From a virus, in the IMG/VR virus record IMGVR_UViG_3300025099_000045, positions 1 through 41,625 of that record: a stretch of 41,625 bases of DNA; one strand, given 5' to 3'. Below the pieces are notes generated by a model, which ran no database searches, was not told the origin of the DNA, and saw only the letters and a list, made by a program, of their open reading frames with translations. Below, in pieces: positions 1 through 41,625 of the stretch. Position 1 is the stretch's first letter, and the number at the start of each line of letters is the position of its first letter. A program made the position numbers and the translations under genes.

Positions 1-102
1 AACTTTTATTTCTAAAACTGTAAAAGTTCCTAATCTAAAACTTAATTCGTATTTTTCTTTTTTGTTCCCGGCGTCAAAACCGTTTATCCAATTCACTTTC
101 AT
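1..102 (-). CDS. Partial CDS, unknown function (3' end outside window)
   Basis: An open frame starts at an ATG that shares one base with the stop of the preceding outer-membrane protein gene (TAATG) and stays open for 34 codons to the window edge. The visible residues begin MKVNWINGFDAGNKKEKYEL and continue with alternating polar and hydrophobic residues that suggest beta strands. No family is recognised. The tight stop/start overlap matches other junctions in this operon, which is the main reason to believe it is a gene. It is probably translated by re-initiation after the upstream gene. Confidence 0.55.
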   Translation of the reverse strand, partial: MKVNWINGFDAGNKKEKYELSFRLGTFTVLEIKV

Positions 103-1199
103 TATCTTATTACATAATTAATTCCTAATTTAAAATCATACCACTCTCTATTCCAATATTTGTTATATTTACCTTCTGCAAATATACCTAATTGTTTATC
201 TATTTTTCTACCAAATATAATACCACCTGAGTAATCATACCATTGTTCTCCGTTGTTATAGTTGTGGTAAGAGAATTCATCTCCGTTATCATAGTGATAA
301 GGAAGTATATTTCCCCAGCTATGCAACCAATAATTCTTATCGTAGTAATAGTAATCAAAACCTATAACTACTGAATGCTGCATAATTCTACTTAATTCAT
401 TTCTCTTCCTAGTACTGTAATCAGATAGGACGGTAGGTATAACAACCTCTTTCCACACGTCAGAACTATTAGCTACAACGTTACCGCTTGGATCTCTATA
501 TTCACTGTTTTTAACATTAATAGTATAACCTTCTTGAATAGCTAAGTAAGTATAATGTAAATTACCATTATCTAAAACCCACTCTTCTAGTGGATCATAA
601 CCGTATGGTTCCGCCAATCGGTGCGCAGCTCCTATACTAAACGCTAAGTGTTTGTCTTTCTTAAATCTATATCTTTCTGATAATTCAAAATATTCTACAT
701 CAGCGAAACCATCTTTTAAATACTCTACCTTGGCAGCAAAGTAATTAACACACAAAGGATCTTCGCAATCATCTTCAGAACTATATCTAATAAAATGGTG
801 TTGGTCTACATAATCAATTCCTTGTTGTCTAGCGTAATCTATTTCAAATAAATATTCTACTCCTCTGATTTTACCAACAGTAGCAGCATCTGTATAATTA
901 GACTCCGTACCATCATAAAACGTTTGTGCTTTATTTTCATGACCAAATCTAGCTATTTTTCTAATACCTATAGTGATAGAATAATCATATGGAGTTTCTA
1001 TTGTCGATGTCTGTAGTCCATCTATAATCGAAAATTGTTTTACGTCAGATATCGATGTCCCTCCATTTACAGCTCCATATACTGTAGAAAACTTTAAATT
1101 ATCCTTTAGTATTTTTTCAATATCATATTCGTGTCCCTTGTAACTAAATTGTGAATAACTAAATAACGGTAGTAAAAGTAATATTAATATTTTTTTCAT
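102..1199 (-). CDS. Predicted exported outer-membrane beta-barrel protein
   Basis: This 365-residue protein starts with a clear signal peptide (MKKILILLLLPLFSYS, likely cleaved before Gln17). The mature part is rich in Tyr, Phe and Trp, with alternating strand-like segments. The last residues (about 352-365, YDFKLGINYVIR at the end) look like the amphipathic, aromatic final strand that ends outer-membrane barrels. There are no predicted helical membrane segments. I infer a barrel in the outer membrane of the infected host, not a virion protein. The start codon overlaps the stop of the preceding gene by four bases (ATGA). A role in superinfection exclusion, envelope change or lysis would fit but nothing in the sequence decides between them. 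The barrel assignment is from composition and C-terminal pattern only. Confidence 0.65.
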   Translation of the reverse strand: MKKILILLLLPLFSYSQFSYKGHEYDIEKILKDNLKFSTVYGAVNGGTSISDVKQFSIIDGLQTSTIETPYDYSITIGIRKIARFGHENKAQTFYDGTESNYTDAATVGKIRGVEYLFEIDYARQQGIDYVDQHHFIRYSSEDDCEDPLCVNYFAAKVEYLKDGFADVEYFELSERYRFKKDKHLAFSIGAAHRLAEPYGYDPLEEWVLDNGNLHYTYLAIQEGYTINVKNSEYRDPSGNVVANSSDVWKEVVIPTVLSDYSTRKRNELSRIMQHSVVIGFDYYYYDKNYWLHSWGNILPYHYDNGDEFSYHNYNNGEQWYDYSGGIIFGRKIDKQLGIFAEGKYNKYWNREWYDFKLGINYVIR

Positions 1200-1525
1200 T
1201 TCTTTGTTCCTAATTTAATTTTTACTCCAAGACTAGGACCTAATCTATATCCTTCTCCTGGATAATCATATTTTTTACTAGTGGATCCTCCGCCTTGAAC
1301 TCCAAGGGTGATTCCACCAAATTTAGTTGGTTTATATACACCTGCAAATCCACCACCATGACTTCCTTCTTTAGTAACAGTACCACTAGCACTAACTATA
1401 GGTTGTGCAGTTTTCTTTTGCTTCTTGGTTTTTAAACTTTTTTCTAACTTTGTTACAGTATCATCTTCATCCGTTTTAAAGGGAAAAGCGCTATTTTTAT
1501 ATTTTAATTTAAACGGTCCACTCAT
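1196..1525 (-). CDS. Small Lys/Gly-rich protein, unknown function
   Basis: This 109-residue protein lies between two exported-protein genes and overlaps both by four bases (ATGA at each end), so the three are likely translationally coupled. It has no signal peptide. Residues 1-50 are basic, beginning MSGPFKLKYKNSAFPFK, an N-terminus I associate with small proteins of marine Bacteroidota phages. Residues 50-109 are rich in Gly, Ser and Tyr with short strands (GGGFAGVYKP, GGITLGVQGGG, LGPSLGVKIKLG) that resemble barrel strands or a small beta structural protein. No family can be named. It could be a minor virion protein or a cytoplasmic partner of the exported cassette. Confidence 0.6.
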   Translation of the reverse strand: MSGPFKLKYKNSAFPFKTDEDDTVTKLEKSLKTKKQKKTAQPIVSASGTVTKEGSHGGGFAGVYKPTKFGGITLGVQGGGSTSKKYDYPGEGYRLGPSLGVKIKLGTKK

Positions 1526-3732
1526 TTTACAATTTTCTTTTCTACTGTTCCGTCACTATATATAAAGAACAATAATTGATTTTTAGTTATTTCAGCGGGT
1601 CTACCTAATATATCTGTTATCATTATTAAATTAGACATTCTTTTTGGTAACGGTCCAACCCAACTTCCTTCACAGTGATTATATGTTAGTTGACATATCT
1701 CATCCCATTCGTTTTCACAGCAATATTCATCTACGTCTATTACCCAAGCGTAACAAGGGTTGTTTAACCAATAAGGTGAACCAGGCCCAGTAACACAACC
1801 AGCATCATAGTTGCAACTGTTATCACTAACATTCGCTTCGCTATCATAGTTGTACGCATTTGGATCAATACATCCTTCAACCACAGCGACACATGAACCG
1901 TTTTCAGTATTAGCTGTTGAATCATAGTTAAGAGCACTACTGTCGGTACAACCATACACATAACTAATACAACTAAAATCTTCCGTATTGGCTTCGGGAT
2001 TGTAGTTAAGCATAGAAGGGTCAGTACAACCATAAACATAAGGCTCACAGTTACTAGGATTATATTCAGCATTTGCTAAGGGATTAAAATTAAACATCAT
2101 TGTATCTGTACATCCATAAACATAGGGAACACAAGTCCCATCGTCACAATTCGCAAGCGGACTATAATTAAACATCGTCGGATCTGTACAACCGTACAAA
2201 TATGCTATACACGTGTCGGGAGTGTTAGCTAGCGGATTATAGTTAAACGCTAAAGATTCCATACATCCATAAACGAATGGAATACACCCTCCGTTATCTA
2301 CATTCGCAGTGGAATCATAATTATAAGCAGTTGAATCCATGCATCCAAACGCAACCAAAACATTACAACTATCTTGTATATTAAAATCAACATAAACCCC
2401 GTTAGACGTGTCTATATGATATTCTAGATATGCAGGACTAATACATCCGGGAACATAATAACAAGTTTCCGAAGTATTAGCATTTAGATTATAGTTAAAC
2501 GCTGTTGAATCCATACAGCCCTCTACAATTTCTACGCATTCGTTACCACAATAAGTGGTACCTGCATAAGTAAAAAACGGTTGCATAAAAGGAGGAGCTA
2601 CGCTCAATACTGTATCCCCCATTGGATTTATTAAAGTAAACCCACACTCTAAAGCAGTGTTAGAAGCTTGAGCGCTCACGAAGAACTTAGCTTGCACTAG
2701 TTTAGGTGCGTTTAACTGAATCGTATAAGTTTGATTAAAACCACTAGTCATCATAAACTCAGTGGTATCATCTTGGTATATTTCTAATTTACTTCCTACC
2801 CAACCATTACCTACAAGATCGTGTAGTATAAGAGTGTAGTCACAACTATCTATGTAGTCCATAGTGTTTGCGGTAGAATCGTAATTAAACATTGTACTAT
2901 CTGTACAACCATGTATCTTTAAAGTAGCACAGCTACTATCTGTTACGGTAGCTGATGGATTGTACTCTAAATAGCTATCATCCATACAGCCTGGAATAGG
3001 AGGTGGTGGCGTACAACTATCAGAGGTAAACGCGTGCGTGGAATCTGTCCCAAAATTTGGTACGGTACCATATACCAAGGTATCGCCACATTGCGTCACA
3101 TAATAAGATCCGTCATTTCCTCCCCACAAACTTCCATTTAAACCATCTCCGTATGAATCGTATATCGTAAATTCAAAATTTCCTTTGTCAATACAGATTG
3201 GTATAAATTGTGGTTCGTAATCAGGAGCGTTTGTATATGGTCCTCCTGAAAATAAAACAGTACCATTAGTATCTTTTATGTCCCATGTTGTTTCGGATTG
3301 GAACTGATCCAGGTTAATATTTACCATTGCTGGTACACAATTTCCTACCGGTGGTGGTGGATTAGGCATACATTGCGGCACTGTTCTTGTGGAATATAAA
3401 CCACTACTAAAACTAACTGTTGGTTTGTTTACTATAGTATCTTCGCAAACGACAACGTAATAACTACCATTCATACCATCTCCGTACGTATCTTTCATTA
3501 AAAATACAACTGTTGTTATTGTGTTAGCTATATAACAAGTGTCTAAATGATTAGTATTAGAAGAAGTGTAATAACCAGGTGGAACATTAGCTATGGTGTC
3601 TCCATATAAACTATCTGCAAATAATACCCAATAAGTTTCAGAGGGATAAGAATCTGTTGTAACGCTTATAACACATTCTTTTTGTCCAAATGTAAACAGC
3701 GGTAATAATAATAGTAGTAGTATTTTCTTCAT
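1522..3732 (-). CDS. Exported Cys-repeat surface protein with T9SS-like C-terminal signal
   Basis: This 736-residue protein has an N-terminal signal peptide (MKKILLLLLLPLFTFG, cleavage before Gln17). Next come domains with the calcium-loop-like motifs DTYGDGMNGS, DSYGDGLNGS and DLVGNGWVGS, typical of secreted Bacteroidota proteins. Eleven Cys repeats of the form GC-[TM]-D-x3-x-N-Y-[ND]-x2-A-N-x3-x-C follow, the last seven nearly in tandem at about 30 residues. A CCENEWDEIC module comes next (about 665-690). The last ~37 residues contain ITDILGRP and FIYSDGTVEKKIVK, which resemble a short type A T9SS sorting domain. About 40 cysteines suggest disulfides and an extracellular site. The likely fate is Sec export to the periplasm, then T9SS transfer to the host surface. 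The gene starts directly after the stop of the thioredoxin-like gene. It could be an adhesin or a receptor-masking protein; its role is unproven. Confidence 0.75.
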   Translation of the reverse strand: MKKILLLLLLPLFTFGQKECVISVTTDSYPSETYWVLFADSLYGDTIANVPPGYYTSSNTNHLDTCYIANTITTVVFLMKDTYGDGMNGSYYVVVCEDTIVNKPTVSFSSGLYSTRTVPQCMPNPPPPVGNCVPAMVNINLDQFQSETTWDIKDTNGTVLFSGGPYTNAPDYEPQFIPICIDKGNFEFTIYDSYGDGLNGSLWGGNDGSYYVTQCGDTLVYGTVPNFGTDSTHAFTSDSCTPPPPIPGCMDDSYLEYNPSATVTDSSCATLKIHGCTDSTMFNYDSTANTMDYIDSCDYTLILHDLVGNGWVGSKLEIYQDDTTEFMMTSGFNQTYTIQLNAPKLVQAKFFVSAQASNTALECGFTLINPMGDTVLSVAPPFMQPFFTYAGTTYCGNECVEIVEGCMDSTAFNYNLNANTSETCYYVPGCISPAYLEYHIDTSNGVYVDFNIQDSCNVLVAFGCMDSTAYNYDSTANVDNGGCIPFVYGCMESLAFNYNPLANTPDTCIAYLYGCTDPTMFNYSPLANCDDGTCVPYVYGCTDTMMFNFNPLANAEYNPSNCEPYVYGCTDPSMLNYNPEANTEDFSCISYVYGCTDSSALNYDSTANTENGSCVAVVEGCIDPNAYNYDSEANVSDNSCNYDAGCVTGPGSPYWLNNPCYAWVIDVDEYCCENEWDEICQLTYNHCEGSWVGPLPKRMSNLIMITDILGRPAEITKNQLLFFIYSDGTVEKKIVK
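1525..1635 (-). other. Type IX secretion C-terminal sorting signal (predicted)
   Basis: The last 37 codons of the Cys-repeat protein encode a strand-turn-strand pattern with D-x-L-G-R, a central Asn, an aromatic/Ile strand, and a Lys-rich end (EKKIVK). Known T9SS type A tails show the same order: a D-x-x-G-R strand, an Asn, a G-x-Y-type strand and a final Lys/hydrophobic strand. The usual G-x-Y is here replaced by IYSDG, so this is a short or variant form. Confidence 0.55.
1813..2991 (-). repeat. Eleven GC[TM]D...NYD...AN...C cysteine repeats
   Basis: The coding strand carries eleven related units starting with Gly-Cys and ending with Cys, of roughly 21-29 residues each. Seven units from about 1813 to 2355 follow one another at near-regular spacing, joined by short VYGC-type linkers. 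Two lie near 2480-2520 and 2400-2460 (the second degenerate), and two near 2880-2991, on the N-terminal side of a non-repeat domain. DNA identity between units is only partial, so this is an old or diversified array and not a fresh tandem duplication. The same motif occurs three times at the C-terminus of the 3021-residue tail protein. Confidence 0.9.
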
Positions 3733-4086
3733 TTAAAAATCGCTCATTAATTGTTCGTCTATTTCTTCTTGCACCTCTTCTCTTGTTGCTACCATTTTAA
3801 AACTTAAATCAGCTTGAAATCTAGCTACCTCTTCGTCATCTTTAAATATTATAATAGTAGGTACAACCGCTATTTTATGCTTTTTCTGTAACTCTACATC
3901 TTTACTTACGTCTATATAAGAATATGTTTGAACATCTTCTAGGTCGTGAGCCCAATCTACTTTGTTCGCCTCGTTCCAACTAGCGTTAAATACAGCCACT
4001 TGTATTTGACCGTAAGACGTTCCAGCCACTATCATAAATATAATAATTAATAAATAAGCTGTCCATATCTTGTAAATTGGTTTCAT
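3733..4086 (-). CDS. Exported thioredoxin-fold protein lacking cysteines
   Basis: This 117-residue protein has an N-terminal hydrophobic export signal (about residues 9-26, with likely cleavage in TSYG/Q). The mature part follows the thioredoxin pattern: a strand (QVAVFNASW), a helix, a second strand ending in YIDVSKD, then VVPTIIIF with the cis-Pro, and a final strand with KDDEEVARF. Where the active-site WCxxC should be, the sequence is WNEAN, and the whole protein has no cysteine. It cannot do thiol chemistry, so a binding or chaperone-like role in the periplasm is more likely. It lies immediately upstream of a gene for a protein with about 40 cysteines, and its start overlaps the preceding gene by four bases. 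Confidence 0.7.
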   Translation of the reverse strand: MKPIYKIWTAYLLIIIFMIVAGTSYGQIQVAVFNASWNEANKVDWAHDLEDVQTYSYIDVSKDVELQKKHKIAVVPTIIIFKDDEEVARFQADLSFKMVATREEVQEEIDEQLMSDF

Positions 4087-4406
4087 CTATTATAAATTTT
4101 ATCTTCAATTTTTTCTAGAGTTTTTTTCATTTCCTCTATATCTGATTGAGTTGTCAATATTGTCTGTCTAATCATTTGATCTTTCATATCGAACTCCATC
4201 CTTGTAACCTCAGCATCAGGTATTTCTTCTAAAATTTGTTCTTTTAGAATATTAACATCTACTTGCACTGGTTTTTCTTTAGCCTCTTGTATTTCAGCCA
4301 TAAGAGAATACCACCCACCTACAACCACAAATATACCAGCGGCTATCATCCCCATTGTTTTGATGCTCATTTTGAACGCAGTGTCCTCGTTTAATTCTTT
4401 AGCCAT
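4083..4406 (-). CDS. Small membrane protein with coiled coil; holin candidate
   Basis: This 107-residue protein has a short charged N-terminus, one strong transmembrane helix (about residues 17-35, MGMIAAGIFVVVGGWYSLM), and a long charged helical tail (about 38-107) with heptad-like spacing. Small proteins of this shape are common near the ends of phage structural operons, where they can be holins, holin partners or spanin-like parts, but no defining motif is present. It follows the giant virion gene after a 45-base gap and overlaps the next gene by four bases. I favour a lysis-timing or envelope role because all clear neighbours downstream are envelope-directed. Confidence 0.5.
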   Translation of the reverse strand: MAKELNEDTAFKMSIKTMGMIAAGIFVVVGGWYSLMAEIQEAKEKPVQVDVNILKEQILEEIPDAEVTRMEFDMKDQMIRQTILTTQSDIEEMKKTLEKIEDKIYNR

Positions 4407-4451
4407 TTCTATATATTAGTTTTGTATATAATTACGTATTTTTTGCTTTAT

Positions 4452-7400
4452 TTAATCGTGGTAATAGCAATAGCCACTTTTAGAACTCGTCATCATACCA
4501 CAACGCTCCTTCTTCTTTTTACTTACTTGCTTCATTTTTATACATCGCGTCTTCTTTCCACTTTTGTTTTGATCAACCTTCTCATGAATAGTACAATAAG
4601 ATTGACCAGGCTTTATAGTGGTTTTACATCTTTTACCACTCCTGCTTACCGCAGCACATTTTATATCTTTTTTACCGTCTTTCTTTTCTTGCTCTTGTTT
4701 CTTTATATTATCTTCTATTACTTTCTTCTCTTCTTCTTCTTTTTTCTTTTCTCTTATTTCTTTTTTAACTTTTGCTTTTTCTTTACTGATTATTTTCTTT
4801 TCTTCTTTAACCTCTTCTTTCGCCTCTATAACTACCTCTCTTTTACCTAGACCTAAACTCCATCTATTTATACCTGTAGCCAAAGCTATTCTTTGCCATG
4901 TTTCATAATCTGAGTTCGAAGCGTCTCTAAGATTATTTATTTTTTGTAAAAGTCTATCAGCTGGAATATTGAACACCGCAGAAAGAGCATTCGCTGACAT
5001 TGACAGAAGCGGATTATCTATGTGAAAGCCAATTTTTGGTATAACATCTTTGTTATATTCCCAATCCTTTAAAACACCTCTTCTAATTTTTCTAATTTTA
5101 GATCCAATTGGAGGTGACACGCTTAATAAATCATATATAACCTCGTCATAATCAGCGTTGTAACCTTTTTTGTTTTGGGTTTGAAATTCTATTACTGCGT
5201 TTTTTATAGCAGACGGAACGGCGCCTAAAGTACCCATACCTCTCATGTAACTATCTATTATGGTCTCGTAAAACCTAGCGTCTTTCTTTTCGTTAAAGCC
5301 GCTTTCTACTTTTTCTAAATCATCTTCGTCTTTAGCAAACATTGCGTTGGCTAAGAATGAGAATATCGCCGTTTGCGCTATGCCGTAATAAACGGCACTC
5401 ATTAAATTTTCAGCGGTGTTACCTCTTCTATTTACTATATCTTGAATACGCCTCTTGTGTCTTCTAAACATCTGCATAGGCGTGTTAGCGAACATAAGTA
5501 TTGGTCTACCAATAGCGCTTCTTTGTTGTGCTGATATAAAATCAGGACGAGATGATTGTTGTGTTGCTTCTGTTATTTCCGTGAACTCTATCCAAGCTTG
5601 TTTTTCAGCTTGTGCTTTAGACATACCTTGCTTCATCAAACTTCTTATTTTATTTCTATAAAACGTCGCTCCACCGGAAGCAATAGCAAAACTATCTGCG
5701 TATTTTGTAGGTATGAATCCTTTTTCTAATAAGTAAGCTAAAGCTCTTTCTGCTTTATTACTTTTGCCAGACAAAGCGCTTATCAATTCATTAGCTTCTA
5801 TATTTATTTTTAATCCAGATCTTCTTTGAAGCAACATATCTGAGTTAAATATTTTAGCAAAATCTTTCCAGTACTGTGGTTGGTTAGCGAAAGCTTGCGC
5901 GGCTCTAAATGGATTATTAAACGTACCGTTCATATAATTGATAGAAGATATAGTTTGTAGCGCCGCTGATTTAACATTCCAAAACATAATAGCACCACCA
6001 GATCTATTTATCCAATTCATCCAACTATTCGTTATGCCATCCGTTCCATAAGGTCTATTTTGACCTGTTTCCATAGCCCACAACATCGATTCTATATGTT
6101 CTCTATGTCTAGATCCATAAATAGCTTCTATTTTATTCATGTTTTCCCCTACTAACTTGCCTCCCTCCCATGTACCAAATATAGCTTCTCTATTTTCCTT
6201 AAATTCTGTTAAGAACAAATCCCTATAATGATTATCTGCTAATTTTTGTAAATCTCCAGTTATAGTCTCGGCCAACCAGTAATCTTTTGGTTTTGCATAC
6301 CCCTCCGGAAGCTTAGTTATTTTCGACACACCTTCGGCAAAAGCTATTAGTTGTTCATTATTTTTAACGAAATTATCTAGTAACTTAACATCTCTTTTAG
6401 ACATACCAGGTATTTCGTAACCAGCTTTGTTCCAAAGATAAGTTCTTATAGCGTTTTCAACAGTATAAACACCTTCCCCAACCTTATCACGTAGTTGCTT
6501 TGTAACCTCTGGCATAGATTTCCTTAACACGCTATAATCATTGGACATAGTTTGTTTTGTAGAATGGATTTCATTGTAAGCTCTATTATAAGGTTTCTGT
6601 AATTTATCTTCAAAGAATTTTTTATGCGCTTCTCCCTTTTTACCTCTACCAGCGAAGGAGTAAGTAACTAATCCTTGGAAATCTTCCATACCTGTGCTTC
6701 CCCACCATTTCCACACGCCTTTTCTTCTTCCAATTTCTTTTGCCTTACCTTCGCTAAACTTTTTGAAACTTTCTACGCCTTTTACTTCTTCTAATATTTT
6801 ATTAAAATCCCTACTTAAATCTACTTTACTAAACATTCTGTTATCTCGAGGCAACCCTTTAATGTCAGGATCTACTTTACGTAATTTATCAAAGTCAACC
6901 CTCAATTTACCATCAACTCTTTTCATGACGTCCATCAATTCAAGTTCACGAGGCGTTTTAAATCCTATTTCTGTAATCTTTTCATTAACCAAGGCTTTCC
7001 CAAACCAAACGTTTGTGTTCCCATCTATTATCTCGAGTGCTACTAAATCACCTTGTTTTTCCCAATTAAGCTCTCTTCCATTATTAATAGAATTAGTTTT
7101 ACCGTCTGGTCCAATTGTACGAGTTTCTATTTCCTTACCATTCTTAAAATCCGTAATCCTTTTTATTTTTCCATTGGCCCTGTAAATCTTTTCTTTAACC
7201 GTTATACCGTTAACTTTGTTTTCTACAACTTTAGTTCCTTCAGGATGAAAATAATAACCCTCAGCGTCTAAACTTCTTTCAACGTGGTATTCTGTTGTAA
7301 CAGTTTTCTTATCCTTACTAGTAGTTCTAGTTTCCATAACAAACTCTTGAACCTTACCTCCGCCTATAGGAACTAACTCTACTGTTCTAGTGACTCTACC

Positions 7401-10400
7401 TTCTTTAATTCTTATAACAGGAGCATCTGTAGCGTTGTCCATTCTATCCCAATACTGTCCGTTAGCTTTAAATCCTATTAATTTACCGTTTTGAAACACC
7501 ATACTTTTTGGACCATCTGAATAATGTTCCCATGTCTTACGGCTTCCTTCTGTTAATTTACCATCTTTCTTCTGCGCAAGACACCACGGATTAGAATTTT
7601 CTCCAAAATGAGTATCCATAACTTTTCTAACAGCAAGTTGCCCCTCCTTAGTGTTCTCAACAACGTGTTCTGTAATACCGTGTTTTTTGTTTGTAACCGT
7701 GCCTTTAGCAAACTCTTTTACGGTATTAGGATCTGTAGGTTTCGCTTTAGTTTTACCAGCGTATTTTTCTATAATCTGATTAGGATTTGTATAAGAGAAT
7801 ATATCCTCTTTATATTTTTCAGCTAATTCTACAGCGTCTTTTACTTTGTACCCATCTTCTCTTAACTTTATATTACTCGTAGCTAACCATTTAGTTGTTA
7901 TTCTCTCGTATTTTCTTTTCTTACCATCGGGAATATTTAAATTGTCTACAAAGGTAAACATATTGTCTATGGTCTTAGAAACTAGTCCTTCTTTAACTAA
8001 ATCAAGACGTAATTTAGATATAGTTTTTTCGTATTCTGCTCTATGAACTTTAGAAAATTGTACGTTTTTATAGTTGTCAGGAGAATCCAATTTGTCTACG
8101 TCTTTAACTTCGTTTAAAGACTTTTCTTTTAATGTTTTAGAATCAACTTTTTCATATCCAGTTTTAGCTATCTGTACTTTGGATTTGATATCTAATTGAT
8201 CTAAAACGTCCTTAACAGCTTTAACGTTCTGCATAGCGTCGTCCGCAAAATACATATCATTATATCCTTCTGCAAACTTCTCTAACATCCACATTGCCTT
8301 GGCCTCACCAGTGCTGTTACCTAACCCCGTTATATTCTTTAAAGGAATATTTAATCCTTGGGATTTTAAAAACTCGTGTATAGCAACTTGAGCCGCCGGT
8401 GGTCTAGCCGTTAATACATACGTATCTTTTGTACCGAATTTTTTAGCCCTATTTAATGCCTTTTTAAAGAAGGGTCCTTGAGCTCCTTCTGTAACGATAT
8501 TAAATTCTGAAAAATCAAACTCAGCCCCTTGTTCTTTAAGTAAAGATCCTTTGCTAGCAAACTCACCAGCGTTCAATCTCCCTTTGACATATCCTTTGGT
8601 AAAACTATCTAACTTACCAACTAAATCAGATGGCATTGGATCGCCTTGTTTTAAATTATCCGTGTTCACTTCTGCAAATCGTTCTCCAAATAATTCTTGA
8701 AATCCTTTTTTATTTTCCATCACGGCTTTATGGTTACGTTCAACTATAAAGTCTTTTAATGATCTTTCTTTTCTAGCTTTATTCCTCGCTAACGCAACGT
8801 CTAAAGAAGTCTCAACAAACATCATTTGAACATCATACCCAGCTTCTTTAAATTTCCTAACTTGTGCGCTCATAGACACAGAGCTAGCACCAGTTCCATC
8901 TACTATTATGCCATCTCCCTTACCTTGGAATTTCGTTTGTTTACGTTGAGCTATATCTCTAGCCTCCCATTGTAAACTACCCCATTTGCTAGCTTGCTCT
9001 GGCGTGAAATCCCTCATATCTTTTGGAAGTCCACTGTTTTTAACTAACCACTCAAGTGATATATCTTGATTAACTATTTTAAATCCTTGTTTTTCTAAAC
9101 CTAATTGTTTTATAACGTTTGATTTACCACTACCAGCACCACCCGCCATAAATATGACCTTTCTCTTAGGTTGTGGTTTACCCGATGGATTCGGTAAGGT
9201 ATATCTAACACCAGATTTAGTATAAGCTAGAGTGTCATCGAAGTCCCAAGTACTCATTCCTTTTTCCTTCTTGTATTTACTTCTACCCAACTCTATAGCT
9301 TTGTCGATAGTAATCAAATCCCTTATCGCTTTTTTAACATTGACTCTAGAGTGAGATTTTGGACCAACAGCATTTCGTATTGATTCGTTAGCTTTTTTAA
9401 GTATAAGGTTATTCTCTTTTACATTAGTAGCATCAACAGTGTAAGCTTCTGGTCCCCATTGTGATTTCTCTAAAGTTTCTAACACTCCTTTCATTTGTTC
9501 TAAAGTATACTCACTAGCTAACACGTCTCCAACGCGTCTACCTTTATTTGGTCCAGATATATAAATTTGGTTTGCTTCAGACCCCTTCCTAGTCAATACA
9601 TTTAATATAGCGTTAGTAGTCAAATTAGCCTTTCCTTCCAACGCGTAAGCTTCACTGTAACTAGTTCTACCCTTAGCGTCGTTTTTCAACTGTAGAGTTT
9701 TTGGAACTAGAGATTGTGTCGATGTTTCCATAAATACGTCTAGATCTTTCAAGAACTCCTCGCTTATTATTGGCTCGCCTGTTTCTTTATCAAATTTAGC
9801 TTTATTTTCAACAAAAACTTGCATTTGATGTTCGTTATTATTTAAAAGTTGTCTTTCGTGTTCCCAATGTAACTCGTCTTTCGTTTTATATTCTTTTAAT
9901 GTACCTTTTTTATTCTCAAACGTATACGTTCCAGGTTTACTACCTTCCCAAGCAATATGTTCTAAGTTGTAGTTCATAGCTTTTTCTATACCTGTAGAAT
10001 GCTCAGATTGCATAGCGTTATGTACCATTACGTTTTCTAAAGCTATTTGCTCGCCTAAATCTCTAGTTTCTATATCAAAAGCTTTTTTCCTAGCAGTAAG
10101 AAAATCTTTAGCTAGCGTTTCGTTTGCTTTTACAGTAGCCTCGTATCCAGAAGACTTTTGATTATAAGAGAATTTACCTCTAACAAAGTCAACTAACATC
10201 ATGTCTGCTTCAGACTGTTTTAGTTTTCCTCTATCGACAAGCTTCTTTAAACGTTTGGCCTCAGTATTTATTTGTCTTTTTAGAGTACCAAAATTACCAG
10301 GAACAAAACACTTGTCATATCTACCGTCATATACATTACCCTTATCTATAATTCTTTCTTTCCCAAAGTAACTATCTAATGACGCTACGGAATTCTCTCT

Positions 10401-13400
10401 TGCATCTTTAGAAATTATAGTTTTGTTTATACTCTTTCCTTCGTTTATAATTTCTCTTCTAGCTCTACTATTCCAACCAAAAGTAGTTAACAACGCGGCT
10501 AAAGCATTTTTAGGTATATGCTTATAGTGAACAGGCATATTGTTTAAAACTAAAACATTATTATCTTTTCTTTTTTGAATTAAATCAAGAGAGTTATTTA
10601 CATTAGCAAGAGATACGTTTTCTGAATTAACGTTATATTTTTCAGCTAATTGCTTAGCGCTTTTTGCTTCTTCTTTTTCGAAACGTTCGGATTCCTTAGG
10701 TGTTTCGTAAAAGTCTTTTATACTTTGTAGTTTAGTAACTTTTGTTATTAATTCTAATCCTTGAGCTTCTACGAGTCCGTTTTCTAAAATCTCTCTGATA
10801 GCTGGATTTTCTTTTCCAAAAACATCATCAATCATTTTGAAATCATAAAACTCACCAGTTTGTTGACGTCTAATAATATCAGAAATTCTTTGAGCTTCAG
10901 TGCTACTAATATCTATTATAGCTTCAGTCATTTTTTCACGGAATCCTTTTATTTCCGTTACATTACTAAAGGCTTTGTGAGGTTTGCCGTCTGCTAACTT
11001 CAACATAGTAGATTCAAAAACTCTACCCTCTGCATCTAGTAATTCTCTAATAGGTTGGCTAGTAAGTATTTTGCTAGTTAAATAAAGCAGTCCTTTTGTC
11101 TCTTCTCCAACTCCTTTTTTAATATCTTTTTCTTTTCCTCCAGCGGCTTCAAAACTCTTTTTACTAGTATATACTTTTCCGTTTATTTCGTATACGTTCC
11201 TAGGATTAGTTTTAAAAGTACCGTTAGACATTATACCAACAGATTCTCTAAGATCAGATATTACTTTAGATGATTCTGATTTTTTACGGTGTGCAAAAAA
11301 GTTTTCTTTTGATCTAATTGTTCTTAACTTATCCTTTCCAGTGGTAACTAAAGTCCCAGCTTTTTCTTGTTTAGTGTAAGCTACCTTCTGTATTTCACGT
11401 GGCACTCCAGCGGATTCAGCAGGAACTTGAGTAGTTTTAGTTATAGGTTGGCCAAGTTTGTCTACGTCTCTATAGTCAACAGGTTTTGTTATAAAACCTT
11501 CTGGTAAAACGTGACCAAACATAGTTGGTATAAACTTATCTAACATTGGTTGAACAGCCTCTATATCTTGCTTATCTATATTAGCTCCCTTCTTTATTTT
11601 TTCCGCAAGCACTTCGTGTATAAACTTTCCTTTGTTCTGTCCTTTTTTATACGTACGTCCTCCAGTAAATATTTTTACTGTTTCGGCTAGCATTGCAACC
11701 TCTAGAGTTTTGTAGTTCTTACCTTCTGTAGCTTTTTTAAGTTTCTCTATATTTGTACTACCGTCTTTGTTTTTAAATTGATTTTGAATAGCGTCGTAAA
11801 TTTCCTTAACTTGGTTACCTTTACCTGTGTTTACCTCACCAAAAGCTTCGTGTAGTTTTAGTTTTTCAGACTCTAATTGTATACGATCATTTATTTCTCT
11901 AGACGTCTCAGCTTGAATCATTTCAAAAGCATCGAGATCCATTTTTCTTTCAACGCCTTCTTCAGATAAAGATGTTTCTTTTTTATCTCTAACTAAATCC
12001 TTAGCATTTCTAAATACGTTTAAAAGTTTTTGATTTCCGAAAGTGTTAACCCAACCAGAGAAACCAGGATACTTACCTTCTTTTTTGTATTTAGAAATTT
12101 CTGTAATATCAAAGTTTCTCATGTGCCCACCTTGTTTGATTTGATTAGCATTAAGCCCGGCGAGCTCTTGTACTACTTGACTAGCAAAAGCTCTTTCATC
12201 TAAAATTTTACCTCCAGATTTTCTGTTAAACTCACTAGTCTTCTTTAACATAACGTCAAAGATATTGTCAGCTTTTTCTAAATAAGTATCAAACCATCTT
12301 CCCTCCATAGGGTTGCTATCAGGTCCTTTCCATTCTTTATTCCATATTTCTCCAACTTCTTTTTTTGTATATTTATTTTTATCAGTACCCTCTATCTTTT
12401 TATTTAATAGCTCTTTATAGTTTCCCTCGGCAGCCTCGTTTATCTTATCCATTTTAGCTTTTACCTCTGCGGAAATAGGAACTTTACTAAACGACGAATA
12501 AGCTCCAGCTGCTAACTCGGGATTTCTCTTCATAAAGTCTTTCATCTGCCACTTGCTAACACCTCTATTCGACGCATCATATAAGGATTCTAACATGTTT
12601 TGTAGACTAGTAGCGTCTTCTACAGAGTATTCTTTTCCCTTTCCGATATTTGGAAAAACCTTGTTTATATAAGGCATAAAAGTATTTTGAATCTTTTGAG
12701 CGGTACTTCTATCAAGCTTTATCTCTTTATTCTTCAAAGCTTCTACATACGACGTTAAATATTCCTCGTAGTATTCTTCCTTGGGAACTTTTATTTCTAT
12801 TGGTTTACCAGTTTTTGGATCTATAAGTCTTTGGCTAGTCTTAGTAGCGTAGTTCTTTTTTATTCTATCTTCCAATACTTTTCTAGCATTAGGATTTGAT
12901 TTTTCTAAATTTTTTAAAAATTTATCTATAATAACTCTACCCTCTTTAGTTACCACATACTTTCCGTCCGCTCGTTTTTCCTTCAAAACATCTCTCAATA
13001 TATAATGAACCACCTCGTGTATACCAGTACCCAACGTTAAGGCTTTGGCCGCTGTTTCTGGATTGACAATTATTCTATCTGGTTGACCTTTTTTTCCTCT
13101 TATGTGAACACCAGCCGTACCCTCAGATCCTTTACCAGCTAATCTTTCGTACACTTGTTCAACGGTTTCAATTACTTCTCCTTTTTTGTTTTTAGTTTCT
13201 TTAGCTATTTCAAATTCAGCGCCTAGATCTTTGGCTATAGATTCTGCTATAATTAACTCTTCCGTAACTCTCTTTTTAAAAGCAGCTTCTAACGATTCAA
13301 CAACCTCTAAGTGTTTCTTGTCTAATCCCTCAGTGGCTTTTTCTATTACCTTTCCTTCTTTGTTTTTAACCTCTTTACTACCGTTTATTTCCTTTTCTAG

Positions 13401-16400
13401 TATTTTAATCCTAGTGTCATTTTCTCCCTTCTTATTGTTCTTTTTTAATCTGTCTAATTCACTCTTCTTTTTAAGTAATTCAACGGTTTGTTCAATAAAT
13501 TTATGCTGTTCTTTTTCGGTTTTAAATAAAATTTTATGCGACTTAACGTTTTCAACTACACTTTTGTAAAACTCCCTTTGGCTTTCCATAGTTTCCCTAA
13601 GTTTAGGATAACTTTGTCCAAACTCTACTTGTAGTTTCGCTATGTAATATTCAAATTGAGTGTCTGTCATATTTGCAAAATCAACAACGTCTTTACCGTT
13701 TAACTCCTTCCCCATTTGTATCTTTTTCTGTAATCTAAATGTGAGCTTGTCTGTTTCTTTTTGCTTTTTCTTATCTTTAGCTATCAACTCCTTAGCTTTA
13801 ACTAAATCGTTACGGAACTGCATGTCCGCAACAGACGTTTTAATTTCTTTTAACTCTAAATCTAATTTTTCTTTGAGTTGTTTTTCTTTTTTTAAAGCTT
13901 TTTTATCTTTTTTGTTTAGTTCTTCTTTGTTTTTTGTTTTTTCTTTAGCTTCGTTAAGATCTTCTTCTATTTTTTTATATTCTTTCTGGTATCTATCTCT
14001 AGCTTCAGTTTCTTTTTTAGCACCGGCGTTATCTATTTCATTAGGATCAGCTACTTTTCGCGGAGATTCTTTAATACCTAGAATCTTAGATGCCTTACTT
14101 ACTTTAAAAACATTTATTTTCATGTTTTCGATGTCCTTAGCTACTGCTTTCATAGTACCACTATTAGGACCAAGAAGATTGAGTGTTAACATCCCTATAT
14201 AGTCACTAACCATATGTTTTGCTGATTCGTAGTATACTTCATCTCTATATTCTTGTTCTGAACTAAATCCTTCTTCTTCCCATTTAGAAAAGTCAACTTG
14301 AAGCCAACTGTCACCACTAAACACTTTAGCGATCTCCATAGATCCAACCCCACTAACAGCTCCTAAATGAGCGCTGAATACCTTGTCTAGAGTTTTTATC
14401 TTTTCTACTTTTTCCATCAACGAAATTCCATACTTAGTAGTATATAATTTCTGTATTATTTTTTTAGAAAGTTCATTACCAACTCCAAGACCAAAAGCAA
14501 ATTGCCAGTTAAATGATTCTTCCAGCCCTCCTTTTCCAGGATTATATACCATTGGATCCATATCAAAAAGTAAACCTCCAACTTGATCGGCTCCAGCAAG
14601 TACAACTAACTCTTCAGTACCAGCAACGAAAAGACTTGAAACAAAATTCCATGTTTTACTTTTACTTCCCATTTGAAGAATATTTCTAAAAGCGTTTCCA
14701 AAAGCAGTTATCTGCGCGCCAGTTAACTTTTTAGTTATAATCACAGAAGCTACAAGAGGCGCTATATCAACCACAAAATCTCTACCACCTTCTAAGACAT
14801 CTCTAAGATCCACCTCGTGCCCAAACCAAGTTCCTAAACTCGCGTACTCACTACCATCTCTTTTAATTCCTAACCCCTTCTCTGTTTTTTGTATATTTAA
14901 AATATCACCAAAATTTTGTACATTCCAATCCACTTCCTCGTCAGCTGTCATGCCCGTAAAGTCAGTAGTCCATCGCTCGGTAAAAAAGTTTCCTTCGGGA
15001 AGTAAGGTTGGATCCTGGTTTAAATCTAAAGCCCTACTCAATGACTTAAACTTACCAAGAGCATTGTTGTAAGTTTCATAATTTTGATTATCAGCGGTGA
15101 ATTTTCTTAATCCAGGTTGTATCTGTCCAGTTTCAATAATTTTATTTAAATTCGCCTCAAGGTCTTCTTTTCCTATAGCCATCACAACATCATATAACTC
15201 TCCTAATAACGTTTCACTATCAAACATCACCAGTTCGGGATCCTCACTCATTAGTTGTTGTACAGCTGCCACTACCTCGTATGCTGCGGCCTTTCTCTGT
15301 AATTGCAACATATCGGGTTTATTGTCTAAAGCTAATATCCTAGCATTCTCTTCGTCCTCCGCAGATATAGTACCGATCTTACTTTGAATATATTCTGCGT
15401 ATTCTTCTTTTGAGGTAAACGTTTCTCCGTTATCACCAATAGCATCCTTCCAATTATCAAGATTAACCTCTTCTTCAGGAACGTCTTCCCAGTTTATCCA
15501 CTTCCCATTTTTGTTGTAAAGTGTAACGTACCCTAATTCTTCATTCTTAGCAACTCCTCCTTCGAAATCTCCTGATTCAAACAAATCGTAAGTTTCTTTA
15601 TGTGTTCCTGTGTAATACGTTGAAGCTACTTCTTGAATGTTTTCAAGCTCTACTGCCATTCCGTTTTTCACCAAGTTTTCCTCTTCTATCTTAACTGCTT
15701 TTCTGGAGTTATTTATATTTTTTATTTGTGATCTGTCTACATATTCACTAAAGAATCTATATTTAAATTTTCCGTGATTTGGATCTTCAAAAGATTCATT
15801 CTCAGCTGCTCCTTGAAAATCTGAACCAAAAACCCAATCGAAAACCATCACAGCTTTTTCGTCCGCATCAGTACCGTAATCTTCCATATAAGCTCCGTAA
15901 ATATATTTGTTGTTTGCGATACTACCAAAATCCGGCATTTCTACGCCTCTAAGAAACTTTCCCCATCCCACGGCATCTCCCCAAGCCTGAGTAGCAAAGG
16001 CGTTGTCTCCTAATTCCTCAGCTAAAATTGTGGCTGGATCGTCGGTTCCGTATTTTTCTACAAGTTCGTTTTTAAAGACGTTTAACTCTGCCTCCATGCC
16101 TTGTTCGACTTCCATAGCATGAAATTGATCTAGAACAGCTGAACCTCCACCCCAACCACCTCCACTTGCCCCTACAGTGTTATCTACTTTTTGATATTCG
16201 TATTCCTTCAGATTATATAGATTAGAATTGTAATTCTCTATCAATTCATTTACTTCTTCTAGATCTAACTCATCTGATTCTGATTCAACAGTCTCCCACG
16301 GAAAAGCGTTTCCATATAGATCGGTTTCTGCGTCAGCGTGAGACACTGGAACCGATTCACCGTTTGGCCCAAAGTAAGCCCCGCCTCCTGTGGGTCCAGC

Positions 16401-16670
16401 TTGATATCTCCATCCCGCGGGAGGACCAAAAGAACTAAGATCTAATTTGTTCATTAATTCATCTGATTCAGCTATTTCAGATTCCGATAACTTTTCTTGT
16501 GTGCTTGTTTTATCATAATTTTTAACATCAACTTCATCGTGATCGTCATCATGCTGCTCTATAAACGCATCAACATCACCTTCAAAACCATGAAGTTCCT
16601 TGTGGGCTTCGTGGGATATTGGTCCTGTGTTTTCTACTTTATGTTTTAACGGGGATTTAGTCTTAGTCAT
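4452..16670 (-). CDS. Giant polyvalent virion (ejected cargo) protein, 4072 residues
   Basis: This is one uninterrupted frame and probably an internal virion protein sent into the host with the genome. Features in order: an acidic Gly-rich N-terminus; hydrophobic segments at about 625-700; a Lys/Glu coiled coil at about 877-950; a metallopeptidase-like HEVVH at 1218-1222; a HAD phosphatase nucleophile motif DFDDT at 2476-2480; a P-loop GGAGSGKS at 2510-2517 in a zeta-toxin-like kinase; the remaining HAD motifs (LTARP near 2755, YFADD near 2808); a domain with NPWCLAQ near 3027; MORN-like repeats at about 3137-3195; a region with GRPILMFANTPMQMFRRHKR near 3720-3745; a hydrophobic stretch at 3755-3777; a Lys/Glu helix at about 3943-3997; and two Cys/His zinc motifs at 4005-4071. 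The start overlaps the stop of the preceding gene by four bases. Enzyme activities are predictions from motifs only. Confidence 0.85.
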   Translation of the reverse strand: MTKTKSPLKHKVENTGPISHEAHKELHGFEGDVDAFIEQHDDDHDEVDVKNYDKTSTQEKLSESEIAESDELMNKLDLSSFGPPAGWRYQAGPTGGGAYFGPNGESVPVSHADAETDLYGNAFPWETVESESDELDLEEVNELIENYNSNLYNLKEYEYQKVDNTVGASGGGWGGGSAVLDQFHAMEVEQGMEAELNVFKNELVEKYGTDDPATILAEELGDNAFATQAWGDAVGWGKFLRGVEMPDFGSIANNKYIYGAYMEDYGTDADEKAVMVFDWVFGSDFQGAAENESFEDPNHGKFKYRFFSEYVDRSQIKNINNSRKAVKIEEENLVKNGMAVELENIQEVASTYYTGTHKETYDLFESGDFEGGVAKNEELGYVTLYNKNGKWINWEDVPEEEVNLDNWKDAIGDNGETFTSKEEYAEYIQSKIGTISAEDEENARILALDNKPDMLQLQRKAAAYEVVAAVQQLMSEDPELVMFDSETLLGELYDVVMAIGKEDLEANLNKIIETGQIQPGLRKFTADNQNYETYNNALGKFKSLSRALDLNQDPTLLPEGNFFTERWTTDFTGMTADEEVDWNVQNFGDILNIQKTEKGLGIKRDGSEYASLGTWFGHEVDLRDVLEGGRDFVVDIAPLVASVIITKKLTGAQITAFGNAFRNILQMGSKSKTWNFVSSLFVAGTEELVVLAGADQVGGLLFDMDPMVYNPGKGGLEESFNWQFAFGLGVGNELSKKIIQKLYTTKYGISLMEKVEKIKTLDKVFSAHLGAVSGVGSMEIAKVFSGDSWLQVDFSKWEEEGFSSEQEYRDEVYYESAKHMVSDYIGMLTLNLLGPNSGTMKAVAKDIENMKINVFKVSKASKILGIKESPRKVADPNEIDNAGAKKETEARDRYQKEYKKIEEDLNEAKEKTKNKEELNKKDKKALKKEKQLKEKLDLELKEIKTSVADMQFRNDLVKAKELIAKDKKKQKETDKLTFRLQKKIQMGKELNGKDVVDFANMTDTQFEYYIAKLQVEFGQSYPKLRETMESQREFYKSVVENVKSHKILFKTEKEQHKFIEQTVELLKKKSELDRLKKNNKKGENDTRIKILEKEINGSKEVKNKEGKVIEKATEGLDKKHLEVVESLEAAFKKRVTEELIIAESIAKDLGAEFEIAKETKNKKGEVIETVEQVYERLAGKGSEGTAGVHIRGKKGQPDRIIVNPETAAKALTLGTGIHEVVHYILRDVLKEKRADGKYVVTKEGRVIIDKFLKNLEKSNPNARKVLEDRIKKNYATKTSQRLIDPKTGKPIEIKVPKEEYYEEYLTSYVEALKNKEIKLDRSTAQKIQNTFMPYINKVFPNIGKGKEYSVEDATSLQNMLESLYDASNRGVSKWQMKDFMKRNPELAAGAYSSFSKVPISAEVKAKMDKINEAAEGNYKELLNKKIEGTDKNKYTKKEVGEIWNKEWKGPDSNPMEGRWFDTYLEKADNIFDVMLKKTSEFNRKSGGKILDERAFASQVVQELAGLNANQIKQGGHMRNFDITEISKYKKEGKYPGFSGWVNTFGNQKLLNVFRNAKDLVRDKKETSLSEEGVERKMDLDAFEMIQAETSREINDRIQLESEKLKLHEAFGEVNTGKGNQVKEIYDAIQNQFKNKDGSTNIEKLKKATEGKNYKTLEVAMLAETVKIFTGGRTYKKGQNKGKFIHEVLAEKIKKGANIDKQDIEAVQPMLDKFIPTMFGHVLPEGFITKPVDYRDVDKLGQPITKTTQVPAESAGVPREIQKVAYTKQEKAGTLVTTGKDKLRTIRSKENFFAHRKKSESSKVISDLRESVGIMSNGTFKTNPRNVYEINGKVYTSKKSFEAAGGKEKDIKKGVGEETKGLLYLTSKILTSQPIRELLDAEGRVFESTMLKLADGKPHKAFSNVTEIKGFREKMTEAIIDISSTEAQRISDIIRRQQTGEFYDFKMIDDVFGKENPAIREILENGLVEAQGLELITKVTKLQSIKDFYETPKESERFEKEEAKSAKQLAEKYNVNSENVSLANVNNSLDLIQKRKDNNVLVLNNMPVHYKHIPKNALAALLTTFGWNSRARREIINEGKSINKTIISKDARENSVASLDSYFGKERIIDKGNVYDGRYDKCFVPGNFGTLKRQINTEAKRLKKLVDRGKLKQSEADMMLVDFVRGKFSYNQKSSGYEATVKANETLAKDFLTARKKAFDIETRDLGEQIALENVMVHNAMQSEHSTGIEKAMNYNLEHIAWEGSKPGTYTFENKKGTLKEYKTKDELHWEHERQLLNNNEHQMQVFVENKAKFDKETGEPIISEEFLKDLDVFMETSTQSLVPKTLQLKNDAKGRTSYSEAYALEGKANLTTNAILNVLTRKGSEANQIYISGPNKGRRVGDVLASEYTLEQMKGVLETLEKSQWGPEAYTVDATNVKENNLILKKANESIRNAVGPKSHSRVNVKKAIRDLITIDKAIELGRSKYKKEKGMSTWDFDDTLAYTKSGVRYTLPNPSGKPQPKRKVIFMAGGAGSGKSNVIKQLGLEKQGFKIVNQDISLEWLVKNSGLPKDMRDFTPEQASKWGSLQWEARDIAQRKQTKFQGKGDGIIVDGTGASSVSMSAQVRKFKEAGYDVQMMFVETSLDVALARNKARKERSLKDFIVERNHKAVMENKKGFQELFGERFAEVNTDNLKQGDPMPSDLVGKLDSFTKGYVKGRLNAGEFASKGSLLKEQGAEFDFSEFNIVTEGAQGPFFKKALNRAKKFGTKDTYVLTARPPAAQVAIHEFLKSQGLNIPLKNITGLGNSTGEAKAMWMLEKFAEGYNDMYFADDAMQNVKAVKDVLDQLDIKSKVQIAKTGYEKVDSKTLKEKSLNEVKDVDKLDSPDNYKNVQFSKVHRAEYEKTISKLRLDLVKEGLVSKTIDNMFTFVDNLNIPDGKKRKYERITTKWLATSNIKLREDGYKVKDAVELAEKYKEDIFSYTNPNQIIEKYAGKTKAKPTDPNTVKEFAKGTVTNKKHGITEHVVENTKEGQLAVRKVMDTHFGENSNPWCLAQKKDGKLTEGSRKTWEHYSDGPKSMVFQNGKLIGFKANGQYWDRMDNATDAPVIRIKEGRVTRTVELVPIGGGKVQEFVMETRTTSKDKKTVTTEYHVERSLDAEGYYFHPEGTKVVENKVNGITVKEKIYRANGKIKRITDFKNGKEIETRTIGPDGKTNSINNGRELNWEKQGDLVALEIIDGNTNVWFGKALVNEKITEIGFKTPRELELMDVMKRVDGKLRVDFDKLRKVDPDIKGLPRDNRMFSKVDLSRDFNKILEEVKGVESFKKFSEGKAKEIGRRKGVWKWWGSTGMEDFQGLVTYSFAGRGKKGEAHKKFFEDKLQKPYNRAYNEIHSTKQTMSNDYSVLRKSMPEVTKQLRDKVGEGVYTVENAIRTYLWNKAGYEIPGMSKRDVKLLDNFVKNNEQLIAFAEGVSKITKLPEGYAKPKDYWLAETITGDLQKLADNHYRDLFLTEFKENREAIFGTWEGGKLVGENMNKIEAIYGSRHREHIESMLWAMETGQNRPYGTDGITNSWMNWINRSGGAIMFWNVKSAALQTISSINYMNGTFNNPFRAAQAFANQPQYWKDFAKIFNSDMLLQRRSGLKINIEANELISALSGKSNKAERALAYLLEKGFIPTKYADSFAIASGGATFYRNKIRSLMKQGMSKAQAEKQAWIEFTEITEATQQSSRPDFISAQQRSAIGRPILMFANTPMQMFRRHKRRIQDIVNRRGNTAENLMSAVYYGIAQTAIFSFLANAMFAKDEDDLEKVESGFNEKKDARFYETIIDSYMRGMGTLGAVPSAIKNAVIEFQTQNKKGYNADYDEVIYDLLSVSPPIGSKIRKIRRGVLKDWEYNKDVIPKIGFHIDNPLLSMSANALSAVFNIPADRLLQKINNLRDASNSDYETWQRIALATGINRWSLGLGKREVVIEAKEEVKEEKKIISKEKAKVKKEIREKKKEEEEKKVIEDNIKKQEQEKKDGKKDIKCAAVSRSGKRCKTTIKPGQSYCTIHEKVDQNKSGKKTRCIKMKQVSKKKKERCGMMTSSKSGYCYYHD
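4455..4658 (-). other. Two C-terminal C-x(9-13)-C-x10-C-x2-H zinc motifs in the giant protein
   Basis: The last 68 residues hold two similar units: C-x9-C-x10-C-x2-H (residues 4005-4029) and C-x13-C-x10-C-x2-H (ending at His4071). The pattern G-x-R/K-C plus G-x-Y-C-x2-H resembles small zinc-binding knuckles found in phage and bacterial proteins of unknown role. They follow a basic coiled coil, which suggests nucleic-acid or protein binding at the extreme C-terminus. Confidence 0.65.
8238..9245 (-). other. HAD phosphatase domain split by a P-loop (zeta-toxin-like) kinase
   Basis: Within the giant protein, HAD motif I (D2476-F-D-D-T) is followed after about 30 residues by a Walker A motif (GGAGSGKS, Lys2516). 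The kinase part continues with IVNQDIS, a DGIIVDGTG strand, and an Arg-rich lid (ARNKARKERS). About 240 residues after the Walker motif the HAD fold resumes with the motif II/III region (TYVLTARP) and motif IV (YFADDAMQNV). The kinase therefore sits where a HAD cap would be. Families with both activities repair nucleic-acid ends (T4 Pnkp type), but there the domains are side by side; zeta toxins phosphorylate a sugar nucleotide. Confidence 0.75.
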
Positions 16671-17632
16671 GCTGTAGATTTATTGGAAGATGCGTCTGAT
16701 GTAAGACGTTTTTTTATCAACGCGAGTTCTTTTTCGTTGTATAAACCAGAGTTAACGTATTTATCGTAACTATTAGAATTTTTCTCTTGATTACCGTAGT
16801 TAGGATCAAAAGCTCTTTTCAACCTACTAGCATAGTAATTATGTAATTTATTATCTATTTTTGGATTAAAAGATTCTATGGATGTATTTAGTCCGTCCAT
16901 ATTGCCACCGTTAGCCTCTATCATTTTTGGTAAAATTTCGTCTTGTAAAGCGTATATTCCACCCCAATCATCCGCAAGAGCTTGTGGCCAGTATTCTTTT
17001 AGTAAATTACTAACAAAATAATCTATATCAAACGGAGGAATTTTATCTCCTCTAGCGCCAGCCTCTTGCATATCTTGGATAGCCCCCATGTATCTACCCT
17101 CACCGTCGCCTTTACTTTCCCAATCTATAGCTATATCGTTAACTAACTTAGGGGGAGCCTTAAGAGTGGGTACGTTAGCTAAAATTTGATAATCAGGCGT
17201 TATACTTATATCTCCTTTTTCTGTAAAAAACGCGTCAGGCCAACGAGGATCCGTTATGTTGGAAACAGTAGACTTACCCCTCATACCTCCGCCTCGCATT
17301 GCCATCCACTCATCCTTAAGGTTTGACAAGTGGTTTAATTGTGTATGTACTTTTTTTATACCAGTTTCAAAAAAACCCGCCGCTTCTTTGTTTCCCTCAA
17401 TCAACATTTGATCATACATCTTAGCGTATTCAGTGATAAACATATTTACTTTACTGTGTATATGTGGTCCAAATACCTCTGATACTTTTGATTCCTTACT
17501 GTAATCAGCTCTTTCACTGTATATCTTTATCGGATCGTACTCTATGTGATCTTGGTTTAAAAGACTTTCCTGATCCGGTCGAATTCCATCGTTATTTAGC
17601 GGTAGATTTGTGTTCACTCTTTGTTTTGCCAT
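16667..17632 (-). CDS. Conserved-type virion protein of unknown function
   Basis: This 321-residue soluble, mostly helical protein has no signal peptide, membrane helix or enzyme motif. It has a charged N-terminus (MAKQRVNTNLPLNNDG), a helical region at about 60-115, Gly-rich GGGMRGKS near 115, and many Trp/Tyr/Pro residues at about 130-230 (DPRWPDAFF, EYWPQALADDWGG). Its stop overlaps the start of the giant protein by four bases, and the S74-domain gene lies three bases upstream. By position it is probably a minor internal protein or assembly partner of the giant protein. No family is recognised. Confidence 0.7.
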   Translation of the reverse strand: MAKQRVNTNLPLNNDGIRPDQESLLNQDHIEYDPIKIYSERADYSKESKVSEVFGPHIHSKVNMFITEYAKMYDQMLIEGNKEAAGFFETGIKKVHTQLNHLSNLKDEWMAMRGGGMRGKSTVSNITDPRWPDAFFTEKGDISITPDYQILANVPTLKAPPKLVNDIAIDWESKGDGEGRYMGAIQDMQEAGARGDKIPPFDIDYFVSNLLKEYWPQALADDWGGIYALQDEILPKMIEANGGNMDGLNTSIESFNPKIDNKLHNYYASRLKRAFDPNYGNQEKNSNSYDKYVNSGLYNEKELALIKKRLTSDASSNKSTA

Positions 17633-17635
17633 AAT

Positions 17636-18520
17636 TTAATTTTTAAGAATCATGTTAACGTCTATCATGTCATAGTATACTCCGTAATATCCATTGTCCA
17701 TAATAGTAACAGCGTCCTCTCTTCCTATCTCTATTAAATCTTGAGCCATAGCTCCAGACCATAGTTCGTCATCATTTTTATAATTAAAAGTATATATAGG
17801 TATACCAGATTTAGAATAACCTGTTCTAGTTATATTTTCTTTAAGTCTAATATCGGATAATTTACTAAATCCTTTAGAAACAGCGGCAGACGCCATTTTA
17901 TCTCGCGTAGCAGCGGCGTCATCAATAGCTTGATCGGCAGCGGCTTTTCTATCCATGCTCCATTCTAGTTGTTGAGTTACCTTGTCTCTCTCGAATTGCT
18001 CTACCATTCTTTCCCCCTCTCTTTCCATTAAGTCTCTTTTTTGTTCTCCCTCAGCGGATTGCTGTGCTAACCTACCAGCTTCTGCAGAAGCTCTTAATTG
18101 GTTAGATTGCTCTTGTTGCCCAATAGATATAGACGCTTGTTGTGCTTGTTTTACACCCTGGTTGGCTAATACTTGTGCTAATCCAGCTACTCCACTACCA
18201 CCCGCTGCTCCTTGCATATTTGACATTATATTAGCCATAGATTGTTGAGATTGCTCCCTAGCAAACTCAGATGCTTTTAAATTAACGGTAGCATCTTCGT
18301 AAGGGTTTTCTAAGTTAGAGTAAGGATTTTTTACACCAGCATATGGGTTTGTCATCTTCTGATTATCCCATTCGTCCATATGCGCTTCGAAATCTTCGTT
18401 AGCTGCTTCTTGTTCTCTTCTTCTTCTAGGTCCTCCAAATAAAGCATTTAAATATTTCGTAGGCGAACCTTTGTGGTTCCCATCTTTATCCTTCTTTCTT
18501 TTATACTTATTGTACGCCAT
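17636..18520 (-). CDS. Ala/Gln-rich virion protein with C-terminal S74 (intramolecular chaperone) domain
   Basis: Residues 1-40 are basic (includes GGPRRRREQEA). Residues 50-80 carry short NPYxGVKNPYSNLENPYEDA repeats, and residues 80-215 are Ala/Gln/Ser-rich helix with a Gly patch (GAAGGSGVAGLAQ). The C-terminal ~75 residues start at Ser222 in SDIRLKENI, the hallmark of the peptidase S74 / endosialidase chaperone domain, followed by YTFNYK, a G-A-M-A-Q-D motif and a Tyr-rich end. In tail fibres this domain trimerises and cleaves itself off just before that Ser. Here it is attached to a helix-rich protein placed among internal virion genes, which is unusual. The domain ends soon after its conserved part. 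Confidence 0.75.
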   Translation of the reverse strand: MAYNKYKRKKDKDGNHKGSPTKYLNALFGGPRRRREQEAANEDFEAHMDEWDNQKMTNPYAGVKNPYSNLENPYEDATVNLKASEFAREQSQQSMANIMSNMQGAAGGSGVAGLAQVLANQGVKQAQQASISIGQQEQSNQLRASAEAGRLAQQSAEGEQKRDLMEREGERMVEQFERDKVTQQLEWSMDRKAAADQAIDDAAATRDKMASAAVSKGFSKLSDIRLKENITRTGYSKSGIPIYTFNYKNDDELWSGAMAQDLIEIGREDAVTIMDNGYYGVYYDMIDVNMILKN

Positions 18521-18560
18521 AATATTATTTTGTTTTATTTATAATTACACTTTTTACGTG

Positions 18561-19001
18561 TTATTTACTACTAGGAGTTATTTCAGAACCTATAGAAAAC
18601 ATCTCCGCGTTTACTTTAGAGTTATTTTTAATTATAGGTTCTGCATAATACCCTATTAATCCAGATAAGTTAATCCTACTATCTTTAGCAAACATAATAA
18701 ACGTATCGCCGGTAATATCAACAGCGGCTTGAGTACCCGCATCGTTAACAGTTATCGTACTCACCCCATTCGCGACTGAATTTATATCCATTAAAACCCC
18801 TCCGTACACCGGGGTAGATGTAGAGTGATCAAACCCTACGGTTGGAGTCCAGGTACCACTAGCGGCGTTACACATAGTTTGAGTTATGTTATCATCAGGA
18901 TCGACGCTACAAGTACCAGTACGTGGCATTATATAGTATATTCCATCTCCTATTTGTAACGAATCGTTATCTATTGGTCCATTAAAGCTTATTGTTATCA
19001 T
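18561..19001 (-). CDS. Small beta-rich virion protein with a Cys-loop insertion
   Basis: This 146-residue protein is short beta strands with a conserved-looking end (DTFIMFAKDSRINLSGLIGY, then NNSKVNAEMFSIGSE). I associate that C-terminal pattern with a small structural protein of marine phages, from memory only. Residues 31-53 form a Cys loop, CSVDPDDNITQTMC followed by SGTWTP, that is closely related in both protein and DNA to two units in the 3021-residue tail protein upstream. It starts three bases after the stop of the 438-residue protein. It is probably a minor tail or head-surface protein. Confidence 0.65.
   Translation of the reverse strand: MITISFNGPIDNDSLQIGDGIYYIMPRTGTCSVDPDDNITQTMCNAASGTWTPTVGFDHSTSTPVYGGVLMDINSVANGVSTITVNDAGTQAAVDITGDTFIMFAKDSRINLSGLIGYYAEPIIKNNSKVNAEMFSIGSEITPSSK
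18843..18911 (-). repeat. CSxDPxxNxTxxxC...G-x-WTP unit (copy in the 146-residue protein)
   Basis: One 23-residue Cys unit. Its DNA matches the unit near 21722-21790 closely over the first part (both read tagcggcgt-t/c-acaca on the plus strand), which points to duplication or exchange between two genes about 2.8 kb apart. Confidence 0.75.
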
Positions 19002-19004
19002 ATT

Positions 19005-20321
19005 TTATGTATTAACACCTGCGGTAAATATCTTACTTACATCGATGTATATGTTTTTGTTAGTTGTTGGATATTTACTTATGGATATAGTTCCACTTAG
19101 ATAAATATCAGCACTACTTCCGTCTATATATATTATTGTTCCCGCCCGTATAGGAACGTCAACTCCAAGAGGTGGATTAAAAGTAGCAGTGGTAGTAGCG
19201 CAAAACAACCCTCTTGTAATATTGAGTGTTCCTTGAGTAATATGTCCCGTAGCGCCGCCGTGAGCTACCACACAAGGAGATGCGTGAGTACTTTTATCAA
19301 TAAATTTACATCTAATAGTTGCTCCATTACCTATTCCACCAGTACCATTAACATCAACCGCTGTTCCTGTTCCAGACGCTATAGCCGTACGAACCGTAGT
19401 AGATTCTTGTCCCAATTTACAAGTGGCATTTGTTAGTTCTAATTCTATATTTGTTGTTTTCTTTATTAGACCAGGTCCATAAGCTCTAAATGTTATGTCT
19501 TTTGTAATATCCCAAGTTTGAGCAGCTGATAAAGTTACCGTTAAAGTATCTGTATCAATAGCCGTTATCGTGGGCATAGTAGATGTAACACTTCCTGATT
19601 CTATCGCTGACACGTGCATACCAATATATAAACCATCTACGTTATCCAACACTAAAGCCGTACTATCAGATCCAGTGTCGTGTGTACTAGCGCTAGTTGT
19701 CTCGTGATCAGCAGCGGTAGTAATCCAATATAAGTCATTAGCATCCCACTCTCCAACATTACTAGTTACTCCAGGATCGGTTATAAAAACCCCGTAATTT
19801 CCTGTAGCTGCTGGAACTGTTAGTTGCTTGTCTTTCATTGTGACAGTCGATCTACTAGCGCCTACAAATTTATCAGTTGAAGATCCAGTGGAAGTACCAA
19901 TAGTTGTGGCTGAAACAGTAGAAATAGATGTGTCTGTAGCAAACGTAATAGTTGAATTTCCATCGCCACTACCAGAACCAACTTGCTCTATAACTGTCGA
20001 ATAATGCAATTTATTACTACCAAAATTAAACTCCGTGTTATAGTGAGGTTCCGCAAAGACGTGTATCGTGTAAGTATCTCCGCTTGTGGCTGCCGGAAAA
20101 ACAATACTAAAACTCCCTGGTTTTTTATTTGCTAATCTACTTTTAGACGTATAAGTAGCCTCAAAAGTATTTGTGAAAAAATTATAATATCTGCCGTCTG
20201 AAGATCTAAGAACCTTTAAACTAAACACAGCGTCGCTATCGCCTGTTATTACCACAGATCTACTAGCTCCACCGGTTCGTATCGCGGTATTATCTATTTT
20301 TATTGTTTTAATTAAAGCCAT
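19005..20321 (-). CDS. Beta-rich tail/fibre-like virion protein
   Basis: This 438-residue protein is rich in Thr, Ser, Gly and Val with alternating strand patterns and no helical or membrane segments. Residues 1-120 look like an Ig-like domain (MALIKTIKIDNTAIRTGG start; SFSIVFPAATSGDTYTIHVF near 95). A middle part contains VDGLYIGMHVS followed by PTITAIDTDTLTVTLSAAQ, a motif also found twice in the 437-residue ring protein. The C-terminal third is Gly/Thr-rich with three cysteines. Its position right after the large tail stabilisation gene suggests a fibre, spike or decoration protein on the short tail. No receptor-binding or enzyme motif is visible. Confidence 0.65.
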   Translation of the reverse strand: MALIKTIKIDNTAIRTGGASRSVVITGDSDAVFSLKVLRSSDGRYYNFFTNTFEATYTSKSRLANKKPGSFSIVFPAATSGDTYTIHVFAEPHYNTEFNFGSNKLHYSTVIEQVGSGSGDGNSTITFATDTSISTVSATTIGTSTGSSTDKFVGASRSTVTMKDKQLTVPAATGNYGVFITDPGVTSNVGEWDANDLYWITTAADHETTSASTHDTGSDSTALVLDNVDGLYIGMHVSAIESGSVTSTMPTITAIDTDTLTVTLSAAQTWDITKDITFRAYGPGLIKKTTNIELELTNATCKLGQESTTVRTAIASGTGTAVDVNGTGGIGNGATIRCKFIDKSTHASPCVVAHGGATGHITQGTLNITRGLFCATTTATFNPPLGVDVPIRAGTIIYIDGSSADIYLSGTISISKYPTTNKNIYIDVSKIFTAGVNT

Positions 20322-20332
20322 GTTGTATTATA

Positions 20333-23300
20333 TTAATATGTACAACTACCGTCGTCTGTATTCGCCGAGTAGTCAAAGTTAGTTGCTGTAGGATCTGTAC
20401 ATCCGTTAACAACCATTCCAAGAATAAACGCGTTGAAATTTACTGACGGATTATAAGTGTTATTTGAATTCACCGTTACTGCAACCGGCCCTAAATTTAA
20501 TCCAGTTACTTCGGAAAAAGGATATGTTCCAGGATTGGTTACGTTTCCATAACTACTCCAAATGAGGTCAATACCATCAACTCCGAAATTAGGAATATAG
20601 GCATGTGGATTATTAGTGCTACCATAATAATTCGCTGGTATATTTGTTCCTGCGTGAACAATTCTCATAGCACCATCGTTATGGGCGGCGGTAGCATGAC
20701 GAAATTGAGCTTCAAAACCATTCAGAAAAATACAACTACCATCATCAACTGAATTAACAGGATTGTAATTAGTAGCATTAGGATCCATACAACCAAAGAA
20801 TATCAAATTACAACTACCATCATCAACAGTTGCATTTGGATTATAATTAGCGGCTGCATAACCAAACGCGCAAGGAGCCACGCATATATTACCGTCGCTC
20901 CCAAAACCGTTTATATCCGGGTTATCACCGGGAGCATCATTCGTACACCCTGTAATAATTTGACCTAATGTGGTTCCTATTCCTTGGAAATTAAATGCCG
21001 CTGTATCTACTTGACCTACTCTTCCTCTAATAGCATTAAACCATTTCCCTTCTTTTTCTATAAATTCACCTACAGATCCTCTTTGTTTATCTGTGTGTAT
21101 GTTTTCAACATACCAGCCTTCGTCGTTATATAAGTTATAATATTCTCCGTCAGTGTTCGATGCTGTCCACGCTCTTATTCTGGATTGACTACCTTCATAG
21201 AACAGTGTGTTAAAGTTTTTAATAACGTCTGGATGCGTGTTTAATATTGGAGTAATAGATGACTCTTCGAACTCACCATAAAAAGTATTTCTATCTGTAC
21301 CTGGAATATGGTGCTTGTATAACTTACCATATTTCATAGTATAATATTGGTTAACTACGCTAATCCCGAACTCCGGTATAAAAGATTTAAAACTTGTCCA
21401 ACCTCTAACATCTTCACTAAATGTAATGGTCTTACCTCCTCCTATTTTTTCTATAGATATATCGTCGATATTACCATAAAAAAGATCATCACCAACCCAA
21501 CTATCCATTGTTTCAGGATCGTTCCATTCTCCAATATAGAAACTCATACGTCGAAGTAAATCAATTGGAAGTGGATTTTGGTTGGTCGCGGGGTTCCCCT
21601 CGTGCTCTCCTATTTCGTTGACAAACTCATAGGTTTTATTGCCTTCTTGTAAATCTACAGTTTCTCTAAATCCTTCACCTACCTCGTTGTAAACCATCAT
21701 CGTTAACTTGGGAAACAAGGAAGGGGTCCAAACACCAGTAGCGGCGTCACACAAAGCCTCGGATGTGTTTGTTGTAGGGTCAATACTACAAACACCAGCA
21801 GGACACGTCCACTGCGCACCAGTCACACTAAGACACAGGGCTTCAGTTGTGTTTACCGTAGGATCAACACTACAAGTACAACTATTACCAAAATCAACAT
21901 TTTTCATCTTGAAAGTCGTTCTATACTTGTCTCCCATTTCGAAATGAAACTCAGCGTTTTCTAAAGTTAGATTTTCAGATCTAAATAAATTATTTGAAAA
22001 ATATTGCTTTAAATGTACTCCTGCGATTGCTTCTCTAAAGGTAACCACTCTTTTTCTTTCCCATTTAATTTCATCATAAAATATTTGCCCAGCAGCAAGT
22101 CCAGTTGTGTCTATATCCCATTCGGGTACAGTTCCACCCCAAGGAACTATTTGTCTCAACGAGATAGAATCAACTCCAAAAACTCCATTTGCATGCGCTC
22201 CACCAACCCCAATATTACCAAAGAAAAATGGGTAATCATCGGTATCAGCTATATATATATTAGTCTCATAAGTTCCTGAAGTCTGAATAAAATGAGTTTG
22301 ATTACTTACATTCACTTCTGGAGGAGAGTCGTCAATCCACGCAACGTTAGGTCCAATTACCGTTCGTAATTTTCCTGGCGTGCTAACAGAGGCAATTTCA
22401 GAAGTAACTCTATACCACCCTTGATCTAAAGGTATTACAGGAGCCCCAGATGGTACCGTGATACCGACAAAATCTCCTTGAATAGCTGGGGACGAATCAA
22501 CAACTCCATTGTTGTTATATCCAGTTAAAGCCCAGTTAGGCGTGTTTTGGGTAATTATCTTCATGGAAAGGTTGTCAATATTAAAAGAAACACCATCCCA
22601 CTGAATGTCTCTCCCTGTTGTTTCAAATCTTATAAGACCAGCTAAATTAGGATCGTTAGTTCCGGCAATTGCCATGTTTTTATTAATTGTAACAGTATTA
22701 CTACCTGGCGTTAGCGTAATTTCATGCGGTGATGTTTTGAATCCTTTTAAGTTATCGTTGTAAAAAGAAACGCGTAAACCTCTAGAACCTCCTCCTCCGG
22801 GACCGCTACCAATATGATGAGTAAGGTTAAACACTTCGAAAGATACTTGAACATGGTCATAATCTCCTGGTTGGTTTGCTGTAGCCACATGTTGTTGTAG
22901 GTAATCTGCTTCGCTTGGCCACATCTCGTTTGGAGAAGTAAATAACACGCTACCACTTCCATCGTTAAGAGAAGCGGAATTCGTTGCTGTTGGAATAATA
23001 TTATCTACCCCTGACATACCTGGACCGACCATCCAGTTAGTAGGCAAAACATATCCTGATTCCACTAAACTAAATCCATCCATCACTGGAAAAGATTGAT
23101 TGAGACCGGCGCCTTGACCCTCTCCACCAGATACCAATTTAATAACCATTCTATTAGCAAGATAAGTATCAGTAGTACCATTAACCGAATCACCGGTCGC
23201 TGAAGATGTAGAAGTACCAAACCAGTAATTACTTACTTGAGAATCTCCAGGTGGACTTTCGTTTTGGTCCCATGCGTAATCGCTGTTTAAAACCACGTTA

Positions 23301-26300
23301 AACTTTACAGCGGTAGCTACCCCGTTGATCATACTCCCGTAAATAGCTATTTCAAATTCAGGATCGTGAAGATATCCACCGCCAGCGTCTCGGAACGTTG
23401 AAACATTAAAAGATAAATCATAGCTCTTTGATGATTGAATATCTAATAAGTTAGAGGATGGTTGCGTGTAATCTATGTTGGCTCCGTTAGGACACATCCA
23501 ATTACTTGTTTCAAACGCAATTGCACGTGATGAAGTTGTGTTCCAAGGCTGCGTGTTCGTGCTACCTGCTGTTGGATCCCCATTCCACCAAGTAGAAAGA
23601 TCCGTAAAGTATACACCAGTAGTCCAGTAGTTTGTAATATTCCAAGTGTTAACTGTTATAGGGAGATGAGACGGATAATCTTCAAAAACAATAGTTGCTC
23701 CATGATGTATACCACCAGCCCCTACTACAGCAGCAATTCCACCAGCTGGGTTTGTAGTTTGAAGAGTAATAAAACCCGTACTATGATTTACATTAGCTAT
23801 TTTTATTTCGTCATGAGTTGTAGTGCTCCAAGAATTAACTACCATTCCAAAACTACCAACGTTAGATACATACTTAACGTTCATATTATGGAACAATCCA
23901 GTGGTATCGTTAACTCTCATAGTTTGTCCACTGTAATTTCCATACGGTGTTACTGGAACTGTCTGGGAAACTGTAGTGGTAACGTCGGAACCGTAATGAT
24001 TGTAACTCGTATCAACAGCATCACAATCAAAATCATCTATAAAATTAGTTTGACCAGCGAGAGTAACGGGTAGCTCTGGTTGAAGCAAGAGCTCGCTACC
24101 TAAAACATTGGTAGCATTATCGAAACCAGGGTTTAATAATAATTCAGGCGCTAAAGTTGTTAAAAAGTTTCCACCCTCTTCAAACCCTGGGTTTAAAATT
24201 AAATTCTCTCCATCTGCGTAAAAGATAGATAAATTATAGTCTTTTTTATGTAAATCGTAACTACCATATATTTTACCGCCGTCTCTTAAGTTGTCTCGAA
24301 AGTAATCGTGTAATCCCTGGTTTGATATGGGCGTTAACCCATCTTTAGATAATCTTAACACCGCTCCTCTTTGTTTATCTGTAAAATAAGCTCTAAACGA
24401 CTCCTTAGCAAATGACTCTGGATTTCTAGATATACCGTAATCTCCACTGAAAGGACGCGCCTCGCCTAGCACTCTGTTGGTAGCTAATAAATGCGGTTTT
24501 CCATCAGCGTTGTAAAGAACATCTTTGTCTACAAATATTTGTAATACTCTATCTTCACAAAACGTAACAAGATCATTATCTCTAGCGTATAGTTTTTGTA
24601 TACTACCATAAGCCGGCATCAATTCTTTTGTTATTTGTTCCGCTTGTATAAATTGATTTAAATTATTCACACCGCTAGTAGAGTTGTACAGTCCAGAGTA
24701 TATCAACCCGTATTTTCTCCTTTCTTCTTCGTAAGGTTCTTCTAACACTGTAGATGCTTTTACTCCATTTTGTATAAAAGACGCGTTAAAGTCATCTCTA
24801 ATCCTATTAGATTCCACTCCGTTACCGAATGAAAAACAATTATAATAAGGTAATCCAACGCCTATTTGATAAACCATTGGATCTATTTCTATTTTTGTGA
24901 TATAAGCAGCGCTTCCATTAGAGTTGTCTACAATTTCTCTAATCGCATACACGGTTGCTTTAGTATAACTCAAATCGTCTCTCCAAAACGTAAGTGTAAG
25001 TCCAGCGTATTGATTAGAACTACTAGTTAAACCGCCATTAGCAATTGTATCAGTAGCTTGTAATCCAGGTCCTGCTATAGAGAGTATGTTACCGTCCCAA
25101 TCAACAACTCTAACGAAGAAATCTTCCTCGGGAAATTGTTGAGCTTGCGGACCATAATCTATTTCTCCTGGAAAAGAAGGCGGGTTATTAATAGTTACTC
25201 TACTTCCTACAGGTGCTAATAAATAACCTTTAACAGAATCCTTTTCGTACTTAACCCCGTTATCTGCTAAGATTCCGTTTGATTCTAATCCAGTTGTTCC
25301 ACTTCCGTCAGTAAGGTCCAATCTTAGAGGTAAAGCATCGCTAGCCTCATAATATATATTTAAATCTATATTCTCTGTTCCTTCTGTTTCAAATATAGCC
25401 GGAGAAGTAGGTAAAATACTCGTACCTGGTTCCACGTGGTAATCTAAAAATCTAATAGTTTGATAATCGTCAACGTCAGCAGTGTCCATTGGATTGTAAG
25501 CTTGTTGTCTAGGATCTGAATCGCCTGGAATGCTACTTTGGGCACCATCTCTACTAAGTTGTAAAATAAATACAACTCTTCTGTTGTTAGCTCTACCAAA
25601 ATCAACGACCTTTTCTTTAAAGTCTTCGTATTTAGTAGTTGAAAAACCTGAATCGTACCATTCTTGTAGGGCTTCAGAAACACTATTTCCCCCTTTTTGA
25701 ACATCCCCATTGTTATCCGTCTTTAGTACGGGGTTCCAGGGAGTGTGATTATATAAGTATTTAACATCTGAACTTAATATAGTGTAGGTGTTATCGTCAT
25801 CTCCATCGAACTGAAATTTACTACCAGGTACCAATCTATTCATAACCGCCTCAGCCGAGGGCCCTCCTCTAAAAGAAGGATCGAATTGCCTATCGTGAGC
25901 CTCTAAAGACGAACTGTTCATGTAATCGTTAAATTCGGTGATGTTATTACCAATAGCGTGATGATAATGAGGCCCTGAAATAGAATCGTCGAAATGTATT
26001 CCCTTCGCAGCTATCCACTGAAAAGCATGTTCACCTAACATTCCACCCTGCATGCTAAGAGTGTAAGTATTCCATGACATCGACACAAAAGCATCCAAAA
26101 CATGGAAATCTCCATCGTGTAAGTCAACGCCTACAGAAGAATACGAGAGATGCATAAAAACTTTTTGGGGATTTTCAGTGTTATCAGCTTCATACACTTT
26201 AGTCCATTCTACATCATCCGTTCCAGTTCCAACATAAGGATTATTATTCGCGGTAATCTCAGCCTCATAATCACTCTTTAATCGAAGAATTTTATCATTA

Positions 26301-29300
26301 GACCAATGCTTAGCCCCATTCGGATCACCCGAACTGTTAAAATTATAAGCGGTACCTGGGCCTGCTTTCACTATACCTTCCATACCGTAAACTCCTTGGT
26401 CTATAGTACTTGCCATTCCTGGATTTCCCTTGTGCATTCTACCGGATTGAGCCGCATCCCACATGAGTGTAGCTTGCATCTCTGGTGGCTCTTGGCCAGA
26501 AACAAAATGCATATTATCAATAAACCATCCTTGGTTTGATGTTTGATTACTGTTGAATTTAGTTATTTCCGCCCAACGAGGTTCTGTTTTAGTATCTACA
26601 GCGGTAACGTGCACAGGTTGAGTATTACCTGTGTTAAACTCTGTTGAATTATATATACCATAACCGGTAGTTGAGGCATTTAAAGATGTATGCGTTTGAT
26701 GCCTGTCAAATAAATTAAATACGTATGCTCTAGCTACAACTTGATAATCATTAGTTGTGCTAGATGCAGATGGTATCAAGTATTGATTAGTTAGAGTATT
26801 CGATATTATTTTTACAAAGAATCTTCCTTCAAATTCAGTTGTATTCTTTTTTGTCTTTTCAAATATTACAATTGTTAAGAGTTTTGCTGAATTTAACACT
26901 CCAGGAGAACTTTCTACCCAAGAATCAGCGGGAGTGATTTTTTTATTAAGCAAGAAATTGTACACCCCATCATTCCCAGCCTCTTCTCTAAAATAAGCCG
27001 CTACATCATACTTTTCTGACTTTGTAACAACGTTATTTGATGTTATCTCGAACTGGATAACTAGATGTCTTGATGTTGATGCGAATTTGTCTAGATCCAT
27101 TCCAAACTCACTTTCTATCCAAGTCTCTCTATCTATACTTATTCTCTTAACATCTTCAGCGGGTTGTGCGCTTGAATTCGAAAACAAAGCGGCTAAATCC
27201 TCGGCAGTACCACCACCTGTTCCTAACTGTGTATACTCGAACTTTATAGAATCCGGGGCATTATTCTGAATATCTATGACTTTGAGTTTGTTTTCTTCTG
27301 GGACTTGTCGCTCTACATCAACTTGCTTTTTTATAGTTAAATAATCCCCCTCTTGAAGTTTATTCCTATCCGAAGACGGAAAAGAAATCCACATGGTATC
27401 GTCTCCTGTGTTTTTATAAACCCTATCCATGGTAAGATTGTAGTATTCACCAGTCGTTTGTTTTATAAAATATTTGTAATACTCAGCGAAAGAGGGTTGT
27501 TCTCCAATTAAACTACCTCTTAATCGTAAGGATTTACTAGCAGCTCCAGAAAAAGTAGCGCTATCAGAGATATCATATGGGATTTTTATAGAAGAATCTT
27601 TTCCTGTAAACACAGGGGTCTCCCTACCGTATCTATCACCATATACAACACCTAAATAATACGTTCTATCAGATTTTACAGATTGTTTTCCAGTTTCAAA
27701 TGTAACAGCAGTAGTGTTAAGAGGATCAAATTTCCTCTCCTCGTACCCTAAATCCAAATCAGGATAACATATTCTATCTTCAAAGTCTTTTAAAGTATAA
27801 TTTTGTAAATAATTAGCGTAAACTATCCTATTTGAAGTAATTTCTTGTGCTAAAGCCTGCCTAGGTACATTGTCCCAGGGTCTTAGTATTTGATTTTCTG
27901 GTAAGGCAGCATATATATTTTCTGTAGATACTATATATTCACCTTTGTTAGATGTTATGTTTGTAGCATGATGTGTACTGTCTTCTGTTCCAGTGCCCTC
28001 TACATAACCAGTTGTTAAATACTTGTGACTAGTATAACTATTACTATTCCAGTAATTGTAGCTAGATCCGTTTAGAGGAGGATCGTCTGGTCTAATGCTA
28101 TCTACAGAATACACAGTTGTAGATGTCTCCTTTTTAAAAAGTATATCTATTTGTGCGACATCATTTGGAATATCTGGAGTAACTAAATCCTGCAATCTTA
28201 TATCGATAATATTATTTTCCATTCCTAGATTATATGGATCTTTCGTTGGATGAAAACCAAATGATCCAGCTAAAAATACTGGTTGTGTAAAAGGTGAAAA
28301 AGCAGAGTATTGCCCGTCTGCGTATTTATATCTAGTAGCAAAACGTATAAATTCTTTTTCAAACAACACGTCTGTGTCTACTTTCTTGTAAGAATTATAA
28401 AAGAAAGCCTCATCAACTGGAATAGAACTACTTATTTCTAAAATTTCCCCAGTAAATCTAAATCTACCCCAACCAGCAGCCTCCCACCAGTTGTCGTATA
28501 AAATACCTGTAATTTTTAATTTTAATTCGTAATTTTGTGGTAAATTACCAGTGGTATCATCTCTACTGAGTAAGATTATGTCTCCTATTATATATTCAAA
28601 ATCTTCAAAGTAATTACTATAACCCTCATGTGTAAATGTTAAATCTGTTCCCACTAAAGGTAAAGATCCACCTATAGATATATCTATTGGTGTTAAATTA
28701 AAAGCAGAAGATGGCGTGTCACCAAAATCATATATACGTTGAACGTTGGAATCTGAAAAAGCTATAGTCGGAGCTTTACCAGGTTTTTTCTTTATCACCG
28801 TAATATGATCTTCTTTTATAGGCCCGATATTAATCATAGCACTAGTTGTTTGTCCCCAATCAGCTCGTCGATACATGCTACTATGCGAAGTTAAATTAGT
28901 GTGGAGATTATTTTTAAGTGTAGATATGCTTATCTTTTTAGGCTCATTGACGTTATCTGTCCAAAAAAGCATGTCATCAATTATGTTTACAGCGGTTATA
29001 AGTGTGTTATAATCGAATTTTAAAACATCTTTATTCCTGTCTACCAATATAGGTGTGCAAGTGTTGGAAGTTTGATTAGTTGGATCATCTTTGTATTCGA
29101 TAATAGCGTCAAACTCCGCACAAGTGACAAACCAATATAACGCGTCGTTTTTTTCGTCGACTACAGCTCCAACACATCTATATTCTTGTCCTGTAAGTGG
29201 GTTCATTTCATCACCTATAGGAATTAAATTTTCAACTCTCGTATTACCCAATATGTTTTGCACTGTTCCAACGTTACTACCTTCGGACGTTGAAACTTGT

Positions 29301-29398
29301 ATATTCATAGCATCTCTATACTGCCCGGACGGAACAATTCTTTCGTCAAAATCCTTGTTCATCGCCGCCTTGTCAAAACCGTTTTTAATTACTGGCAT
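20333..29398 (-). CDS. Giant tail stabilisation/muzzle-type protein, 3021 residues, with Cys-repeat C-terminus
   Basis: The N-terminus (MPVIKNGFDKAAMNKDFDER then QYRDAMNIQVS and GTVQNILGN) matches the start I remember for the large 'stabilisation' tail proteins of crAss-like and other short-tailed Bacteroidota phages. The core runs to about residue 1720 (ends near KKDYNLSIFYADG) and seems to resume near 2650 (TFSEDVRGWTSFKSFIPE, then NTFYGEFEESSITP). Between them lie about 930 residues of beta-rich insertion with NPGFE/NPGFD motifs typical of carbohydrate-binding-like modules and two Cys units (2508-2560). The last ~180 residues carry three GC[TM]D...DDGSC repeats. It probably forms the end of the tail barrel and may also bind the host. 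It starts three bases after the ring-protein gene ends. Confidence 0.75.
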   Translation of the reverse strand: MPVIKNGFDKAAMNKDFDERIVPSGQYRDAMNIQVSTSEGSNVGTVQNILGNTRVENLIPIGDEMNPLTGQEYRCVGAVVDEKNDALYWFVTCAEFDAIIEYKDDPTNQTSNTCTPILVDRNKDVLKFDYNTLITAVNIIDDMLFWTDNVNEPKKISISTLKNNLHTNLTSHSSMYRRADWGQTTSAMINIGPIKEDHITVIKKKPGKAPTIAFSDSNVQRIYDFGDTPSSAFNLTPIDISIGGSLPLVGTDLTFTHEGYSNYFEDFEYIIGDIILLSRDDTTGNLPQNYELKLKITGILYDNWWEAAGWGRFRFTGEILEISSSIPVDEAFFYNSYKKVDTDVLFEKEFIRFATRYKYADGQYSAFSPFTQPVFLAGSFGFHPTKDPYNLGMENNIIDIRLQDLVTPDIPNDVAQIDILFKKETSTTVYSVDSIRPDDPPLNGSSYNYWNSNSYTSHKYLTTGYVEGTGTEDSTHHATNITSNKGEYIVSTENIYAALPENQILRPWDNVPRQALAQEITSNRIVYANYLQNYTLKDFEDRICYPDLDLGYEERKFDPLNTTAVTFETGKQSVKSDRTYYLGVVYGDRYGRETPVFTGKDSSIKIPYDISDSATFSGAASKSLRLRGSLIGEQPSFAEYYKYFIKQTTGEYYNLTMDRVYKNTGDDTMWISFPSSDRNKLQEGDYLTIKKQVDVERQVPEENKLKVIDIQNNAPDSIKFEYTQLGTGGGTAEDLAALFSNSSAQPAEDVKRISIDRETWIESEFGMDLDKFASTSRHLVIQFEITSNNVVTKSEKYDVAAYFREEAGNDGVYNFLLNKKITPADSWVESSPGVLNSAKLLTIVIFEKTKKNTTEFEGRFFVKIISNTLTNQYLIPSASSTTNDYQVVARAYVFNLFDRHQTHTSLNASTTGYGIYNSTEFNTGNTQPVHVTAVDTKTEPRWAEITKFNSNQTSNQGWFIDNMHFVSGQEPPEMQATLMWDAAQSGRMHKGNPGMASTIDQGVYGMEGIVKAGPGTAYNFNSSGDPNGAKHWSNDKILRLKSDYEAEITANNNPYVGTGTDDVEWTKVYEADNTENPQKVFMHLSYSSVGVDLHDGDFHVLDAFVSMSWNTYTLSMQGGMLGEHAFQWIAAKGIHFDDSISGPHYHHAIGNNITEFNDYMNSSSLEAHDRQFDPSFRGGPSAEAVMNRLVPGSKFQFDGDDDNTYTILSSDVKYLYNHTPWNPVLKTDNNGDVQKGGNSVSEALQEWYDSGFSTTKYEDFKEKVVDFGRANNRRVVFILQLSRDGAQSSIPGDSDPRQQAYNPMDTADVDDYQTIRFLDYHVEPGTSILPTSPAIFETEGTENIDLNIYYEASDALPLRLDLTDGSGTTGLESNGILADNGVKYEKDSVKGYLLAPVGSRVTINNPPSFPGEIDYGPQAQQFPEEDFFVRVVDWDGNILSIAGPGLQATDTIANGGLTSSSNQYAGLTLTFWRDDLSYTKATVYAIREIVDNSNGSAAYITKIEIDPMVYQIGVGLPYYNCFSFGNGVESNRIRDDFNASFIQNGVKASTVLEEPYEEERRKYGLIYSGLYNSTSGVNNLNQFIQAEQITKELMPAYGSIQKLYARDNDLVTFCEDRVLQIFVDKDVLYNADGKPHLLATNRVLGEARPFSGDYGISRNPESFAKESFRAYFTDKQRGAVLRLSKDGLTPISNQGLHDYFRDNLRDGGKIYGSYDLHKKDYNLSIFYADGENLILNPGFEEGGNFLTTLAPELLLNPGFDNATNVLGSELLLQPELPVTLAGQTNFIDDFDCDAVDTSYNHYGSDVTTTVSQTVPVTPYGNYSGQTMRVNDTTGLFHNMNVKYVSNVGSFGMVVNSWSTTTHDEIKIANVNHSTGFITLQTTNPAGGIAAVVGAGGIHHGATIVFEDYPSHLPITVNTWNITNYWTTGVYFTDLSTWWNGDPTAGSTNTQPWNTTSSRAIAFETSNWMCPNGANIDYTQPSSNLLDIQSSKSYDLSFNVSTFRDAGGGYLHDPEFEIAIYGSMINGVATAVKFNVVLNSDYAWDQNESPPGDSQVSNYWFGTSTSSATGDSVNGTTDTYLANRMVIKLVSGGEGQGAGLNQSFPVMDGFSLVESGYVLPTNWMVGPGMSGVDNIIPTATNSASLNDGSGSVLFTSPNEMWPSEADYLQQHVATANQPGDYDHVQVSFEVFNLTHHIGSGPGGGGSRGLRVSFYNDNLKGFKTSPHEITLTPGSNTVTINKNMAIAGTNDPNLAGLIRFETTGRDIQWDGVSFNIDNLSMKIITQNTPNWALTGYNNNGVVDSSPAIQGDFVGITVPSGAPVIPLDQGWYRVTSEIASVSTPGKLRTVIGPNVAWIDDSPPEVNVSNQTHFIQTSGTYETNIYIADTDDYPFFFGNIGVGGAHANGVFGVDSISLRQIVPWGGTVPEWDIDTTGLAAGQIFYDEIKWERKRVVTFREAIAGVHLKQYFSNNLFRSENLTLENAEFHFEMGDKYRTTFKMKNVDFGNSCTCSVDPTVNTTEALCLSVTGAQWTCPAGVCSIDPTTNTSEALCDAATGVWTPSLFPKLTMMVYNEVGEGFRETVDLQEGNKTYEFVNEIGEHEGNPATNQNPLPIDLLRRMSFYIGEWNDPETMDSWVGDDLFYGNIDDISIEKIGGGKTITFSEDVRGWTSFKSFIPEFGISVVNQYYTMKYGKLYKHHIPGTDRNTFYGEFEESSITPILNTHPDVIKNFNTLFYEGSQSRIRAWTASNTDGEYYNLYNDEGWYVENIHTDKQRGSVGEFIEKEGKWFNAIRGRVGQVDTAAFNFQGIGTTLGQIITGCTNDAPGDNPDINGFGSDGNICVAPCAFGYAAANYNPNATVDDGSCNLIFFGCMDPNATNYNPVNSVDDGSCIFLNGFEAQFRHATAAHNDGAMRIVHAGTNIPANYYGSTNNPHAYIPNFGVDGIDLIWSSYGNVTNPGTYPFSEVTGLNLGPVAVTVNSNNTYNPSVNFNAFILGMVVNGCTDPTATNFDYSANTDDGSCTY
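20342..20872 (-). repeat. Three GC[TM]D...N[YF]...DDGSC repeats at the end of the 3021-residue protein
   Basis: Two adjacent units (the first starts CAFGYAAANYNPNA, the second GCMDPNATNYNP) are followed, after about 110 residues, by a third that ends the protein (GCTDPTATNFDYSANTDDG then Ser-Cys-Thr-Tyr). The motif is the same as in the exported Cys-repeat protein at 1813-2991. Confidence 0.85.
21722..21874 (-). repeat. Two tandem CSxDPxxNxTEALC...G-x-WT Cys units
   Basis: Two back-to-back units of about 25 residues (CSVDPTVNTTEALC and CSIDPTTNTSEALC, each followed by a Gly/Trp-Thr end) lie in the insertion of the 3021-residue tail protein. A third copy lies in the 146-residue protein at 18843-18911. 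Four cysteines within 50 residues suggest small disulfide or metal-bound loops. Confidence 0.8.
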
Positions 29399-29401
29399 AT
29401 A

Positions 29402-30715
29402 TTAGTGTTTTATTATCTTAGATTTACCCCTCATGATTTGGACCATTTCATCTATCTTTAAGTTTGATAATCTTAGTTTAGCTTGTCTTATTGACGCGAA
29501 TTTTTCTTTTTTAAATCTAGGCACTAAAGCTTGTCCAGCTACACTAGTAGATAATATAGCGTAAGCTATAGATTTATACATAGCTTCTTCTGCAAACTTA
29601 TGAACTATCATCTCTTCATCTGTACCAAGTCCATCGCTTATATAATCTAGAACTATAGTTTTTCCAGAACAGTTAGATGAAAAATGTATCAACCCTTTTA
29701 AATTGTCTATAAAATAAGAACCATTAACTTGAGCGTGCTGTGGATCTAAACCATACCTTTGCCCCAAATTTAAATCGTAAATGTCAGTATCATAATTATA
29801 AGCAGAGGCATCACTACCGCTAGCGGTGCTTGAATAACTACTCCAAGTAGTAGAGTCTCCAGGTGTTGATATAAAAGTTACCTCGTTAGTTGTTGTTGTA
29901 GACGCCGCTGTAGAATCATTTGAGGTTGTTATAACAGCGCCGTTAACATCAGTAACCGTTGTTCCATTTGGAAAATCCTCATGAGATACTAACATTCCAA
30001 CAGTTATATTGGACACATCTGTATTTGGCGCTTGTGTTATTTTATCTTCATCAATATCCCACGTAACATTTTCTAAAACAAAGGTAGATTCTTCCTCTAA
30101 TATTAAAGAACCATCTTGAGGTGTAAACGTAAGAGTTTCAGTGCCTGTATAAGTCGCGTTGTTGTTAATTTCTATTGTTGTTATGCCACTGGTGTTAGAA
30201 GTAGCAATTACTAGCGACTCGTTAGGTATGTTAGGCGATGAAACTATCATTCCAACTTGTACGTTTGGGTATTCGGAATCTAACACTATAGTAGCATCAG
30301 TATCTGTTAAAGTACCAATAGCTGTTAAAGCATATTCGCTATCTGAGTTTTGTAAAATTGGGGTTGGATTTTGAGTGTGACTAGTTGGGTAAAGAAGACG
30401 TTTAATACCAGAAGCATCAGTCCATAGTACTCTAGTGTAATTAACGTAATCTTGAGGAAGTATCATCGTGTTTGATGGTGGAAGTGTGATTTCTTGCGAC
30501 TTTATAGATTTAAAAGTATCGAATGATAACTCTTGGATAGCTCTTTGCGCGTGAAAAGCTATATCTGTTCTTTTTACCTTAGGGATTATTTTACCGTCAC
30601 CAACGTAAGCTACGATGAAGTTGTTTATAATATTATCTAAAGAAATAAATTGGTAACCACCAAAATCATTTCCATTGTAGTAATTTTGCTGTGTTTGATT
30701 GTCTAATAATCCCAT
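29402..30715 (-). CDS. Tail ring/tubular-type protein with inserted beta repeats
   Basis: Residues 1-125 (MGLLDNQTQQNYYNGNDFGG, then FIVAYVGDGKIIPKVKRTDI and LPPSNTMILPQDYVNY) and 298-437 (DLNLGQRYGLDPQHAQVNGS, FIDNLKGLIHFSS, FAEEAMYKSIAYAIL) look like the two halves of a tail-tube/ring protein of short-tailed Bacteroidota phages. Between them about 170 Thr/Ser-rich residues hold two related units with VGMIVSSPNIPNESLV and VGMLVSHEDFPNGTTV, likely outward-facing Ig-like loops. The gene lies three bases after another ring protein and three bases before the stabilisation protein. By analogy it forms a ring below the portal. The insertion may extend from the tail surface. Confidence 0.7.
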   Translation of the reverse strand: MGLLDNQTQQNYYNGNDFGGYQFISLDNIINNFIVAYVGDGKIIPKVKRTDIAFHAQRAIQELSFDTFKSIKSQEITLPPSNTMILPQDYVNYTRVLWTDASGIKRLLYPTSHTQNPTPILQNSDSEYALTAIGTLTDTDATIVLDSEYPNVQVGMIVSSPNIPNESLVIATSNTSGITTIEINNNATYTGTETLTFTPQDGSLILEEESTFVLENVTWDIDEDKITQAPNTDVSNITVGMLVSHEDFPNGTTVTDVNGAVITTSNDSTAASTTTTNEVTFISTPGDSTTWSSYSSTASGSDASAYNYDTDIYDLNLGQRYGLDPQHAQVNGSYFIDNLKGLIHFSSNCSGKTIVLDYISDGLGTDEEMIVHKFAEEAMYKSIAYAILSTSVAGQALVPRFKKEKFASIRQAKLRLSNLKIDEMVQIMRGKSKIIKH

Positions 30716-30718
30716 TTA

Positions 30719-31426
30719 TTATTGTTTTTCTTGTTGAATATTCTTCGTGTCTTCTCCTGATGCTGATTGATATAAATTCGTATCTTTTAACGTAAAACCT
30801 GCTAAAGCTAATATTTTCATAACCAATTCTGTTTCGTCAGAAGGATGTAAATCAAAATCTTGAGCATCACCAGCGGTAGCGTTATATAATGCCTTACCTC
30901 CAACAACTATATAGGTCCAATTTACCTGTCTAGGTGATTGGATGTAGTCTATATCTAGCGAACCAAAATTCCTACCAGCAACTTGAATAGTGTTATTTAT
31001 CGTATCTACCATGTATATAGGTCTAGTGGCCGTAGGTGCTGCTAAAGGACTATTAGGAAAATGTCTAAAATCTTTTCTACTAACGCTTTCTAATATTAAG
31101 TCACGGAATCTAACGTTGGATAATCTGTAAAACCTTGGTAACGTATTTAGATTACCACCAACGCCGGGACCGCCAATTGGCCCTTGTAATACCGCTGTTA
31201 CTTCAAACGCACTTATTTTCTCCTCTAACAAATCCACCATATCAGCGTGCATAGTGCTGTTACCGGGTGTTCTTAGGAATTGATTTAAATCGTAGAAATA
31301 CTGTTCGAATATATCCATTTGCGCTTGGTTTGCAAATAAGTTAAATTCTTGAGGTGTTATATATCCTCTTTGTTCTTTATTAGCTAACAGTAAAACTCTT
31401 TGATATATTCTATCTACGTTTATCAT
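30719..31426 (-). CDS. Head-tail adaptor / tail ring protein (T7 gp11-like role)
   Basis: This 235-residue protein starts MINVDRIYQRVLLLANKEQR then GYITPQEFNLFANQAQMDIF, a helical start that I recognise from ring/adaptor proteins encoded after the capsid gene in short-tailed Bacteroidota phages. Residues 90-180 are beta-rich (LPRFYRLSNVRFRDL, RPIYMVDTINNTIQVAG), and the C-terminus is a helix (SDETELVMKILALAGFTLKD) typical of small tail-tubular proteins. It probably binds the portal and forms the first tail ring. It follows the tiny CGC protein by nine bases and precedes the second ring protein by three. Confidence 0.7.
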   Translation of the reverse strand: MINVDRIYQRVLLLANKEQRGYITPQEFNLFANQAQMDIFEQYFYDLNQFLRTPGNSTMHADMVDLLEEKISAFEVTAVLQGPIGGPGVGGNLNTLPRFYRLSNVRFRDLILESVSRKDFRHFPNSPLAAPTATRPIYMVDTINNTIQVAGRNFGSLDIDYIQSPRQVNWTYIVVGGKALYNATAGDAQDFDLHPSDETELVMKILALAGFTLKDTNLYQSASGEDTKNIQQEKQ

Positions 31427-31435
31427 AATGTTTTT

Positions 31436-31594
31436 TTATTTTTTATAAGGAAACTTTTTATTTAAAGCTTGCTTTCTCTTATTACAACCACAACCCTTTT
31501 TACCCATGTGTTTATTTCCGAGTTCAAGTAGGGTTTTTATACCGGTTATTTTCGTGATTTTTTCTATTGTATCACCTAATCCTTTTGATTTCAT
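31436..31594 (-). CDS. Small CGC-motif protein (52 residues)
   Basis: This short gene was found by reading the gap between larger genes. It encodes MKSKGLGDTIEKITKITGIK, a middle segment TLLELGNKHMGKKG, and CGCNKRKQALNKKFPYKK before a TAA stop. I recall small phage proteins of Bacteroidota with the same plan: GLGDTIEKIT-x-x-TGIK, a CGC motif, then LN-x-x-FPY. The Cys-Gly-Cys pair near basic residues may bind a metal or nucleic acid; the role is unknown. It has an A-rich leader, no Shine-Dalgarno motif, and is in the same frame as the upstream 280-residue gene, 18 codons after that gene's stop. Confidence 0.7.
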   Translation of the reverse strand: MKSKGLGDTIEKITKITGIKTLLELGNKHMGKKGCGCNKRKQALNKKFPYKK

Positions 31595-31613
31595 ATAATT
31601 TATTTTGTAGTTA

Positions 31614-31635
31614 CGATCGCCCCGTAGGGCGACCG
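31614..31635 (-). other. Stable GC-rich hairpin with UACG loop between two genes
   Basis: On the minus strand CGGTCGCCC pairs with GGGCGATCG around a TACG loop: nine pairs, one a G-U wobble, closed by C-G. C(UNCG)G loops are exceptionally stable in RNA. The DNA is GC-rich in an otherwise AT-rich region. No U-run follows, so it is not a classic terminator. It begins 13 bases after the stop of the 280-residue gene. It may be an RNA processing, stabilising or translation-control element. Confidence 0.7.
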
Positions 31636-31648
31636 CTCTACAGTTTGG

Positions 31649-32491
31649 TTAATTGTTTAATCTTTTTTCTATATTTGCATATATCTCCATACCTTCATCA
31701 GTTTTAAACCAATGTGCTAAAGCGGTATATGGATGCTCGTCAAACGGTATCGTCATTATCTTTCTACCGTTACTTCCCCATAAAAAGTTTCTTTGATCTG
31801 AAGATAATCTTAATATCCCATTTTCTACAGATCTAATACCGAAGTTCCTAAGCATTACGTTTTCATCATCAGCTAATTCTAAGAACAATTTAGGATTGTT
31901 TCTAGCAAACAGTAACAAATCACGTCTAAGTTCCTTAGAACTCAAGTTAGACACTTCAGAGCCCTTCTCTACACGCATGATAGCTTCCGCCATGTCGATA
32001 TCAACATTTCTAGCCGCTACTAACGCCTCTACTTGCTGCTCTAAAACATCGATCTCTTCGGCGGCTAATGCTGCTGGTTTATATTCGTAATATAACACGT
32101 CTTTATGCGGGTGGTATAAACTTAATAGTTTTTGTAAAACTGTTTTTTCTTTTGGTACAAGTAGAAGACCACCTCTAAAAACAATATGTTCTAATCTTTG
32201 ATCGCCTTTCATTTCGTCAACAAATGGAGTTTTTTGGTTTTGACAATATTTAAGTTCTCTTTCGTAACCTAACTCTTCGTCAAAATAATAGATATTCGTA
32301 GATTTAATCGATCTAGATATAGGTCTCTTACTACCCTTCAAATAATAAGCCCTATCTTTGATTTCCCACTCGTTAGATGGTTTAACTCTTTCTCTTGCTT
32401 TTGCCTTTGGTTGTTCTACAACCTGTGGTGTTTCTACCACGTTTTGGATTTGAGGTTCTTCTACCTCAACTTTTTTTGTTTTCTTTGTCAT
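31649..32491 (-). CDS. Conserved-type virion protein encoded after the capsid gene, unknown function
   Basis: This 280-residue protein has a disordered, charged, Val/Glu/Gln-rich N-terminus (residues 1-40), then a mixed domain with STNIYYFDEELGYERELKY (about 64-83), RLEHIVFRGGLLLVPKEK (about 98-115) and LLSLYHPHKD. A helical C-terminal half follows (EAIMRVEKGSEVSNLSSKEL, RRDLLLFARNNPKLF, RNFLWGSNGRK). I associate this pattern with a gene that follows the capsid gene in marine Bacteroidota phages; its function is not known to me. A head decoration, head-completion or assembly role is likely from position. It is the first gene after the post-capsid terminator and has a TATATTATATTATG leader shared with the scaffold-candidate gene. 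Confidence 0.65.
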   Translation of the reverse strand: MTKKTKKVEVEEPQIQNVVETPQVVEQPKAKARERVKPSNEWEIKDRAYYLKGSKRPISRSIKSTNIYYFDEELGYERELKYCQNQKTPFVDEMKGDQRLEHIVFRGGLLLVPKEKTVLQKLLSLYHPHKDVLYYEYKPAALAAEEIDVLEQQVEALVAARNVDIDMAEAIMRVEKGSEVSNLSSKELRRDLLLFARNNPKLFLELADDENVMLRNFGIRSVENGILRLSSDQRNFLWGSNGRKIMTIPFDEHPYTALAHWFKTDEGMEIYANIEKRLNN

Positions 32492-32502
32492 AATATAATA
32501 TA

Positions 32503-32546
32503 TAATAAAATTAATAAAATAAAAGGGGTTGGGGCGAACCCCAACC
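32503..32546 (-). terminator. Rho-independent terminator after the major capsid gene
   Basis: On the minus strand GGTTGGGG-TTCG-CCCCAACC forms a perfect eight-pair stem with a UUCG loop (32527-32546), followed by CCCCTTTTATTTTATT, a U-rich run. It starts 20 bases after the capsid stop. This is the clearest terminator in the window and should reduce transcription into the downstream tail genes, giving the capsid protein the highest dose. Confidence 0.85.
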
Positions 32547-32566
32547 TCTCTTAATATAATAAATGC

Positions 32567-34051
32567 TTACTTCATTAACATGAAGTTATTAGCACCTTGC
32601 GTAATCAAACATCTCTCCGATAACATATGGATTGACATCGCGTCTAAAGCAGATGTAGTAGCTCCAACAGAACCAGTAACCCAAGTTTTCATTTTTCTAT
32701 CGTCAGTTTTAGAAGATCTATATCTAACGTGTAAAAATGGTCTCTTAAGATTTTTACCTAACATTTGGTCGTAAACAGTTGACGTACCAGCTGGGATAAC
32801 AACCCCTCTAATAGCGTTGGCTCCAGCGGAAGCATTAATACCACCTCTAGTAGCTTTGTCGTTCAAGTATCTGAAATCAGATTTGTAGAAATCGTAAGAT
32901 CCACGTCTGAAACCAGAGAAACCTAAGTTTAATGCCATGTCTTCTGAGTTATTGAATACTCCATAAGAAGTACCACCAGCTCCGTAAGAATTCATAGAAG
33001 CTAACATGTCATCCATCGCTAGAGACGTAGCTCTATTTACGAACATCATATTTTCTTCAATAGCACCTTGAGAGTCAAACTCAGCTAAAATAGCGTCGAA
33101 TTCAGCTAAATCAGTCGCAGCATTAACACCAGTTACACCAGTAGTAATGTTACCTCTTGATTCAATAGCAGCGAACAAACCTTGTGTACCAGAAGCATCA
33201 GTAGCAGCAGGTCCAACAAACGCCGCAACATCATCAGTACCCTCTACCCCAAGCTCACCTTCTATCATAGCCATTTCTAAGTAATCATTAAAACGTGCTC
33301 TTGTATCAGCTTCAGCCTTTAAGTACCAAAGATATCCACTTTGACCTTCTTCAGAAGCAACTTCAACCCAACCGATTCTAGCTGTATCAGAACCTGATAC
33401 TTCGTAGTAATCTTTAATAATAATTGGTTTGTTAGTGTAAGATTTGAAACTAGGTTCGTTAGCGCCTCTTTGCTCAGTAGCAGCAGCGGCAGCAGAGTTA
33501 TAACTTTGACCTTTTCCAAACTCAGAACCATATACTAATAATGATCCAGTAGTTGCGGTAAGAGTAGTACAGTCAGCCGCTCCGTAAGGTTCAACACTAA
33601 GTGCGTTACCGTTAACGTGAACAACTAAAGCTTTTAATACAGCTTGACTAGTAGCTAAAATAACAGTGTCGTTTACTCTAACACCATGAGAACCCGAAAC
33701 GTAAGTAGCGTTAGTATCGATGTGGTCGTTGATTGTGATTAAACCACCGTTTGTAGAGGAACCACCACCAACGGTAGTTACCGTCATTGTGTAAGCTAAG
33801 TGTAATCTACCTTGTTCAGACCACACAACTTGGTCAGCAGACATAGCTTCTTCAGCTCCTACTTGTGAAAGAAATCCAGATATAGTCCTAGGACCAAATA
33901 CCTCTGCTTCTTTCTCCATAAGATCTGGTAAATATTGTTGCGCCCAGCCTTGTCCAGCTGTCGCAGTAAAGTCGAAGTAGTTTGATTGTAGTGCCTGCTG
34001 TATATGAGCAGGTGTGCTATTTAACAAACCACCAGGATTTGATATTGCCAT
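32567..34051 (-). CDS. Major capsid protein
   Basis: This 494-residue protein lies directly after the scaffold candidate and before a strong terminator, the standard place and size for a capsid protein in this phage type. It has a helical N-terminus (residues 1-75; IQQALQSNYFDFTATAGQGW, YLPDLMEKEAEVFG), a beta-rich insertion at about 85-170, an acidic E-loop-like region, a long helix at about 235-270 (ADTRARFNDYLEMAMIEGEL), and a C-terminal beta region with YRSSKTDDRKMKTW. It is Ala/Gly-rich, soluble and without signal or membrane segments. An HK97 fold is expected for tailed phages but cannot be shown from motifs. The leader is A/T-rich with no Shine-Dalgarno site. Confidence 0.8.
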   Translation of the reverse strand: MAISNPGGLLNSTPAHIQQALQSNYFDFTATAGQGWAQQYLPDLMEKEAEVFGPRTISGFLSQVGAEEAMSADQVVWSEQGRLHLAYTMTVTTVGGGSSTNGGLITINDHIDTNATYVSGSHGVRVNDTVILATSQAVLKALVVHVNGNALSVEPYGAADCTTLTATTGSLLVYGSEFGKGQSYNSAAAAATEQRGANEPSFKSYTNKPIIIKDYYEVSGSDTARIGWVEVASEEGQSGYLWYLKAEADTRARFNDYLEMAMIEGELGVEGTDDVAAFVGPAATDASGTQGLFAAIESRGNITTGVTGVNAATDLAEFDAILAEFDSQGAIEENMMFVNRATSLAMDDMLASMNSYGAGGTSYGVFNNSEDMALNLGFSGFRRGSYDFYKSDFRYLNDKATRGGINASAGANAIRGVVIPAGTSTVYDQMLGKNLKRPFLHVRYRSSKTDDRKMKTWVTGSVGATTSALDAMSIHMLSERCLITQGANNFMLMK

Positions 34052-34071
34052 AATTTTTAATTTTTAAATTG

Positions 34072-35277
34072 TTATTTGTTTTTAATTTTGAATTTGAAAT
34101 CAGGTGACGTGTCAGTGTCTAAAGCTCTAACTTTAATACCATTAGCATTAAGGTTTTCTCCAAACGTCTGTCTAGGAGACATATCAACATTTTTAGATTT
34201 AGCGATACTGTTTTTAATTGCGTCAGCTTTACCTTGTTCGTAAAAATGATTAGCAATCTTATCAGCGTTAAAAGCCGTGTATAATGATTTATGATAATCC
34301 TTAGCGTTTTCCATTCTCATATCTTTATTCAAAAACTTTTTGATAAAGTTGTTAATATCGCTTTGACTTTCCCTAACGTTATCTACGTCGTTTACATTAA
34401 ATCTAAATCTTTTATCTCCAACCTCATACTCAAAACCTTTGAATTTTTCGTTGAAAACTTTTTCTGTCTCTTTTTCAAAAACGTCATATTGTTCTTTGAA
34501 CATTTTTTTATCTTGCTCTGATTCCTTATTGTACTTGTGAAAACCTTCAATAGCGTTCTGTTGCTCTTCAGTGAGTTTTGAACCCATCTTGATGTCTTCG
34601 TAATATTTGGATTTTACACTTTCCAAGTGTTGCCTTGCTTGAGCAACTTGCTCTTTCATGGCTAGTTTTTTTCTTTTTACTTGTCTATCTTCATCTATAT
34701 CCTCGTCATACGCAAATTCGTCTTCCATTACAAAATCTACTTCTTCGTCTGATAAATGTGGTTTAGTAACCTTGTAATATTCTTTTAATAAAGTATGGTT
34801 GTCTAATTCCGAATAATCTTGATTAAGAGTAACGTAATCGTTTAAATCTCCACCCGTGTCTTCCATAAAATTCATGAGTTTTTGTATATTCTCTGGAAGT
34901 TCTACTCCCGTCTCTATAGATTCAACTATAGCGCCTTCTACGGTATTAACAACTTCCTCTACTTTTGACTCCGATTCTTTATTTGTTATTTCTTCTATAA
35001 CTGGGGTTTCTTGTGTTTCAACTTCCTGCTGTACCTCTTCTTGTTCTTGTGTGGCGTTGGTATCTTCAGCGAGTTCAACCACTCCTCCGTCGTTAGTTGC
35101 GTCTTCTTTAATTTCTTCATTTTCTTTTGGTGTTGGTGGTTTATCTAAGTTAACCTTAGTTATAGTTTCTTCTACAACCTGAGGTTTAGTTTTCATTTTT
35201 TTTTGCACTTTTGTAACGTCACCTTTAGGTTCGTTTGTAGTCTTTTCAACTACTTCTTCTTTTTTCTTTTTTGCCAT
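34072..35277 (-). CDS. Scaffold-candidate protein, acidic and coiled coil
   Basis: This 401-residue protein sits between portal and capsid genes, the usual place for a scaffold. It starts with a Lys run (MAKKKKEEVVEK); residues 20-140 are Glu/Val/Thr-rich and likely disordered. Residues 165-300 are strongly charged helix (EDEFAYDEDIDEDRQVKRKK, then EQVAQARQHLESVKSKYYED), and the tail is basic (FKFKIKNK). High charge, coiled-coil character and a short basic C-terminus that could bind the capsid fit scaffold proteins, which show little sequence conservation. No protease motif is visible. Its leader ends TATATTATATTATG, the same as that of the gene after the capsid terminator. Confidence 0.65.
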   Translation of the reverse strand: MAKKKKEEVVEKTTNEPKGDVTKVQKKMKTKPQVVEETITKVNLDKPPTPKENEEIKEDATNDGGVVELAEDTNATQEQEEVQQEVETQETPVIEEITNKESESKVEEVVNTVEGAIVESIETGVELPENIQKLMNFMEDTGGDLNDYVTLNQDYSELDNHTLLKEYYKVTKPHLSDEEVDFVMEDEFAYDEDIDEDRQVKRKKLAMKEQVAQARQHLESVKSKYYEDIKMGSKLTEEQQNAIEGFHKYNKESEQDKKMFKEQYDVFEKETEKVFNEKFKGFEYEVGDKRFRFNVNDVDNVRESQSDINNFIKKFLNKDMRMENAKDYHKSLYTAFNADKIANHFYEQGKADAIKNSIAKSKNVDMSPRQTFGENLNANGIKVRALDTDTSPDFKFKIKNK

Positions 35278-35308
35278 AATATAATATAATAATAGTTAAT
35301 AATTTGTT

Positions 35309-37699
35309 TTACCTAGGACCAAACTGTGACATATCAATCCCACCTAATACATCATTACCTGATGATTCAAAGTTTTTAGGTGGTTTATTGTTATTTCTTT
35401 GATCTATAAGTTCACTCTGCTGCGTTGCTTGTATTTTTGTTCTTTTATCTTTACGATCTTCTTTTTCTGTTTCTTTGCCTCTTTGTCCGTCTACTTCCAT
35501 CCCTTTTAACTGCATATTAAAATTAAATTCTAGTTCCATTAATTCTTTTTTAATAGCGGCTTCTTGTTGTAGTTTCTGGGAATCAAACTCAAACTTCTTC
35601 TGATCCATAGACATAGTTGTATTAGCTATAGATTGTTGTTTTTGTATTTCTGCTTCTGCTTCTGCTTGTCTTTGTCTTATATTAGCAGTTGCTTGCGCTT
35701 GCATATTTTCTTGTTGTACTTGTTGATCTCTACTTAATTTTTGTTTTCTCCTTATTTTTAAAAGTTGATTTGCTAGTTTAACGTTTTTAATTTCTCTAAG
35801 ATCAATAGCGTCTTCTAACTCTATTCCCTGCTGCGATAACGCTGCTTGAATATTGTTTTCTAACATTTGTTTTTCTTCTTCATCTGGTGCTAATTCTAAA
35901 AATATACCGAAATCATACAAGTGTAATTCAGACATCTCCGCTAATGTAGCAACGTTATGTCCACCGATTTTTTGTATGAAGGCATCTCTTGTAGGAGAAT
36001 ATTCTAATACGTCAGATATTCTAAGCGAAAGACACTCGCATATTTCTTTAGTTAAAAATAACCCAGAATTTAATATATGTCTAGTTGCTGTATTTGAATT
36101 TGCCGCAGCTAGTTTTTGAACTCCAACTAAAGCTCTCTCGTCTGGACTACCAGCGTCTCTAGCTTCGTTTAATCCAGTAGTATCTCTAATCATCTGCAAG
36201 TAGTAATTGTACGTTCCGATCAAAGCCTGCATTTTATTACCAGCGCCTTGTCCTCCGGATATTTCTTGAATAGGTATTTTACCGGGGTTCATATCGCCTT
36301 CTGACGTCATAGACCTACCTATAATACTACCTGTTTGGAAAAACATGTTTAAAGCTTCTTGTGGATTGTAGTTCGTGCCGTTACCTAAATCTATCTCAGC
36401 AAGTCCATCAGCGTCAAGATACACTCCGTCTGGTACCATACGCGACAACACTTGTTGTAATTTAAGATGTGTTAGTTGGATCATATCTGCAAAACCCGTT
36501 ATTCTGCTAACTAAAGATTCTATTCTACCCTCGTACATTCTAGGGGCACAAATAGCATAATTCATTTTTACTTTAGAGTGATCACTTTTAGGGCGCATCA
36601 TGTTTTTTGACATTCCCCATTTTATGAGTTTATTTGTTCCTAAAATCAAAGCTCCTTCATATAGGCATTCTATAGATTTTGATTGCTTACCGAAGTTTTC
36701 GTTTTCCTCTGGATTAAAAGAATCATCTTTTTCTATAGCTTTTTCCGCTCCTGTAGCTAATTGCTTCATCTTATAAACCTCGTTCATATAGGTCTTGTAG
36801 TTGAAGTATAGAACTTGAACCTTATTATTGTCTCTGCTATCGCCACGCCTACTATTATATTTGTACGAACTATTACCACCAGTGTTAACTATCTCGTCTA
36901 ACTCACTCTCACTAATATGCGGAAACTCTTTTATTAGTTCGTTTATCGGGATAGTTTTAACTTCTCCTACGTAATATATATCTTCAAAATAAGGCGATTC
37001 CGTGTATGAGTAAATAAGATTTGCTGGATCAACATAATCAATAGTAATACCTTCAGATGTATTAAAAGAGTTCTTAACAGCTCCTATGCCTAAAACAGCA
37101 ATATCATAGTAAAATCTTTTTGATATTAAATTGTAATCATTACCTTTAAGTAAAGTATTTATAGCTTGTTCCTCAGCTATCTCGACAGACTGTTTGTAAT
37201 CAAGTTGCATGTGCAAGTCTAGTTCCTCTTGTCCATCTGGAAGTTTTTCTGGATTATTCTTAAATAAATCTAACCCAAAATTATCTTTTATAAAGTTCTT
37301 TAAATCCCTACTTCTCATATCTTCCATTATAGCGTCTAGGTACTTTGTTCTTTTACTAACCCCATAAGGATCTTGAGATGATGCCTTCACATGAAAGATT
37401 CTTTCCGCAATACCATTTACCACTATATCTACGAACTTAGGTATAATTGGGACTGGTTTCCAATCTAAATTAAGATAGGACAAATCACCATTTATAGATA
37501 ACTCATCCTTATATTTCTGTATTGATTGCTCGCCTCTAGCGTATAATCTTAATTGATGAAAATTAGAGTGGTTATACGAATATCTGTTGTTATGGCTTTT
37601 ATCAAACCACTCACTCTCTATTGCCTGAGCAACCTTAAGTCCGTATTCGAAACTTAACTTTTCTACATCACTAACTACTTGACTTGGAAACTCCCTCAT
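35309..37699 (-). CDS. Portal protein
   Basis: This 796-residue protein is encoded one base after the large terminase, the usual portal position. Early motifs NNRYSYNHSNFHQLRLYARG and YLNLDWKPVPIIPKFVDIVV match portals I remember from crAss-like and related Bacteroidota phages, and the length is typical for them. The middle (about 190-520) alternates helix and strand, with DTTGLNEARDAGSPDERALV near 510. Residues 640-760 are a Gln/Glu/Lys-rich long helix, as in portals with an extended barrel or coiled-coil end. It should form the 12-subunit ring through which DNA is packed and ejected, docking terminase on one side and the ring proteins on the other. Confidence 0.85.
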   Translation of the reverse strand: MREFPSQVVSDVEKLSFEYGLKVAQAIESEWFDKSHNNRYSYNHSNFHQLRLYARGEQSIQKYKDELSINGDLSYLNLDWKPVPIIPKFVDIVVNGIAERIFHVKASSQDPYGVSKRTKYLDAIMEDMRSRDLKNFIKDNFGLDLFKNNPEKLPDGQEELDLHMQLDYKQSVEIAEEQAINTLLKGNDYNLISKRFYYDIAVLGIGAVKNSFNTSEGITIDYVDPANLIYSYTESPYFEDIYYVGEVKTIPINELIKEFPHISESELDEIVNTGGNSSYKYNSRRGDSRDNNKVQVLYFNYKTYMNEVYKMKQLATGAEKAIEKDDSFNPEENENFGKQSKSIECLYEGALILGTNKLIKWGMSKNMMRPKSDHSKVKMNYAICAPRMYEGRIESLVSRITGFADMIQLTHLKLQQVLSRMVPDGVYLDADGLAEIDLGNGTNYNPQEALNMFFQTGSIIGRSMTSEGDMNPGKIPIQEISGGQGAGNKMQALIGTYNYYLQMIRDTTGLNEARDAGSPDERALVGVQKLAAANSNTATRHILNSGLFLTKEICECLSLRISDVLEYSPTRDAFIQKIGGHNVATLAEMSELHLYDFGIFLELAPDEEEKQMLENNIQAALSQQGIELEDAIDLREIKNVKLANQLLKIRRKQKLSRDQQVQQENMQAQATANIRQRQAEAEAEIQKQQSIANTTMSMDQKKFEFDSQKLQQEAAIKKELMELEFNFNMQLKGMEVDGQRGKETEKEDRKDKRTKIQATQQSELIDQRNNNKPPKNFESSGNDVLGGIDMSQFGPR

Positions 37700-37700
37700 A

Positions 37701-39917
37701 TTATTCTTTAATTATTTTTGACATATTACCTTTGTTTGAATATTTAGCAATATTTATGTTTAATTGTTGTTTCTCAATTTTAGCATTTGGCCTATACAAA
37801 TGTCTATTACAAGCCATTATAGCTAAACCAGAACTAATAGTCGCGTCGAATTTAGTTCTTTTATTTATATCAAATCTACTCCAATCATTTAATGTTTCGT
37901 TAAAATATATATTTCCATAATTTCCGTCTCCTAAATGACCGACGTGACCCTGTATATACATCTCAATAGCCGCGGCATGTGCTTGTTTTATATCTTCACT
38001 TGAATTAGGTATTCCACCTATTTCTTTTTCCGTTACAGATAATTTGTTCCACAGTTTATCTGGTCTATTCATAGAGTACCCTCTATAGCCTCTTCTTCTT
38101 AAATGATATAATAATCTAGGCTTATTGTTTTCACAAAGTAGTGGCATTCCATAAAATACTAAGGCCATCAATACGTCTTCGAAAAATATATCAGCGGTTG
38201 GAGGTCTTGCTACGTATTCTAAAAACATGTGGTTTGGAGGACAATCTTCCATTGAAAATTTAGTAAGACCGTGTAATGCTCCGTTCGATCCTCTTCCATC
38301 TACTGTTCCTGAGATATCGTAACTATCACAACCAAAAGCACCCATGTGTTCGTTAGCTGGATACCTTACGTTGTTTTTCATCACGATTTTATTCTGCATG
38401 TGAGATGGCGGAAACCAACTCACTTTAAATCTACCTTTGGGATCTGGATAGAATATTACCTGTGTATCTTTAACGCCGTTAACCCATTGAAAGTTCCCAA
38501 CTGATAATACCGCTGAGTTTCCTATACCTTCGTTATAATCTATCTGCTCGTATATTTTAACAAGATTAAAAATACTATTTTTAGATTCATCTCTAAAAGC
38601 GTGTTCTGTAGTTCTTGGGAACTGTCTATAGAATTCGTTTAATCCGTCTTGATCAGATTTTAATCCTTCAACCTCATTGTTCCAATGTTCTATTATGCCG
38701 TAATCTATTAGTTCTCCATCTGGTCCGAAAACATCATTATCTGGATTATTGAAGACTGGATATCCGTGTTCGTCAATAAATCCTTCATAGTTCCATTCCA
38801 TTGGAATAAACAAAGAGTATAAACCAGACTTTGTTTGGCCATTTCTATTTCGCGATGTGACATCGGATGCGTTGTATAATTTTTTAAAATTGTCTCCACC
38901 TTTATCTAATGCGTTTGAAGTTGAGCCCATCATACATTTACCAACTATCCTACTACCTAATCGTAAACATGTTTTTGTAACCCTCCAGTTATTTAGTATA
39001 TTATCAGGTCTTTCCCATTTACCACTTTCATCGTGTACTAGTAAATTTAGTTTCTCTCCATCGTAACTATTGTCTCCGGTATTCTTCCAATCTATCGTTG
39101 TATCTAATCCTTTTATATCTTCTAACTTCTCGTTAGCTGTAATCTTTTTCCTTGTAAATTTAGACGCCGGTACTCTATACGCTAATTCTGTTTTAGGTCT
39201 ATCCATACCGTCTTGAATAGGTTTGAAAAAGAATGGGTAATTTATACTAATTGGGACTACCTTATCAGTAAACATCTTTTTAGCATCAGATCCAGTTTTT
39301 GAAAGTATACCATATCTAGCGTCACCTGTTAGAGTAGCTAAATTAACTGTTTCAGCCGAAGACATAAAAGAAAATCCAGATCTACGATTTTTAAGATAAC
39401 ACATACCATAACATCTTTTATCTGCCTTACACGCCTCCCAAAATATGTAAAACAATCTATTTGATTCTCTATAATCTGGAGCTCCAACGTCAATCTTACT
39501 CCATTGCAAATACATATAGTGCGTACCAGTTACCCAGGTTGGTTTACCATTGTTCACAAACCAGAATCCCTCGTCTCGACGTTTAAATTCTTCGTTTATA
39601 TAATCGTACCATTTTTCTTTTTGATCTTCCGGATAACTCCTCCAATCGAATATATTCTTAATCCTCTGTAACTCCTTGGGATACTCTTGTTTCACCCATT
39701 TGTTCTTTTGGTGTTTGTATACTTCTTTAGGTGGTTTAGGTAGCGCTATAATTAAATTTTGTATCTCTATTATCTCACCTATAACCCCGTTGTGAGATAA
39801 TACTATTAGATCGTGTTCTTTGTTGTAGCCATACTTCCACTTCTTACCTCTATTCATTCTGGTAATAGTGGTTTTCTTTATAGGCTCTACTGTATTAACT
39901 AAACTTTGCTTGTACAT
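37701..39917 (-). CDS. terL: Terminase large subunit (DNA packaging ATPase-nuclease)
   Basis: This 738-residue protein has an N-terminal region of about 165 residues, then the ATPase: a displaced-lysine Walker A (K176-N-R-R-S-G-F-S183), Walker B LNLLVHDE (Asp296, catalytic Glu297), and a coupling motif MMGSTSNALDKGG (about 340). The nuclease part begins near residue 525 with an acidic strand (AFGCDSYDISG, Asp531) and a second acidic site in ADIFFEDVLMAL (about 575-585), as in RNase-H-fold terminases. It pumps DNA into the prohead through the portal and cuts at the end. Its start overlaps the stop of the small-subunit candidate by one base (TAATG). The Walker A form resembles that of phage lambda gpA (KSARVGYS). 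Confidence 0.9.
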   Translation of the reverse strand: MYKQSLVNTVEPIKKTTITRMNRGKKWKYGYNKEHDLIVLSHNGVIGEIIEIQNLIIALPKPPKEVYKHQKNKWVKQEYPKELQRIKNIFDWRSYPEDQKEKWYDYINEEFKRRDEGFWFVNNGKPTWVTGTHYMYLQWSKIDVGAPDYRESNRLFYIFWEACKADKRCYGMCYLKNRRSGFSFMSSAETVNLATLTGDARYGILSKTGSDAKKMFTDKVVPISINYPFFFKPIQDGMDRPKTELAYRVPASKFTRKKITANEKLEDIKGLDTTIDWKNTGDNSYDGEKLNLLVHDESGKWERPDNILNNWRVTKTCLRLGSRIVGKCMMGSTSNALDKGGDNFKKLYNASDVTSRNRNGQTKSGLYSLFIPMEWNYEGFIDEHGYPVFNNPDNDVFGPDGELIDYGIIEHWNNEVEGLKSDQDGLNEFYRQFPRTTEHAFRDESKNSIFNLVKIYEQIDYNEGIGNSAVLSVGNFQWVNGVKDTQVIFYPDPKGRFKVSWFPPSHMQNKIVMKNNVRYPANEHMGAFGCDSYDISGTVDGRGSNGALHGLTKFSMEDCPPNHMFLEYVARPPTADIFFEDVLMALVFYGMPLLCENNKPRLLYHLRRRGYRGYSMNRPDKLWNKLSVTEKEIGGIPNSSEDIKQAHAAAIEMYIQGHVGHLGDGNYGNIYFNETLNDWSRFDINKRTKFDATISSGLAIMACNRHLYRPNAKIEKQQLNINIAKYSNKGNMSKIIKE

Positions 39918-40192
39918 TACTTAGATCTACCTTCTGCGAATCCTTTAAAGACTTCTTCCTTTCTCTCTTCAGGTGCCTTGCCCTCAAGTAGATTCTCTTC
40001 CTCTTGAATTCTTGTAAGTATTTCGAATGCGTCAAATATTGCTAGTTTTTTAGTAGCCGCAGCGTTCTTTAGTCTATCAGCAGTAATATCATCTCCAGAA
40101 TCTACAATAGGTTCTTTAGCTACTTTGATTAATTCCTCCACTGCTTTCTGCCCAGCTAGGATTATATTCTTCTTCGTTTCCTTGATATTCAT
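39917..40192 (-). CDS. Terminase small-subunit candidate
   Basis: This 91-residue helical protein starts MNIKETKKNIILAGQKAVEE and contains IVDSGDDITADRLKNAAATK then KLAIFDAFEILTRIQEE. It is immediately upstream of, and overlaps by one base, the large terminase gene, the usual place for a small subunit. I recall similar short proteins at this place in marine phages. No helix-turn-helix can be shown with confidence, so the role rests mainly on position. Its first 77 bases overlap the end of the GroES-like gene in another frame. The ATG is kept because the N-terminal helix follows it directly and looks intact. Confidence 0.55.
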   Translation of the reverse strand: MNIKETKKNIILAGQKAVEELIKVAKEPIVDSGDDITADRLKNAAATKKLAIFDAFEILTRIQEEENLLEGKAPEERKEEVFKGFAEGRSK

Positions 40193-40727
40193 ATTTAATT
40201 GTAATAAATTTAGTCATAACTCTATATAGTCTTTTCCCGTCAACCACAAACTCATATGTTGAAAACGGTGTAAAGCCTACTAAATCCCCCTTGTTATACG
40301 TACCGTCTGTATGTTTAACAATGCCTATACAGGACTCTTCCCTGTCGAAACCGAAACGAGTTCTATCTTTAATTGGCTGTACAAAACAATATCCCTTAGG
40401 AGCTTTCCACTCTCCGTTTCTTTTGTATAAAAAAACTTGATCTTCTTTTGCGAAATAAGTGTTTTCATCAAAATAACTTCTACTATTCTTTTCGTTACCT
40501 CTAACATCATGCCATCTTCTAAATATATTATGATGCGTTATAATAGTATCTCCAGGTTTTATTTCTGTTTTAAAAGCCGTAGGAACAGACTTAACAATAG
40601 CTTCTCTATTTACAAATTGGTGGTTATAAACCTCTGTGTTTAATACAAGATCTTTATCACCTACTTTAGTTGTATTGTTATATCTATTTCCTTTTGGCTC
40701 TATAACAAAGTCAAAAGGCGCTTTCAT
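40116..40727 (-). CDS. GroES-like double-barrel protein (co-chaperonin candidate)
   Basis: This 203-residue beta-rich protein has VKSVPTAFKTEIKPGDTIIT followed by HHNIFRRWHD (residues ~46-75), which resembles the strand-PGD-strand core of the GroES barrel. A second, similar stretch near 135-180 (CIGIVKHTDGTYNKGDLVGF) suggests a duplicated barrel. Phages can encode co-chaperonins (such as T4 gp31) to fold capsid protein with host GroEL; position just before the head genes fits. No mobile-loop motif is clearly visible, so another small beta-barrel role is possible. Its last 77 bases overlap the next gene, and its start overlaps the previous stop by one base. Confidence 0.45.
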   Translation of the reverse strand: MKAPFDFVIEPKGNRYNNTTKVGDKDLVLNTEVYNHQFVNREAIVKSVPTAFKTEIKPGDTIITHHNIFRRWHDVRGNEKNSRSYFDENTYFAKEDQVFLYKRNGEWKAPKGYCFVQPIKDRTRFGFDREESCIGIVKHTDGTYNKGDLVGFTPFSTYEFVVDGKRLYRVMTKFITIKYEYQGNEEEYNPSWAESSGGINQSS

Positions 40728-40948
40728 TAGTATTCTAGATTGTACTCTATAGATATAGCCATGTTCTTATTGAAGTCTTTCCATGGCAATACATCTTTGT
40801 TCTTCTTAATATATATAGAGTACTTATCATCTTCTTCTATAATATCAGATATTGTGTGTCCACCATAAACTTCTTGCCCAACAGCATAGTGCATAGCGTC
40901 GTTTTTATAGTCTTTACCCACAGTGATCTTTCTAATCAGTTTTGACAT
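40727..40948 (-). CDS. Small protein of unknown function
   Basis: This 73-residue protein starts MSKLIRKITVGKDYKNDAMH and continues YAVGQEVYGGHTISDIIEED, a pattern of short strands with a Gly-Gly turn, then a Tyr/Lys-rich segment ending in an acidic/Tyr tail. The compact beta pattern (VGQxV-x2-GG-x-I-x2-I) is seen in many small phage proteins, but no function is known to me. It overlaps the preceding gene by 17 bases and the next by one base, so it belongs to the same translationally coupled run leading into terminase. Confidence 0.65.
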   Translation of the reverse strand: MSKLIRKITVGKDYKNDAMHYAVGQEVYGGHTISDIIEEDDKYSIYIKKNKDVLPWKDFNKNMAISIEYNLEY

Positions 40949-41216
40949 CTTCGTAGTTTATTTCTCCTGTATGTATATTGATATTATCAGTACCATATTC
41001 TTCTTTAAGATTCTCTTGCATAGATCTTAAATCCTCCTGAATAGTCATAACATGGTGCGCTAGTGCGTGTTTTTGTGTTTCAATAGAACCTATCTCTATT
41101 TGAGATCTATTTAGATTATTAATAATACCCTGCATTTTATTTAAATGCTCGTTACTAATTTTTTCAGGTTTTTCACCTTTTAATTCTTTGATTTTCTTTG
41201 TTGTGTTTTTTGCCAT
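40932..41216 (-). CDS. Small coiled-coil protein of unknown function
   Basis: This 94-residue protein is basic at the start (MAKNTTKKIKELKGEKPEK), then has a long helix (residues ~20-72) with heptad-like spacing, followed by EEYGTDNINIHTGEINYED. The plan of one coiled coil with a short 'Y-G-T-x-N-I-N-I-x-x-G' end recurs in small phage proteins near packaging genes, as far as I recall. It ends in a TAG stop inside the next gene. A 37-base A/T-rich gap separates it from the upstream lectin-like gene. Confidence 0.65.
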   Translation of the reverse strand: MAKNTTKKIKELKGEKPEKISNEHLNKMQGIINNLNRSQIEIGSIETQKHALAHHVMTIQEDLRSMQENLKEEYGTDNINIHTGEINYEDVKTD

Positions 41217-41253
41217 TTTTATTTAATTTAATTATTATTATTTTATCCTAACG

Positions 41254-41625
41254 TTACGATCTTCTATTTACGCCCCACTTTGTTGATAATTCTTTAGATA
41301 GTGTTATCGCGGCTACAGGTCCAATATCTGCATCATAAAATCCTACTTCCCCGATGTTTCCATCGTATGTAGTTGAAGGATGATGAGCTACGTTGCCACC
41401 AATCTGTGCGAATCTAAAACCAGCAGCTGCTTTCATAGCTCCACTGACGTTCGCTATATTAAGTCCATTATCCGCGTATACATAAAACCCTCCATCTGTA
41501 TCTCTACGCATAACGAGAACCGAAGGAACACCTGCTACTTGGGTGTAACTTACAGTACCATTAGTAGTAGAATCCAACGTTGTTGTTACAGCTGATTCTT
41601 CTGTTCCCATTACGGTTTCTATTTC
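41254..41625 (-). CDS. C-terminal part of a lectin-like (LamG / concanavalin-fold) protein, 5' end outside window
   Basis: The frame stays open from the right edge to a TAA stop; an internal Met lies five codons in but the gene very probably starts outside. The visible part has strands typical of a LamG-like domain: VPSVLVMRRDTDGGFYVYAD, RFAQIGGNVAHHPSTTYDG, and the typical last strand and helix NIGEVGFYDADIGPVAAI then SKELSTKWGV. Such domains bind glycans or hold subunits together, and in phages they occur in fibres, head decorations and spikes. It is encoded just before the packaging genes. Confidence 0.6.
   Translation of the reverse strand, partial: EIETVMGTEESAVTTTLDSTTNGTVSYTQVAGVPSVLVMRRDTDGGFYVYADNGLNIANVSGAMKAAAGFRFAQIGGNVAHHPSTTYDGNIGEVGFYDADIGPVAAITLSKELSTKWGVNRRS

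Follow-up and report, generated by a model that had tools for sequence, protein, structure and literature searches.

A horizontally exchanged cassette of predicted envelope proteins in crAss-like phages, with a putative type IX secretion cargo

Gene layout, conservation and transfer of the cassette

The window, i.e. the whole stretch of DNA analysed here (41,625 nucleotides), is a 41.6-kb virus record representing a fragment of a crAss-like phage. Terminase, portal and muzzle families were all matched: the terminase falls into phrog_6681 (1.9e-170) and the portal into phrog_6547 (6e-145) by PHROG matching, and a 3021-aa protein carries the muzzle C-terminal domain PF25729 crAss_MUZ_C (32.7 bits against a cut-off of 27). 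Among named phages, the closest terminases are those of an environmental podovirus from Manatee Spring (64%) and of Flavobacterium elemoviruses (46%); the latter are not assigned to Crassvirales by their record. The genes and features considered below are as follows.

4452-16670, minus strand: late gene encoding a 4072-aa protein, upstream of TM107
4083..4406, minus strand: TM107, a 107-aa ORF with a single hydrophobic stretch close to the N-terminus and a C-terminal half that is charged and coiled-coil-like; first cassette gene here
3733..4086, minus strand: TRX, 117 aa, exported redox-dead thioredoxin-fold protein
4009..4086, minus strand: TRX signal peptide, residues 1-26, predicted cleavage YG/Q
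3964..3978, minus strand: WNEAN in place of WCxxC, TRX residues 37-41, with N38 and N41 invariant in the alignment
1522..3732, minus strand: CYS736 (CYS), 736 aa, exported modular Cys-rich protein and predicted cargo of the type IX secretion system (T9SS)
3685..3732, minus strand: CYS signal peptide, residues 1-16, predicted cleavage FG/Q, with Q17 invariant in the family alignment
1813..2910, minus strand: nine GC[TMI]x..N[YF]..AN..C repeats of CYS, residues 275-640
1663..1806, minus strand: CCENxWDxxC domain of CYS ahead of the tail, residues 643-690, with invariant alignment columns
1525..1662, minus strand: short C-terminal tail of CYS, residues 691-736, predicted T9SS sorting signal
1196..1525, minus strand: SM109, 109 aa, basic, without signal peptide, between CYS and BAR
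102..1199, minus strand: BAR, 365 aa, exported outer-membrane beta-barrel by model and alignment
1152..1199, minus strand: BAR signal peptide, residues 1-16, predicted cleavage YS/Q

The original prediction described zero- to four-base junctions both among these genes and towards the late structural genes. The former is correct, as TM107 and TRX overlap by 4 nt, TRX and CYS abut with 0 nt between them, and both CYS/SM109 and SM109/BAR overlap by 4 nt. The latter is not: TM107 adjoins the large late gene without overlap, across a gap of 45 nt. The 4072-aa product of that gene contains a Zeta_toxin/AAA_33 P-loop kinase-like domain over cut-off (residues 2499-2653, ~8712-9176, minus strand).

In IMG/VR, relatives of the 736-aa protein were found in 45 loci and relatives of the 365-aa protein in 488 stretches, the best 80 of which were retained. 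TM107, TRX, CYS and BAR occur together in more than 100 related viral loci, and the suggested search for the same genes in related phage contigs thus had a positive outcome. Three of the proteins do carry export leaders, as originally described for a trio, but the conserved unit comprises four genes and includes the upstream 107-aa membrane/coiled-coil protein. The gene order is BAR-TM107-TRX-CYS in 58 loci and TM107-TRX-CYS-BAR in 20 loci, where loci rather than contigs are counted and some contigs give two. Most other patterns reflect a contig end inside the cassette, a second CYS-like giant gene, or loss of TM107 to an overlapping gene call. TM107 immediately precedes TRX in 102 loci with junctions of -35 to +12 nt, and CYS-BAR junctions measure -4 nt (16 loci) or -1 nt; SM109 is an inconstant member. 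An alignment of 41 TM107 members shows conservation of MAKELNEDTxFKxSIKT and EVTRMEFDMKDQMIRQTI. A second small exported family was noted near the cassette in relatives, mostly on the opposite strand: L004:14686-15081 (minus strand) and 23 related genes encode proteins of ~130 aa with the leader ASAQ, the C-terminal end GLSYKF and no Pfam match, which from their sequence look like small outer-membrane barrels.

The carriers are crAss-like phages, uncultured for the most part and apparently marine, the term marine resting on a few sources (Maricaulis and Nitrosopelagicus bins and a match to a marine single-cell virus) rather than on habitat records. Three cassette phage contigs lie inside MAGs called Nitrosopelagicus (an archaeon) and Maricaulis (an alphaproteobacterium), and these ill-fitting bins are probably binning errors. 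A tblastn search of the phage collection with the window copy and the consensus of BAR gave no match, nor did a BAR profile, in a weak search run without a positive control, against NC_055852, MW202828, FPSV-F12, phi14:2, ProJPt-Bp1, cr114_1 and crAss001. TIGR04183 tails were likewise absent from the named crAss-like phages examined. With neither BAR nor these tails in the named phages covered, the cassette is not a feature of crAss-like phages at large.

The cassette is located at the end of the late genes, and in relatives its neighbourhood includes Peptidase_M15_3, GTA_holin_3TM-like (below cut-off) and DUF5675 genes. This location is compatible with a lysis module in which TM107 would act like a spanin, TRX and BAR would weaken or breach the outer membrane at the end of infection, and CYS would be released with the debris. 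The layout of TM107, with an N-terminal transmembrane segment and a charged helical C-terminal half, is that of an i-spanin, and one of the 41 TM107 members matches an Rz-like spanin PHROG (5.8e-4). However, TM107 otherwise matches a scatter of unrelated PHROG families, as is typical of coiled coils, and the cassette has no conserved small lipoprotein that could serve as the o-spanin. Moreover, lysis does not require a protein of 700-1000 aa equipped with a sorting tail, but every contig of sufficient length has kept CYS. We thus regard a lysis module as rather unlikely.

The distribution of the cassette was compared to that of the terminase. Relative to the window, the terminases of 50 cassette-bearing records show 81-94% identity in 26 cases, 42% in one and 23-27% in 15, whereas eight gave no match. 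The 15 distant terminases fall into two size classes, both still of the phrog_6681/6547 type; one class is nearest to gut Suoliviridae (43%), the other is ~29% identical to its nearest relative. Median BAR identities for pairs of the lineages A, B and C are 69% (AA), 68% (AB), 71% (AC), 78% (BB), 76% (BC) and 77% (CC). Hence, BAR is as similar between terminase lineages (68-76%) as within them (69-78%), although the terminases are only ~25% identical. In the BAR tree the lineages are intermixed, with eight changes, several of which are forced by strongly supported branches. Equal identity across and within lineages and the mixed tree demonstrate horizontal movement: the cassette is swapped between phage lineages. 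It should be noted that the loci were picked by likeness to the window, and the range of lineages may be wider than observed.

Export leaders, the thioredoxin-like protein and the barrel

Signal peptides with the cleavage sites FG/Q, YS/Q and YG/Q had been predicted for CYS, BAR and TRX, and a simple leader-plus-Q score was applied to these families. It was positive for 85 of 96 TRX, 87 of 98 CYS and 102 of 102 BAR homologues, compared to none of 84 for TM107 and 19 of 759 for other phage ORFs, 15 of these 19 belonging to the ~130-aa ASAQ family. Within the window, the 117-, 736- and 365-aa proteins scored positive, and the 107- and 109-aa proteins as well as the structural genes tested scored negative. 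In TRX, Q27 is 99% conserved. A glutamine directly after the leader is known as the Q-rule and is specific to Bacteroidota (PMC5837995). The three signal peptides are therefore a conserved property of their families, and the proposed export to the envelope is backed by these leaders in combination with the barrel model described below. Some BAR relatives contain a lipobox-like cysteine followed by KKCC(S/G)Q; three of them have leaders such as LVSCAAPKKCCGQ, in which the lipobox-like Cys is accompanied by a later Q site. Judged by this arrangement, processing of these relatives may involve signal peptidase II instead of I.

The assignment of a thioredoxin fold to TRX is upheld by PF00085, which matches 50 of 51 homologues (best 5.5e-8), and by matches of the TRX profile to thioredoxins in the PDB; the window protein itself stays below the gathering cut-off (E 0.0019). 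The CxxC redox centre is absent. The active site reads W-N-x-x-N, with both cysteines replaced by Asn in 99% of 97 sequences, while the cis-Pro is 100% conserved and the C-terminus LMSDF is nearly invariant. Due to this replacement TRX is no usual dithiol oxidoreductase, and a role as an oxidoreductase that folds the Cys-rich protein was ruled out. A structural or chaperone-like role is inferred instead. The 123-kb contig L034 (2595-2921, minus strand) features a separate normal thioredoxin with WCGPC in addition to the redox-dead cassette TRX.

The structure prediction suggested for the barrel was performed with AlphaFold2 on 52 sequences. The model (pLDDT 75, pTM 0.68) comprises 14 strands beyond residue 38 as well as a helix-containing insert of 76 residues, and its top PDB matches are transmembrane beta-barrels, including OmpG, CymA and NanC/KdgM, in agreement with the outer-membrane barrel originally proposed. 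After realignment OmpG and CymA lead with Z 11.6-11.7. As whole-model TM-scores are low, the class is supported but no specific family. The single T9SS translocon chain among the fold matches listed, 6h3i_F, ranks below OmpG and CymA (Z 9.7, 184 residues), and PorP/SprF and PorV models were not among the matches listed when 52 BAR members were compared with NCBIfam at E<=1. In a viral structure library, the 342-aa protein A0A516LKJ4 shows the BAR fold (Foldseek E 1.2e-23, 23% identity). The family consensus of the C-terminal amphipathic strand is YDFKxGVNYIIF, the window copy ending in YVIR. Mean column identity amounts to 72% for BAR in the 52-member alignment versus 42% for CYS, and this high sequence conservation suggests a constant partner rather than a variable receptor.

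The presence of the porins OmpG and CymA among the best structural matches raises the question of whether BAR is a nutrient channel, i.e. an auxiliary metabolic gene whose neighbours are carried along. The evidence in its favour is the structural class, and the association of BAR with TM107, TRX and CYS persists across phage lineages. In the cellular genome collection, BAR was found only on four MAG contigs, which have phage-like neighbours or are short. On this basis, BAR as a captured host porin was rejected, and a nutrient channel appears hardly likely at all.

The Cys-rich protein and its C-terminal tail

CYS consists of the leader, beta-rich N-terminal domains, GC repeats, the CCENxWD domain and the tail. 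The N-terminal domains are exchanged among homologues, some of which contain a MAM domain, and the number of GCxD repeats ranges from 4 to 18 per homologue. The structure model of CYS is poor (pTM 0.28), and the structure search accordingly gave low-confidence matches only. A GC[TM]D repeat is also located at the C-terminus of the leaderless 3021-aa muzzle-type protein of the window (20339-21007, minus strand). Similar GC repeats were observed in relatives, within giant proteins that lack a leader, and in a protein of a cyanophage whose annotation is virion structural protein.

Taken by itself, this occurrence of the repeat would fit a scenario in which the cassette proteins are virion components, e.g. 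for decoration or receptor binding, their leaders being either fortuitous or cleaved off by a protease of the phage. Still, the Q leaders are conserved in three unrelated families and absent from the structural genes tested, and a beta-barrel with a C-terminal strand of the outer-membrane protein type is unexpected in a virion. A virion location of the cassette proteins is therefore very unlikely.

Two types of tail were distinguished among 75 complete CYS homologues. The majority (65) share the short tail of the window protein, with the consensus LIxITDLLGRPxK..KN..L.YIYxDGTVEKK.IK, and [TV]DxLGR is kept in 50 of 50 short tails. The other ten feature a canonical YPNPT-type (type A) tail in the same place. 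Seven of these ten were scanned, and all seven exceeded the cut-offs of TIGR04183 (31-41 bits, cut-off 23) and PF18962 (35-46 bits, cut-off 27). The profile of the YPNPT tails matches solved chains of T9SS C-terminal domains (CTDs), e.g. 8glj_D and 8glk_D; type A C-terminal domains over cut-off are present in 8 of 50 related records, and a YPNPT-type tail was also found on two MAG-binned phage contigs. Trees derived from BAR and from CYS minus the tail both indicate that the tail type switches at least 5-6 times, as expected of interchangeable signals. In RgpB of Porphyromonas, the CTD contains two essential elements, the Lb3b4 loop FDMNGRR and the C-terminal strand C-t. (PMC11285876). At the level of motifs, TDxLGR of the short tail is comparable to FDMNGR and the terminal K-rich strand resembles the C-t. 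motif (PMC11285876).

The short tail is likewise encoded in Bacteroidota chromosomes, with matches of up to 58 bits; it was found in two of 296 genomes from the whole phylum and in seven of 150 from a single order. By sequence reading, the host proteins concerned are GH16-like, esterase-like and kelch-like, and most have a leader ending in Q. Six of the short-tail host genomes were checked; all six encode SprA, and type A tail matches number from 43 to at least 150 per genome. At ten of the host loci, the short tail without YPNP forms the end of secreted enzymes of T9SS-positive Bacteroidota. From its sequence context, it may represent a class of T9SS sorting tail not covered by present models: a type without YPNP, overlooked by the curated models on the phage protein and present on secreted enzymes of the host.

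The original description of a T9SS-like tail on CYS captured a real conserved element, though the window protein misses the curated models: its tail gave no match to TIGR04183 or PF18962 at E<=1 in Pfam and NCBIfam. In addition, hhalign does not connect the short and the canonical tails, aligning only the last 17 columns with a probability of 3%. Both results would suit export of CYS without the T9SS, the short tail being the end of the last domain and the protein residing in the periplasm or the outer membrane. Conversely, ten homologues carry a canonical type A tail at exactly this place, and on unrelated secreted proteins encoded by T9SS-positive host genomes the short tail forms a C-terminal module of its own, making this explanation improbable. 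The proposed T9SS route thus lacks a TIGR04183 match for the window protein itself; however, homologues over cut-off in the same slot and the short tail on secreted host proteins make T9SS routing likely. On these sequence grounds, we consider routing through the T9SS highly probable for the CYS family and, with somewhat less assurance, probable for the CYS protein of the window.

Proposed role and relation to known systems

The data are described with good, albeit not full, confidence by a cassette of envelope proteins that crAss-like phages of Bacteroidota exchange horizontally, with export via Sec and passage of CYS through the T9SS of the host. Leaders, barrel class, redox-dead fold, synteny, tail exchange and lineage transfer were computed, and we infer localisation and T9SS use. 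After Sec export, TRX, CYS and BAR would be cleaved by signal peptidase I at Q. TRX would stay in the periplasm and BAR would insert into the outer membrane, whereas the host T9SS would use the C-terminal tail of CYS to carry this protein across the outer membrane onto the surface of infected cells. TM107 is expected to reside in the inner membrane, its coiled-coil half being probably periplasmic. BAR may serve as the outer-membrane partner of CYS, with TRX assisting in the periplasm and TM107 at the inner membrane. As each envelope layer would have its own protein and the genes are linked, a joint assembly is suggested.

As to the purpose of this export, the cassette could remodel the host cell surface at a late stage of infection, most likely blocking adsorption of further phages or progeny. 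This assignment is tentative. Surface remodelling is favoured over lysis due to the large T9SS cargo, which has no evident use in lysis. As GC repeats are found both in CYS and in the muzzle-type protein, the infected cell would display a virion-borne module. Sharing of the repeat would be in line with receptor masking, although the repeat may simply serve as a stalk in both proteins. The barrel is present on hundreds of environmental viral contigs, and a surface change of infected Bacteroidota by the cassette may consequently be common.

A more specific proposal is that BAR acts as a dedicated T9SS shuttle or anchor for CYS, i.e. as a phage SprF for SprB, with TRX and TM107 completing an envelope-spanning assembly. 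We consider this possible but doubtful. If true, the virus would bring its own adaptor, redirect a secretion machine of the host and cover infected cells with a module also present on its virion. In the known systems, T9SS type B cargo needs a dedicated, 14-stranded barrel that is often encoded next door, as for SprB-SprF and PG1035-PorP (PMC9143113, PMC12618676). The overlap of CYS and BAR by 4 nt in 16 loci is reminiscent of these pairs. Unlike PorP/SprF, however, BAR shows no sequence match to PorP/SprF or PorV models, and in contrast to type B cargo the tails of CYS are short or of type A; moreover, BAR adjoins TM107 more often than CYS.

Phage-encoded barrels are known in the form of outer-membrane proteins of the Lom, OmpX and porin kind, which may alter the host surface. 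No sequence relation between these proteins and BAR was found, and BAR differs in belonging to a multi-gene envelope cassette. Proteins with the Bacteroidota-specific Q leader have been described in phages of Porphyromonas gingivalis (PMC10367356); these are different phages, the functions of the proteins are unknown and the T9SS is not mentioned there. Phage proteins destined for a host T9SS were originally considered unusual, but such cargo was already reported in 2019-2020 (PMC6949934, PMC7468147). In 2019, T9SS sorting domains were reported on BACON proteins near the head genes of crAss-like phages; these contain BACON rather than GC repeats, and no barrel/Trx/TM cassette was noted with them (PMC6949934). 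In 2020, genes with T9SS type A sorting domains were reported in Cryophage, and use of the host system was proposed, perhaps for superinfection exclusion or competition (PMC7468147). Cryophage features three variable genes in one phage, encoding two enzymes and one PA14 protein (PMC7468147), whereas a single conserved syntenic cassette is found here across lineages, mostly with a short tail that curated models miss. No report of this cassette was found in the open literature, subscription journals lying outside the search.
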